47,406 bases of DNA from Candidatus Omnitrophota bacterium (GCA_015233405.1 JADFXT010000017.1:1-47406), one strand, 5' to 3'. Counted from the stretch's first letter, positions 1 to 47,406 are shown. The notes: generated by a model not told the origin, from the letters alone. Program-made: numbers and translations.

Positions 1-2
1 AA

Positions 3-809
3 ACCTATTGGATGAAGATCGGATGCTCGAAGACAAAGGTGGCATTGGAAGAAGTCATCAAGTGCTTGGACGCTTCCAGCTTAGAGGAGAAAAATAAGGC
101 CAGCGTGGAAAGAAATGACGCTGCCGAGTGTGTATTTAAGCTGGACCAAGCGGCCGCGTTCGATACGGTCGATGAGCAGAATGCCTTGTGCCGGTTTGTT
201 TTGGTCGATCAATATAATATCGCCGGCGGTGGGATCATCATGGAAGCCTTGCATGATGACCAAGAGGACTTAAGAGAGAAGCTCTTTGAGCGGAATTATC
301 ATTGGATCAAGAGCGAGATCTCCGTTGACGAGCGCGTCGTACGATATGGTCAGAAGCCGACGATGATCGTGATCACGGGAGAAAAGGATTCGCCTCGAAA
401 AGATATTGCCCGCCATTTGGAGCAAGCCTTGTTTCAGGACGGACGGTATGTATATTTTCTGGGGATGGGAAGCGTTGTTCATGGTTTGGACGCGGACCTG
501 GAGAACAGGCTCGACAGCCACAGCGAGCATGTTCGCCGCTTGGCTGAGATGGCGAATATCCTGCTGGATGCGGGCGTGATATTAATTGCCTCGGTCATTA
601 AACTTTCCGTCGAGGATATTGAGATATTGCGCATGGCGCTCGGTGATGATCGCCTGGAAGTGGTTTGGGTGGGAGATAGCGTCGCGGCCGACGTTCCGTT
701 TGCATTGAAGGTGTCTTCCAAGGAGAACACTGAAGCGGGCGTCGGGAAGATAAAGGATCACTTACAGGCAAGAAAGATCGTACACTCACAGGAACAGTAT
801 GGTTCATAA
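3..809 (+). CDS. cysNC: CysN-CysC fusion (sulfate adenylyltransferase subunit 1 / APS kinase-like), 3' part, kinase domain degenerate
   Basis: The frame is open to the window edge, so the gene starts upstream; the ATG at 12 is internal. Counting from that ATG, residues 1-80 resemble the last beta-barrel domain of CysN (GTPase subunit of ATP sulfurylase), with the RFVLVDQYNIAGGG signature near 61-74. Residues 113-265 have the layout of CysC, which phosphorylates APS to PAPS. The expected kinase P-loop GLSGSGKST reads GEKDSPRKD (123-131), and the usual LDGDNVR segment reads LGMGSVV (150-156), so ATP and APS binding look lost. The RRLAEMANILLDAG helix (175-188) is still CysC-like. Family: CysNC feeds PAPS to sulfotransferases; one lies at 10498. 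Inference: the kinase part is regulatory or repurposed. The end overlaps the next gene by 11 bases. Confidence 0.82.
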   Translation, partial: TYWMKIGCSKTKVALEEVIKCLDASSLEEKNKASVERNDAAECVFKLDQAAAFDTVDEQNALCRFVLVDQYNIAGGGIIMEALHDDQEDLREKLFERNYHWIKSEISVDERVVRYGQKPTMIVITGEKDSPRKDIARHLEQALFQDGRYVYFLGMGSVVHGLDADLENRLDSHSEHVRRLAEMANILLDAGVILIASVIKLSVEDIEILRMALGDDRLEVVWVGDSVAADVPFALKVSSKENTEAGVGKIKDHLQARKIVHSQEQYGS

Positions 810-2010
810 ACATCAATGTGGTGTTTGTTGTAAAGAAAATGTCGAACGCATGATCGCCTTTGAGGATCAAGTTGTCTGTCATCATTTTCTAAAGAGCTCT
901 GGCGAGAAGGAAGAACTCTATCGTTTAGCTTTTGGGCAGTGCCAGGCTTGCGGGACGCTTCAGTTGGTGGAACGAATTCCCATAGAGGCGTTGACGCCGC
1001 GATACAATTGGCTTAAGTGTAATGAGCCGGAAGATCATTTGGATAAGACCGTCGAGCTTTTAAGTCGCCTTCCGGGCATCACAAAAGATTCCAAGATCGG
1101 TGGGATCAGTTTTAAGGATGATACGACACTCTTACGGCTCAATAAATTGGGATTCAAGAATACCTGGCGGGCGGACCTTTTCAAGGAACTGGGCGCCACA
1201 GATCCTTTGGCGTGGTTTGAGTCTGTTCAGGCGAATTTTAATGAAGGAAGCGCCGAGCGTCTCCTCAAAAATCACGGGAAAGCGGACATCTTTATCGCTC
1301 GGCATATCATCGAGCATTCTTATGATCTTCATGGATTTATCAGTCTATGTAAAAAAATGGTCAAGCCCAGCGGACATTTATTTTTTGAAATCCCCGATTG
1401 TGAGCGCGCCCTGGCCAATTTTGATTATACGACCCTCTGGGAAGAGCATTTGACGTATTTTACAGGAACAACCTTTCGTTATTGTCTTGAGGCGAATGGT
1501 CTTTCCTTGGTTCATTTTGAACGCATTCCTTATTCCATCGAAGATTCTTATGTGGGGATTGTCCGGATTGCTGAGCGGCCTGTGTCAAAAACGTTAGAGG
1601 CCAGGGACCTCAATAAGGAATTGCTCTTGGGAAAGAATTTTGCTGACAATTTTCCAGCGAAGAAGGCCAGGATACAGGATTTTTTCGTCAAATGCCGGCA
1701 GCAGGGAAAGAATGTGGCGCTCTTCGGCGGCGGACATATGAGTAGCGTTTTTCTTAATGTTTTTGACCTCGGCAACAAAATTGACTTTGTCGTCGATGAT
1801 AATCCAAACATGCGGGGGATGTTCATGCCTGGTTCCAGGCTTCCGGTTATGGAATCTAAAGAGATTTATGACCAAAATATCGATGTTTGTCTCCTGACGC
1901 TCAGCGCGTCCAGCGAGGACAAAGTCGTTAAGAACCACCAGAAGTTTATTGAAAAGGGCGGAAAATTTGTTTCTATTTTTCCCGGCAGCAAATGGGCTAT
2001 GGAGACTTAA
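799..2010 (+). CDS. Zinc-finger class I SAM methyltransferase with C-methyltransferase C-terminal domain, SAM motif degenerate
   Basis: This 403-residue protein has the three-part layout of sugar C-methyltransferases acting on NDP-4-keto sugars. The N-terminal zinc finger uses CGVCC (7-11) and CQACG (48-52). The Rossmann methyltransferase core spans about 75-235. The C-terminal NAD-like domain includes VALFGGGHMS and FVVDDNP (about 305-335). The core keeps the later HIIEHSYDLHGF and PSGHLFFEIPD segments. The SAM-binding loop, normally E-x-G-S-x-D-G, reads ISFKDDTT (103-110), so both glycines are gone. It may be inactive or a partner of the intact paralogue at 3676. It overlaps the CysNC-like gene by 11 bases; the WbuC cupin follows without a gap. 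The fold is sure; the substrate is unknown. Confidence 0.85.
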   Translation: MVHKHQCGVCCKENVERMIAFEDQVVCHHFLKSSGEKEELYRLAFGQCQACGTLQLVERIPIEALTPRYNWLKCNEPEDHLDKTVELLSRLPGITKDSKIGGISFKDDTTLLRLNKLGFKNTWRADLFKELGATDPLAWFESVQANFNEGSAERLLKNHGKADIFIARHIIEHSYDLHGFISLCKKMVKPSGHLFFEIPDCERALANFDYTTLWEEHLTYFTGTTFRYCLEANGLSLVHFERIPYSIEDSYVGIVRIAERPVSKTLEARDLNKELLLGKNFADNFPAKKARIQDFFVKCRQQGKNVALFGGGHMSSVFLNVFDLGNKIDFVVDDNPNMRGMFMPGSRLPVMESKEIYDQNIDVCLLTLSASSEDKVVKNHQKFIEKGGKFVSIFPGSKWAMET

Positions 2011-2541
2011 ATGACAGATCATAAGTGGAAGAAGGTTTCCGAAGAGGTTTATTATGCTCCAGAGAAATTAGTCGCGGTCACTCAAGAGAATGTTTCGTTT
2101 CTGAAAAAAGTAGCCCAGGCCAATAAACGTCGACGTTCCCGGCTGTGTGCGCATAATGACACAGGAGATTTGACCCAAGAGATGATCATCGTTCTGGGTA
2201 AGGGCAACTATGTGCGCCCGCATAAACATTTGGATAAGTCCGAGTCGTTTCATGTCATTGAAGGATCGGCAAAATTGATCTTTTTTGATGAAAAGGGAAA
2301 TTTTACTCATGCAGTAAGTCTCGGAGACCATTCTTCAGGGAAGGTTTTTTTTAATCGGATCGCCGATGCTTCATATCACTCGTTAATGGTGACCTCTGAT
2401 TTTTTTGTCTTTCATGAGACAACCAAAGGTCCTTTTATTCAGGGTAATCGAACGGATACGGTCTTTGCTTCGTGGGCACCGCAAGACAATGATGAAGCAG
2501 CAGCACAGGCGTTCATGGATAAATTAAAAGAGAAAATTTAA
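2011..2541 (+). CDS. WbuC-family cupin metalloprotein, metal site intact
   Basis: A 176-residue single-domain cupin. It shows the WbuC pattern: RLCAH (44-48), QEMI (56-59), PHKHLDKSESFHVIEG (70-85) and ETTKGPF (136-142). His71, His73, Glu78, His81 and His123 could be the metal and site ligands. WbuC proteins are found in many O-antigen loci, but their reaction is not firmly established; sugar isomerisation or acyl-sugar tailoring have been considered by analogy with other sugar cupins. The ATG follows the preceding stop directly, so translation is probably coupled to the methyltransferase. A divergent second copy at 4944 lacks most of these histidines. Confidence 0.88.
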   Translation: MTDHKWKKVSEEVYYAPEKLVAVTQENVSFLKKVAQANKRRRSRLCAHNDTGDLTQEMIIVLGKGNYVRPHKHLDKSESFHVIEGSAKLIFFDEKGNFTHAVSLGDHSSGKVFFNRIADASYHSLMVTSDFFVFHETTKGPFIQGNRTDTVFASWAPQDNDEAAAQAFMDKLKEKI

Positions 2542-2543
2542 TA

Positions 2544-2551
2544 AGGGGAGG
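2544..2551 (+). promoter_or_regulatory. Ribosome binding site for the GTG start at 2558
   Basis: AGGGGAGG lies six bases before GTG 2558. This supports the GTG as the true start of the DegT aminotransferase, which begins MRVPFFDLR as is typical for the family. Confidence 0.7.
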
Positions 2552-2557
2552 ACAAAC

Positions 2558-3664
2558 GTGAGAGTGCCATTTTTTGATCTAAGGGTCCTGGACCCGGATA
2601 TGCGTAAAGAACTCCTGGAAGCGATCAACAAGGTTTTTGACCATGGAAAGCTTATTTTAGGCCCTGAGGTTGACGAGTTTGAGAAAAGGGTCGCCGACTT
2701 TATCGGGATGAAACATGCCATTGGGGTTGCCTCCGGCAGCAATGCGCTCTTTTTGGCTTTAAAGAGCCTTGGAATAGGGCCCGGAGACGAGGTCATTACA
2801 ACGCCGCTCACGTGGATCATTACTTTGAACGCTATCGCCGAATGTGATGCGGTCCCGGTTTGCGTGGATATTTGCGATGATTTTAATATCGACCCGGAAA
2901 AAATCGAGCCGGCCATTACGAAAAAAACTAAGGCCATTCTGCCGGTCCATTTTACGGGACATATGTGTAAGATGGACAGGATCTGCTCTATTGCCAAGAA
3001 ACATAATTTGTTCGTGATCGAGGATGCTGCCCAGGCTTATGGAGCTAAATATAAATCAAAAATGGCAGGGTCTTTCTCGGATGTCGCGGCTTTTAGTATG
3101 AATACGATGAAAGTTTTGTCAGCCTACGGAGAAGCCGGCGCTGTGACGACGGATAGTACGGAGCTTTACGAGAAAATAAAAATGTTGCGTTATACCGGAA
3201 CAAAATCTGATCCTAAAAAGATCATCACGAATGAATGTTATTATGTGTCCCTGAACCACAAGATCGATACCATGCAGGCCGCCTTGCTATTGGTGGCGAT
3301 GAAGCATCTGCCGGCCAAGATGAAACGGCGGCAAGAGATCGCCGACAAGTACACTCAAGCTCTTTCTGGATTAGTGAAGTGTCCGCAAACGGCCAGTGGG
3401 GATGTTCATGCCTATTACACTTATGCAATTCAGGCGGACGGTCGCGATCAGTTGCAGGCCTATCTTAATTCGAAAGAGATCGAGACAAAGATCTACCACG
3501 TGCCTTTGGCCAACAAGGCCCCGGTGCATGCTAAAAATATGCGCTACGAAACCCCGGTGGCGCAGAGGGTATTGGACAGATTCTTAAGTATCCCTGCCCA
3601 TGAAAAAATAACTGATGAACAAGTGGATTTTGTCATTAAAACAATCCAGGAGTATTATCAATAA
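2558..3664 (+). CDS. DegT/DnrJ/EryC1/StrS sugar aminotransferase
   Basis: A PLP-dependent aminotransferase of normal length (368 residues) that would convert an NDP-keto sugar to an amino sugar in the cytosol. Visible family marks are the PFFDL start, GSNALFLAL (60-68), GDEVITTPLTW (76-86), Asp156 in the VIEDAAQA motif that holds the PLP pyridine nitrogen, and the Schiff-base Lys185 in MNTMKVLSAYGEAG. It starts at GTG with a strong ribosome site. It is the third member of module A (methyltransferase, cupin, aminotransferase); the same trio recurs from 3676 to 7098. Substrate and regiochemistry cannot be read from sequence. Family is certain. Confidence 0.93.
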   Translation: MRVPFFDLRVLDPDMRKELLEAINKVFDHGKLILGPEVDEFEKRVADFIGMKHAIGVASGSNALFLALKSLGIGPGDEVITTPLTWIITLNAIAECDAVPVCVDICDDFNIDPEKIEPAITKKTKAILPVHFTGHMCKMDRICSIAKKHNLFVIEDAAQAYGAKYKSKMAGSFSDVAAFSMNTMKVLSAYGEAGAVTTDSTELYEKIKMLRYTGTKSDPKKIITNECYYVSLNHKIDTMQAALLLVAMKHLPAKMKRRQEIADKYTQALSGLVKCPQTASGDVHAYYTYAIQADGRDQLQAYLNSKEIETKIYHVPLANKAPVHAKNMRYETPVAQRVLDRFLSIPAHEKITDEQVDFVIKTIQEYYQ

Positions 3665-3665
3665 A

Positions 3666-3670
3666 AGGAG
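3666..3670 (+). promoter_or_regulatory. Ribosome binding site choosing ATG 3676
   Basis: AGGAG ends at 3670, five bases before ATG 3676. An in-frame GTG at 3670 overlaps this site, so the ATG is the better start for the downstream methyltransferase. Confidence 0.65.
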
Positions 3671-3675
3671 TGAAG

Positions 3676-4932
3676 ATGAGCGATAAGTTTGTTCTACGTA
3701 AAAATTGCCGTATGTGTAACTCAACAAATTTGGAAATGGCGCTGCCTTTAGCGCCGCTGCCTATTGGCGACCGTTATGTTCCAGAGGCGCAGAAAATGGA
3801 AGTGACGGAAACATTCCCGATGGATGTCATGATCTGTAAGGATTGCGGCCATTTACAAAATAGCGGGTATGTGAAACCGGAGTTTATTTATAAGCATTAT
3901 CTTTCCCGTCCGGCCACGACCAATCCCGTTCTTTCCCAAGCTTATAAGGATTATGCGGATTATCTCTTGGCGAATTTCAAAGAGTCCAATGATCCTTTCG
4001 CGGTCGAAACGGGAAGCAATGACGGCGCGTTCTCTAAATATTTTTGTGATAATGGGTTACGGTCTTTAGGCGTTGAGCCGTCGCCTAATCTGGCCAAGCA
4101 AGCCAATGAGCGGGGCATTCCGACTTTACAGGCTTATTTTTCTGAAGACCTGGCCAAAAAGATCAAGAAAGATCACGGGCCAGCGAATTTCTTTGTCGCG
4201 AACCACATGTTCGCGAACGTTGAAGACTCCACGGATTTTATCAAAGGCGTCAAGCATCTTCTTTCGCCCAAAGGCGTCCATACGATGCAAACATTTTATA
4301 TGATGGATGTTTTGGAAAAAAATATGGTGGAAAATTTCACTCATGAACATTTATCCTATTTCAATATCCGGCCTTACCGAGATTTCTTGGCCCGTAACGG
4401 TATGAAATTATTCGACGTTCAGCGCATCGCGGCCAAGGGTGGCTCTATCCGATGCTTTTCAGAGCACGCCGATGGCCCTTATCCGGTGAAACCCTCGGTG
4501 CAGGAATGTATCGACCTTGAAGACCGATTGAACGCTCGGCAAGCCAAAGCATATGACAGTATCCTTAAGTTTATTAAAACCACAAAAGAACAGTTCCATA
4601 AACTTTTGGAGCCCGTTAAAGCTAAGGGAGGTTTGATCGCGGGATTTGGAACGTCTATCGGCGCGACGACCTTTGTTCACCAGTATGAACTGGGCAAGTT
4701 GCTGAATTTTTTTGTTGATGACGATCAATATCGGCATAATCTTGTGAGCCCCGTGCACCATATTCCTGTCCTTCCGACGAATACGATCTATGACCGCAAG
4801 CCGGAATATGTCGTTATTCTGGCGCCGTTGTATGCGGATAACATTATGAAAAAGAACAAGGCCTATTTGGACCAAGGGGGGAAATTCCTTCTGTTCTGGC
4901 CTGAATTTAAGATCGTCAAGGAACTTAAATAG
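3676..4932 (+). CDS. Zinc-finger class I SAM C-methyltransferase (NDP-sugar type)
   Basis: A 418-residue paralogue of the protein at 799, with all expected parts. The zinc ligands are CRMC (11-14) and CKDC (54-57). The SAM motif I is intact: ETGSNDG at 111-117, followed by the acidic LGVEPS. The C-terminal domain carries GFGTSIGATTF and FVDDDQYRHN. Known members methylate carbon 3 or another ring carbon of NDP-4-keto sugars. It opens module B, with cupin, NUDIX, aminotransferase and NeuD-like genes following. The start was moved from GTG 3670 to ATG 3676 because of the ribosome site. The intact motif contrasts with the degenerate copy in module A. Confidence 0.9.
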   Translation: MSDKFVLRKNCRMCNSTNLEMALPLAPLPIGDRYVPEAQKMEVTETFPMDVMICKDCGHLQNSGYVKPEFIYKHYLSRPATTNPVLSQAYKDYADYLLANFKESNDPFAVETGSNDGAFSKYFCDNGLRSLGVEPSPNLAKQANERGIPTLQAYFSEDLAKKIKKDHGPANFFVANHMFANVEDSTDFIKGVKHLLSPKGVHTMQTFYMMDVLEKNMVENFTHEHLSYFNIRPYRDFLARNGMKLFDVQRIAAKGGSIRCFSEHADGPYPVKPSVQECIDLEDRLNARQAKAYDSILKFIKTTKEQFHKLLEPVKAKGGLIAGFGTSIGATTFVHQYELGKLLNFFVDDDQYRHNLVSPVHHIPVLPTNTIYDRKPEYVVILAPLYADNIMKKNKAYLDQGGKFLLFWPEFKIVKELK

Positions 4933-4943
4933 GAGAATACGTC

Positions 4944-5432
4944 ATGCAGGATGTTTTTAAGAATGAGGAAAATTTTATCGCTGTGGGAAAAGATTGGATG
5001 GTCCGTTTAAAAGAAGCGGCTGAACAGTCACCCAAGCAGCTGTCCCGTTTATGCATGCATTGCGCGACAAGCGATGTGGTTCAAGAAATGATCCTGGGGT
5101 TTACCAAGAAATGCCTAATTCCGCCTAATAGCAATCCCGGGAAGTCGGAATCGCTAACAGTGATCGAAGGGGAAATGCTCTTGGTCCTTTTTGATGATAG
5201 CGGCAAGGTTACCCAGCGTATTGCCATGGGGCCGGTTGGAGGAGGCGATAAGGTTTTTATGTATCGGTTATGTTCTTCGTCGTGGCACACGATGATACCT
5301 CTGACGGATTGTGTGATCGTTCATGAATGTATTGAAGGTCCGTTCGTGAAATCGGAGGTTCCGATACCGTCATGGGTTCCTAAGGACAAAGCGGAATTAG
5401 AAAGTTTTTTAAAAAGATTAACTGTGAATTAA
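4944..5432 (+). CDS. WbuC-like cupin with lost metal ligands
   Basis: A 162-residue homologue of the cupin at 2011. RLCMH (35-39), QEMI (47-50), GKSES (66-70), VIEGE and EGPF keep the WbuC framework. The metal triad is altered: the positions of His71, His73 and His81 in the first copy are Asn62, Asn64 and Thr72 here. His115 is retained. It probably cannot bind the usual metal, so it may be a structural partner of the intact copy or have another role. It lies 11 bases after the methyltransferase, in a run that looks co-transcribed. Confidence 0.82.
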   Translation: MQDVFKNEENFIAVGKDWMVRLKEAAEQSPKQLSRLCMHCATSDVVQEMILGFTKKCLIPPNSNPGKSESLTVIEGEMLLVLFDDSGKVTQRIAMGPVGGGDKVFMYRLCSSSWHTMIPLTDCVIVHECIEGPFVKSEVPIPSWVPKDKAELESFLKRLTVN

Positions 5433-5443
5433 GGCTGGTTAAT

Positions 5444-5992
5444 ATGGAAGAAACTATATTGCTCCCTCATAAAATTAAAAGTAAAGGCATCGTTTATCAG
5501 GACAAATACAAGAAGATTGAAAAAATACAGGCTGATTTTCAAGGATTTAAGAAAGAATACTTTGTTTCTGATTATGGGCGGAAAGCGGCCGTTGTGATCG
5601 TTAGAGATAACAAAATTCTATTGGTCCGGCAATATAGGCTTTTGATCAACGGGCTTTCTTATGAAATCCCCGGCGGAAAAATAAACGAGAAGGAACCTCC
5701 TGAAAAGGCCGCCATGCGCGAGTGTTTAGAAGAAACAGGGATGAAATGTTCTGGCTTAAAGCGTTTGATTGAATTTGACCCTGATTTGGAATATTCCAGA
5801 AATCATACCTATGTGTTTGTTGCGAAAGCGACCCAAGGAATGCTCAAGAAAGAAAAACGATCCGTGTGGGTGTCGATAAAAAGATGCAGGGAAATGGTGT
5901 TTAGTGGAAAGATCTCCGACAGCCTCACTGTCATCTCGGTTTTGGCGTACCTGACGAAAAATATAAAAAGGAAAGAAAGGAATCGCTCATGA
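5444..5992 (+). CDS. NUDIX hydrolase
   Basis: A 182-residue NUDIX protein. The full NUDIX box (G-x5-E-x7-R-E-x2-E-E-x-G) is at 78-100, with Arg92, Glu93, Glu96 and Glu97. The upstream VRQYRLLINGLSYEIPGG resembles ADP-ribose/ADP-sugar pyrophosphatases. The probable reaction is hydrolysis of a nucleoside diphosphate sugar to sugar phosphate plus NMP; the substrate is not defined. In this place it could remove a stalled NDP-sugar or supply a sugar phosphate to the pathway. It overlaps the following aminotransferase (ATGA), which indicates translational coupling. Confidence 0.9.
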   Translation: MEETILLPHKIKSKGIVYQDKYKKIEKIQADFQGFKKEYFVSDYGRKAAVVIVRDNKILLVRQYRLLINGLSYEIPGGKINEKEPPEKAAMRECLEETGMKCSGLKRLIEFDPDLEYSRNHTYVFVAKATQGMLKKEKRSVWVSIKRCREMVFSGKISDSLTVISVLAYLTKNIKRKERNRS

Positions 5993-7098
5993 AAGACAAT
6001 GTGAATAAAATTTCTTGGTGGAGAACTTCGTTTGGGGAGGACGTCGTCGATAATATCGTTCGGTCTGTCCGTAATGAATGCATAAGCATGGGGTCGGTCA
6101 CCGCACAGTTTGAAGGGCAGCTGGCGCAAGCCCTGGATGTCCCGTATGTCGTGACGACGACTAGCGGCAGTATGGCTCTCTTGATGGCCATGATGGCCGT
6201 AGGCATTAAGCCGGGAGATGAGGTTATCGTTCCTAATCGAACCTGGATCGCTACGGCGCACGCGCCGATGCTCTTGGGGGCCAAGGTGATATTGGTGGAT
6301 GTTCTTGCGGACCGCAGCGTCATGGATGTTTCGCAGATCGAGGAAAAAATTACTTCTAAGACCAAGGCGATCATTCCAGTTGCGCTTAACGGCCGCGCCG
6401 TCGATATGGATGAGGTATGGAAAATAGCTAAGAAACATGGATTACACGTAGTCGAGGATGCCGCCCAGGCATTGTTTTGTCGGTATGCGGGTAATCTGTC
6501 GTCTAGACATATGGGCACGGAGTCGGAAATGGGGTGCTTTTCGTTCTCGATGGCAAAACTTCTTCCGACGGGACAAGGGGGATTTGTGGCGACAAAGCAT
6601 AAAGATGTTTATGATAAGCTCAAACGTATTCGTACTCATGGTGTCGACGATGTGATCAACTGTACTTTCTTCGATATGGGATTTAATTTTAGGTTTACTG
6701 ATGTTCAGTCTTCGATCGGCCAGATTCAATTGGAACGCATAAAACAGCGGATCGCTCAAATCCAGGCGATTTATGCGAAATACGAGTTAGCGCTTAAAGG
6801 GATAGGTTTTTTAAAGTTAATTCCTGTGAACGTTGCCGCAGGAGAGATCCCGATCTATGCTGAGGTGTTATGTAAAGAGAGGGAGAAGCTCATCGCGTTT
6901 CTGGCGGCGCAGGGCATACAAACGCGGCCGTTCTATCCGGATTTAAATACAGCGAAACATTTAGGGGCAACCGGCCGTTTTCCCAATGCTGAGGTCTTTG
7001 GTTCGCAAGGATTGGTTTTGCCTTGCGGCCCTGACCAACCGCTTGAGAATATTGATAGGGTTATTGAATGTCTCAAGCTTTTTGGAAAGAAGGACTAA
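5989..7098 (+). CDS. DegT/DnrJ/EryC1/StrS sugar aminotransferase, second copy
   Basis: A 369-residue PLP enzyme that would aminate an NDP-keto sugar. Key marks: TTSGSMAL (57-64), GDEVIVPNRTW (76-86), Asp157 in VVEDAAQA, and Schiff-base Lys190 in FSFSMAKLLPTGQGG. It is clearly different from the copy at 2558, so the two likely act on different sugars. Its ATG overlaps the NUDIX stop. The NeuD-type acetyltransferase follows with a one-base overlap, suggesting that the new amino group is acetylated next, as in the PglE/PglD or PerB-type pairs. Confidence 0.93.
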   Translation: MKDNVNKISWWRTSFGEDVVDNIVRSVRNECISMGSVTAQFEGQLAQALDVPYVVTTTSGSMALLMAMMAVGIKPGDEVIVPNRTWIATAHAPMLLGAKVILVDVLADRSVMDVSQIEEKITSKTKAIIPVALNGRAVDMDEVWKIAKKHGLHVVEDAAQALFCRYAGNLSSRHMGTESEMGCFSFSMAKLLPTGQGGFVATKHKDVYDKLKRIRTHGVDDVINCTFFDMGFNFRFTDVQSSIGQIQLERIKQRIAQIQAIYAKYELALKGIGFLKLIPVNVAAGEIPIYAEVLCKEREKLIAFLAAQGIQTRPFYPDLNTAKHLGATGRFPNAEVFGSQGLVLPCGPDQPLENIDRVIECLKLFGKKD

Positions 7099-7835
7099 TG
7101 AACCTAGATATCCAGGTCAAAGATAATTCTTTGGCGATCGTTGATTGGCATGACGGCGGGGCGGGACAGATACATTCTTGGATCGAAAAAGCCCAGGGTT
7201 ATGAGGTGGCTTGTTTTATTAATCCGACGGATGAGGCTTTAAATATCGACCCTGCCAAGATCAAAAGAGACGCCAAGCAGTTTTCTTATCCCACAGCCAA
7301 CAGCTTTAAGGATAAGCCGCTGATCAATTCTTCTGACTGGGTTAAAGTCATAAAAGATTTAGGGATAAAAAATGTCCTGGTTACGACCGATGATCCCTTT
7401 GAACGTTTTGAACAGATCAATATGGCGAGAAAAGAAGGGTTAAAGTTGATTAACGCGATCCATCCGAGCGCTCTTATTATGGAAGAAGCCATTCTTCACG
7501 ACAATATTATTTTGCATGCCCGATCTTTTATAGGTTATAGGGCAGAGCTGTTTCCAGGATCTATTGTCACCAGTGGCCATCTGGATCACCACAATGTCCT
7601 TAGGGACTGCGCGTCGGTAGACCCGGGAGCTGTTTGCGCCGGCAATGTTACGGTGGGCGCTTTCTCCAGGCTTCACACAGGGGCTGTGGTGAAGAATCGG
7701 ATAAGGATTGGTGAAAATTCTATTGTGGGTGCAGGGGCCGTGGTCATTGAAGATGTCCCCGATAACGTGACGGTTGTGGGAGTTCCGGCAAGAATCATTA
7801 AACAGCGCCCTCCACACAAGATAGCAGGTCGATGA
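7098..7835 (+). CDS. NeuD/PglD-family sugar O/N-acyltransferase
   Basis: A 245-residue left-handed beta-helix acyltransferase. Residues 1-100 form the small alpha/beta nucleotide-sugar-binding domain. Hexapeptide repeats run from about 120 to 235, ending in GAGAVVIEDVPDNVTVVGVPAR. His164 in the HLDHHNV segment aligns with the catalytic base of PglD/NeuD. The start at ATG 7098 (TAATG overlap with the aminotransferase) is preferred over an upstream ATG at 7068 because GAAGGA lies just before it. It probably acetylates the amino sugar made by the 5989 enzyme. The acyl donor is assumed to be acetyl-CoA. Confidence 0.88.
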   Translation: MNLDIQVKDNSLAIVDWHDGGAGQIHSWIEKAQGYEVACFINPTDEALNIDPAKIKRDAKQFSYPTANSFKDKPLINSSDWVKVIKDLGIKNVLVTTDDPFERFEQINMARKEGLKLINAIHPSALIMEEAILHDNIILHARSFIGYRAELFPGSIVTSGHLDHHNVLRDCASVDPGAVCAGNVTVGAFSRLHTGAVVKNRIRIGENSIVGAGAVVIEDVPDNVTVVGVPARIIKQRPPHKIAGR

Positions 7836-7863
7836 ACGTTGATCGAACCAGGGAGAGGTCTAT

Positions 7864-9183
7864 ATGCGAATATTGTTAGTTGAACCGCCGTTCCATTCTT
7901 TCATGCATTATGACAGATGGTATTATCCGTCGTCCTTAACGCAGTTGGCAGCCGTCTTGCATGCCGCTGGCCATGAGGTGTCTATCTATGATGCGGATAA
8001 ATATTTTTATAAGGACCTTTCAACTCGGGAAAGAAGCGTCTTTATCTTAAAGCAGCAGCAATATTACGACAATGTCGATAATTATGAACATTATGTGTGG
8101 AAGCATTTTTTAAAGACCTTGGCAGAGATCAACCCTGATGTTGTTGGCGTCTCGGTGTTTACCTGTAAGCTCAAATCCGCGGTGAATACGTTAAAATTGG
8201 TTCGAAAGTTCAACCCTGCCATTAAAACCTGTGTCGGCGGAGCTCACGTCACCGGCGTTCCGGAAACGTTCCTTTTAGATGAAGTCGACGGGATCTTCAC
8301 GGGATACGCGGACAAGACTTTTCCTGAATGGATAGCTCAGGGATGTCCCCAAGGTATTATTCGCGGCGTATTAAAAGATATTGATATCGCAAATCTTCCG
8401 TATCCCCGGAAACAATCGCTGTTGTTTAAAGAACATTATACGCTTAAAGACATGGGCTTTATTATGACGAGCCGCGGATGTATTGGCCGTTGTACGTTTT
8501 GTTCCAATTCATTTATGTGGTCAGGAAAGCCCATCTTCAGGAAAACGGAATCTATTCGGGCTGAATTAAGAGAACTTATCGATGAGTGGCAGGTTAAGGA
8601 TGTTTTAATTGCGGATTCTTCTTTTACTGATCTTCCTGCAGAAGCTATAAAGGTGGCAGCTATTTTTAAGGAGCTGGGGTTGACTTGGGCCGCCAATGCG
8701 AGCTGGATGACCATGAAAGAGGACTTGCTGTCGGAGTTTATTGATTGTGGCTGTCAAAAGATATTCGTGGGGCTTGAGAGCGGATCGGATAAACTTTTAC
8801 GCTACATGAAAAAAGGCAGTAATCGGGCATTGATCCGAGAAAAGGCGAAGATGATAAACGCTTTGGGGCTCAGATGGCAACTGCATGCCATTGTTGGGTT
8901 CCCGGAAGAAGATTTAGAAGATATGCAACAGACTCTGGATTTCGCCATGGAGATCAAACCGACATCTATTTCGTTGAACTCTTTTTCTCCTCTGCCGGGC
9001 ACCTTTATATACAATAACATTCCGGATATGACGCCGGACTTTGCGGCAAGCGTCAGTCAATTGAACCCAGAATATTCTTTTTCAAAACATATGGACATTG
9101 AAACATTCAAAAACATGTTTCTCAAAATGACGGAAACGTTTGATGGTTATAATAAGAATTCCGTCCATCATTTTAAGGAGTAA
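7864..9183 (+). CDS. B12-binding-domain radical SAM protein
   Basis: A 439-residue protein with an N-terminal cobalamin-binding-like domain (RILLVEPP start, GGAHVTG at 125-131) and a radical SAM barrel with Cys206, Cys210 and Cys213 in SRGCIGRCTFC. SAM-partner strands ADSSFTD and GLESGSDKLLRYMKKG follow. Such enzymes do C-methylation, ring rearrangement or other radical chemistry. In surface-glycan loci they are frequent but mostly uncharacterised. The gene sits directly before a TIGR04372 glycosyltransferase, an order partly mirrored at 12729-15674. The reaction cannot be predicted; methylation of an unactivated sugar carbon is one option. Confidence 0.9.
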   Translation: MRILLVEPPFHSFMHYDRWYYPSSLTQLAAVLHAAGHEVSIYDADKYFYKDLSTRERSVFILKQQQYYDNVDNYEHYVWKHFLKTLAEINPDVVGVSVFTCKLKSAVNTLKLVRKFNPAIKTCVGGAHVTGVPETFLLDEVDGIFTGYADKTFPEWIAQGCPQGIIRGVLKDIDIANLPYPRKQSLLFKEHYTLKDMGFIMTSRGCIGRCTFCSNSFMWSGKPIFRKTESIRAELRELIDEWQVKDVLIADSSFTDLPAEAIKVAAIFKELGLTWAANASWMTMKEDLLSEFIDCGCQKIFVGLESGSDKLLRYMKKGSNRALIREKAKMINALGLRWQLHAIVGFPEEDLEDMQQTLDFAMEIKPTSISLNSFSPLPGTFIYNNIPDMTPDFAASVSQLNPEYSFSKHMDIETFKNMFLKMTETFDGYNKNSVHHFKE

Positions 9184-9191
9184 GGAATTAT

Positions 9192-10475
9192 ATGAAGATG
9201 CTTCTGCAGGGAAGGCCGTTATCTAATTCGATCCCGAAGAGCGTTCTTCCTTTGGGGAGAAAGATCTTAGGGATAACGAGAAAATGTTTCTTGTTGGTCG
9301 TGGCAAGTCCGTTTATTTTGCTATTGCTTGTTTTTCGTCCATTTCTTTTGATCCGCTTGGGATTGTCCGATATGGGGCGTATTGGGGGTTTTTATTATGC
9401 GGTGTGGTATTTGGCTGAGCGATCTGCTGGCCTTCATAAGAAAAGATGTTTGGATCTCTTTTTTATTATGCGGAGTACCGGCGGCGTTAGTAATTGTTTT
9501 TGGCTAAAGCTCTGGGAAAGACGTTTGAATGTCTTTCCTTTCTGGAAGATAGGTTATGTTTTATATTCTGTCTGCAGGGAAATTCCATGGCTGCAAGCCC
9601 ATGTTATTAATATCCCTGATGCGGTTCCTTTTTATGGGAGAGAATATTTGGGATTAAAGACTCAGCAATGTATTTTGAATTATAAAGAGCCGTCGCTCGT
9701 TTTGACACCTGAGGAAGAATCCGCGGGTCGTGATGCCCTTAAACAGATGGGCATTCCCGAAGATAAGCCGTTTATCTGTTTTCATTCGAGGGATTCGAAG
9801 TATTTAGAAAAGACAATGCCGCAGCGAGACTGGGGATACCATGATTTTAGGGATTCTGATATTAAGAATTATATCCCCGCGGTTGAAGAAATGACTTGGC
9901 GAGGATATTACGGTGTACGAATGGGCGCTGTTGTCGCTGAGAAAGTTGAGACAGGCAACCCAGCAATAATTGATTATGCGACGAATGGGAAACGGACAGA
10001 CTTTTTAGACATCTATCTTGGCGCAAGATGCTATTTCTTTATTTGTTCTGATACGGGGATATCTGTCATTCCTGAGGTTTTCAGACGTCCGATAGTATTT
10101 GTCAATTGGGTGCCTTTATTGCGAAGCCCGGCATTTTACGTTCATAATGCAATTCTTATTCCCAAGACATTTTTCTCGCGAAAAGAAAATCGGCAGCTTA
10201 CATTTCAAGAAATTATTCATTCGGCCTTGGGAAGTGAAGGTCAAGGAGCAGCGTTTGCGTTGGCGGAAATAGATTTAATTGAAAATACTCCAGAAGAGAT
10301 CGCTGCCGTTACTCTTGAAATGGAAGAGCGCTTGAACGGCACATGGAAAACGACTGAGGAAGATGAAGACTTGCAACGACGTTTCTGGAAACTCTATGAG
10401 CCGTATCAATTGAATAATCCGAGTTTTAGGATCGGCGCTCAATATTTGCGCGAGCATAAAGATTTATTGGATTAA
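9192..10475 (+). CDS. TIGR04372-type glycosyltransferase
   Basis: A 427-residue protein whose second half carries the TIGR04372 signature: FICFHSRDSKYL (194-205), a DFRDSDIKNYIPAVEEM segment, YGVRMGA, DYATNGKRTDFLDIYLGARC and FFICSDTGIS. The family is described as a putative glycosyltransferase of GT-B type found in surface-polysaccharide loci. A hydrophobic stretch at about 33-55 with flanking basic residues suggests membrane attachment. An AAGGA ribosome site precedes ATG 9192. The sugar donor is unknown. A paralogue lies at 12729. Confidence 0.82.
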   Translation: MKMLLQGRPLSNSIPKSVLPLGRKILGITRKCFLLVVASPFILLLLVFRPFLLIRLGLSDMGRIGGFYYAVWYLAERSAGLHKKRCLDLFFIMRSTGGVSNCFWLKLWERRLNVFPFWKIGYVLYSVCREIPWLQAHVINIPDAVPFYGREYLGLKTQQCILNYKEPSLVLTPEEESAGRDALKQMGIPEDKPFICFHSRDSKYLEKTMPQRDWGYHDFRDSDIKNYIPAVEEMTWRGYYGVRMGAVVAEKVETGNPAIIDYATNGKRTDFLDIYLGARCYFFICSDTGISVIPEVFRRPIVFVNWVPLLRSPAFYVHNAILIPKTFFSRKENRQLTFQEIIHSALGSEGQGAAFALAEIDLIENTPEEIAAVTLEMEERLNGTWKTTEEDEDLQRRFWKLYEPYQLNNPSFRIGAQYLREHKDLLD

Positions 10476-10497
10476 AGGTGTTTTTCAAAAGGATATC

Positions 10498-11802
10498 GTG
10501 AAAAAGATAATTAAGAAAATTCTTAGAATGCTCCCTCCGAAAGCCTCTCAGTATATTCTGATAGAAATTGTGCCATGGGTAAAGAGGGTTTTGAAGGTTT
10601 ATTATCGAGCGCGGAAATCCGTTCTTTTAAAAAAGGCTGCCGTACAGCCAAATTCCGTTTCGGCGAACTTGCGTTTGGGACGTTTATGCTTTGAGCTCAG
10701 CCAATGGGAAGAATCGGCTCAATATTACGAAAGAGTTGTTTGTTTGGAACCAAAATTGTTTGAAGCGCATATAAGGCTGGAGCTGTTATATCGGTTGGTC
10801 GGGCAGAAAGATAAACATGAACGGGATAAATTTGGCAATATTTTGTTCAATGATAGGACTTATAAGCTGGATAAAGATTCTTTGGCCAAGGTTGTTTATT
10901 GCTGCCGGCGAATGGTTCAATTGTTTCCTGAGTCTATTGAGGCCCATGTGAAATTGGGGAACGCCTTGGTTATGGCTGAAGGCGTAAGCCAGGAGGCGGT
11001 TGGCAGCTTTCATGTGGCGACAAAAATTAAATTAAAACACGCTCGGGGGCAAGGTAAGTCCGGGTTGATCTTCGTTGCCTCATTACCTCGATCCGGCAGC
11101 GGGAATATGGAAAGATATTTAAGATCTGTTCTGGATATTAAGAACGATAACGCGCAGGCGATAGCAATTACGAATTGGGGATTTCCTAACTATGTTATTT
11201 CTCCGCCGGGATATGCCGTATCGAATGCGCCTATTCCTGATGGGATCAATGTGAATCATGTCAATGCCAGTAAAGCCAATTTGATGGTCCTTAATCTTGT
11301 CATCGACAGGATGATCGTTAACGTGCGGGACCCGCGGCAGGCTTTATTGTCTTGGGTGCATTTTATGAATTATTTTAGATATGTTAATGATGTTTGGGGT
11401 GTGTTGGAAGGAGGGGTTCTTCCGGAAAATTATTTTTTAATGTCATTGCAAGAACAAATTAGTTGGCAAATCGAGAATTTTTATTTGCCGGTAACGGTTA
11501 AATGGATCGAGGGTTGGCTTAATGCAGATGAAAACCCGGAATTCTACCCTAAAATACTTTTTACGAATCTCGAGAATGTTGTGACCAACCCTGAAGCGCA
11601 TTATAAAGCGATGTTTGATTTCTACAAACTTGATGGGTCCAAATTCAAATCTCCATCTCAGCCGGAGTTTAAAGAGAATTCACACATGCGCAAAGGTCGC
11701 ATAGACGAGTGGAGGGAGGTCTTTACTGCAGAACAGATAAAGATCTCTTCCGAGATGATACCTGAGCGTTTAATAAAGAAATTTGGTTGGCCAAGGAGCT
11801 GA
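10498..11802 (+). CDS. TPR-containing sulfotransferase-like protein
   Basis: A 434-residue protein starting at GTG, with AAAAGGA just upstream. Residues about 50-170 form TPR-like helices. From 190 the PAPS-dependent sulfotransferase fold begins: the 5'-phosphosulfate loop LPRSGSGN is at 196-203 and the 3'-phosphate site NVRDPRQALLSW at 275-286. It would move sulfate from PAPS to a sugar or lipid-linked glycan. The link to the CysNC-like gene at the window start supports a sulfated product, though that gene's own APS kinase domain seems dead. TPR repeats may bind a partner enzyme. Acceptor unknown. Confidence 0.85.
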   Translation: MKKIIKKILRMLPPKASQYILIEIVPWVKRVLKVYYRARKSVLLKKAAVQPNSVSANLRLGRLCFELSQWEESAQYYERVVCLEPKLFEAHIRLELLYRLVGQKDKHERDKFGNILFNDRTYKLDKDSLAKVVYCCRRMVQLFPESIEAHVKLGNALVMAEGVSQEAVGSFHVATKIKLKHARGQGKSGLIFVASLPRSGSGNMERYLRSVLDIKNDNAQAIAITNWGFPNYVISPPGYAVSNAPIPDGINVNHVNASKANLMVLNLVIDRMIVNVRDPRQALLSWVHFMNYFRYVNDVWGVLEGGVLPENYFLMSLQEQISWQIENFYLPVTVKWIEGWLNADENPEFYPKILFTNLENVVTNPEAHYKAMFDFYKLDGSKFKSPSQPEFKENSHMRKGRIDEWREVFTAEQIKISSEMIPERLIKKFGWPRS

Positions 11803-11808
11803 CAGGTT

Positions 11809-12702
11809 ATGTTGCCTAAAACAGCGATTATTGGTGCTACTGGTTTGATCGGTGGCGAGTTTTTAGCCCAACACAGGAAAATTCACCCCGATTGTGTTGG
11901 AACGAGTAGAGACCGAACTGCAGTGGGAATGTCTTTTTTTGATCTTTTCTACCCTGATATCTCACCTTTAAGGCTCGTTGAAACGGGGCATAGGAGTGCT
12001 ATCATTGCAGCGGGAATTTCAAGGTTGCAAATTTGTCATAAAGATCCTGATTTATCGAAAAGGATTGTTGCTGGTACGGTTGAACTTATTCGTCAGTTTG
12101 TAAAAGCAGGGATTAAACCGATTTATATCTCGAGCGATGCTGTTTTTGACGGAAAGAAAGGCAATTATGATGATGAGTCTCCAACATGTCCCATCAATGT
12201 TTATGGGCAGGAAAAAGCTGAGATCGAACAGGCGATGAAAGACATTGCTAAGGAGAACTATTTAATCGCCCGTTTAAGCAAAGTGTTCACTTTAGAGAAG
12301 AGTGAGAGGAACATTTTTGATGAGATGGCATCACTCCTCATGTCCGGGCGTGTTGTTCGTGCTGCTTATGACCAGGTTTTTTCTTGTGCTCTTCTTTCAG
12401 ATGCCGTTGGAGCCGTAAATCTTCTATTGGAAAAGAGCTTATCTGGTGTTTTTAACATTAGTTCCCCTGGAGCCTGGTCGCGGTATGACCTGGCAATAAA
12501 GATGGCCGATCTTTTAGGCATAGACAGAAGCAAGGTGGAGAAGATGTCTTTAGAGGATCTTAAAGAACCGTTTAAACGTCCTAAAAATACGAGCATGAAG
12601 ATCACGAGATTGACACAGGAAACCAATTATCAGTTTACGCCCATTGTTCAATGTATGAAGGATGTCGCGGTGAACTGGAAAACTGCCGCAAATAAGACGT
12701 AG
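11809..12702 (+). CDS. RmlD-like NAD(P)-dependent sugar reductase (SDR)
   Basis: A 297-residue extended short-chain dehydrogenase of the RmlD substrate-binding family. The nucleotide loop GATGLIGG is at 9-16, SSDAVFDGKKG at about 108-118 and the catalytic YGQEK near 131-135. Known relatives reduce dTDP-4-keto sugars or act as epimerase/reductases on UDP-amino sugars. It lies between the sulfotransferase and a glycosyltransferase. The nearest ribosome-like site, AAGGAG, is ten bases before the ATG. A second RmlD-like domain occurs at 19535, fused to a transaminase. Substrate not assignable. Confidence 0.85.
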   Translation: MLPKTAIIGATGLIGGEFLAQHRKIHPDCVGTSRDRTAVGMSFFDLFYPDISPLRLVETGHRSAIIAAGISRLQICHKDPDLSKRIVAGTVELIRQFVKAGIKPIYISSDAVFDGKKGNYDDESPTCPINVYGQEKAEIEQAMKDIAKENYLIARLSKVFTLEKSERNIFDEMASLLMSGRVVRAAYDQVFSCALLSDAVGAVNLLLEKSLSGVFNISSPGAWSRYDLAIKMADLLGIDRSKVEKMSLEDLKEPFKRPKNTSMKITRLTQETNYQFTPIVQCMKDVAVNWKTAANKT

Positions 12703-12728
12703 GATTCCCTTAGGAGGATGTTCTGACA

Positions 12729-14303
12729 ATGTTTAAAGCTATGGTGTTGACATTTGGCCGTCATATAGATGAACTTTGCGAAGGAGGAATCCGGGTTTTC
12801 ATCCGGAAGATCAAGAATTTTTGTGGCAAATTAGCCTTGAATATCTTTGCTCCATTGGCGGTTTGTTTAAATATCAATTGGCTTAAAGCCCATCTTGTCG
12901 TTGGGAATAAGCTAATGAGAAAATATGAAATAATTTGTTCTCAACCCGTTCCTGATTTTGCGTTAATGAAGAATGTCAGGGATAATATGGTCGCATATTA
13001 TAAGAAATGCGTCGAGCATACCCCGAAATTGTCAGAATTCCAGGACTGGGTACAGGCTAACATTATGTTAGACTATTTGTTTTGGACTTACGGGGAGATT
13101 AAAGAATGCATTAAGATCCATGAGAGAATTACTGAAGTTCAGGCTGCTTTGGCGAAGGCTAGGCAATTAGATGAATTAAACATCATGTTTATTCCAAGGA
13201 CTTATGCGTATGGTTCCATTGGCGTCTATGAGAATCTTTGCGTCTATATTAAGGCCGAATTGATGAGCGGCCGTGTTCCTAAAAAGATGATCCTTTTGGT
13301 TGATCCTAAGACGGTTGTTAATAACTTGTGTTATTTGAATTATTGGCGTCGTTATGTCACGATTGTTTCTGACCCGTTATTAATAGAATATCTTTCTCCA
13401 TTAGAAAAGGGGTTGACCATTCCTACTTTTTTGTTTATGCCATATCATGATAAAAATTATGTGAGTCATCCTTCCTTAGGGCTTATACGAGAGGATTGGG
13501 AAAAAGAAAATCGTCCACCTCTTTTGGCTCTTTCCCATGAAGATTTTGATCGGGGCTGGGAGTGCTTAACAGCGCTCGGTTTGCCACAAGGGGCCTGGTT
13601 CGTCTGCCTCCACGTCAGAGAATCTGGATGGCATGATAATGGCGTTCGCACGGAGGATTTTCGTAATGCGGACATCGAAACATATTTCCCCTCAATAAAG
13701 GCTATTACGGATGCCGGCGGTTGGGTTATTCGCATGGGAGATAAGGAGATGCAGCCCTTGCCTAAGATGGTAAATGTGGTTGACTATTCGCATAGCGACA
13801 AGAAAAGTGACTGGATGGACGTTTTCTTATGCGCGGAGTGCCGATTTTTTATCGGGACATCTTCCGGATTGGCTGTTTTTGCGATGAGTTTCGGTGTCCC
13901 TGTCGTAGTGACAAATGTATTGCCTCCGGAAGGCATCTATACTTTTACCCGTAGGGATTTGTTTCTCCCCAGGCTTTGCTGGTTCAAGGATAAGGATCGT
14001 TATGCGACTTTTCAAGAATTTTTTTCTCCGCCGGTCGGCACAGCTAGTGGGCAGATATTTTATGACGCATTGAACCTGAATATCATAAAAAATACTTCGG
14101 AAGAGATCAAAGATTTGGTTGTAGAAATGCTTGGGACCCTCGCTGGGAGTTTAAGGAGCAATGAAGAGGATGAACGGCTGCAGAAACGATTTAAAGCGAT
14201 AACGGCTCAGTGCGGAAAAGCTTATGGTGATGAAAATATTGTTGTGAATGCCCGGATCGGCAGAGACTTTCTTCGCCGGCATGCGGCGCTTTTATCGGAA
14301 TAA
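12729..14303 (+). CDS. TIGR04372-type glycosyltransferase, second copy
   Basis: A 524-residue protein; its C-terminal half has the TIGR04372 pattern: FVCLHVRESGW near 291-301, DFRNADIETYFPSI, GGWVIRMGDKEM, DYSHSDKKSDWMDVFLCAECRF, FIGTSSGL and GVPVVVTNVLPP. It is more canonical than the copy at 9192 (HVR kept rather than HSR). The N-terminal 150 residues are basic and helical and may contact the membrane or other subunits. AGGAGG lies ten bases before the ATG. It probably adds one sugar of the repeat unit; donor and linkage are unknown. Confidence 0.85.
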   Translation: MFKAMVLTFGRHIDELCEGGIRVFIRKIKNFCGKLALNIFAPLAVCLNINWLKAHLVVGNKLMRKYEIICSQPVPDFALMKNVRDNMVAYYKKCVEHTPKLSEFQDWVQANIMLDYLFWTYGEIKECIKIHERITEVQAALAKARQLDELNIMFIPRTYAYGSIGVYENLCVYIKAELMSGRVPKKMILLVDPKTVVNNLCYLNYWRRYVTIVSDPLLIEYLSPLEKGLTIPTFLFMPYHDKNYVSHPSLGLIREDWEKENRPPLLALSHEDFDRGWECLTALGLPQGAWFVCLHVRESGWHDNGVRTEDFRNADIETYFPSIKAITDAGGWVIRMGDKEMQPLPKMVNVVDYSHSDKKSDWMDVFLCAECRFFIGTSSGLAVFAMSFGVPVVVTNVLPPEGIYTFTRRDLFLPRLCWFKDKDRYATFQEFFSPPVGTASGQIFYDALNLNIIKNTSEEIKDLVVEMLGTLAGSLRSNEEDERLQKRFKAITAQCGKAYGDENIVVNARIGRDFLRRHAALLSE

Positions 14304-14327
14304 ACCAGAGAATGAGGTTAGGCTCAG

Positions 14328-15674
14328 ATGCAGAATTGGATGATTAAAATGAAAAAAGTTATATTGATCCATCCGCCAACAAGGTATCTATTGATCCCTA
14401 AGTGGACAATTCCGTTGACGTTGCTTTATTTGCGATCTTACCTGATTTCTAAAGGTTATGAGGTGAGTATTCTCGATCTGGCTGATGCGGGGGAGGATTA
14501 TTTGTCCAAGATACCATTGGATGCCGATGCTTATGGAGTTACGCTTTATACGCCTCAAGAACAATTGGCTAAAGACATTTCATTTTATTTAAAAGAGAAG
14601 ACGAAAGCGGTTGTGGTTGCCGGAGGCCATCATGTGACGTTCCTGGATGTGCCTTTTATGAAAGAAAGCCGTTTTGATGCGGTCGTGAGGGGCGAGGGAG
14701 AAATCCCTTTTGAAAAAATTTTGGAGGGGAAGGAGTTTAAGGATGTTTTGAGCGTTACTTACCGCAATGGCAACGATATTGTACGTAATGAAATGAGGCC
14801 TTTTGTAGAAAATATAGATATTTATCCGTTCCCACGTTTGGATGGCGTCAATGTAAAGGAATATCCGGGAACATATATTCAGAAACCTCATTCGGATTAT
14901 CGCGTTGCGGCCATATTGTCCCGTGGTTGCGTCGGAAAATGCGCTTTTTGTTCATCGGTTAATTTCTGGAAAAGAAAACTAAGATTTCATAGCTTTGAGT
15001 GGATCAAAAGCAATATTGAATATTTAGCGGATTATGGGGTAAGAGATTTGGAAATCTTGGATGACAATTTTATAATTCATAAGAATTTTACTGAACTGTG
15101 CCTTCTTTTTAAGGAACATAAGATGCAATATTCCTGCATGGGGATCTCGCGGCATATGAGCCCTGAAAAAAGTAAATTGTTGAAAGATACCGGCTGCTCC
15201 TATATCGCTTTGGGAATAGAATCAGGTTCAGATAGGCTTTTGAACGCTGTAGATAAATCTTCCCGAATACAGGATCATGTTAAAGCCATTAAGATTTTAA
15301 AAGAAAACGGTTTGGTCGTTAAAGGGTTATTTATGGTCGGTTTACCTGGAACGACACAGGAAGATATAGATCTAACTGTGAAATTCATCAAGGAAAATCC
15401 TCTGGATGTCTATGGCTTGACGACCTTTGTTCCTTTTCCAGGAACTCCCATACGGGAAAACTCCAAAGAATTTGGTTATGAGATCGATGAGACCATTCCA
15501 TTTTCAGATTATTTGATGATGAGCAAAACCATGGATACCAAGATGGTTGTTAAGAACTCTGACGTAGTAAAGCGGCATCGGGATCAGGTGTTGGATGTAA
15601 TGGGTGAAAAGTGTACGCTGTTTAATTCTATTAAAAAAGGGATGGAGTATCAAAATAAGAAAAGGAATGCGTGA
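14328..15674 (+). CDS. B12-binding-domain radical SAM protein, second copy
   Basis: A 448-residue protein with a cobalamin-binding-like domain (KKVILIHPPTRY start, GGHHVTF at 99-105, RGEGEIPFEKI) and a radical SAM core with Cys201, Cys205 and Cys208 in SRGCVGKCAFC. GIESGSDRLLNAV and GLFMVGLPGTTQEDI are typical of this class. Three candidate starts exist (14328, 14340, 14349); the last gives the usual MKKVILIHPP opening and I cannot separate them by ribosome site. It is well diverged from the copy at 7864. The radical chemistry is unknown. Confidence 0.88.
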   Translation: MQNWMIKMKKVILIHPPTRYLLIPKWTIPLTLLYLRSYLISKGYEVSILDLADAGEDYLSKIPLDADAYGVTLYTPQEQLAKDISFYLKEKTKAVVVAGGHHVTFLDVPFMKESRFDAVVRGEGEIPFEKILEGKEFKDVLSVTYRNGNDIVRNEMRPFVENIDIYPFPRLDGVNVKEYPGTYIQKPHSDYRVAAILSRGCVGKCAFCSSVNFWKRKLRFHSFEWIKSNIEYLADYGVRDLEILDDNFIIHKNFTELCLLFKEHKMQYSCMGISRHMSPEKSKLLKDTGCSYIALGIESGSDRLLNAVDKSSRIQDHVKAIKILKENGLVVKGLFMVGLPGTTQEDIDLTVKFIKENPLDVYGLTTFVPFPGTPIRENSKEFGYEIDETIPFSDYLMMSKTMDTKMVVKNSDVVKRHRDQVLDVMGEKCTLFNSIKKGMEYQNKKRNA

Positions 15675-15700
15675 AGAGTATCAAAATGAGCTGAGGCCTT

Positions 15701-16621
15701 ATGGACAAAAACATACAATATATTGAGAAAAGGTTGGGAGCTTCCTTGGATGAGCTAAAGGAATTCCCTCGATATTTTCTTATTGAAACGATCAAAGGGT
15801 GTAATGCAAGATGTGTGATGTGTCCGCTTGGCGAGTCAAAGAGAAAAAATGGGGTTATGGATGATTGTTTATTTGAGAAAATCGTTAATGAGATAAATGA
15901 GCATAAAGAGGCCGTGCGGCAGATCGGATTGTATTTGATGGGCGAACCGTTATTAGATAAGGGGATCTTTAAGAAAATAAAAATGTTTAGACGTTTGGAC
16001 GTTAAGGATATTATTCTTGCATCCAATGGGTCCTTGTTAAATGAAAAAAATAATGAAGAATTATTGGCCTCGGGATTAAACCGGATCTATATATCGATCG
16101 ATGGTTTTTCAAAAGGAAGTTATGAGAGCATCCGCAAGGGGTTATCTTATGACATCTTGGTCGAGAATGTGAAATCTTTGTTAAAACAGAGGGATGAGAA
16201 CAAATCGTCTTTAAGGATAAGGCTCCAATATATCCTTCAGAAAGAAAATGCCGCAGAAGTAAAGCAATGGATATCTTTTTGGCAGCAATATATCAAAGAG
16301 CAAGATGAGCTTAAGGTGATCAAGGTGACCAATTGGGGAGAGCACGTCGATATTCACGACTTTGATATTGAGCGTCGAGGGGAGCCGTGTGTTTCTCCTT
16401 TTGGTACGATGATCATCCTTTATGATGGAACGGTGCCGTTGTGTTGCGCTGATGTGGATGGCCAGATCGCCTTGGGGAGCGTCAAGGATTCTTCTATAAA
16501 GGGAATATGGCAGGGAAAGAAAGTTCAGAAGGTCCGAGAGGATTTTCTTAAAGATTCGGTGGACATCTCTTTTTGTAAGAAATGCAATGTATGGAGAGAT
16601 GATAAATATTGTGAGTTATAG
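15701..16621 (+). CDS. Radical SAM/SPASM protein
   Basis: A 306-residue radical SAM enzyme. The SAM cluster cysteines are Cys34, Cys38 and Cys41 (KGCNARCVMC). The C-terminal SPASM-like region has CVSPFG, PLCCADVDG and a closing FCKKCNVW with Cys292, Cys295 and Cys304, fit for an auxiliary iron-sulfur cluster. There is no B12 domain. SPASM enzymes modify peptides, but related members also act on carbohydrates (for example, dehydrogenation of 2-deoxy-scyllo-inosamine by BtrN-like enzymes). Here a sugar substrate is more likely from context. It is the third radical SAM gene in a 9 kb stretch. Confidence 0.87.
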   Translation: MDKNIQYIEKRLGASLDELKEFPRYFLIETIKGCNARCVMCPLGESKRKNGVMDDCLFEKIVNEINEHKEAVRQIGLYLMGEPLLDKGIFKKIKMFRRLDVKDIILASNGSLLNEKNNEELLASGLNRIYISIDGFSKGSYESIRKGLSYDILVENVKSLLKQRDENKSSLRIRLQYILQKENAAEVKQWISFWQQYIKEQDELKVIKVTNWGEHVDIHDFDIERRGEPCVSPFGTMIILYDGTVPLCCADVDGQIALGSVKDSSIKGIWQGKKVQKVREDFLKDSVDISFCKKCNVWRDDKYCEL

Positions 16622-16656
16622 AATAATTATTTTGGAAATAGAACGGGATTAAAATC

Positions 16657-18477
16657 ATGCTCAAGACATTACAAAAAATATGGCTCTTATTGAACATCGG
16701 AGAGAATAAGAAATTGTACGGATTGATCGTGGCCATTTTCTTGATGGGATTCCTGGATATGCTGGGAGTGGCTTCCATATTTCCATTTTTGAGCGTTATT
16801 TCTAACCCGGCGCTGATCCAGACAAACAGTAAGTTAAAATGGATATATGATCGATTCGGCTTTCCTAATAAAGAAAGTTTCCTAGTGGCTCTGGGGATTT
16901 CTTCATTCGTTATTTTGGTGCTCTGTACTACTTTTCGCGCTTTGACAACAAAGGCTGTGATGCTTTTTTCTTGGAAGAAGTATTTTATTATATCTAAGAG
17001 GTTATTAGCGCAATATATTCATGAGCCTTATGTTTTTTTTCTCGATCGAAACAGCTCGGAATTGGTCACCTATCTAATGTCTGAAGTGGGGAACGTGGCT
17101 AAAGGTGTGCTGATACCTGTTCTGCAGGTCTTCGCGAGAATTATCTTAACAATATTTATCCTGGCGGTATTGTTTACGGTTAATTCATCCGCAGCGATCT
17201 TAGTTATTGGGGCTATTGGCGGAGCATACACACTTATTTATATATTTGTCAGGCATAAACTTGCGGAAATAGGAAAAGGCGCGCTGAGAACCAGTAAAAA
17301 AATGTATAAAGCTTTGTATGAAGCCTTCGGCGGGATCAAGGATATTAAGTTAATGGGGAAAGAATCGTTATTTATTGATAAATATGCTGTCCCGGCCAAG
17401 GAAATGATCGCATTTCAGTCTGAAAGATTCCTGATCGGGCAATTGCCGCAATATGCTTTTGAGGCCATGGCCTTTGGCGGCATGTTGTTGATAACGATCT
17501 TTGTCGCTGTAGTGAAAAAGGACCAACAGCAGGTGGTTCCTTTGGTGGGGCTATATGCTTTGGCGGCGTATCGTCTTATGCCGGCCTTACAGCAAGTTTA
17601 TCAGGATTTAACCAACATTCGTTCTTTTTTGCCTTCGTTAGAAATAATTTACAAGGATTTTATGGAATCTTCTGCTGACTATGAGAAAAGGCAGCAGCCT
17701 TCCCATCAGATTTTGCCTTTTTATCACGAAGTTCAGTTCCGGGATCTAACTTATCAATATCCTAGAGCGCAAGATCCAGTTATAGAGAACTTTAATCTTG
17801 TTGTTAAAGCAAATATGACGGTTGGTTTTGTCGGAGGATCCGGGGCCGGCAAGACGACGCTTATTGATGTCCTTTTGGGTTTGCTGCGTCCTCAGCAAGG
17901 AGCGATGGTCGTGGATGGGGTTATTATCACTGAAGAAAACCTGCGATCTTGGCAAAAGAATATCGGTTATGTCCCCCAGCATATTTACCTCTCGGATGAC
18001 ACCGTGACGAGGAACATTGCTTTTGGCGTGCCGGATAATGAGATCGACCATCAAGCGGTGGATCTTGCGGCGCAGTTGGCCAACATCCATGACTTTGTGG
18101 TCAAAGAACTCCCTCAAGGGTATGACACAGAGGTTGGGGAAAGGGGCATTCGTTTAAGCGGCGGCCAAAGACAGCGCATCGGCATCGCCCGGGCTGTATA
18201 TCACAACCCCTGCGTATTGGTCTTTGATGAAGCGACAAGCGCTTTGGATGGCATTACAGAGGATGTTATTTTGGAATCTATCCATCGTCTGTCCCATAAA
18301 AAGACGATCATAATTGTTGCTCATCGATTAACGACGGTCAAAGAATGTGATGTGATTTATATGCTGGAACGCGGGAAAATCATCGGGCAAGGGACTTATG
18401 AAGAGCTTCTTGAGAAAAATCAGCAGTTTCGGAAAATGGCCAAAGTCAACTCTCAACAACATCAAGCAAAGGAATAA
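16657..18477 (+). CDS. pglK: PglK-like ABC transporter (lipid-linked oligosaccharide flippase)
   Basis: A 606-residue fused permease-ATPase. About six membrane helices lie in residues 20-330. The ATPase follows, with Walker A GGSGAGKTT near 393-401, signature LSGGQRQR near 500-507 and Walker B VLVFDEATSALD near 519-530. The permease segments MGFLDMLGVASIFPFL, GGIKDIKLMGKE and AYRLMPALQQVYQDL resemble PglK, the flippase for undecaprenyl-linked heptasaccharide in Campylobacter, more than MsbA. It would flip the glycan built by this locus across the inner membrane. It acts as a homodimer if like PglK. No Wzx was seen in the window. Confidence 0.87.
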   Translation: MLKTLQKIWLLLNIGENKKLYGLIVAIFLMGFLDMLGVASIFPFLSVISNPALIQTNSKLKWIYDRFGFPNKESFLVALGISSFVILVLCTTFRALTTKAVMLFSWKKYFIISKRLLAQYIHEPYVFFLDRNSSELVTYLMSEVGNVAKGVLIPVLQVFARIILTIFILAVLFTVNSSAAILVIGAIGGAYTLIYIFVRHKLAEIGKGALRTSKKMYKALYEAFGGIKDIKLMGKESLFIDKYAVPAKEMIAFQSERFLIGQLPQYAFEAMAFGGMLLITIFVAVVKKDQQQVVPLVGLYALAAYRLMPALQQVYQDLTNIRSFLPSLEIIYKDFMESSADYEKRQQPSHQILPFYHEVQFRDLTYQYPRAQDPVIENFNLVVKANMTVGFVGGSGAGKTTLIDVLLGLLRPQQGAMVVDGVIITEENLRSWQKNIGYVPQHIYLSDDTVTRNIAFGVPDNEIDHQAVDLAAQLANIHDFVVKELPQGYDTEVGERGIRLSGGQRQRIGIARAVYHNPCVLVFDEATSALDGITEDVILESIHRLSHKKTIIIVAHRLTTVKECDVIYMLERGKIIGQGTYEELLEKNQQFRKMAKVNSQQHQAKE

Positions 18478-18480
18478 CGT

Positions 18481-19530
18481 ATGTTAAATGGCAAGAATAT
18501 TCTCATCACCGGTGGCACGGGGTCATTTGGGAAAAAAATGGTTCAGATCGTTTTGACGCAATATAAGCCGAAGAAATTGGTAATTTTCAGCCGGGATGAG
18601 CTTAAACAATTTGAGATGGCTCAAAAATGGAATCCTGCTGAGTACCTGTGTCTGGAATATGTCCTAGGCGATGTGAGGGACAAGGACCGGCTGATGGGGG
18701 TTTTTGAAGGAATGGATTATATTATTCACGCGGCAGCGCTCAAACAAGTGCCGGCGGCAGAGCGCAATCCGGAGGAATATATCAAGACCAATGTCATCGG
18801 CGCGATGAATATCATTGACGCGGCTTTGCATAATAAAGTTCAGAAAGTTGTCGCGCTGTCGACGGATAAAGCTTGCAATCCGATCAACCTTTACGGCGCG
18901 ACAAAATTATGCTCGGATAAGCTGTTTGTGGCTGAGAATAACGGGAATGAATCCAACCCTAATCGTACCAAATTTGCCGTGGTCCGTTATGGCAACGTTT
19001 TAGGGAGCCGGGGTTCGGTCATTCCATTCTTTAAAGAACGCGCCAAGACAGGCGTTTTGCCGATCACGGACGCGAACATGACAAGGTTTTGGATCACGCT
19101 TGATCAGGCCGTCTATTTTGTTTTGATGGCGCTCGAGCGTTCCAAGGGCGGGGAGATATTTATCCCGCGGATACCGTCAATGAAAATCACGGACCTGGCC
19201 AAAGCCATTGCGCCGAAATGTAAACTGGAGGTTGTCGGTATTCGTCCGGGAGAGAAGGTCAACGAAACGCTCTTGAGCGAAGATGAGGCGCGTAATGCGG
19301 TGTTGTTTAAGGAGTGTTTTATCGTGCAACCAAATGCTGCCATGCGTACACAGTTGACATCGGGAAAAGGGAAAGAAAAAGGAAAATTGTGCCCAGAGGA
19401 TTTTCGTTACACATCGGATAGCAATGATCAATGGATGACGGTCGCGGAACTTAAAGTTTTGGTTGATAAGATCGCCGACGATTATTCCATTGAGCTATCT
19501 CGTTGGGCTATGAAAGACGTGCCGGAGTAA
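18481..19530 (+). CDS. pseB: UDP-N-acetylglucosamine 4,6-dehydratase (inverting), PseB
   Basis: A 349-residue SDR that removes water from UDP-GlcNAc and inverts C5, the first step of pseudaminic acid synthesis. It has GGTGSFG (11-17), the TDK triad (128-130), and catalytic Tyr138 and Lys142 in LYGATK. HAAALKQVPAAERNP (83-97) and the long MTRFWITL segment are classical PseB/FlaA1 marks. AAGGA lies upstream of ATG 18481. It is followed immediately by the PseC-type transaminase fusion. The gene is visibly more GC-rich than the flippase before it. The same activity also serves FucNAc-type pathways, so the final product depends on partners. Confidence 0.93.
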   Translation: MLNGKNILITGGTGSFGKKMVQIVLTQYKPKKLVIFSRDELKQFEMAQKWNPAEYLCLEYVLGDVRDKDRLMGVFEGMDYIIHAAALKQVPAAERNPEEYIKTNVIGAMNIIDAALHNKVQKVVALSTDKACNPINLYGATKLCSDKLFVAENNGNESNPNRTKFAVVRYGNVLGSRGSVIPFFKERAKTGVLPITDANMTRFWITLDQAVYFVLMALERSKGGEIFIPRIPSMKITDLAKAIAPKCKLEVVGIRPGEKVNETLLSEDEARNAVLFKECFIVQPNAAMRTQLTSGKGKEKGKLCPEDFRYTSDSNDQWMTVAELKVLVDKIADDYSIELSRWAMKDVPE

Positions 19531-19534
19531 ATTG

Positions 19535-21706
19535 ATGAAAAAAAAGAAACTGCTTATCACTGGAATCAGCGGTCTTTTGGGTAGTAACTTAGCCTATGTC
19601 CTAAAGAACCGTTATGAGATCTTGGGCTGGTATCATGACCATCCTATATCGGTTGTAGGTGTTTCTGTCCGCCGGGTCAATGTCCTTGATAAGAACCTTC
19701 TTAAGACGTCATTGGTGGAATTTCAGCCTGACATTATCATCCATTGTGCAGCGCAGGCCAATGTGGATGCTTGTGAGGAAAACCCTCGATTAGCAGAATC
19801 GTTGAATGTTCAAGGGACAAAAAACCTTATCGAAAGTGTCGCCTCTTTGCCGATAAAGGTGATACATATTTCAACGGATTTAGTCTATAGCGGAAAGAAG
19901 GGGCGTTATAAGGAAACGGACGCTCTTCAGCCTGTGAATTATTACGGTAAGACAAAAGTAAGCGCTGAAATTATCGTTTCCAAATTTCCCAGAAGTGTTA
20001 TTTTGCGCACAAATTTCTTTGGTTGGAATGTTCGGGAGGATAAACATAGTTTGGCAGAATGGGCTATTGAAGAAATAAGCCATCATCGCCCGATATTAGG
20101 TTTTAAGGACGTTTATTTTTCATCCCTTTATACGTTCGATCTGGCAGAGATCGTTCATAAAATTATTGCACGGGATCTTCAAGGTGTTTTTAATTGCGGA
20201 AGTTCTACGGCTGTTTCCAAATACAATTTTGTAAAGGCTATTGCCCGGAAAACGGGGCTGGCCACCCTTTATATTAAGCCCGTTTTCGTAGACGCTGTTG
20301 GTCTGCCAGCCAAGCGAGGCAAAAATTTATCGCTTAATGTCGCGAAGCTTTCTAAAGGGTTGGGGCTGAAATTGCCAACCATCGAAGAAACGATGAACCG
20401 TTTTATTAAAGATTACAAGAGAAGAGTTTACGACCAGGTACGGTCATGGCAGGCAAAAGTTTATTATCCCACTATGGAAACTATTCCTTATGGACGGCAA
20501 AATTTGGATGAAGATGACATTGAAGCGGTTGTTGCAGTCATGAAAACGGGGAATCTTACCCAAGGACCAAAGATCCCTGAGTTTGAGAACGCTTTATGCC
20601 AGGTTACGGATGCGTCTTTTGCCGTAGCCGTGAATTCAGCGACTTCAGGGCTTCATATCGCCTGTTTATCCGCCGGCGTTGGCCCGGGGGACGAGGTCAT
20701 TACATCTGCCAATACGTTTGTCGCGTCGGCCAATTGCGCTGTTTATTGCGGAGGAAAACCTGTGTTCGCCGATATCGATCCCAGGACTTACAATATTTCC
20801 CCCGAAGAAGTTGAACGGAAGATAAGCCCGCGGACCAAAGCGGTCATCCCGGTTCATTTTGCCGGGCAGAGTTGTGATATGGAAACTATCAAGGAAATTG
20901 TCAATCGGGCGGAGAAGAAATTCGGCCACAAGATTTTTATTATTGAAGATGCCAGCCACGCGTTGGGTTCGAAATTTAAAGATACAAAAGTCGGTTCCTG
21001 CGCTTATTCAGATATGGTGGTATTAAGTTTTCATCCCGTTAAGCATATTACCACAGGGGAAGGCGGGGCTGTTTTAACAAAGGATAAGGGCCTCTTGAGG
21101 AAATTACAATTCCTTCGCTCACATGGTATCACGAGTACTTCGGAAGAATTCGAATATGAGGAGAATGCTTTTGATCCGCTCTTGAAAGGGGAGAAATCTC
21201 CGCAGCAACGGTATTGGTATTATGAACAACAACATCTAGGATTTAATTATCGGATCACCGACCTGCAGTGCGCCTTAGGGTGTTCACAAATTAAAAAACT
21301 AGACGCCTTTCGTAAACGCCGTAAAGAAATCGTTGATTTTTATAATACCGCATTCAAGAACATACAGCACATTGTCACTCCCTATGCGGCGGATGATTGC
21401 GACACCAATTTCCATCTCTATGTTCTTTTGTTTGACTTTGAAAAGATCGGTTTAACCCGTGCGCAGATGATGCAGCATTTAAGGGATAATAAAATTTATA
21501 CCCAGGTTCACTATATTCCCGTTTATACTCAGCCATTTTATAGAAATACTTTTGGGAGCCGTTGGGGGGATTGTGTCGAGATGGAACGTTATTATAAGAA
21601 ATGTTTATCTATCCCCTTATATCCGGCAATGACTGAGTCTGATGTCCAAACGGTTTTCCGCGCTATTCAAACGATTATGGGCTCCCCAAGGGGCGTGAAA
21701 GTATAG
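19535..21706 (+). CDS. Fusion of RmlD-like reductase and PseC-type aminotransferase
   Basis: A 723-residue two-domain enzyme. Residues 1-300 are an RmlD-like SDR (GISGLLG at 10-16, STDLVYSGKKG, YYGKTK). From about residue 310 a complete PseC-type DegT aminotransferase begins (IPYGRQNLDEDDIEAV, NSATSGLH, GDEVITSANTF, IIEDASHALGS, Schiff-base Lys503 in FHPVKHITTGEGG). PseC aminates C4 of the PseB product. The SDR half could reduce the same 4-keto sugar or modify the product. ATG 19535 is preferred to TTG 19532; GGAG lies about eight bases upstream. PseC and RmlD are normally separate proteins of about 380 and 290 residues; there is no stop or frameshift between them here. Confidence 0.92.
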   Translation: MKKKKLLITGISGLLGSNLAYVLKNRYEILGWYHDHPISVVGVSVRRVNVLDKNLLKTSLVEFQPDIIIHCAAQANVDACEENPRLAESLNVQGTKNLIESVASLPIKVIHISTDLVYSGKKGRYKETDALQPVNYYGKTKVSAEIIVSKFPRSVILRTNFFGWNVREDKHSLAEWAIEEISHHRPILGFKDVYFSSLYTFDLAEIVHKIIARDLQGVFNCGSSTAVSKYNFVKAIARKTGLATLYIKPVFVDAVGLPAKRGKNLSLNVAKLSKGLGLKLPTIEETMNRFIKDYKRRVYDQVRSWQAKVYYPTMETIPYGRQNLDEDDIEAVVAVMKTGNLTQGPKIPEFENALCQVTDASFAVAVNSATSGLHIACLSAGVGPGDEVITSANTFVASANCAVYCGGKPVFADIDPRTYNISPEEVERKISPRTKAVIPVHFAGQSCDMETIKEIVNRAEKKFGHKIFIIEDASHALGSKFKDTKVGSCAYSDMVVLSFHPVKHITTGEGGAVLTKDKGLLRKLQFLRSHGITSTSEEFEYEENAFDPLLKGEKSPQQRYWYYEQQHLGFNYRITDLQCALGCSQIKKLDAFRKRRKEIVDFYNTAFKNIQHIVTPYAADDCDTNFHLYVLLFDFEKIGLTRAQMMQHLRDNKIYTQVHYIPVYTQPFYRNTFGSRWGDCVEMERYYKKCLSIPLYPAMTESDVQTVFRAIQTIMGSPRGVKV

Positions 21707-21709
21707 ATA

Positions 21710-21769
21710 ATGTTCATGAAAAGAAAAGTGTCCCTTATAATTGCCATGAAGGAGGTCTCTCGGGAATGA
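21710..21769 (+). CDS. Small 19-codon open frame ending on the next start (remnant or leader)
   Basis: In the gap after the fusion gene, ATG 21710 opens 19 codons (MFMKRKVSLIIAMKEVSRE) whose TGA overlaps the ATG of the E2-like gene (ATGA). The KVSLII segment looks like the first strand of a GT2 glycosyltransferase, so this may be the leftover start of one. It could equally be a chance frame or a coupling leader. No ribosome site is obvious before it. Confidence 0.25.
   Translation: MFMKRKVSLIIAMKEVSRE
21749..21756 (+). promoter_or_regulatory. Strong ribosome binding site of the E2-like gene
   Basis: AAGGAGGT, a near-complete anti-16S match, lies nine bases before ATG 21766. It is one of the two strongest sites I noticed and suggests the E2-like gene is well translated independently of upstream genes. 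Confidence 0.7.
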
Positions 21770-22938
21770 TTCAGAAAATCTTTATTCCCCAAGTGAATGT
21801 GAATGACCAAAGCGCTACCGTTGTGCGCTGGTATGTCGCTGAATCGTCGTTCGTAAACAAAGGGGAAGCCCTTTGTTTGATCGAAACGCAGAAAGCCGCA
21901 AGTGACATTTACGCCGATAAGAGTGGATATCTGAGGATTGTTTGCCCTGAGGGGCGAGAGGTCTCCACGGGAATGGTTATTGGGTATGTTTCGGATTCTT
22001 TAGAAGAAGTTCTTTTAGAGGAAAATGACGGTTCGTTGAAAAACTCTCAGAATAACCTCGCGAGTGGCCGCAGGGCGACAGTAAAAGCGCAATTGCTGGC
22101 GAAGAAGTTTAACATTGATTTAGCTGATGTCCCTGCAGACGGAGTGGTCAAAGAGAGCGATGTATATCTGTTTTTGGAGAAAAAAGGAAGCACGCGGGAG
22201 ACCTGTTCTTCCCAAGAGGGGACGGCGATGCCCGCCGGGGTCGAACAGGACTTGATCGGGAGCGTCGAGCCGTTGTCCTCGATCCAAAAGAAAGTCTGCT
22301 CTGCGGTAGAAGAGTCCTTACGCCGGAATGTGGGAAGTTACATTTCCGTCGAAGTCCGGGTGGACAAAGTCTTAGCGGTCATCAAAGAATATGTTTCTTT
22401 AAAAAGGAAAATGGTTCGCCTCAATGACGTTATTATTAAAGCGGCCGGACTGGCTCTCAAGAAATTTCCCCTGATGAACGCGTTTTATTGGAAGGGACAG
22501 ATCGCGCGTTATCGGTCCATCAATATCGGCATCATCATGGATTATCAAGGAAGTTTGGTGGCGCCTGTCATCAAGGATGTCTCTGAAAAGACCGTTGAGC
22601 AGATTGCCGTCGAATCGGGGCTTTTGCAGATGAAGGCTTTAAAGAACCAGTTCGTTCCTGAGGATTTTGCCGGAGGGACTTTTACGGTTACAAATTTAAG
22701 CGGGTTGGGCGTCAAACATTTTATGCCGATCATCTACGGGTATCAGTCATCCATATTAGGGGTTTCCGCGGAGCACTTGTCTTGCGTGGAAGACGGCCCT
22801 TCGACCCCGCGGATGGGGCGCGTTATCAATTTAGAAATGACCTATGACCATCGACTTGTCAATGGTATTCAGGCAGCGGTTTTCTTAAAGGAAATCAAGA
22901 GTTTTATTGAAACCGCCGAGATTGAGAAAGAAGTTTGA
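21766..22938 (+). CDS. 2-oxoacid dehydrogenase E2-like acyltransferase (lipoyl, subunit-binding and catalytic domains)
   Basis: A 390-residue protein with complete E2 order: a lipoyl domain (1-77, lipoyl Lys43 in IETQKAASDI), a peripheral subunit-binding domain (about 100-138) and a catalytic CAT-like domain (165-385, TFTVTNLSGLGV, YQSSILGV). E2 normally moves an acyl group from lipoyl-lysine to CoA. The active-site motif DHRxxDG reads DHRLVNG (361-367): His362 is present but the usual Asp is Asn366. No E1 or E3 gene is adjacent; E1 genes lie at 29048-30985. An acyl carrier protein starts three bases downstream, so transfer to ACP rather than CoA is a serious option (inference). Location cytosolic. 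Confidence 0.9.
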   Translation: MIQKIFIPQVNVNDQSATVVRWYVAESSFVNKGEALCLIETQKAASDIYADKSGYLRIVCPEGREVSTGMVIGYVSDSLEEVLLEENDGSLKNSQNNLASGRRATVKAQLLAKKFNIDLADVPADGVVKESDVYLFLEKKGSTRETCSSQEGTAMPAGVEQDLIGSVEPLSSIQKKVCSAVEESLRRNVGSYISVEVRVDKVLAVIKEYVSLKRKMVRLNDVIIKAAGLALKKFPLMNAFYWKGQIARYRSINIGIIMDYQGSLVAPVIKDVSEKTVEQIAVESGLLQMKALKNQFVPEDFAGGTFTVTNLSGLGVKHFMPIIYGYQSSILGVSAEHLSCVEDGPSTPRMGRVINLEMTYDHRLVNGIQAAVFLKEIKSFIETAEIEKEV

Positions 22939-22941
22939 GTT

Positions 22942-23181
22942 ATGGATGATGTTCTACGACTGATTTTCAAAGAAGCTTTGGCGTTGACCGATATTGATGC
23001 CCAGCAGATCCGGGAAGATTCGTCGATCGTCACAGTCAAAGGATGGGATTCTTTGGGGCATTTAAGATTGATCGCGGCTCTTGAGAAAACATACGGCATC
23101 ACCATTGACCCTTTGGAGGCCATAGATCTGGTCGATGTGACGGCGATCCAAAATCTGGTGTCGAAGAAGAAATCTCTTTAA
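22942..23181 (+). CDS. Acyl carrier protein
   Basis: A 79-residue acidic helical protein with the phosphopantetheine attachment site at Ser37 in GWDSLGHLRLI. Residues 20-33 and 50-75 match ACP helices I, III and IV. It is not flanked by fatty acid synthesis genes, so it is a specialised ACP. Position between the E2-like enzyme and a GNAT acyltransferase suggests it carries an acyl group to an amino sugar. A phosphopantetheinyl transferase is not in the window and must act from elsewhere. Confidence 0.93.
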   Translation: MDDVLRLIFKEALALTDIDAQQIREDSSIVTVKGWDSLGHLRLIAALEKTYGITIDPLEAIDLVDVTAIQNLVSKKKSL

Positions 23182-23192
23182 GGAGCGAATGG

Positions 23193-23738
23193 ATGGAAGT
23201 CCCTTTTTTGGTAGGCGAGAGGTATTATTTACGTAAATTGACCGAAGAGGACATCAACGATCGATATTTGTCCTGGATGCAGGATCCTACGGTCACGGAA
23301 TTCTTGGCGCCTATTCATCAGCCCCATACTATTGAGAGTCTTAAAGAGTATTGGCGTCTGAACCAGCGCAGTAACACATATTTTTTGGCAATCATAGATC
23401 GAGAGACTGATACTCATATTGGGAATGTCCGGCTGGACATTTATGATTCCGAGAAGCGTTTTGCCGAGCTTGGAATGCTTGTCGGAGAAAAAGCATTCTG
23501 GGGAAAGTCCTGTATGTATGATGTGTATGGGATGTTGATCGAATATGGGTTCGTTCAGCTAAAACTTAAAGGGATAACTGTCGGAGCGGAGAGTTCGCAT
23601 ATCGCGTCTATCATTACTTTTAAGAAATTGGGATTCAAGCTGCAGACAAAGCTAGAGAACCATTATCAGAAAAACGGGAAATCCGTGGACGTTTTTAGAT
23701 TTATTCTAGAAGCGAACGATTATTCTAAGTGTGGCTAA
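23193..23738 (+). CDS. GNAT-family N-acyltransferase
   Basis: A 181-residue RimJ/RimL-like GNAT. The opening RYYLRKLTEEDIND and SWMQDPTVTEFL are typical of this subgroup; the acyl-donor pyrophosphate loop lies near GEKAFWGKSCM (about 97-107); the final GFKLQTKLENHYQKNGKSVDVFRF strand closes the fold. Family members acylate amino groups of proteins, sugars or antibiotics. AGGAG at 23181-23185 precedes ATG 23193. Next to the ACP, it may use acyl-ACP as donor to acylate an amino sugar; some GNATs are known to accept acyl-ACP. It could also serve as the PseH step. Confidence 0.87.
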   Translation: MEVPFLVGERYYLRKLTEEDINDRYLSWMQDPTVTEFLAPIHQPHTIESLKEYWRLNQRSNTYFLAIIDRETDTHIGNVRLDIYDSEKRFAELGMLVGEKAFWGKSCMYDVYGMLIEYGFVQLKLKGITVGAESSHIASIITFKKLGFKLQTKLENHYQKNGKSVDVFRFILEANDYSKCG

Positions 23739-23745
23739 GGAAAGA

Positions 23746-24633
23746 ATGTCTCAACAGGGTGCAGTCGCAAAATTGGGGATCGGGACGGCCCAATTTGGCA
23801 TGCCTTACGGCATTGCTAATGTCCGTGGCCGCATTCCCTCGCCGGAAGTCAGGGATATCCTTGCGTTTGCGGCAGAAAACGGCATACGCCTGCTTGATAC
23901 CGCCAGTGTCTACGGCGAAAGCGAATCCGTGATAGGTGACATTTTGGGGACGGGGCAGGATGCTTTTGATATCGTTTCCAAGTTCGGTTTGGGGGAGGTC
24001 CCTGTTTCGGACGTGCCCAGTCTTCTGGCGGGATCTTTCCTTCGGTTGAAAACAAATTATCTTTACGGATACTTGATACATCAGTATTCAGACTTTACGA
24101 TGAATCCCTTGGTATGGAACGTTTTAAAGGATTTAAAAGACAAGGGCCAAGTCGGGAAGATCGGGTTTTCTTTATATCGAACAGAGGAGTTGGACTTCCT
24201 CATGGAGAAAAAGATCCTTCCCGATATTTTACAAGTTCCCTATAGCATCTTTGACAGAAGGTTTGAACCGTATTTTTTGCGGTTAAAGGATCTGGGCGTG
24301 GAAGTGCACGTCCGGTCGATCTTTTTACAGGGATTAATTTATCTGTCATCGGGCAAGCTGCCTCCTTATTTGAAGAATGTGGAAGCATCCTTAAACAAAC
24401 TGGGAGAAATCGCCGCCGGTAATAGTTTGACGACGGGTGCGATTTGTCTAAATTATGTTCTTGGAAATCATTTTGTTGACAATGCTGTCATCGGCGTTGA
24501 TGGATTGGTTCAGCTTAAAGAAAACATCGCTAATATTCGGCATATGGATCAGGTTTGCTTTCTAAACAAAGAGCTCGCGGAAGTCGAGATCCGCGACGAA
24601 AATATTTTATTGCCATATAAATGGGAGAAATGA
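23746..24633 (+). CDS. Aldo/keto reductase
   Basis: A 295-residue TIM-barrel oxidoreductase with the full AKR tetrad: Asp51, Tyr56, Lys79 and His112 (LLDTASVYGESE, IVSKFG, YLIHQYSD). It would reduce or oxidise a carbonyl on a sugar or ulosonic acid with NAD(P)H. GTG 23731 is in frame upstream, but it lies inside the previous gene without a ribosome site; ATG 23746 follows AAGGA. It overlaps the class III aminotransferase by four bases. An aldehyde or ketone made here could feed that aminotransferase, as the two are adjacent and coupled. Confidence 0.9.
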   Translation: MSQQGAVAKLGIGTAQFGMPYGIANVRGRIPSPEVRDILAFAAENGIRLLDTASVYGESESVIGDILGTGQDAFDIVSKFGLGEVPVSDVPSLLAGSFLRLKTNYLYGYLIHQYSDFTMNPLVWNVLKDLKDKGQVGKIGFSLYRTEELDFLMEKKILPDILQVPYSIFDRRFEPYFLRLKDLGVEVHVRSIFLQGLIYLSSGKLPPYLKNVEASLNKLGEIAAGNSLTTGAICLNYVLGNHFVDNAVIGVDGLVQLKENIANIRHMDQVCFLNKELAEVEIRDENILLPYKWEK

Positions 24634-25943
24634 TGGGGAAGTCTCAGGCATTATATGTTAAAGCAAAGAAAATCATCCCCGGTGGAACGCAGTTGTTATC
24701 CAAACGACCCGAATTGTTTTCTTTGGGCGTTTGGCCGGCCTATTATCAGAAAGCCAAAGGGGCCGAGGTCTTGGACCTCGACGGGAACAAATATGTGGAT
24801 ATGAGTATCGGCGGCATCGGGGCGAATGTCCTGGGATATGCGGACCCCGATGTTAATAAGGCCGTTAAGCAGGCGATCGATGATGGTTCCAGCTCGTCGT
24901 TAAATTGTGCGGAGGAAGTTGAACTGGCCCAGGTGTTGTGCCGGATACATCCATGGGCAGAGCAGGCTCGTTTTGCCCGTTGCGGCGGGGAAGCGATGGC
25001 GGTAGCCGTCAGGATTGCCCGAGCTTTAACCAGACGAGACACAGTGGCTATTTGCGGGTACCACGGTTGGCACGATTGGTATCTGGCCGCGAATCTGGGA
25101 ACAGAGAATGCCTTGGGCGAACACCTTTTGACCGGGTTAAGCCCGACGGGCGTTCCGAAAGCGTTAAAAGGGACAACGCAAGTGTTTCGTTACAATGATC
25201 TTGAAAGTTTAGAACGCTTGGTTTCCCAACACAAAGATAGCTTGGCTGCTATTATTATGGAACCGATCAGAAACGTTTATCCTCAGACAGGATTTTTGGA
25301 GGGGGTTTGTAAGCTTGCCAGAAAGAATCGATCAGTGCTTATCTTTGATGAGGTTTCTTCTGGATTTCGTATGAATGCGGGTGGTGCGCACTTGATTCTC
25401 AACGCGGAGCCGGATATTGCCGTATTTTCAAAGGCCATGGGGAATGGCTATCCGATTGCCGCTATTATTGGACGAAAGAAAGTTATGGAAGCAGCGCAAA
25501 GTTCATTTATCAGTAGCACGATGTGGACGGAACGGATAGGGCCGGTTGCGGCGTTAGCCACGATCAGGAAGTTTCAGATAAAGAATGTAGCTAAGCATTT
25601 GATGAATGCCGGAAAACGGGTTCAGGAAGGATGGGCGCAAGCGGCGGAAAAAGCGGGTTTGAAGATAAAAATATCGGGTATCTATCCGCTTAGCCATTTT
25701 GCCTTCGACGATGCTGATCAGCCCATCATGAAAGCCTACTTCATTCAAGAGATGCTAAAAGAGGGATATCTGGCGTCGAATTTGTTTTATTCGATGTTTG
25801 CCCATACGGACAAACAGGTGGAAGGATATTTGATCGCGGCGGAGAAAATATTCAAGGAAATGTCGGAGTTGCTTGCGCGGAAGAAACTGAGCTCTGCTTT
25901 AAAAGGGCAGCCGGCATCTTCCGGATTTAAGAGGTTGACATGA
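24630..25943 (+). CDS. Class III (glutamate-1-semialdehyde-like) aminotransferase
   Basis: A 437-residue PLP enzyme of fold type I, class III, close in style to HemL. Visible: PGGTQLLSKRPELF (17-30), RCGGEAMAVAVRIAR (117-131), GYHGWHDWY (143-151), Asp240-Glu241 in LIFDEVSSGFR and Schiff-base Lys268 in FSKAMGNGYPIAA. It is unlikely to be haem synthesis because it is embedded in the CMP-ulosonate genes. Similar HemL-like enzymes occur in glycan loci, where terminal or side-chain amination of a sugar acid is a reasonable role (for instance at C8 or C9). Its ATG overlaps the AKR stop. Confidence 0.9.
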   Translation: MMGKSQALYVKAKKIIPGGTQLLSKRPELFSLGVWPAYYQKAKGAEVLDLDGNKYVDMSIGGIGANVLGYADPDVNKAVKQAIDDGSSSSLNCAEEVELAQVLCRIHPWAEQARFARCGGEAMAVAVRIARALTRRDTVAICGYHGWHDWYLAANLGTENALGEHLLTGLSPTGVPKALKGTTQVFRYNDLESLERLVSQHKDSLAAIIMEPIRNVYPQTGFLEGVCKLARKNRSVLIFDEVSSGFRMNAGGAHLILNAEPDIAVFSKAMGNGYPIAAIIGRKKVMEAAQSSFISSTMWTERIGPVAALATIRKFQIKNVAKHLMNAGKRVQEGWAQAAEKAGLKIKISGIYPLSHFAFDDADQPIMKAYFIQEMLKEGYLASNLFYSMFAHTDKQVEGYLIAAEKIFKEMSELLARKKLSSALKGQPASSGFKRLT

Positions 25944-26695
25944 TCTTGGCTATTGTCCAGGCACGGATGACTTCAACAAGGCTTCCAGGAAAGGTTTTAA
26001 TGCCGGTTTTGGGTAAGCCGCTTATCCAGCATCTTTTGGAGCGGTTAATTTTATCAAAACGGATCGACAAGATCATCGTCGCTACGTCGCAAGCAAAGGA
26101 AAGTGATCCATTAGAGACGTTCGTTAAGAATCTTGGTTTTGAGGTTTATCGCGGTAGCGAGCAAGACGTTCTGGATAGATTTTATAAGGCGGCTTTACAG
26201 TATCGGCCCCAGACGGTCGTCCGGATCACGGGCGATTGTCCGCTTTTAGACGCGGCGGTTTGCGATGAGGTTATCCGGGTTTTTCAAAAGGACAGGTTGG
26301 ATTACGCGCAGACAGGCCCTTCGTTTGCCGAGGGATTAGATTGTGAAGTGTTTTCTTTTCAGTCTTTGGAAAGAGCTTGGAAAGAGGCGCGGTTGAAATC
26401 CGAGAGAGAGCATGTGACGCTCTATTTGCGAAATCATCCGGAGTTTATCAAAAGCAAGATGTTAATTAACGGGACGGATGATAGCAAATATCGTCTGACC
26501 CTGGATGAAAAAGACGATTATTGTGTCGTTAAAGCGATCTTTGAAGGATTGCAAGGAGAAGGCAAAAAGGATTTTTCCATGAAAGAAGTTAAATCTTTCC
26601 TTGATGCCCATCCGGAGATTTATCAGGTCAACGCGCATATCATTAGGAATGAAGGGTTGCAGAGATCACTGTCTGAAGAAGGCGGGGTGGAATAA
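25940..26695 (+). CDS. SpsF/PseF-type cytidylyltransferase
   Basis: A 251-residue nucleotidyltransferase with the CTP-binding opening ILAIVQARMTSTRLPGK (2-18) and ITGDCPLLD for the metal site. SpsF/PseF-type enzymes are placed with NeuB-family synthases and are thought to form CMP-nonulosonic acid. ATGA overlap with the aminotransferase. Another cytidylyltransferase (KdsB) is at 40038, so the window carries two distinct CMP-sugar branches. Product assignment to CMP-pseudaminic-like acid rests on the neighbour PseI. Confidence 0.88.
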   Translation: MILAIVQARMTSTRLPGKVLMPVLGKPLIQHLLERLILSKRIDKIIVATSQAKESDPLETFVKNLGFEVYRGSEQDVLDRFYKAALQYRPQTVVRITGDCPLLDAAVCDEVIRVFQKDRLDYAQTGPSFAEGLDCEVFSFQSLERAWKEARLKSEREHVTLYLRNHPEFIKSKMLINGTDDSKYRLTLDEKDDYCVVKAIFEGLQGEGKKDFSMKEVKSFLDAHPEIYQVNAHIIRNEGLQRSLSEEGGVE

Positions 26696-27465
26696 TGGAA
26701 ATCGGTTTAAAGATATGGGCGTCCAATAAAGGGTATGCTAAAGAGGTCAGCAATTTGATTGATCAGTGTTTCTGCGATTTTATCGAAATTTACGTTGATG
26801 AGGGTTGTAAAGAGGAAGATGCGGAATTCTGGAGAAACATAATCAAGAAAGTTTCGCTTCATGCCCCACATAGTTATGGGGGATTTAATCCTGCAAACCC
26901 TGGTTTCTTAGAAGAGAAGACAACAGCCCTTCGTAAAATAGAGGTTTTTCGTCGGGAGTTAAATCCCCTGTATATCATTTTTCACCCGGGCATCGAAGGC
27001 CAATTGACAGAGACAATCCGTCAATATAAGAAGTTTAAACAGGAGTTCCCCGCCATTTTTGATTTGGCATATATTGAGAACAAACCAAAGATAGGTTGTA
27101 ATGATGAAATTTGCTTGGGGGCTTCGATGGCTGAAGTGAATGAAATACAAGAGTGCCTTGGTTTTGGGTTCTGTTTGGATATTGCTCATGTCATGTGTTA
27201 TGCGGCTTGGGCCAGGCAATCTTGGGAGCCGATCCTGGACGACTTTTTGTTATTAAAGCCAAACGTGTTTCATCTTTGCGACGGGTTCATTTCTTCAGAG
27301 AAAGACAGCCATCTGCACTTGGGGGAAGGCGATTATGATTTCAAAAATGTTTTGGAGAAAATGCCTCGTGACGGCCGTGTCGTCATAGAGGCCCAGCATG
27401 ATTCAACTGAACGTTTGGATGATTTTCGAAAAGATGTTGTTTTTCTAAGAAAGTGTTTGTCATGA
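26695..27465 (+). CDS. Xylose-isomerase-like TIM-barrel protein
   Basis: A 256-residue protein resembling AP-endonuclease 2 / sugar isomerase TIM barrels: HAPHSYGGFNP (71-81), FHPGIEGQ, IENKPK, FCLDIAHVMCY, FHLCDG and HLHLGEGDYDF supply Glu, His and Asp residues that in this superfamily bind divalent metals. Likely an epimerase or isomerase acting on a sugar intermediate of the nonulosonate pathway. Overlaps neighbours by one base (start) and four bases (end). The specific reaction is unknown; it may fill the step left by the missing PseG hydrolase, but that is speculation. Confidence 0.75.
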   Translation: MEIGLKIWASNKGYAKEVSNLIDQCFCDFIEIYVDEGCKEEDAEFWRNIIKKVSLHAPHSYGGFNPANPGFLEEKTTALRKIEVFRRELNPLYIIFHPGIEGQLTETIRQYKKFKQEFPAIFDLAYIENKPKIGCNDEICLGASMAEVNEIQECLGFGFCLDIAHVMCYAAWARQSWEPILDDFLLLKPNVFHLCDGFISSEKDSHLHLGEGDYDFKNVLEKMPRDGRVVIEAQHDSTERLDDFRKDVVFLRKCLS

Positions 27466-28505
27466 ATATTAATGGTAAAAAAATTGGAGATGGGAAGCCC
27501 TGCTATATAATCGCGGAGATGTCAGCTAACCATGGAGGTTCTTTTCAAAAGGCCCTCTCTATTGTGCGCGAAGCAGGGAAAGCCGGTGCGAATGCGGTAA
27601 AACTGCAGACATATACCGCCGACACCATGACCATCAATTGTAAAAATAAGTATTTTCGAATCGGAGGAAAATCTTTGTGGGCCGGGAAGACGCTTTATGG
27701 GCTCTACAAAAAAGCGGCAACTCCATGGGAGTGGCATGCACCGTTGCAGAAAGAAGCAAAAAAAGTTGGCTTGGATTTCTTTTCGACCCCCTTTGACGAG
27801 ACTGCTGTCGATTTTCTCGCCTCATTAAGAGTCCCCGTATACAAGATCGCTTCTTTTGAGTTGGTTGACAACCTGCTTCTTGAGAAGATCGCAAAGACAA
27901 GAAAACCGATCATCCTATCGACGGGCATGGCCTCTTTGAAAGAAATACAAACTGCTTTAAGCATCTTAAAAAAGAAAAAGTCCGGCCCGATCGCTTTGCT
28001 CAAATGCATTAGTGCCTATCCTGCCAAAACGGAAGAAATGAATCTAAGAACCATCGTGGATCTAAGAAAAAAATTCGGTGTTGTCGTTGGGTTCTCTGAT
28101 CATACGGTGACCAACACCTCTGGGGTTATCGCTGTCTCCTTGGGGGCCAAGATCATAGAAAAACACCTGAAGCTTAATGATAGGGACAAGACCCCGGATA
28201 GCGCTTTTTCTTTGAACCCACGGCAATTTAAGAATTTTGTTGATGAAATCAGGGCTGCAGAAAGCGCTTTAGGCCAGGAATCCTATGGCGTCACGGCACA
28301 GGAAAAATATAATATTAGGTTTCGCCGTTCGATTTTTGTTGTAAAAGATATTTCTCAAGGCCGTGAGCTGACGGAGGAAAACATTCGTATTATTCGTCCG
28401 GGGTTTGGTCTTTCTCCTTATTTTTACAAAGATATTCTAGGTAAAAAGGCCAGGAAGACCATCCTACGAGGGACACCACTGACCCGAGATATCATAGACG
28501 TATAG
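27462..28505 (+). CDS. pseI: Pseudaminic acid synthase (NeuB family, PseI)
   Basis: A 347-residue PEP-dependent synthase that condenses a 6-carbon 2,4-diamino sugar with PEP to make a nonulosonic acid. YIIAEMSANHGGS (15-27), KLQTYTADTMT, FFSTPFDETAVDFL, KIASFEL, ILSTGMAS, LKCISAYPA, GFSDHT and IEKHLKL follow NeuB/PseI closely, and the C-terminal antifreeze-like (SAF) domain (about 285-347) is present. The pattern fits PseI better than NeuB or LegI. The start ATG 27462 overlaps the previous stop; an in-frame GTG at 27453 is less likely. PseB, PseC-type and a cytidylyltransferase are nearby, but no PseG. Confidence 0.93.
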   Translation: MNINGKKIGDGKPCYIIAEMSANHGGSFQKALSIVREAGKAGANAVKLQTYTADTMTINCKNKYFRIGGKSLWAGKTLYGLYKKAATPWEWHAPLQKEAKKVGLDFFSTPFDETAVDFLASLRVPVYKIASFELVDNLLLEKIAKTRKPIILSTGMASLKEIQTALSILKKKKSGPIALLKCISAYPAKTEEMNLRTIVDLRKKFGVVVGFSDHTVTNTSGVIAVSLGAKIIEKHLKLNDRDKTPDSAFSLNPRQFKNFVDEIRAAESALGQESYGVTAQEKYNIRFRRSIFVVKDISQGRELTEENIRIIRPGFGLSPYFYKDILGKKARKTILRGTPLTRDIIDV

Positions 28506-28516
28506 GAAAGGTTGTT

Positions 28517-29005
28517 ATGGAAAAAAGAATTTTTTTTAGAAAAGCGGTGTCGGAGGATGCTGAGCTTCTTTATCAATGGAGAAATGAGGAGGCTTCTCGA
28601 GAGAATGCTTTTGATCCTTCGGAGATCCCTTGGAAAAAGCATTTGGAATGGTTTAAATCAAAGGTAAACAACCCCGCAACCTATATTTTTATTCTTAATG
28701 ACGCAGGGGGATCCCCAGTTGGGCAAGTCCGTTTTGATATCGAGACCGCTGGTACGGCGGTTTCCCATGTTATTATCGATCATAAATTCAGGCAAAAAGG
28801 ATATGCTGTGGAAGGATTGATGGAAACTTGCAGTTTTCTTTTGCGAGAATCTGCCGTTAAACAAATATTAGCCTATATAAAGAAATGTAACGATATATCT
28901 TATCGAACATTTAAAAAGGCTGGCTTTACAGAGATCGGGCAGACAATCATAAAATCAAACGATAGCTATATCATGCGATTTGAAAAAGTGAAAGCTCAGG
29001 ATTGA
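28517..29005 (+). CDS. GNAT-family acyltransferase (PseH-like)
   Basis: A 162-residue GNAT. AELLYQWRNEEASRENAF (16-33) and the HLEWFKSKV helix match PseH and the GNAT domains fused to PseG proteins; the donor loop is DHKFRQKGYAVEG. It may acetylate the 4-amino sugar made by the PseC-type domain, the step before hydrolysis to a free sugar in pseudaminic synthesis. A second GNAT is at 23193. AAAGG precedes the ATG. Confidence 0.87.
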   Translation: MEKRIFFRKAVSEDAELLYQWRNEEASRENAFDPSEIPWKKHLEWFKSKVNNPATYIFILNDAGGSPVGQVRFDIETAGTAVSHVIIDHKFRQKGYAVEGLMETCSFLLRESAVKQILAYIKKCNDISYRTFKKAGFTEIGQTIIKSNDSYIMRFEKVKAQD

Positions 29006-29047
29006 TCAGTCGCTGTTTTAACAAAGAATACATTAGGAAAACTTACA

Positions 29048-29950
29048 ATGCATCAAGAAGAGGCTAAGCTCAATTTATATTCAAAAATGTTTCTCATTCG
29101 TTCTTTTGAGAAAAGGTTATTCGACCTTTTTAAGAAAGGAAAGTTGTTCGGCACGACTCACGGATGCATTGGGCAAGAGGCGGTCGCCGTTAGCGTTGTT
29201 TCCACCTTGCCTAAAGACACGATCTATTTTAGCAACCACCGTTGTCATGGTCATTTTCTTGCCTATAGCGATCGCCCGGATTTATTGTTGGCGGAATTGA
29301 TGGGAAAGAAAGGAGGCGTATGTGCAGGCCGTGGGGGGAGCCAACATCTTTGCTATAAGGATTTTTTTACGAATGGCGTGCAGGGGGGGATCGTGCCTGT
29401 GGCGACAGGGATCGCCCTCGCCGAAAAACTAAAGAAATCTGGACGTACGGTTTGTGTCTTTATTGGGGATGGGACTTTGGGCCAGGGTGTTGTCTATGAG
29501 TCCATGAACATGGCGTCTTTATGGTCTTTGCCGATCTTGTTTGTTCTGGAAAATAATCAGTACGCCATGAGCACTTTCGTCAGGAACGCCGTTGCGGGAT
29601 CCATCACGGCGCGAGCGGAGGCCTTCGGGATCAGGTCCTGGGATATTGTTACCTCTGATGTCTTTGCCATGTGTCAGACGGTGCAAAAGGCCTGCGATTA
29701 CATTGCTGAAGAGCCACGACCTGGTTTTTTGGCTTTTGAGACCTATCGTTTCTGTGGTCATAGCAAGTCCGACGAATGCCATTATCGAACAGCCGCTGAG
29801 GTTCAAACATGGGCAGAGAAGGATGCCTTTGAGATCTTACAGACGTCGATAAAAGATAAGGGAAAGCGTGAACTTATCGAGCAGCAATGCTTAAATCGTT
29901 TGGAAGAAGTTGTCCGAGAAGTTGAGGCTATGCCGTTTGCCGATGTCTAA
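29048..29950 (+). CDS. 2-oxoacid dehydrogenase E1 alpha subunit (pyruvate dehydrogenase-like)
   Basis: A 300-residue TPP enzyme subunit. The TPP motif runs from GDG (140-142) to Asn170 in VLENNQYAMS. Other E1 alpha marks are GQEAVAVS (42-49), NHRCHGH (63-69), AGRGGSQH (93-100) and YRFCGHSKSDECHYR. It decarboxylates a 2-oxoacid and, with E1 beta, reductively acylates lipoate on an E2. Length and motifs are close to bacterial PdhA/AcoA. It is followed without gap by E1 beta. No housekeeping E2/E3 pair is adjacent; instead a lipoyl-hexapeptide fusion follows. This placement in a glycan locus is the key oddity. Confidence 0.93.
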   Translation: MHQEEAKLNLYSKMFLIRSFEKRLFDLFKKGKLFGTTHGCIGQEAVAVSVVSTLPKDTIYFSNHRCHGHFLAYSDRPDLLLAELMGKKGGVCAGRGGSQHLCYKDFFTNGVQGGIVPVATGIALAEKLKKSGRTVCVFIGDGTLGQGVVYESMNMASLWSLPILFVLENNQYAMSTFVRNAVAGSITARAEAFGIRSWDIVTSDVFAMCQTVQKACDYIAEEPRPGFLAFETYRFCGHSKSDECHYRTAAEVQTWAEKDAFEILQTSIKDKGKRELIEQQCLNRLEEVVREVEAMPFADV

Positions 29951-30985
29951 ATGAGGGGGTGTGATGTGTATATTTCCGAAGCCATAAATAAGGTTCTATT
30001 TGAATTATTGACGACAAATCCGGAAGTCTATTTGATGGGAGAGGATATAGAATCTCCATATGGGGGAGCCTTTAAGATCACTAAGAACTTGTCGGAACAA
30101 TTTAAAAGCCGCGTCATCAACACGCCTATCAGCGAATCTTCTTTGGTGGGTGTTGCGAGTGGCATGGCTATGAGAGGATTGCGACCTGTTTTAGAGATCA
30201 TGTTCGGGGATTTTATGACTTTGGGAATGGATCAGCTGGTAAATCACGCATCGAAATTCCATTATATGTACAATGGTCAAGTCGATGTTCCGATGTTTAT
30301 TCGGACGCCAATGGGAGGTCGACGAGGTTATGGGCCAACCCACAGTCAAACGCTTGAGAAGTTGTTGTTGGGAATCCCGGGGATCAAAGTGCTTGCTCTT
30401 AGTCAAAGACATTCTTTTCATGATATCTATATTCATGCTGTGACTAAAGAAAAATGCCCGGTCATACTTATCGAAAACAAGGCCCTGTATTCTATGCGTC
30501 AGGAGTTGCCGGAAAACGGACGGAGCGGTGATTTCTTTATTACAGAATCAGCCGGGCCGTATCCTTGTCTTACATTGTCGCTCAACAATTTTGTGAGCGC
30601 CGATGCCACGGTTGTCACTTATGGTGGAATGCTTCCATTGGTAGAAAAAGCCGCCACGCAACTATGTTTGGATGAAGAGATCTTCGTAGAAATTGTTGTT
30701 CCTTCCTTGTTAGGTGTGCCTCTAGATATCAATTGGGTCGAAGCCTCTTTGCGGAGAACGGGGAGGCTTGTCATTGTCGAAGAAGGGACTCAGTCTTTTG
30801 GCTTTGGTTCGGAAGTGGCTGCCTTGGCCTGTTCAAAGTATTTCAAGCTTTTGAAATATCCCGTAATAAGGATTGCGGCCGCCGATTCCCCTATTCCCTG
30901 CGCCAGACATTTAGAAAATCTTGTTTTGCCTAATGAAGCTAATATCTACCAAGAATTGAAATGGGGGATTCTTAATGACTCATGA
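29951..30985 (+). CDS. 2-oxoacid dehydrogenase E1 beta subunit
   Basis: A protein of up to 344 residues with the transketolase-like pyrimidine domain and C-terminal domain of E1 beta: MGEDIESPYGGAFKIT, TPISESSLVG with the TPP-activating Glu, EIMFGDFM, GGRRGYGPTHSQ, and VEEGTQSFGFGSEV. ATG 29951 follows the E1 alpha stop directly. GTG 29966 is also possible, because GAGGGGG at 29953-29959 is well placed and VYISEAINKVL then begins the protein as usual. It forms an alpha2-beta2 heterotetramer with the upstream product. The next gene overlaps it by 11 bases. Confidence 0.93.
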   Translation: MRGCDVYISEAINKVLFELLTTNPEVYLMGEDIESPYGGAFKITKNLSEQFKSRVINTPISESSLVGVASGMAMRGLRPVLEIMFGDFMTLGMDQLVNHASKFHYMYNGQVDVPMFIRTPMGGRRGYGPTHSQTLEKLLLGIPGIKVLALSQRHSFHDIYIHAVTKEKCPVILIENKALYSMRQELPENGRSGDFFITESAGPYPCLTLSLNNFVSADATVVTYGGMLPLVEKAATQLCLDEEIFVEIVVPSLLGVPLDINWVEASLRRTGRLVIVEEGTQSFGFGSEVAALACSKYFKLLKYPVIRIAAADSPIPCARHLENLVLPNEANIYQELKWGILNDS

Positions 30986-32576
30986 TATCCTTGTTCCTAG
31001 AATAAATTCCAATGACGATTCCTATATTTTAGTTGAATGGGAGTTTTCGGCCGGCGATTTTGTCAAGGAGGGGGATGTTTTATGTGTTATTGAAACGTCA
31101 AAAAGCACCTTCGAGATTCACGCGGAGGAGTCGGGGTATATTCATATTTTTGTGCATGAACATTCTAAAATAAAAGAAGGCGATGCTATTTGTAGGCTTA
31201 GTAAAGAAAAAGAGATGCCTTTGAATGAAAAGTTTGATTTGTCCCGCAATCCTTCATTGGCATCCGATAAACAGATAAAAGCGACCAAAAAAGCGATTGA
31301 AACCGCCAGAGATCTTGGCGTTGATCTTGGAAAAATGATGGGTGATGGTATTATCAGCCAGAAAGATGTTGAGGCCTTTGCCCAATCTCAAAATGTTGAA
31401 GATAAAAAACAACAGGAGGTGTCCTTCGTCACCTTTAAAATGGATAGAGACAGGATTATTAACGATGAATTCCTTAAAGAGCTCTTAAAAGATTTAGGGG
31501 ATCGTCGTGAATTCGCGAGTTTGCCGTCGCAAAAGAAAATAGAGATCTATAGGGACAAGGGCGCGCTTATTGGGGAAGATGTTAAATTTGAGAGAGGTAG
31601 TTGTATCATTTCTCAATTTATGGACATAGGGGCGGGGACGGTCTTTGGGGAAAATTCAGTATTTCAGTCTAAAGCGATGAAGATAGGTCGGATGTGCCGG
31701 TTTGGCGATCAATTGCGGGTGGCGTCCACCCTATTGGACATTGGCGATCTTCTATTTACGGATAATGGGATCAAGATCGGGGAGGGTGGAGAGTGGGGGC
31801 CTGAGTCGATCTTAAAGATCGGGGATTCCTGTTTTATTGGGGAAGAGTGTATGATCAATACCAGTAGAACTGTTACTATCGGCAACGAAGTTTGTTTAGC
31901 TTATGGGGCAAAAATCTTCACACATAATTTCTGGCAACCAGTCCTTGACGGATATGCCGCTTTATTTAACCCTGTAAAAATCAACGATGGCTCGGTGATC
32001 GGCGTCAATGTGGTTATTATGCCAGGCGTGGAAGTTGGGGCAGGAAGCAGTGTCTTGACAAATTCTTTGTTGGCGACGAACGTTCCTTCAGGCAGTGTTT
32101 ACGCCGGTATCCCGGCCATGATGATAAAACCAGCAGGCTCCTATCCTATAAATCTTTCTTATGATGAGCGGGAAAAAATGATTTATAAGATTTTTGAAAG
32201 CTTGGCTGAAGATTTAAGTTTTAAAGGAGACGATGCGCAGGTTTTACAAGAGAAGGAAGGTGTGAAGCTGATTTGGCGGAATGAAAACACCGTTTTTGTT
32301 TATAGACGACGTTTAAAATCAGGTGATGATTTGGGGGCAGGGGCGTTTAAGCGTTGGGTGCTTTTAACTTTTGAGAATGTTCTTGAGGACCTGAAAGACG
32401 CTATAACGGTGTTCGATTTGAGTAAGAAGGAAGTCAATGGCAAGCAAGACGAATACAGCGATGAGTTACGAGAGGCGCTTAGAAAACGTGGGATACGTTT
32501 TAAGCCTATTTTATGGAGATATAAAAGGAGAGCCCAATGGATAGATTTGCCGATGCCTTTAAAATTCGAGAAGTAG
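30975..32576 (+). CDS. Lipoyl domain - subunit-binding domain - hexapeptide acyltransferase fusion
   Basis: A 533-residue protein of unusual build. Residues 1-77 are a lipoyl domain with target Lys43 in IETSKSTFEI. Residues about 99-137 resemble the E1/E3-binding domain of E2 proteins. A charged linker leads to a left-handed beta-helix (about 199-386) with repeats such as IGAGTVFGENSVF, IGDSCFIGEECMI and IPAMMIKP; His317 in FTHNFW is a good catalytic base by analogy with sugar O/N-acetyltransferases. Residues 395-533 form an unrecognised alpha/beta C-terminal domain. The E2 CAT domain is absent. Overlap with E1 beta (11 bases) and PIG-L (40 bases) ties it to both. Inference: acyl groups pass from lipoyl-Lys to a sugar. 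Confidence 0.9.
   Translation: MTHDILVPRINSNDDSYILVEWEFSAGDFVKEGDVLCVIETSKSTFEIHAEESGYIHIFVHEHSKIKEGDAICRLSKEKEMPLNEKFDLSRNPSLASDKQIKATKKAIETARDLGVDLGKMMGDGIISQKDVEAFAQSQNVEDKKQQEVSFVTFKMDRDRIINDEFLKELLKDLGDRREFASLPSQKKIEIYRDKGALIGEDVKFERGSCIISQFMDIGAGTVFGENSVFQSKAMKIGRMCRFGDQLRVASTLLDIGDLLFTDNGIKIGEGGEWGPESILKIGDSCFIGEECMINTSRTVTIGNEVCLAYGAKIFTHNFWQPVLDGYAALFNPVKINDGSVIGVNVVIMPGVEVGAGSSVLTNSLLATNVPSGSVYAGIPAMMIKPAGSYPINLSYDEREKMIYKIFESLAEDLSFKGDDAQVLQEKEGVKLIWRNENTVFVYRRRLKSGDDLGAGAFKRWVLLTFENVLEDLKDAITVFDLSKKEVNGKQDEYSDELREALRKRGIRFKPILWRYKRRAQWIDLPMPLKFEK
32524..32530 (+). promoter_or_regulatory. Ribosome binding site of the PIG-L gene inside the preceding gene
   Basis: AAAGGAG lies six bases before ATG 32537 and inside the end of the lipoyl-hexapeptide gene. 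It supports the 40-base overlap between the two reading frames as genuine. Confidence 0.65.
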
Positions 32577-33205
32577 TTATCATTGTTGCCCATGCCGACG
32601 ATGAATCCTTGGGATGCGGAGGGTATATGCCTATCCTTAAGGCGCAAGGCAAGCGAGTTAAGATCGTCGTCGCTTCAGATGGGATCGTAAAGGCTCGAGG
32701 TAAAGATCAGGAAAATCGGATCTCAGTCCATGCGGCATGTAAAACCCTCGGCGTGGATCAAAAAGATGTCTTTTTCTTGGATCTGGAGGACCAGAAATTT
32801 GAGAAATATTATTACGCTGACATCGTTAATAAGTTAAAGTCCCTTAAGATGGACCCGGATTTGCTTATCACTCATGGGGGATCTGATCTTAATAATGACC
32901 ATCGATTTTTAAATCAATGTGTGCTGATATATGGGAGATCCGTTTCTCGGCAAATTAATATTTTGGGGTGCGAGATCCCCAATTCGACGGAATGGTCAGG
33001 GAAACGTTTTGATGCCAGGTTTTATGTGGATATTGATAAAACCTTGAGGCTGAAACAAAAAGCATTTTCTTGTTACAAAAACGAGGTTCGCTCTTTTCCT
33101 CACCCCTGGTCGATGAAAGGATTAGAAGTTCTGGCGTTGCAAAGAGGCATGGAGGTTGGGCTGAAGCATGCGGAGGCGTATGAAATTATTCGATGGTTCG
33201 CTTAA
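32537..33205 (+). CDS. PIG-L/LmbE-family deacetylase
   Basis: A 222-residue zinc-dependent N-deacetylase. AHADDES (18-24) supplies His19, Asp21 and Asp22; THGGSDLNNDH (112-122) supplies His113, Asp117 and His122. Members remove N-acetyl from GlcNAc-type sugars, lipids or mycothiol precursors. Directly downstream of the lipoyl-acyltransferase, it suggests an exchange: an N-acetyl group is removed and a different acyl is attached. It overlaps genes on both sides. Sugar substrate not known. Confidence 0.9.
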   Translation: MDRFADAFKIREVVIIVAHADDESLGCGGYMPILKAQGKRVKIVVASDGIVKARGKDQENRISVHAACKTLGVDQKDVFFLDLEDQKFEKYYYADIVNKLKSLKMDPDLLITHGGSDLNNDHRFLNQCVLIYGRSVSRQINILGCEIPNSTEWSGKRFDARFYVDIDKTLRLKQKAFSCYKNEVRSFPHPWSMKGLEVLALQRGMEVGLKHAEAYEIIRWFA

Positions 33206-35336
33206 AGATTTAGGAAAAATGAGATCGACCATGCGTAGAAAAATATTATATATTGAAGATCTCACCGTATTTTCATATTTATATTTTATTCTTCCTTTTC
33301 TTGCTAAGGATCTTAACTTTTCCAAGCGTTTTTACTATTTTAATGGCACTAAACCAGCGATCTTTGTTTTATTTTTGACGGCATGGATGTTTAAGTCAGA
33401 AGCGGAAGAAGTTCATTTTGACGTAGGCAAGGTTCTTGATAAAGATAACAAATTGATGTGGTTTCAATCCATGTTTGATGCCCAAAAAGTCCTTGATCTT
33501 ATTGGAGATAATGCTGATTTTCAGGTTTTTATTAAGAAATATGGATCAGGGAACAGTTTAAAGAATTTTCTTTTGAAGCGGGTGCTTTTTAGCGGTTCTA
33601 TTAGAGAAGATGCTGCTGGTTTATATAAATTTATTATTTATTACTTTGTTATTGCTTCCCGAGAGGGATTAGGAGTGACTTTTAAAAAGAAAGAAGGTGA
33701 GGGCAAAGAGATTTTCTTTTTTGTGGGAAATCGGCCATGGATTTCTCAGATCAATCAGATTGTCGCTCCTTGTCAAATAGAGGTGATACCCATTAAGCTT
33801 TTTTGTTTTGATGCGAGAAGATTTTTGAGTAAGAACGACAATTTGAAAAATTTTGTAAAGAAAGTGTTTTATTATAAACAGATCCTAAAATCCGTTTTTC
33901 ACGGGGAGAGCTCTTTACTTTTTTTTATAAAAGATTTATTTAAAAAAAGAGATATTTCAAATGAAGAACATCGGTTTTTCCGCATAGCTGTCGATTGTTA
34001 TGGAGAAGTTAATTTGGACAATCCAGAAATGTTTTCAGTCTTATTTTTCTATCAACAGTCCAATCTTTCCGGCTCGGATATTTTGGCGTGTTTTAGCGTT
34101 TCTTGTTTTGGCATAAAACATAAAGAATTGCAGATGTTAACCCGACAGGGCATAGCATGTATTGCCGTAAATAGGCTGGCAGCGTTGACTGGGGATGTCC
34201 CTGTTTTTGAAAGTAAAAAGAAAACGCCTGAGGGCCGAATAGAAAAGAAAAAGAATACAAAAAATAATTTTAATGAAACATGGATGGAATCCAATTTCAA
34301 TAGCTATCAGAAACAGGTTAATGAATGGCTGGAGTTCTTTCAAGAGAACAATATTAAAGTCCATGTCACCTGGTTTAAGCTATTTGACGACCATTATGCT
34401 GTGTTAGACGCTATAAGACAAAATGGAGGTGTAGGGGTTGTTTATCAGCGTTCTTTTGAAAATTTTGTAACGCCGCTGACTGTTTGTTCTGCGGATATTG
34501 TCTTTGGTTTTTCAAAAGGACAGGCGCATATCGGACGAGATAAGACTTCTATCGTCCCGTACTATGTCATTACCGGATATCTTGGAGACCACCGTTTTGG
34601 GCTTGTAAGAGAAAACGCTGCGAAATTAAGGCAATCTATTCAATCTAAAGGTGCTGAACGAATTTTGACGTACTTTGATGAGAATACCTTGTTAGATGAT
34701 AAGCGATGGGATTTAATTCATGAAACCACAATGAAAAGTTATCAATACTTGCTTAATAAGATTTTAAGCGTCCCCTGGCTTGGGATCGTTATCAAGCCTA
34801 AAGTTCCTATGACATTGCGTCAGCGATTAGGCCCATTGGCAGATCTTTTGAAGGAAGCGGAGAAAACCGGTCGTTGCATCGTTTTTAACGAATACAGTCA
34901 GACTCCGGGTATTGCTGCTTTGATGGGGGACGTGGCAGTTCATGGCCATTATTTTGCTGGAACAGCAGGCGTGGAATCGGCCTTAACAGGGACGCCGACA
35001 CTGTTCATGGATCTTGATGGTACCCCTACAAGCCCATTAGATAAATTAGGCGACCGGGTTATTTTTAGGGATTGGGATTCTTTATGGAAAATGTGTTTGG
35101 ACCACTGGAAAACTCCTCAAGGAGTTCCTGGTTTTGGTGATTGGACCGGTGTTTTGGATGAGGTAGATCCTTTTAGAGACGGTCGCGCCGCGGAGAGAAT
35201 GGGGACGTATCTTCAATGGCTGTTGGACGGATTTAAAGAAGGGTTACCCAGAGAAAGAGTTTTGATGAACGCCGCTGAACGTTACACTAAACAATGGGGA
35301 AAAGATAAAATTATTTCTATAAATTGCTCCCCTTAA
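33168..35336 (+). CDS. Large unrecognised protein, possibly a GT-B glycosyltransferase
   Basis: Up to 722 residues. The start is uncertain: ATG 33168, 33180, 33219 and 33231 are all in frame, and 33219 has AGGAAAA close by. I do not recognise the family with confidence. The C-terminal third resembles the donor-binding half of GT-B enzymes or capsule polysaccharide proteins: IVIKPKVPMTLRQRLG, CIVFNEYSQTPGIAAL, HGHYFAGTAGVESAL and TPTLFMDLDGTPTSP. The middle has lysine-rich, AT-rich coding. No signal peptide is clear; hydrophobic stretches near the N-terminus (SYLYFILPFLA) could touch the membrane. Context suggests transfer of one of the CMP-activated sugars. Confidence 0.6.
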   Translation: MRRRMKLFDGSLKDLGKMRSTMRRKILYIEDLTVFSYLYFILPFLAKDLNFSKRFYYFNGTKPAIFVLFLTAWMFKSEAEEVHFDVGKVLDKDNKLMWFQSMFDAQKVLDLIGDNADFQVFIKKYGSGNSLKNFLLKRVLFSGSIREDAAGLYKFIIYYFVIASREGLGVTFKKKEGEGKEIFFFVGNRPWISQINQIVAPCQIEVIPIKLFCFDARRFLSKNDNLKNFVKKVFYYKQILKSVFHGESSLLFFIKDLFKKRDISNEEHRFFRIAVDCYGEVNLDNPEMFSVLFFYQQSNLSGSDILACFSVSCFGIKHKELQMLTRQGIACIAVNRLAALTGDVPVFESKKKTPEGRIEKKKNTKNNFNETWMESNFNSYQKQVNEWLEFFQENNIKVHVTWFKLFDDHYAVLDAIRQNGGVGVVYQRSFENFVTPLTVCSADIVFGFSKGQAHIGRDKTSIVPYYVITGYLGDHRFGLVRENAAKLRQSIQSKGAERILTYFDENTLLDDKRWDLIHETTMKSYQYLLNKILSVPWLGIVIKPKVPMTLRQRLGPLADLLKEAEKTGRCIVFNEYSQTPGIAALMGDVAVHGHYFAGTAGVESALTGTPTLFMDLDGTPTSPLDKLGDRVIFRDWDSLWKMCLDHWKTPQGVPGFGDWTGVLDEVDPFRDGRAAERMGTYLQWLLDGFKEGLPRERVLMNAAERYTKQWGKDKIISINCSP

Positions 35337-35372
35337 AGAGCATCAGACTCACTGGTTACAGATTGATGATAA

Positions 35373-35378
35373 AAGGAG
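35373..35378 (+). promoter_or_regulatory. Ribosome binding site choosing ATG 35386
   Basis: AAGGAG ends seven bases before ATG 35386 but only one base before the in-frame ATG 35380, so 35386 is the better start of the aldolase (MSLRKRIQ). Confidence 0.65.
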
Positions 35379-35385
35379 AATGATC

Positions 35386-36141
35386 ATGAGCTTGAGAAAA
35401 AGAATACAGAACAAACAGCTAACTATAGGTTCGTGGTTGACTATAGGCCATCCTGCCGTCGCTGAGATCATGTCGAAAGCCGGTTTTGATTGGCTTGCTA
35501 TTGACATGGAACATTCTCCTTTAACGGTTTCCCAATGTCAGGAACTTATCCGTGTTATTGACCTTTGCGGAGTCGTTCCCCTGGTACGTGTCGGGGCCAA
35601 TGAACCTCTTTTGATCAAGCGGGCCATGGATGCTGGGGCACACGGCGTTATTGTTCCTATGGTTAATTCAGCAGCCGAGGCTCAAGCAGCTGTGACCGCT
35701 GTGAAATACCCTCCTCAGGGAAAACGCGGAGTGGGTTTGGCGCGTGCTCAAGGGTACGGAACCGCTTTTCAAACATATCAGAGTTGGAATAAGAAAGAAA
35801 GCATTGTGATCGTCCAAATCGAGGATATACGGGCTGTAGAGAATCTTGAAAAGATATTTTCAGTCGACGGAGTGGATGCTTTTATGGTTGGGCCGTATGA
35901 TCTTTCAGCATCTTTGGGTATTTCTGGCCAGTTTGGTCATCCTAAAATGTTATCTGCCATGGCAAAGATAAAAGAAATGGCCAAAAAGACAGGGGTGCCG
36001 GCCGGTTATCATGTGGTTTCTTCGGATCCGCGATTGGTTAAGAAAAAAATTAAAGAAGGATATACTTTTGTCGCTTTTGGTGTGGATTTCCTGTTCTTGG
36101 GCAATAATTGCCGAGAGGGATTAAAATGTTTGAAGAAATAA
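35386..36141 (+). CDS. HpcH/HpaI-family class II pyruvate aldolase
   Basis: A 251-residue TIM-barrel aldolase. It has the HpaI-type residues His43 (AIDMEHSPL), Arg68 (PLVRVGANEP), metal ligands Glu146 (IVQIED) and Asp172 (VGPYDLSASLG). The family joins or splits 2-keto-3-deoxy acids into pyruvate and an aldehyde with a divalent metal. In a glycan locus with KdsB downstream, synthesis of a 2-keto-3-deoxy sugar acid from pyruvate and a sugar aldehyde is plausible instead of catabolism. It lies between two glycosyltransferase-like genes. Substrate aldehyde unknown. Confidence 0.92.
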   Translation: MSLRKRIQNKQLTIGSWLTIGHPAVAEIMSKAGFDWLAIDMEHSPLTVSQCQELIRVIDLCGVVPLVRVGANEPLLIKRAMDAGAHGVIVPMVNSAAEAQAAVTAVKYPPQGKRGVGLARAQGYGTAFQTYQSWNKKESIVIVQIEDIRAVENLEKIFSVDGVDAFMVGPYDLSASLGISGQFGHPKMLSAMAKIKEMAKKTGVPAGYHVVSSDPRLVKKKIKEGYTFVAFGVDFLFLGNNCREGLKCLKK

Positions 36142-36157
36142 AAAAGTGGAAGGTTTG

Positions 36158-37993
36158 ATGCAAAAAGTTAGTATTGTTTCTAAATCAACAGCGGAGAAAT
36201 TCTTTCAGAAAAAATATTCTTCTGGCAGTAAATGGTTTTGTCTTCTGGATGATTATTTGTGGATAGCCGAAATGGAGCGGAAATATAAAGGCTTTGTAAC
36301 TTTGGGCAGGGTCGGAGAATATTTCTCAAAGACCATGGTTGAGATCAAACAGGATGTTTTAAAGGGGTGGGCGGATTTAAATAAGACGCATGATGAGTTT
36401 TATTGGTGGGGAGGGCAGGTGGCCTCCAAGTCAACTACTGCGACGCCCTTGATGACAAATATCGTTTATCTGTTCTGTGCACGGAAAATTGCGGAAGAAA
36501 CGAAAGGCGAAATTGTCTTTATTGTTCAAAGCCCCGCTTTAGCGGAAATTCTCAGCAGGATATTAAAAAAACAGGATCGTCAATTAACAAATTACTGTCA
36601 GCTAAGTGGATTTGCCCGATTGCAACGGTTTGTTGTTAATAATCTTCGTTTAGCGGCGAAAATTGCTCTGTTCATGATTCGCTGTTTGAAATTGATTATA
36701 GCCGCGCAAGGCGTGAAGAAGATGGATTTGAAACAAAATCTCAGCGAGCCAAACAAATCTGTCCTCATTAGGACTTGGGTTACGGAAAGCAACTTTGATA
36801 ATGAAGGGCGTTTTTCTGAACGGATTTTTGGTGTCTTACCTGAGAGGTTGAAAGACAAAGGGTGTCATGTTTTTGTCCTTCCAATGTTTTTTAATATTCA
36901 AAGACCTATGTATCGGATTTATCGTTATTTGAGAAATCAGGAATTTTTTATTATTATTCCCGAACATTATTTAAAGATTTTTGATTATTTCTATGTTGCC
37001 TGGGGTGCGATCAAGGTTTCAAAAACAAAAATTAGCCGGTTCTTTATAAACGGGATTGATGTCTCCTCGTTGGTTAGTGAAATCTTGGAAGCTCAAGGAT
37101 TTGAAATGTCTTTATGCTCGCTTAATTTATCGGCATATCTTTTAAATCGGTTAAAACAAAAGGGATTATTGTTTGAAAAGATCATTTATCCTTATGAAGG
37201 CAATGCGCCTGAAAACCAGTTCCTGCTCGCCGCGCGAAAATATTTTCCGGAAAGTGAGATCACAGGTTACCAGCACACAGGGTTTTCCCATAATCAATAT
37301 GCCTACCATTTCGCTTCCGGTGAGGCGACTTTTCATCCTTTGCCCGACAAAATAGTATGCAGCGGCAGAATATATGCCAAACTTTTTAAAGAAGCCGGCG
37401 TGCCGGAAGAGATGATTTTTCAGGGGCCTAATCTTAGATTTGATAAAGTGTATTTAAGGCAGTCGTCTGGAAATTTGGTGAAAGAAAATATTTTTCTTGT
37501 TCCCTTGAGTTTTAGCTATGCGTTAGCGTATGATGTTTTCTTGAAATTAAGAGATGCCCTTGAGGAAGTAAAAGATTATAAAGTGTACATCCGTTCGCAT
37601 CCTTTATTGGATTTGGTGGTATTGGAAAAATTCTTAACTAAGATCCATTTTGAGAATTATGAATTCGCTCAAGGCGGGATTTGGCAAGACTGGCTCTTAA
37701 AGGCCAAGGCGGTTATCACCACCGGCGCTTCCATTACCACAACAGAGGCCGTCGCCGCTGGAGTACCTGTCATTCGGGTTGAGCCGGATAATGTGATCCA
37801 TTATGATCATTTTCATTTGGACGATTACCCTTTTCCGCCGGTGAATTCCTGGGAAGCCATTCGGAAGCAGTTGGCCTATATTAACGATCTGTCCCGGGAA
37901 GATAAAATAGTCTTTGAATGTTTTGGCCAAAGAACGATGGAAGAATATTTTACAAAACCTGATCTGCGCAATATGACTGTTTTTTTAAATTAG
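36158..37993 (+). CDS. Large surface-carbohydrate protein, GT-B-like (TIGR04326-like?)
   Basis: A 611-residue protein. ATG 36158 follows GGAAGG with good spacing; an in-frame GTG at 36146 is less likely. The C-terminal half reads like a GT-B donor domain (YQHTGFSHNQ, PDKIVCSGRIYAKLF, VYIRSHPLLD, AVITTGASITTTEAVAAGVPVIRVEPDN), as in capsule or CMP-sugar transferases. It recalls the surface carbohydrate family TIGR04326, from memory and without a search. One hydrophobic stretch near 180-195 might insert in the membrane. AT-rich codons resemble those of the 33168 gene. Probably adds an ulosonic or amino sugar. Confidence 0.65.
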   Translation: MQKVSIVSKSTAEKFFQKKYSSGSKWFCLLDDYLWIAEMERKYKGFVTLGRVGEYFSKTMVEIKQDVLKGWADLNKTHDEFYWWGGQVASKSTTATPLMTNIVYLFCARKIAEETKGEIVFIVQSPALAEILSRILKKQDRQLTNYCQLSGFARLQRFVVNNLRLAAKIALFMIRCLKLIIAAQGVKKMDLKQNLSEPNKSVLIRTWVTESNFDNEGRFSERIFGVLPERLKDKGCHVFVLPMFFNIQRPMYRIYRYLRNQEFFIIIPEHYLKIFDYFYVAWGAIKVSKTKISRFFINGIDVSSLVSEILEAQGFEMSLCSLNLSAYLLNRLKQKGLLFEKIIYPYEGNAPENQFLLAARKYFPESEITGYQHTGFSHNQYAYHFASGEATFHPLPDKIVCSGRIYAKLFKEAGVPEEMIFQGPNLRFDKVYLRQSSGNLVKENIFLVPLSFSYALAYDVFLKLRDALEEVKDYKVYIRSHPLLDLVVLEKFLTKIHFENYEFAQGGIWQDWLLKAKAVITTGASITTTEAVAAGVPVIRVEPDNVIHYDHFHLDDYPFPPVNSWEAIRKQLAYINDLSREDKIVFECFGQRTMEEYFTKPDLRNMTVFLN

Positions 37994-38005
37994 AAAGGTC
38001 AAGCT

Positions 38006-38992
38006 TTGAAAGAATCAGATATCCGCAGCCGCGAAGCCCTGGAAATATACCTGAAATTAGTTCAGGAAGACTGTGAAAAATATTTTTCTGATAAGGCTTC
38101 TTTTGCCCGTGTTCCTTGTTCCGCGTGTCAAGGGGTAGGCATTCATGCCCGATTTACTAAAAATGGCTTTGAGTACGGAGTTTGCAAAGATTGCGGAACG
38201 CTGTATGTTCGTAATAGGCCTTCGGCAGAGGCATTGCTAAAGTTTTACGCCGAGTCTCGATCAACGAGTTATTGGGTTAACTGTTTTTTCATGCCGTTTA
38301 TTGATGCGCGAAGAGAAAAGATCTTTAAGCCCCGCGTGGAGGCCGTCGCCAAGATGTTCGGCCAGGACCCTTCCTGGGTTATCGGCGATGTGGGGGCAGG
38401 TTTTGGAATCTTCCTTGAGGAATTAAGAGGCGTTTGGCCCAAGAGCCGGTTTGTTGCCATTGAACCTTCCCAAGAGCAAGCGCAAATTTGCCGGGCCAAG
38501 GGATTAGCCGTCGAGTGTTGTTTTATGGAAGATTTGGAGGGTTACAAAGAAGAATTTGATTTTTTGACGGCTTTTGAGCTCTTTGAGCATTTGCTTGATC
38601 CTTCCGAGTTTATAACATCCATCAGAAATATTTTAAAACCCGGCGGATATCTTTATCTGACAACTTTAAACGGAGAGGGATTTGATATCCAGGTCCTTTG
38701 GGAAAAGGCCAAATCGGTTTCTCCGCCGCATCATTTGAATTTCTTTAATCCGGGATCATTAAAACAATTCTTAGAGAAAAATGGTTTTGAAATCGTTCTT
38801 CTAGAGACGCCGGGACAACTTGATTGGGATATTGTGGAAGGGATGGTTGTTAAAGAAAATATTGAGGCCGGACGCTTCTGGGATCTATTAGCAAAGAAAG
38901 CTTCGGGTGCCGTTAAGAAGGAGTTCCAAGACTGGCTTAGCCGGTCCCTTTTAAGTTCTCATATGAAAGTGATTGCTCGAAAAATATCATAA
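38006..38992 (+). CDS. Zinc-finger SAM-dependent methyltransferase
   Basis: A 328-residue class I methyltransferase that appears to start at TTG 38006, with AAAGG about seven bases upstream. Four cysteines (38, 41, 60, 63) form a zinc finger. Motif I is DVGAGFG (128-134); the later FELFEHLLDPSEF and KPGGYLYLTT segments are typical. It lacks the C-terminal domain of the C-methyltransferases at 799 and 3676, so it is more like an O- or N-methyltransferase acting on sugars. TTG use is uncommon in the window. Confidence 0.87.
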   Translation: MKESDIRSREALEIYLKLVQEDCEKYFSDKASFARVPCSACQGVGIHARFTKNGFEYGVCKDCGTLYVRNRPSAEALLKFYAESRSTSYWVNCFFMPFIDARREKIFKPRVEAVAKMFGQDPSWVIGDVGAGFGIFLEELRGVWPKSRFVAIEPSQEQAQICRAKGLAVECCFMEDLEGYKEEFDFLTAFELFEHLLDPSEFITSIRNILKPGGYLYLTTLNGEGFDIQVLWEKAKSVSPPHHLNFFNPGSLKQFLEKNGFEIVLLETPGQLDWDIVEGMVVKENIEAGRFWDLLAKKASGAVKKEFQDWLSRSLLSSHMKVIARKIS

Positions 38993-39009
38993 AGGCAAAA
39001 GGTGAAAAA

Positions 39010-40041
39010 ATGACTACTGACAAGAAGTTGAAAGTTGGCATCGCCGGTTACGGTATTGTTGGAAAAAGGCGCCGCCAGTACATTGACAGCCATCCGAATC
39101 TCGTTACTGTCGGTGTTTGTGACCAGATTCTTAGTTCTTCTTCAGGCTTCCTACCGGATGGTGTGAAGTGTTTTTCTCATTACCGCCAGCTTTTGAACGA
39201 ACCTTTGGATGTTTTATTTGTAAGCCTGCCTAATTATTTGGCACCTGAAGTGACGATCGCCGGATTGGATAAAGGGCTCCATGTTTTTTGTGAGAAACCA
39301 CCCGGTAGGAATGTTGAGGATATTCAAAAGGTCCTGGCGGCAAAGAGAAAATATCCCAAATCATGTTTGAAATACGGGTTCAATCATCGTTACCATCAGT
39401 CTGTTCGGGAAGCGTTGCGTATCACTAAGTCTGGCGAGTTGGGAGAAATCATCAACATGCGCGGAGTTTACGGTAAGAGTCGGGTTGTTCCATTCGATGG
39501 AAATTGGCGATCACAGCGCAAATATGCCGGTGGAGGTATTCTTTTGGATCAGGGGATCCATATGGTAGATTTGATGCGATTGTTTTGCGGGGATTTTGTC
39601 GAAGTAAAAAGTTTTGTCTCCAACGGTTTTTGGAAGCATGATGTCGAGGATAACGCCTACGCGTTGATGAAGGATAAGAAGGGAAGAATCGCGTTCTTAC
39701 ATTCAAGCGCGACTCAGTGGCAACACCGGTTTTCTTTGGATATTCATCTTTCCAAAGGATATTTGGGATTGCAGGGGATCCTCTCCGGTACGAAAAGTTA
39801 CGGGGAAGAAAGACTTGTTATTGGGCGGAGAAGCCCATTAAGCACAGGCACAGAGAAAGAAGAGATCATCACTTATGTGGACGACAATTCCTGGCGGGAT
39901 GAAATTCACGAATTTGCTGACGCGGTTATTCATCATAGAAAAATCGTTTCAGGGACCGCCAAGGATGCTTTTGAAACTATGAAACTGGTTTATCAGATTT
40001 ATCAAGCCGACCCGCAATGGAGAAAGAGGTTTCATCTATGA
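39010..40041 (+). CDS. Gfo/Idh/MocA-family sugar dehydrogenase
   Basis: A 343-residue oxidoreductase with an N-terminal Rossmann domain (VGIAGYGIVGKRR at 9-21) and the family EKPPGRN motif near 97-103. The C-terminal half shows GGILLDQGIHMVDLMRLF, where GxxxDxGxHxxD contributes catalytic residues. Members oxidise or reduce ring or side-chain hydroxyls, for example UDP-sugar 3-dehydrogenases. Followed by KdsB with overlapping ends, it may tailor the ulosonic acid or its precursor. Confidence 0.92.
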   Translation: MTTDKKLKVGIAGYGIVGKRRRQYIDSHPNLVTVGVCDQILSSSSGFLPDGVKCFSHYRQLLNEPLDVLFVSLPNYLAPEVTIAGLDKGLHVFCEKPPGRNVEDIQKVLAAKRKYPKSCLKYGFNHRYHQSVREALRITKSGELGEIINMRGVYGKSRVVPFDGNWRSQRKYAGGGILLDQGIHMVDLMRLFCGDFVEVKSFVSNGFWKHDVEDNAYALMKDKKGRIAFLHSSATQWQHRFSLDIHLSKGYLGLQGILSGTKSYGEERLVIGRRSPLSTGTEKEEIITYVDDNSWRDEIHEFADAVIHHRKIVSGTAKDAFETMKLVYQIYQADPQWRKRFHL

Positions 40042-40799
40042 AAGTCTCCGCAATTATTCCAGCCCGAATGGCTTCCAGCCGTTTCCCAGGGAAACCTTTG
40101 AAGTCAATTCTAGGATTGCCGATGGTTGAGCATGTGCGGAGGAGGGTTTTACTCTCCAGGTCTATTGACGAAGTGATTGTCGCAACCTGTGATCAGGAAA
40201 TTTTTGAGGCTATTAAACGATTTGGCGGGAAAGCTGTTATGACTGCGGAAACCCATCAAAGCTGTGTGGATCGTGTGGCTGAAGCAGCAAAGAATCTTGA
40301 TGCGGATATTATCCTTAACGTTCAGGGGGATATGCCTCTTTTAAACCCAGGGTCTTTGGATCAGCTCGTTGCCCCTTTTCTTAATGACGATCAGGTCCTG
40401 TTTACAGATATGATCGGACCTTTGACTATTGAAGAAGAATTCTATAGTCCGAATGTCGTCAAGGTCGTTGTGGACCTTAAATGGGACGCTCTTTTTTATT
40501 CGCGAGAACCGATCCCTTCGCTTAAGAAAGTTTCCCCCAAAGAAAAAGTTTCGCGTTACAAGCAATTCGGCATTAATGCTTACCGTCGGGATTCTTTGGA
40601 GCTGTTTACTCGTTGGGAAAGGACCCCGTTGGAAAGAGCTGAATCCATAGACATGCTCAGGATCCTTGAACATGGGGTTCATATTCGAACGGTGGTTTCT
40701 TTGGATTCCGTTGTTGGAGTGGATACTCCAGAAGATCTAATCCGCGTTGAAGATATTATGCGGCTGGATCCTGTATATTTAAATTATCGGAAAGAATGA
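40038..40799 (+). CDS. kdsB: 3-deoxy-manno-octulosonate cytidylyltransferase-like enzyme (KdsB)
   Basis: A 253-residue enzyme with KdsB order: IIPARMASSRFPGKPL (6-21), MVEHVRRRVLLS, ATCDQEI, ETHQSCVDRVAEAA (a Cys where KdsB usually has Gly), NVQGDMPL with the metal-binding Asp, YKQFGINAYRRD and VDTPEDL. It makes CMP-Kdo or a related CMP-ketodeoxy sugar. ATG 40038 overlaps the Gfo/Idh stop (ATGA); an earlier in-frame ATG at 40017 lies inside that gene. No KdsA or KdsC is present, so the sugar may not be Kdo itself; the HpcH/HpaI aldolase and an IMPase nearby may take those steps. Confidence 0.9.
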   Translation: MKVSAIIPARMASSRFPGKPLKSILGLPMVEHVRRRVLLSRSIDEVIVATCDQEIFEAIKRFGGKAVMTAETHQSCVDRVAEAAKNLDADIILNVQGDMPLLNPGSLDQLVAPFLNDDQVLFTDMIGPLTIEEEFYSPNVVKVVVDLKWDALFYSREPIPSLKKVSPKEKVSRYKQFGINAYRRDSLELFTRWERTPLERAESIDMLRILEHGVHIRTVVSLDSVVGVDTPEDLIRVEDIMRLDPVYLNYRKE

Positions 40800-40840
40800 T
40801 GGACGATATCAGTGTAGAAAAGGAGTTCGCGATCGCTTGA
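40799..40840 (+). other. Tiny 13-codon frame in the 75-base gap
   Basis: ATG 40799 overlaps the KdsB stop by one base and reads MDDISVEKEFAIA before TGA. It ends at a GCGATCGC palindrome (about 40829-40836). It could be a coupling mini-frame or chance. The remaining gap is AT-rich and ends in the strong site at 40861. Confidence 0.2.
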
Positions 40841-40860
40841 ATTTTAAAATGAAAAGTTCT

Positions 40861-40868
40861 AAGGAGGT
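40861..40868 (+). promoter_or_regulatory. Strong ribosome binding site of the FkbM gene
   Basis: AAGGAGGT lies six bases before ATG 40875. The longest gap of the window precedes it, so this is the most likely place for an internal promoter, but I see no clear -35/-10 pair. Confidence 0.65.
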
Positions 40869-40874
40869 ATTCGG

Positions 40875-41705
40875 ATGAATATGAAAAGAAAATTTTTCAA
40901 TTATGTCACAGACATTGTCATAAAGATGTTCCGACTTAACACGGCAACAAAGTTTCTTTGTAGTTTTCTCGAGAAAATCGACCCTGTTTATGTAGTGGAA
41001 AATCGCGGTATTAAATATTTCCTTTCCTGCCCCAATGATCTCGTCCGATGGCGCGCGGAAACATATTTCACCAAGGAGCCAGAGACAATAGAATGGGTGG
41101 ATACCTTTAACCCTGGAGATGTCTTGTTCGACATTGGGGCCAATGTTGGGTTGTATTCCATTTATGCGGCTAAAAAGGGAATAGATGTAGTTTCTTTTGA
41201 GCCTGAATCTCAGAATTTTGCGCTACTTAACAAGAATATCTATTTAAATAAATGCTCTAATAAGGTCACGTGCTTGAACGTGGCAATATCGGACCAAAAT
41301 TTATGTGATTATTTGTACCTTCCTCAATTCCAAGCCGGTGGGGCAATCAATTGTTTCGGCAGTCCATTGGATGAACAAGGCAAGTTTTTTGCCCCGGTCT
41401 TTAATCAAGGAGTTATGTCGTATACGTTGGATTTCTTTTTGCTCCAGAGTAAATTTTTTCCTACGCATATTAAGATTGACGTTGATGGCATAGAGCCTAA
41501 GGTCATAAATGGCGCAGAGAATACATTAAAGGACCCAAGGTTAAAGTCCTTATCCATAGAATTAAATGATGAGCTTCTTGAGCACTTGGAAGTTGTCAAG
41601 AAAATCCAGTTAATGGGGTTTACATTCAAACATAAGAAACATTCGGTTTTGGTTGATTTTGGTAAGGACTTCAAGATATTTAATTATGTTTTTACTCGGA
41701 CGTAG
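40875..41705 (+). CDS. FkbM-family methyltransferase
   Basis: A 276-residue SAM-dependent O-methyltransferase. Motif I is FDIGANVGLYS (85-95), followed by FEPESQNFALLNKN and the FkbM acidic HIKIDVDGIE segment. Family members methylate hydroxyls on sugars or polyketides. It is the fourth methyltransferase of the window and has its own strong ribosome site. Substrate unknown. Confidence 0.9.
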   Translation: MNMKRKFFNYVTDIVIKMFRLNTATKFLCSFLEKIDPVYVVENRGIKYFLSCPNDLVRWRAETYFTKEPETIEWVDTFNPGDVLFDIGANVGLYSIYAAKKGIDVVSFEPESQNFALLNKNIYLNKCSNKVTCLNVAISDQNLCDYLYLPQFQAGGAINCFGSPLDEQGKFFAPVFNQGVMSYTLDFFLLQSKFFPTHIKIDVDGIEPKVINGAENTLKDPRLKSLSIELNDELLEHLEVVKKIQLMGFTFKHKKHSVLVDFGKDFKIFNYVFTRT

Positions 41706-41707
41706 AT

Positions 41708-42457
41708 ATGACAAGACAAACTATGGATCGATATTTGTCCCTCGTCAAAGAGGCCGCATTGTTGGCTGGCCAGGTCCTTTTAAAAAGAAATAACCCGTGC
41801 AGGTCCGTAAAGACTGATACTTTGCATGACATAAAGATCTCTGCGGACACAGTCTCCGAGCGCTTGATCATAGATTTTTTAGCCCGGAAGACGAATTTTT
41901 CAATCCTTTCCGAAGAGGCGGGGATGATAGAAGGCGCTAATAAAGATTTTTGTTGGATCGTCGATCCTTTGGACGGCAGCCTCAATTATTTTCGTGGGAT
42001 TCCGATGTGCTGTGTTTCTATCGGTCTTTGGAAAAGAGGAGCACCGCTACTTGGCGTTGTTTATGATTTTAACCGTTTAGAAATGTTTTCCGGCATCGTC
42101 GGCCAAGGAGCCAAACTCAATGGCCGCAAGATAACCGTTAGTTCTGTCAGGGAAAAACAAAAAGCTATCTTGGCGACGGGTTTCCCTGCTCAGACGCAGT
42201 ATTCCAAGAAAAGTGTTTCGAACATGGTGCAAACCATTCAATCCTATAAAAAAGTGCGTTGGTTCGGCTCCGCCGCTTTATCGGTTTGTTATGTTGCCTG
42301 CGGCAGGGTTGATGGGTATCACGAAAAGAACATCTTTATATGGGACGTTGCTGGCGCCATTCCCGTCGTCAAGGCGGCTGGTGGAAAAGTGTGTACGAAA
42401 GAAACGGAAAAAGAATACTGTCTTGATGTCACTATTGACAATGGGTCGTTAAAATAA
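41708..42457 (+). CDS. Inositol-monophosphatase-family sugar phosphatase
   Basis: A 249-residue Mg-dependent phosphatase. Glu69/Glu70 (LSEEAG), the signature WIVDPLDGSLNYFRG with Asp86 and Asp89, and the C-terminal IFIWDVAGAIPVVKAAGG motif with a third Asp are all present. Family enzymes remove phosphate from inositol, fructose bisphosphate, PAP or sugar phosphates. In this branch it may dephosphorylate a ketodeoxy sugar acid phosphate (the role KdsC has for Kdo). CysQ-like PAP removal, useful with a sulfotransferase, is another possibility. Confidence 0.9.
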   Translation: MTRQTMDRYLSLVKEAALLAGQVLLKRNNPCRSVKTDTLHDIKISADTVSERLIIDFLARKTNFSILSEEAGMIEGANKDFCWIVDPLDGSLNYFRGIPMCCVSIGLWKRGAPLLGVVYDFNRLEMFSGIVGQGAKLNGRKITVSSVREKQKAILATGFPAQTQYSKKSVSNMVQTIQSYKKVRWFGSAALSVCYVACGRVDGYHEKNIFIWDVAGAIPVVKAAGGKVCTKETEKEYCLDVTIDNGSLK

Positions 42458-42468
42458 AGGATTAGAAA

Positions 42469-43392
42469 ATGAAAGTTTTTATCGCGTCTTCTTCATTTGC
42501 CGAACACGATAAAGAGCCTTTAAGGATGATTGAGGCCGCAGGATTGACGTGTGTTTTTAATCCGTTAGGAAAGAGATTGCAACCACTAGAAATCGTCACC
42601 TATGGTAAAGACTGCCAGGGGATCATTGCGGGGCTCGAGCAATATACGGACGCCGTTCTGGAGGCGTTGCCACAGCTTCGGTGTATCAGCCGATGCGGTG
42701 TTGGTGTTGATAATATTTCTCTTAAGAAAGCTAAAGAGTTAAAGATCGAAGTCAGGAACACCCCTGACGTCGTCATTCAGCCGGTTGCGGAGCTGACGGT
42801 TGCCATGATCTTTGATCTGTTAAAGAATTTGACTGTTCAAGCGACGCTGATGAGAACAAAGCGATGGGAGCGTAAAATTGGCGGGCTTTTGATGGGGAAA
42901 AAGGTCGGGGTCCTGGGATTGGGGCGGATAGGAAAGAGGGTCGCGGAAATTCTGCGATCGCTTAAGGCTGATGTGTATGGATTTGATATTGCTGCGGATG
43001 AAAGATGGGCAAAAGAAAAGGGGATAACGCATGTCTCTCTGGAAGAACTTTTGCGTTGTTCTGATATTGTGACCATTCATTTGAGTAACAATGGCAACGG
43101 GCGTTTTGAATTAGGGGATAAGGAAATAGCTTTGATGAAAGACGGGGCGATGGTGATCAATACCTCGAGAGGGGATTTTATAAATGAGGAGGCGTTGGCG
43201 GATGCCTTAAAACGTGGGAAGTTGGCTGGCGCAGCGTTGGATGTCTATAAAACCGAGCCTTATACCGGAATTTTGTGTGATTTAGAGAATGTTATTTTAA
43301 CCCCGCACATCGCTACATTCACCGTGGAATCCCGTAGGCAGATGGAAATTGAAGCTTCGCAGAATATCATCAATACTCTAGTCCTGAGATAA
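42469..43392 (+). CDS. D-isomer-specific 2-hydroxyacid dehydrogenase
   Basis: A 307-residue NAD-dependent dehydrogenase of the SerA/phosphoglycerate dehydrogenase group. VGVLGLGRIGKRVAEIL (near 146-162) binds NAD; the catalytic Arg is in VINTSRGDFINEEAL, the Glu in VYKTEP and the His in LTPHIATFT. It would interconvert a 2-hydroxy and 2-keto acid, and could provide or oxidise a sugar-acid substrate for the aldolase branch. It lies 11 bases after the phosphatase. It lacks the C-terminal ACT domain of serine-synthesis SerA. Confidence 0.92.
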   Translation: MKVFIASSSFAEHDKEPLRMIEAAGLTCVFNPLGKRLQPLEIVTYGKDCQGIIAGLEQYTDAVLEALPQLRCISRCGVGVDNISLKKAKELKIEVRNTPDVVIQPVAELTVAMIFDLLKNLTVQATLMRTKRWERKIGGLLMGKKVGVLGLGRIGKRVAEILRSLKADVYGFDIAADERWAKEKGITHVSLEELLRCSDIVTIHLSNNGNGRFELGDKEIALMKDGAMVINTSRGDFINEEALADALKRGKLAGAALDVYKTEPYTGILCDLENVILTPHIATFTVESRRQMEIEASQNIINTLVLR

Positions 43393-43393
43393 T

Positions 43394-44512
43394 ATGTTTT
43401 CAAAAACGGTAACAGTTTTAATGACAGTTTATAACGGTGGGAATTTTCTTAAGCCCGCCGTTAAAAGTGTTTTGGACCAAACATACAAAGATTTCGAGTT
43501 TTTGATCATCAACGATTGCAGCAAAGACGATTCGCTCGCTGTTATTGAATCTTTTCATGACGCCAGGATACGGGTTCTTAATAACAAAGAAAATTTGGGC
43601 CAAACGCGGTCATTGAATCTCGGTTTTCAACTTGCCAAAAGCGAATATGTCGCCCGCATAGATGCGGATGACATGGCCTTCCCTCATTGGCTTCAAAGCC
43701 AGGTGAATTTTCTTCAAAAACACGGCGAGTCTGATGTTTTAAGCGCGGGGCTGGTGACTTTTCATGAAAAGGGGTTGGGTAAGGTTTATTGGTCTCCATT
43801 TTCCAGAGAGGATATGCTATTAAGAGCTATTATTAATTCGCCGATCAACCATGGCGGGGCTTTTATGAAGAGAGAGACGATCCTGCGCTGTGGTGGATAC
43901 AACAATAATTATAAGATAGCCGCGGACTACGGTGTCTGGGTAAGTCTTTTACGGGAAAATGCGCGGATAATGAGCAATTCTGACATCGTGATGGCTATCC
44001 GGAGACACGCAGAATCTGCCAGCGAGAAAAATAAATTGACGCAAGCCCTTCAGGAAGTGAGCGATATCGTCCGTAAGCATATCAATTTTATTTCTACCGC
44101 TGAGTTGACCCCGCAGGAAAGTTTGTTGATGTGCCGCGCCCATTATGATGAAGGGGGGCTTAACGATGAAAATTTTCGTCGGGCCGTAAAAATTCATAAA
44201 AAGGTCTATGCCGGGTTAAGAGACGATTTGGGGCTTGATAAAAAGAGGGTGCAGTTCTGGTACATTAAGCAAGCTCGAACGTTTTTCCTTCGCCGTGTTT
44301 ATTTTTTTATCCTTCAGCAGAATAAGTTGCAGGTCAGGGCTGTTTCACTAGAGTGTCTTAGGATTTTGGAGTTTAATATTAATTTTGCCATATTATATGG
44401 CTGTTCTTTTTTGCCTCAACAGGTTTTGACCATTCTTTTGGACTTTTACTATCGTCTTCATACTTTAAAGGCAAAATTTCTGGTTAAAAGAAATTATATC
44501 CCGGCAGTTTAG
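43394..44512 (+). CDS. GT2-family glycosyltransferase
   Basis: A 372-residue GT-A enzyme: TVLMTVYNGG (7-16), IINDCSKDDS (38-47), the DxD-type metal site in ARIDADDM (87-94), and an acceptor region with GGAFMKRETILRCGGYN and AADYGVWVSL. It would transfer a sugar from an NDP-donor onto the growing lipid-linked glycan at the cytoplasmic membrane. The C-terminal 100 residues have hydrophobic amphipathic segments suited to membrane binding. It follows the 2-hydroxyacid dehydrogenase by one base. Confidence 0.92.
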   Translation: MFSKTVTVLMTVYNGGNFLKPAVKSVLDQTYKDFEFLIINDCSKDDSLAVIESFHDARIRVLNNKENLGQTRSLNLGFQLAKSEYVARIDADDMAFPHWLQSQVNFLQKHGESDVLSAGLVTFHEKGLGKVYWSPFSREDMLLRAIINSPINHGGAFMKRETILRCGGYNNNYKIAADYGVWVSLLRENARIMSNSDIVMAIRRHAESASEKNKLTQALQEVSDIVRKHINFISTAELTPQESLLMCRAHYDEGGLNDENFRRAVKIHKKVYAGLRDDLGLDKKRVQFWYIKQARTFFLRRVYFFILQQNKLQVRAVSLECLRILEFNINFAILYGCSFLPQQVLTILLDFYYRLHTLKAKFLVKRNYIPAV

Positions 44513-44525
44513 AGAGGAACCATGA

Positions 44526-45959
44526 ATGAGAGAAATTAAGAATTACAAAAACACGTTGAGTTTCATCGCTTTAACATTGATCGGGATGGTTTGCCTGGGG
44601 TATTTTCTATTTTGTCGGGTATTCGCGGAAATCCATATGTGGCTTCCTTTTTTTAGCTTTCCTATCTTTGTCGGTGAGATCTTAATGGCGATTAGTTTTG
44701 TTTTCTACTTGTTTGCGGCCGATCTTAGAACTTTCAAGTCCTTGCATTGGTGGATCGTCGCTTTTTATGTTTTTGTTTTGTTGAAGGCTTTGTTCGGATA
44801 TTATCTGTGGGGGCCGTTGGCTTTTCGCCATGCAGCTCTTTTTTATTACACCATTTTTATTGTTTTTGGGTATACGTTTTATAGAAAAGAGTTCTTTCGT
44901 CAAGAAATCAAAGTAACTCTATCCGTCCTTCTTATCCTACTCATCCGTTTTTTTTCCCCAATGTGGGCTTTCAGCATCGGCATTTTCACTTTTATATTTA
45001 TTAACGCAATAAGGAAAGGAAAAATCCGCGTTTTTTTGTACGGCTTACTATTCCTAGTTTTTCCTTATTCGAATATGATAATGGCCGCAAGAACAGTGCT
45101 TTTAGGCCATTTGGCAGCCTTGGTCTTTTTGATTATCGTAGCCATGGCGTGGATGAAAACTAAGAAGTACTTTAAAATAGCCGGCTCAGGCGCGTTGATC
45201 CTTTTTGTCCTGCTGATTATGATGAAATTCTCGTCCGTTAATGCATTTAGTTCTATTTTTAATTTTAAAGAAACCGTGCGGCTTTTCGCCGAAGCAGACA
45301 GCAACATCAATGCAAAGAAATCAGCTTTTGTTCCCTCCCCATTGAAGTCCCGCATTTATAATCCCCAGAAAGAATCGGCCCGGGATCTAATCGAAGCTCG
45401 CCAAGTTAAAGTGGACAGGGATCTTGATGTAACGGTCCCAACTGACGGGGGTATTGCTCATACGGAGGTTGTTCCTGCTTCGCAGGGTCTTAAAATCGCA
45501 ACTGGGAGAAATGTTCAAGTGGCTTACGTGAATTCGGTCTTCCGTCTTCTGATATGGCGGGACATGGGGAAAGAACTGATTGCCAAGAAGCAGATCTTTG
45601 GTTTTGATTTTGGCTGGCCGCTACGTTCTCCTAGTCTTGAAATCTTAAATTGGGCAAAGAGCGAATGGTCAAGAGACGGTTGGATAGAAGCCCACAATTC
45701 TTATTTCGATATGATTTATCGCGCGGGTATTGTGGGACTTGTCTTTATCGTTTTTCTATTGGGCCTTTTATGTTTTGCCATCAGAGAAAGTATGATCCTA
45801 CGATCTGTCCCCGGCATCCTTTTATGCGCAGTTCTTCTGGCTTGGTTTGTGGGGGCCAATTTTCTGCTGATCTTTGAACTTCCATACACGGCCATCCCCA
45901 TTTGGACGTTATTGGGCCTGACGTTGGGGTTCCTTAAAGATAAAAGGACCTGTGCGTGA
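44526..45959 (+). CDS. O-antigen ligase/polymerase-like membrane protein
   Basis: A 477-residue protein with about ten membrane helices (for instance 12-30, 40-65, 75-95, 130-160, 170-185, 195-215, 220-240, 400-475) and a large loop between about 245 and 395. The FRLLIWRDMGKEL and AHNSYFDMIYRAGIVGL segments recall the WaaL/Wzy family. It would ligate or polymerise flipped glycans at the periplasmic face. The choice between ligase and polymerase cannot be made here. AGAGAGGA lies before ATG 44526; an out-of-frame ATG at 44522 stops at once. Confidence 0.8.
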   Translation: MREIKNYKNTLSFIALTLIGMVCLGYFLFCRVFAEIHMWLPFFSFPIFVGEILMAISFVFYLFAADLRTFKSLHWWIVAFYVFVLLKALFGYYLWGPLAFRHAALFYYTIFIVFGYTFYRKEFFRQEIKVTLSVLLILLIRFFSPMWAFSIGIFTFIFINAIRKGKIRVFLYGLLFLVFPYSNMIMAARTVLLGHLAALVFLIIVAMAWMKTKKYFKIAGSGALILFVLLIMMKFSSVNAFSSIFNFKETVRLFAEADSNINAKKSAFVPSPLKSRIYNPQKESARDLIEARQVKVDRDLDVTVPTDGGIAHTEVVPASQGLKIATGRNVQVAYVNSVFRLLIWRDMGKELIAKKQIFGFDFGWPLRSPSLEILNWAKSEWSRDGWIEAHNSYFDMIYRAGIVGLVFIVFLLGLLCFAIRESMILRSVPGILLCAVLLAWFVGANFLLIFELPYTAIPIWTLLGLTLGFLKDKRTCA

Positions 45960-47164
45960 AAATTCTGCTCATCCATAATAGTTATTATTATCAGGGCGGG
46001 GAGGATGAGGTTGTTGAATCTGAAAAAAGAATGCTTAAAGAGCGCGGGCATATCGTGATAGAATATCGTCGCTCAAACAAAGAAATAGAAGCGTATAGTT
46101 TCTTCCGGAAGATAAGGTTCTTTTGGAAGGAAGCGGTTTGGTCAAAGGAAGTTTATGAAGAAATAAAAGCCATTATCCGGCGGGAAAATCCGGATGTCGC
46201 GCATATTCATAACACATTCTTGATGGTAACTCCTTCCGTATACGATGCCTGTTATGACGAAAGGCTTCCGGTCGTTCAAACCCTCCATAATTTTCGTTTC
46301 CTGTGCCCCAACGCTATTTTTTATCGGCAAGGTCAAATATGCGAAAAATGTGTCCTGTCCGGCAAGTGTTTTGGCGTCATCTATAAATGCTGGAAAGGTT
46401 CAGCAGTAAAAACTTTTTTTCTTGTCAGGATCCTCGAGCATATGCGGTGCCGCAAGATCCTAGAAAATAAAGTGGCACGGTTTATTTGCTTGAACAGGTT
46501 TGCCGAAAAGAAATTTGTAGAATATGGGTTGCCTCGGGAGAAAATATCTATAAAGCCGAACTTTCTTGATAAAGCGCCGGAACCCACCCCTGCGTCTGGC
46601 GGATATGCGATTTATGTCGGGGCATTAAGGGAATATAAGGGTGTTAACACTCTTGTAAACGCTTGGGGTAAAGTCGGCAAGGGCGCTCGTTTAAAAATTG
46701 TCGGAGATGGCCCTCTTAAAGAAGAGCTTGTGAAGTCTTCAGCCGAGGGTGTGGAGTTTTTGGGACAGAAAACTTTGGCCGAGACCATTGATTTAATAAA
46801 GAAAGCGGCGTTCCTAGTTTTGCCGTCGATATGCTATGAAACTTTTCCGCGAGTGATCGTGGAGGCCTATGCCTGCGGGGTCCCTGTTATCACAAGCCGG
46901 TTGGGCGGGCTGCCGGAGTTAGTCGAGGAAGGCAAGACGGGTTTTTTATTTCGACCCGGCGACGCAGATGCCCTGGCGGAAAAGATCAGAGTTTTTTTTG
47001 ATAACCCAGAAGTTGCAAGACGGATGGGAGAGACGGCCCGTAAGGTTTATGATGAGAAGTATATTGCCGAAGAGAATTACCGGATTTTAATGGATGTTTA
47101 TCAGCAAGCGATTGAAGCTAAAAACAAAGAGCTGGATGGGGTTAAAGGGAGGGCCGGATGTTAA
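45956..47164 (+). CDS. GT4-family glycosyltransferase
   Basis: A 402-residue GT-B enzyme. The N-terminal NSYYYQGGEDEVVESE (8-23) and VAHIHNTF contact the acceptor; the donor domain has VGALREYKGVNTLV, VGDGPLKEEL, and the E-x7-E region in YETFPRVIVEAYACGVPVI. A four-cysteine knot (CEKCVLSGKC, 123-132) is common in this subgroup. It starts with GTG overlapping the ligase stop (GTGA). It would add a sugar of unknown kind. Confidence 0.92.
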   Translation: MKILLIHNSYYYQGGEDEVVESEKRMLKERGHIVIEYRRSNKEIEAYSFFRKIRFFWKEAVWSKEVYEEIKAIIRRENPDVAHIHNTFLMVTPSVYDACYDERLPVVQTLHNFRFLCPNAIFYRQGQICEKCVLSGKCFGVIYKCWKGSAVKTFFLVRILEHMRCRKILENKVARFICLNRFAEKKFVEYGLPREKISIKPNFLDKAPEPTPASGGYAIYVGALREYKGVNTLVNAWGKVGKGARLKIVGDGPLKEELVKSSAEGVEFLGQKTLAETIDLIKKAAFLVLPSICYETFPRVIVEAYACGVPVITSRLGGLPELVEEGKTGFLFRPGDADALAEKIRVFFDNPEVARRMGETARKVYDEKYIAEENYRILMDVYQQAIEAKNKELDGVKGRAGC

Positions 47165-47406
47165 GCAACAAGAAAGATAGCGTTGTGAGTAGTTTTATTC
47201 GAAGGATTTGGCACTGGAGGCTTGAAGTTGTTGCCATTGCTTTGAGTTGTTGGGGATTTTATTTACGGTCGTTGTGCCTTTTTAAACGTGAATTATGGGG
47301 AGATGAACTTTATTCTTTGAAATGTATAACCGGCCCGATCAAACCGTTATTGTGGGTATTGAACCCTAATGGCGAGCAGATCTGTTTTCCCGGATATTAT
47401 TATATG
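47158..47406 (+). CDS. ArnT/PMT-like membrane glycosyltransferase, 5' part
   Basis: An open frame of 83 codons runs off the window end. It overlaps the GT4 gene by seven bases and follows AGGGAGG. An N-terminal hydrophobic helix (about 22-38) is followed by LFKRELWGDELYSL, the Arg-x-x-x-Trp-x-Asp-Glu signature of the first periplasmic loop in PMT/ArnT-type lipid-linked-sugar transferases. Only the first tenth to sixth of the expected 500-700 residues is seen. Confidence 0.7.
   Translation, partial: MLSNKKDSVVSSFIRRIWHWRLEVVAIALSCWGFYLRSLCLFKRELWGDELYSLKCITGPIKPLLWVLNPNGEQICFPGYYYM

Follow-up and report, generated by a model that had tools for sequence, protein, structure and literature searches.

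What is a ThDP-dependent E1 enzyme doing in a sugar locus, and which acyl donor serves a sugar-type acyltransferase that carries its own lipoyl domain? The question is raised by a MAG, 84% complete, of an uncultured Candidatus Omnitrophota bacterium (GCA_015233405.1 JADFXT010000017.1:1-47406), of which the whole stretch of 47,406 nucleotides that was analysed is called here the window. In the feature under study (29048-33205), genes for both E1 subunits are followed by a gene joining lipoyl, PSBD and left-handed beta-helix (LbH) parts and by a PIG-L gene; all four abut or overlap, as an earlier note on this DNA had claimed and as the open reading frames and Pfam matches bear out, with 11 bases common to the E1 beta and fusion genes:

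29048..29950, + strand, E1 alpha subunit, ThDP-dependent 2-oxoacid/acetoin dehydrogenase type (PF00676, 6e-56)
29951..30985, + strand, E1 beta subunit (PF02779, 3.6e-32; PF02780, 2.3e-19)
30975..32576, + strand, lipoyl-PSBD-LbH fusion, 533 aa (PF00364, 44.1 bits; PF00132, 30.7 bits)
32537..33205, + strand, PIG-L type deacetylase (PF02585, 1.1e-17)

Comparison with other genomes makes it, in our judgement, fairly likely that these genes encode a lipoate-dependent sugar acylation module, in which an acyl group would pass from E1 to a lipoyl group at Lys43 of the fusion, from there to its LbH and finally to a sugar.

The Fusion Protein

The fusion is made of a lipoyl domain (residues 7-75, with Lys43), a PSBD-like segment (about 101-137), the LbH (about 195-385, with His317) and a C-terminal domain (about 395-510). 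The lipoyl domain exceeds the Pfam cut-off (PF00364, 22.1 bits) in the window fusion and in three relatives (L074, L075, L076), is recognised by alignment in a fourth (L077) and is present in all rows of alignment A1; the cut-off for the hexapeptide repeats of the LbH (PF00132) is 27 bits. The PSBD of the window fusion stays under the Pfam threshold, the homologue from Chloroflexota (L074) reaches 55.3 bits with PF02817, above the cut-off of 23.7, and in two further fusions the best E-value is 0.041. A profile built from seven fusions aligns to E2/E3BP structures over both the lipoyl and the PSBD domains and, together with the PF00364 matches and the PF02817 match of L074, identifies the first 140 or so residues as lipoyl plus PSBD. 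Biotin was considered as the attached cofactor and discarded, the motif around the lysine being E-[ST]-x-K and not AMKM, and the nearest PDB matches being E2 lipoyl domains.

No match to the CAT domain (PF00198) was found in any of the fusions scanned, and the LbH occupies its place. Because this domain was tested for and is absent, the fusion is by family definition not an E2; we propose that, until lipoate is acylated, it acts as an E2 does. The LbH region is nearest to sugar O-/N-acyltransferases in NCBIfam, PDB profile and fold matches, including an NCBIfam WcaF-type match at residues 280-386. In Foldseek, the model of the whole fusion retrieves E2 lipoyl domains, and the LbH part alone retrieves NeuO and galactoside acetyltransferase. 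The AlphaFold prediction shows the domains in this order, at modest confidence (mean pLDDT 63 for the whole protein and 67 for the LbH part alone). Lys43, Cys286, Thr316-His317, Trp320-Gln321 and Gly326-Tyr327 are kept in all seven fusions, which confirms the two key residues that the earlier note had placed in the lipoyl domain and in the LbH. His317, in the invariant motif T-H-x-x-W-Q (7/7), aligns no more than two residues from a histidine of maltose/galactoside-type enzymes and would lie in the catalytic loop of the LbH, with a catalytic role.

Relatives in Other Genomes and a Second Type of Fusion

Fusions were searched in one scan of about 85,000 GTDB species genomes and about 440 genomes of the phylum. 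The window fusion protein, used as query against 384 phylum genomes, gave two full-length relatives, and the GTDB species scan was built on the alignment of these relatives with two strict patterns. Altogether six further full-length fusions of lipoyl domain and LbH (type A) were found, from Chloroflexota (L074), Tariuqbacter (L075), Neomarinimicrobiota (L076 and L077) and Omnitrophota (two), 28-34% identical to the window protein. The order E1 alpha, E1 beta, fusion is the same in L074, L075, L076 and L077, with spacings of -4 to +4 bases, so that fusions adjoin E1 genes in all four of the loci from other phyla. Together with the identity of the first 140 or so residues, this means that the earlier reading withstood both of the sequence-based checks that it had named for itself. 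The arrangement is found again in three further phyla, with about 30% protein identity, and exceeds what chance would produce; an assembly artefact or chance fusion was rejected, given seven full-length fusions in four phyla. In two Omnitrophota genomes (G136 and G315) the fusion does not adjoin E1, and a single full-length E1 pair is found elsewhere in the genome; in G136 the fusion sits in a flagellin/FliD-like/MAF-like region and the sole full-length E1 pair in a different flagellar cluster.

All the fusion loci for which context is available are sugar or flagellar-glycosylation loci. The L076 and L077 loci contain NeuB genes, and the Chloroflexota fusion is surrounded by a Gfo/Idh dehydrogenase, a hexapeptide transferase and a DegT-type aminotransferase (the last from sequence reading only), a set that looks like the one for diacetamido sugars.

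Among 55 genomes of the genus, family and order to which the window genome belongs, no further fusion was found. Viral contigs gave no type A homologue, and a tblastn search of plasmids returned lipoyl-free or partial relatives only. Lipoyl matches in three genomes (G038, G049, G052) were set aside as ordinary PDH-type operons, read by eye. In Streptomyces there are homologues of the LbH and C-terminal part without a lipoyl domain, one of which adjoins a PIG-L gene near an AMP-binding protein; these lipoyl-free relatives indicate that a pre-existing acyltransferase family probably acquired the lipoyl part.

A second and independent kind of fusion (type B), in which the lipoyl domain is joined to PglD, was found in one of the 384 phylum genomes, the Omnitrophota genome G114. 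In viral contigs the type B search gave two matches, both confined to the LbH part. The G114 protein has 360 residues and combines a lipoyl domain with PglD_N and hexapeptide repeats. Its N-terminal region can be aligned to the N-terminal region of the window fusion, and its acyltransferase belongs to the PglD/NeuD family, with the PglD-type histidine retained, by eye, in AHSN where the NeuD of G315 has DHDC. The gene order is PseB-like, PseC-like, PseI-like, cytidylyltransferase-like, GNAT, E1 alpha, E1 beta and the lipoyl-PglD fusion. That the same lipoyl-docking module is joined, directly after E1 genes and in sugar loci, to two types of sugar acyltransferase is the strongest single argument that the acyl group may be relayed directly.

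The E1 Enzyme

The nearest solved structures of both subunits are those of pyruvate or 2-oxoacid dehydrogenase E1: human PDH E1 alpha is the top PDB match of the window E1 alpha, and E1 beta structures are matched by the other subunit. The ThDP motif GDG..N and the H238-S239 loop of E1 alpha are invariant in the E1s compared, as are Glu62 and His131 in all eight E1 betas from sugar and flagellar loci. In a tree of E1 alphas, based on a small sample, the window protein clusters with the E1s of both fusion types (99/99), L074 excepted.

The earlier note had derived the acyl group from a decarboxylated 2-oxoacid. This seems uncertain, because at position 64 the E1 alpha has a histidine where human PDH has a tyrosine. 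The histidine is found in all nine lipoyl-associated E1 alphas, and a PDH-type E1 from Chloroflexota (L092) also has tyrosine at the matching position; the HRxHGH pattern to which His64 belongs is typical of acetoin dehydrogenases. The substrate could therefore possibly be an acyloin or a ketose rather than a 2-oxoacid.

CAT Domains, Lipoate Supply and E3

Four genomes with a fusion, of type A (G136, G315, G477) or type B (G114), have E1 and gave no match to PF00198; of 14 control genomes the same search finds CAT domains in 10, and it also finds them in the three remaining genomes of the set. G136, G315 and G114 are 94%, 90% and 95% complete, so that the chance of having missed a CAT domain in these three through incompleteness is about 0.06 x 0.10 x 0.05 = 0.0003, if losses are independent. 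Because no CAT match occurs there, the fusion of G136 and G315 (type A) and that of G114 (type B) is the one E2-like protein found in its genome whose acyltransferase domain could take the acyl from E1.

LipB/LplA-type enzymes are present in all eight genomes examined, and in the window genome LipB adjoins a free lipoyl domain. The earlier note had expected lipoate to be regenerated by an E3 from elsewhere: the window genome (G000) does encode one lipoamide dehydrogenase (E3) above the cut-off, outside the locus, and E3 is likewise above the cut-off in G114, G476, G478 and G479, but none was found at 1e-60 in G136, G315 and G477. As reductive acylation requires that lipoate be reoxidised, this is the main weakness of the proposal.

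The Pseudaminic-Acid Locus and a Second Lipoyl Protein

The genes around the feature are the following:

18481..19530, + strand, PseB, UDP-GlcNAc 4,6-dehydratase (inverting) (TIGR03589, 473 bits; cut-off 407.75)
19532..21706, + strand, RmlD-like reductase fused to PseC aminotransferase (TIGR03588, 486.5 bits, residues 318-715; cut-off 423.5)
21766..22938, + strand, second lipoyl-PSBD protein, with a classical E2 CAT domain (PF00364; PF00198, 8e-50)
22942..23181, + strand, acyl carrier protein (ACP), 79 aa, DSL motif (PF00550, 23.5 bits; cut-off 20.8)
23193..23738, + strand, GNAT acyltransferase (PF13302, 1.7e-21)
25940..26695, + strand, sugar cytidylyltransferase-like, KdsB/PseF superfamily (NF009905, 6e-19, below cut-off)
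27453..28505, + strand, PseI, pseudaminic acid synthase (TIGR03586, 462 bits; cut-off 340.25)
28517..29005, + strand, GNAT acyltransferase, PseH-like (PF13302, 7.6e-13; TIGR03585, 1.4e-8, below cut-off)
35380..36141, + strand, HpcH/HpaI-family aldolase (PF03328, 2.1e-42; TIGR02311, below cut-off)

PseB, PseC and PseI all score above the NCBIfam thresholds, which makes the window, judged by its genes, a pseudaminic-acid locus. The aldolase might provide 4-hydroxy-2-oxo acids, from which 3-hydroxyacyl groups would follow, an idea that stays speculation because aldolases were not noticed at the other loci.

The lipoyl-CAT protein and the ACP had been left out of the earlier account of this window. 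The N-terminal module of the lipoyl-CAT protein is homologous to that of the fusion, and its CAT domain is the sole CAT match found in this genome (84% complete). Its activity seems uncertain, because the motif HRLVNG replaces HRxxDG (Asp to Asn). As the window E1 alpha is the sole full-length E1_dh match found in its own genome, which has two lipoyl proteins, one E1 pair probably serves both. A simple replacement of the CAT domain by a sugar acyltransferase, as the earlier note had it, does not describe the window organism, which also has the lipoyl-CAT protein and ACP, about 8 kb upstream. No carrier protein was seen in or adjoining the fusion in the window, L074, L077 and L035; in L076 one ACP and an FkbH-like protein lie upstream of E1.

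The PIG-L deacetylase has intact metal motifs (AHADDE at residue 18, DHR at 121). As a conserved neighbour of the fusion it is confirmed in part: it is the next gene after the fusion in the window and in L076 and L077, and lies no more than 1.2 kb away in L034, but it is absent from the Chloroflexota locus (L074) and none was seen in G136. Its link to acyl transfer is putative.

Proposed Relay and Alternatives

In the relay that we propose, E1 alpha/beta would use ThDP to cleave a small 2-oxoacid or alpha-hydroxyketone and would reductively acylate the lipoyl group on Lys43, the PSBD-like segment being the E1 docking site. The trimeric LbH would stand in place of the trimeric CAT domain of an E2 and take the acyl directly from the dihydrolipoyl arm, without CoA, passing it to a nucleotide-sugar or nonulosonate intermediate deacetylated by PIG-L, at an amino (less likely a hydroxyl) group, and dihydrolipoate would be reoxidised by the shared E3 of the genome. 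In the window this E1 probably supplies the lipoyl-CAT protein as well; that protein would charge the ACP encoded next to it, for use by the GNAT acyltransferases. The core of this scheme, from E1 over the lipoyl group and the LbH to a sugar, appears well supported by the comparison of genomes.

Where the donor of an LbH enzyme is known, it is acyl-CoA or acyl-ACP, and the fusion could be an ordinary enzyme of this kind, its lipoyl-PSBD part merely tethering it to the E1/E2 assembly for channelling. We consider this unlikely. Relatives of the LbH bind CoA, the lipoyl-CAT protein and ACP share the window locus, L076 has its own ACP and FkbH-like protein, and the Streptomyces relatives do without a lipoyl domain, from which it follows that the LbH family can work with another donor. 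On the other hand, a tether alone needs no invariant lipoyl lysine, and Lys43 is kept in 7/7 fusions; the lipoyl domain is joined to two different acyltransferase types; and four genomes combine E1 and a fusion without any CAT domain to make acyl-CoA or acyl-ACP.

Another possibility, which we hold to be quite improbable, concerns the first step: E1 might act on an acyloin or a ketose, cleaving it in the manner of acetoin dehydrogenase or of the NapB/NapD glycolyl system, and the lipoyl-LbH protein pass on acetyl or glycolyl. His64 and its sequence pattern speak for it, as does the glycolyl transfer by NapB/NapD as cited in PMC5384830; against it, human pyruvate dehydrogenase is the best-scoring solved structure for E1 alpha. 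Such a donor would alter the substrate and leave the lipoyl-to-LbH relay as it is.

Finally, LbH trimers could act as a core in place of the CAT trimer, and the fusion is the sole E2-like acyltransferase in several genomes, but that it is an E2 analogue yielding acyl-CoA, with the LbH trimer handing the acyl to CoA or serving as structural core only, is highly improbable, as the LbH sequence is of the kind found in enzymes acylating sugars or other hydroxyl/amine acceptors, every locus with context is a sugar or flagellar-glycosylation locus and type B uses a PglD-type domain.

Relation to Known Systems

The proposed direct relay shares with the 2-oxoacid (pyruvate, branched-chain) and acetoin dehydrogenase complexes a ThDP-dependent E1 alpha/beta with its catalytic residues, lipoyl and PSBD domains on one chain and, in the window genome, a shared E3 encoded elsewhere. 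It differs from them in that a sugar-type LbH with an extra C-terminal domain stands where they have the CoA-using CAT domain, in the lack of an E3 in the locus and in the sugar or flagellar setting. Maltose/galactoside O-acetyltransferase, NeuO, AntD, QdtC, WlbB and PglD/NeuD have in common with it the hexapeptide fold, the conserved histidine and the sugar locus, but they are stand-alone users of acetyl-CoA or acyl-CoA, without lipoyl or PSBD domains and without E1 neighbours.

A close precedent is the pepteridine pathway of Photorhabdus, in which a pathway E1 works with plu2796, an E2-like protein fused to NRPS T and C domains, and a pterin is acylated; the acyl derived from an alpha-keto acid is proposed to pass to the carrier protein, and the C domain joins it to the pterin (PMC5384830). 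Here too a dedicated E1 and an E2-like fusion would acylate a small molecule, with E3 likewise coming from the host genome; unlike the pepteridine fusion, that of the window has neither carrier protein nor CAT domain, and its acyltransferase is an LbH. NapB/NapD of naphthyridinomycin (Peng et al., 2012) and the E1/E2-derived branched acyl-ACP systems (Craig and Brady, 2011), both as cited in PMC5384830, also turn E1 and lipoyl chemistry to secondary metabolism. Their product is an acyl carrier protein thioester, whereas here a sugar ester or amide is proposed, and no LbH fusion is described for them. The lipoyl-CAT and ACP pair of the window resembles these carrier-loading systems.

According to PMC6067878, only five lipoate-dependent complexes had been characterised. 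In the open-licence literature no paper was found on lipoyl-LbH proteins, lipoate-dependent sugar acylation or E1 in nonulosonate loci, in agreement with the earlier statement that no such system is known, and the nearest precedents load carrier proteins; the "lipoylation" of a paper on flagellin islands (PMC4875605) is fatty acylation, not lipoate. We thus read the locus as a new form of the E1/E2 acylation theme, and there is a fair chance that it represents a new class of lipoate-dependent complex. Somewhat less firmly than for the module itself, we lean towards a class in which E1-charged acyl-lipoamide would be the direct sugar-acyl donor, without CoA or ACP, and the lipoyl-docking module a swappable cartridge on at least three types of acyltransferase (CAT, LbH with C-terminal domain, and PglD).

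If this is true, E1-lipoyl chemistry would have a new role and sugar acylation would be freed from the acyl-CoA pool, so that acyl groups without a ready CoA ester could go onto nonulosonic acids and flagellar glycans. Annotators would gain a concrete reading for E1 genes found in sugar loci. The comparison suggests that these bacteria may put acyl groups from small keto compounds directly on their surface sugars, without coenzyme A.

Lipoyl Proteins Other Than the Window Fusion in Omnitrophota

A second lipoyl-sugar acyltransferase fusion is found in another Omnitrophota genome, G114, where a locus of the PseB-PseC-PseI type holds E1 alpha and E1 beta followed by a lipoyl protein joined to a PglD/NeuD domain (L035:8188-11175); this independent fusion was present in only one of 384 genomes searched from the phylum. 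Within the window itself, a lipoyl-PSBD-CAT protein, in whose motif Asp is replaced by Asn, is followed by an ACP amid the pseudaminate genes (21766-23181), and the pair looks like a carrier-protein-loading E2 of the NapD/pepteridine type. Elsewhere in the phylum, genome G040 encodes, in this order, a single-chain E1 alpha-beta, a lipoyl-CAT protein and a 214-aa protein ending in a C-terminal phosphopantetheinyl transferase (ACPS) domain (L036:8578-12534), and on contig C11 of the window's genome lipB is immediately followed by a stand-alone lipoyl domain of 76-78 aa, with no E2 (L038:7627-8510).

Relatives Lacking the Lipoyl Domain and Separate E1 Pairs

The LbH and C-terminal parts of the fusion have a lipoyl-free homologue on a plasmid of Streptomyces sp. 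MMBL 11-1 (L044:8173-10023), adjoining a PIG-L deacetylase gene and close to that of an AMP-binding protein; no Pfam family match was reported in the C-terminal domain of the fusions. The sole full-length E1 alpha/beta pair of G136, an Omnitrophota genome with a lipoyl-LbH fusion, lies in a flagellar gene cluster (L094:3272-5250). E1 pairs of a second type, with no lipoyl protein nearby (L081:1358-3387, L096:6488-8641 and L085:1384-3340), form a branch separate from the fusion-associated E1s and are perhaps ThDP enzymes with sugar substrates; the pairs of L081 and L096 adjoin genes resembling those of NDP-sugar epimerases.

Neighboring Genes

Two Neomarinimicrobiota nonulosonate loci carry similar genes for RtcB-family proteins (L077:9293-10669; L076:10873-12249), an odd setting for this RNA ligase family. 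Downstream in the window, the HpcH/HpaI aldolase, inositol-phosphatase-like and phosphoglycerate-dehydrogenase-like genes (35380-36141, 41708-43392) are a possible source of an unusual 2-oxoacid.
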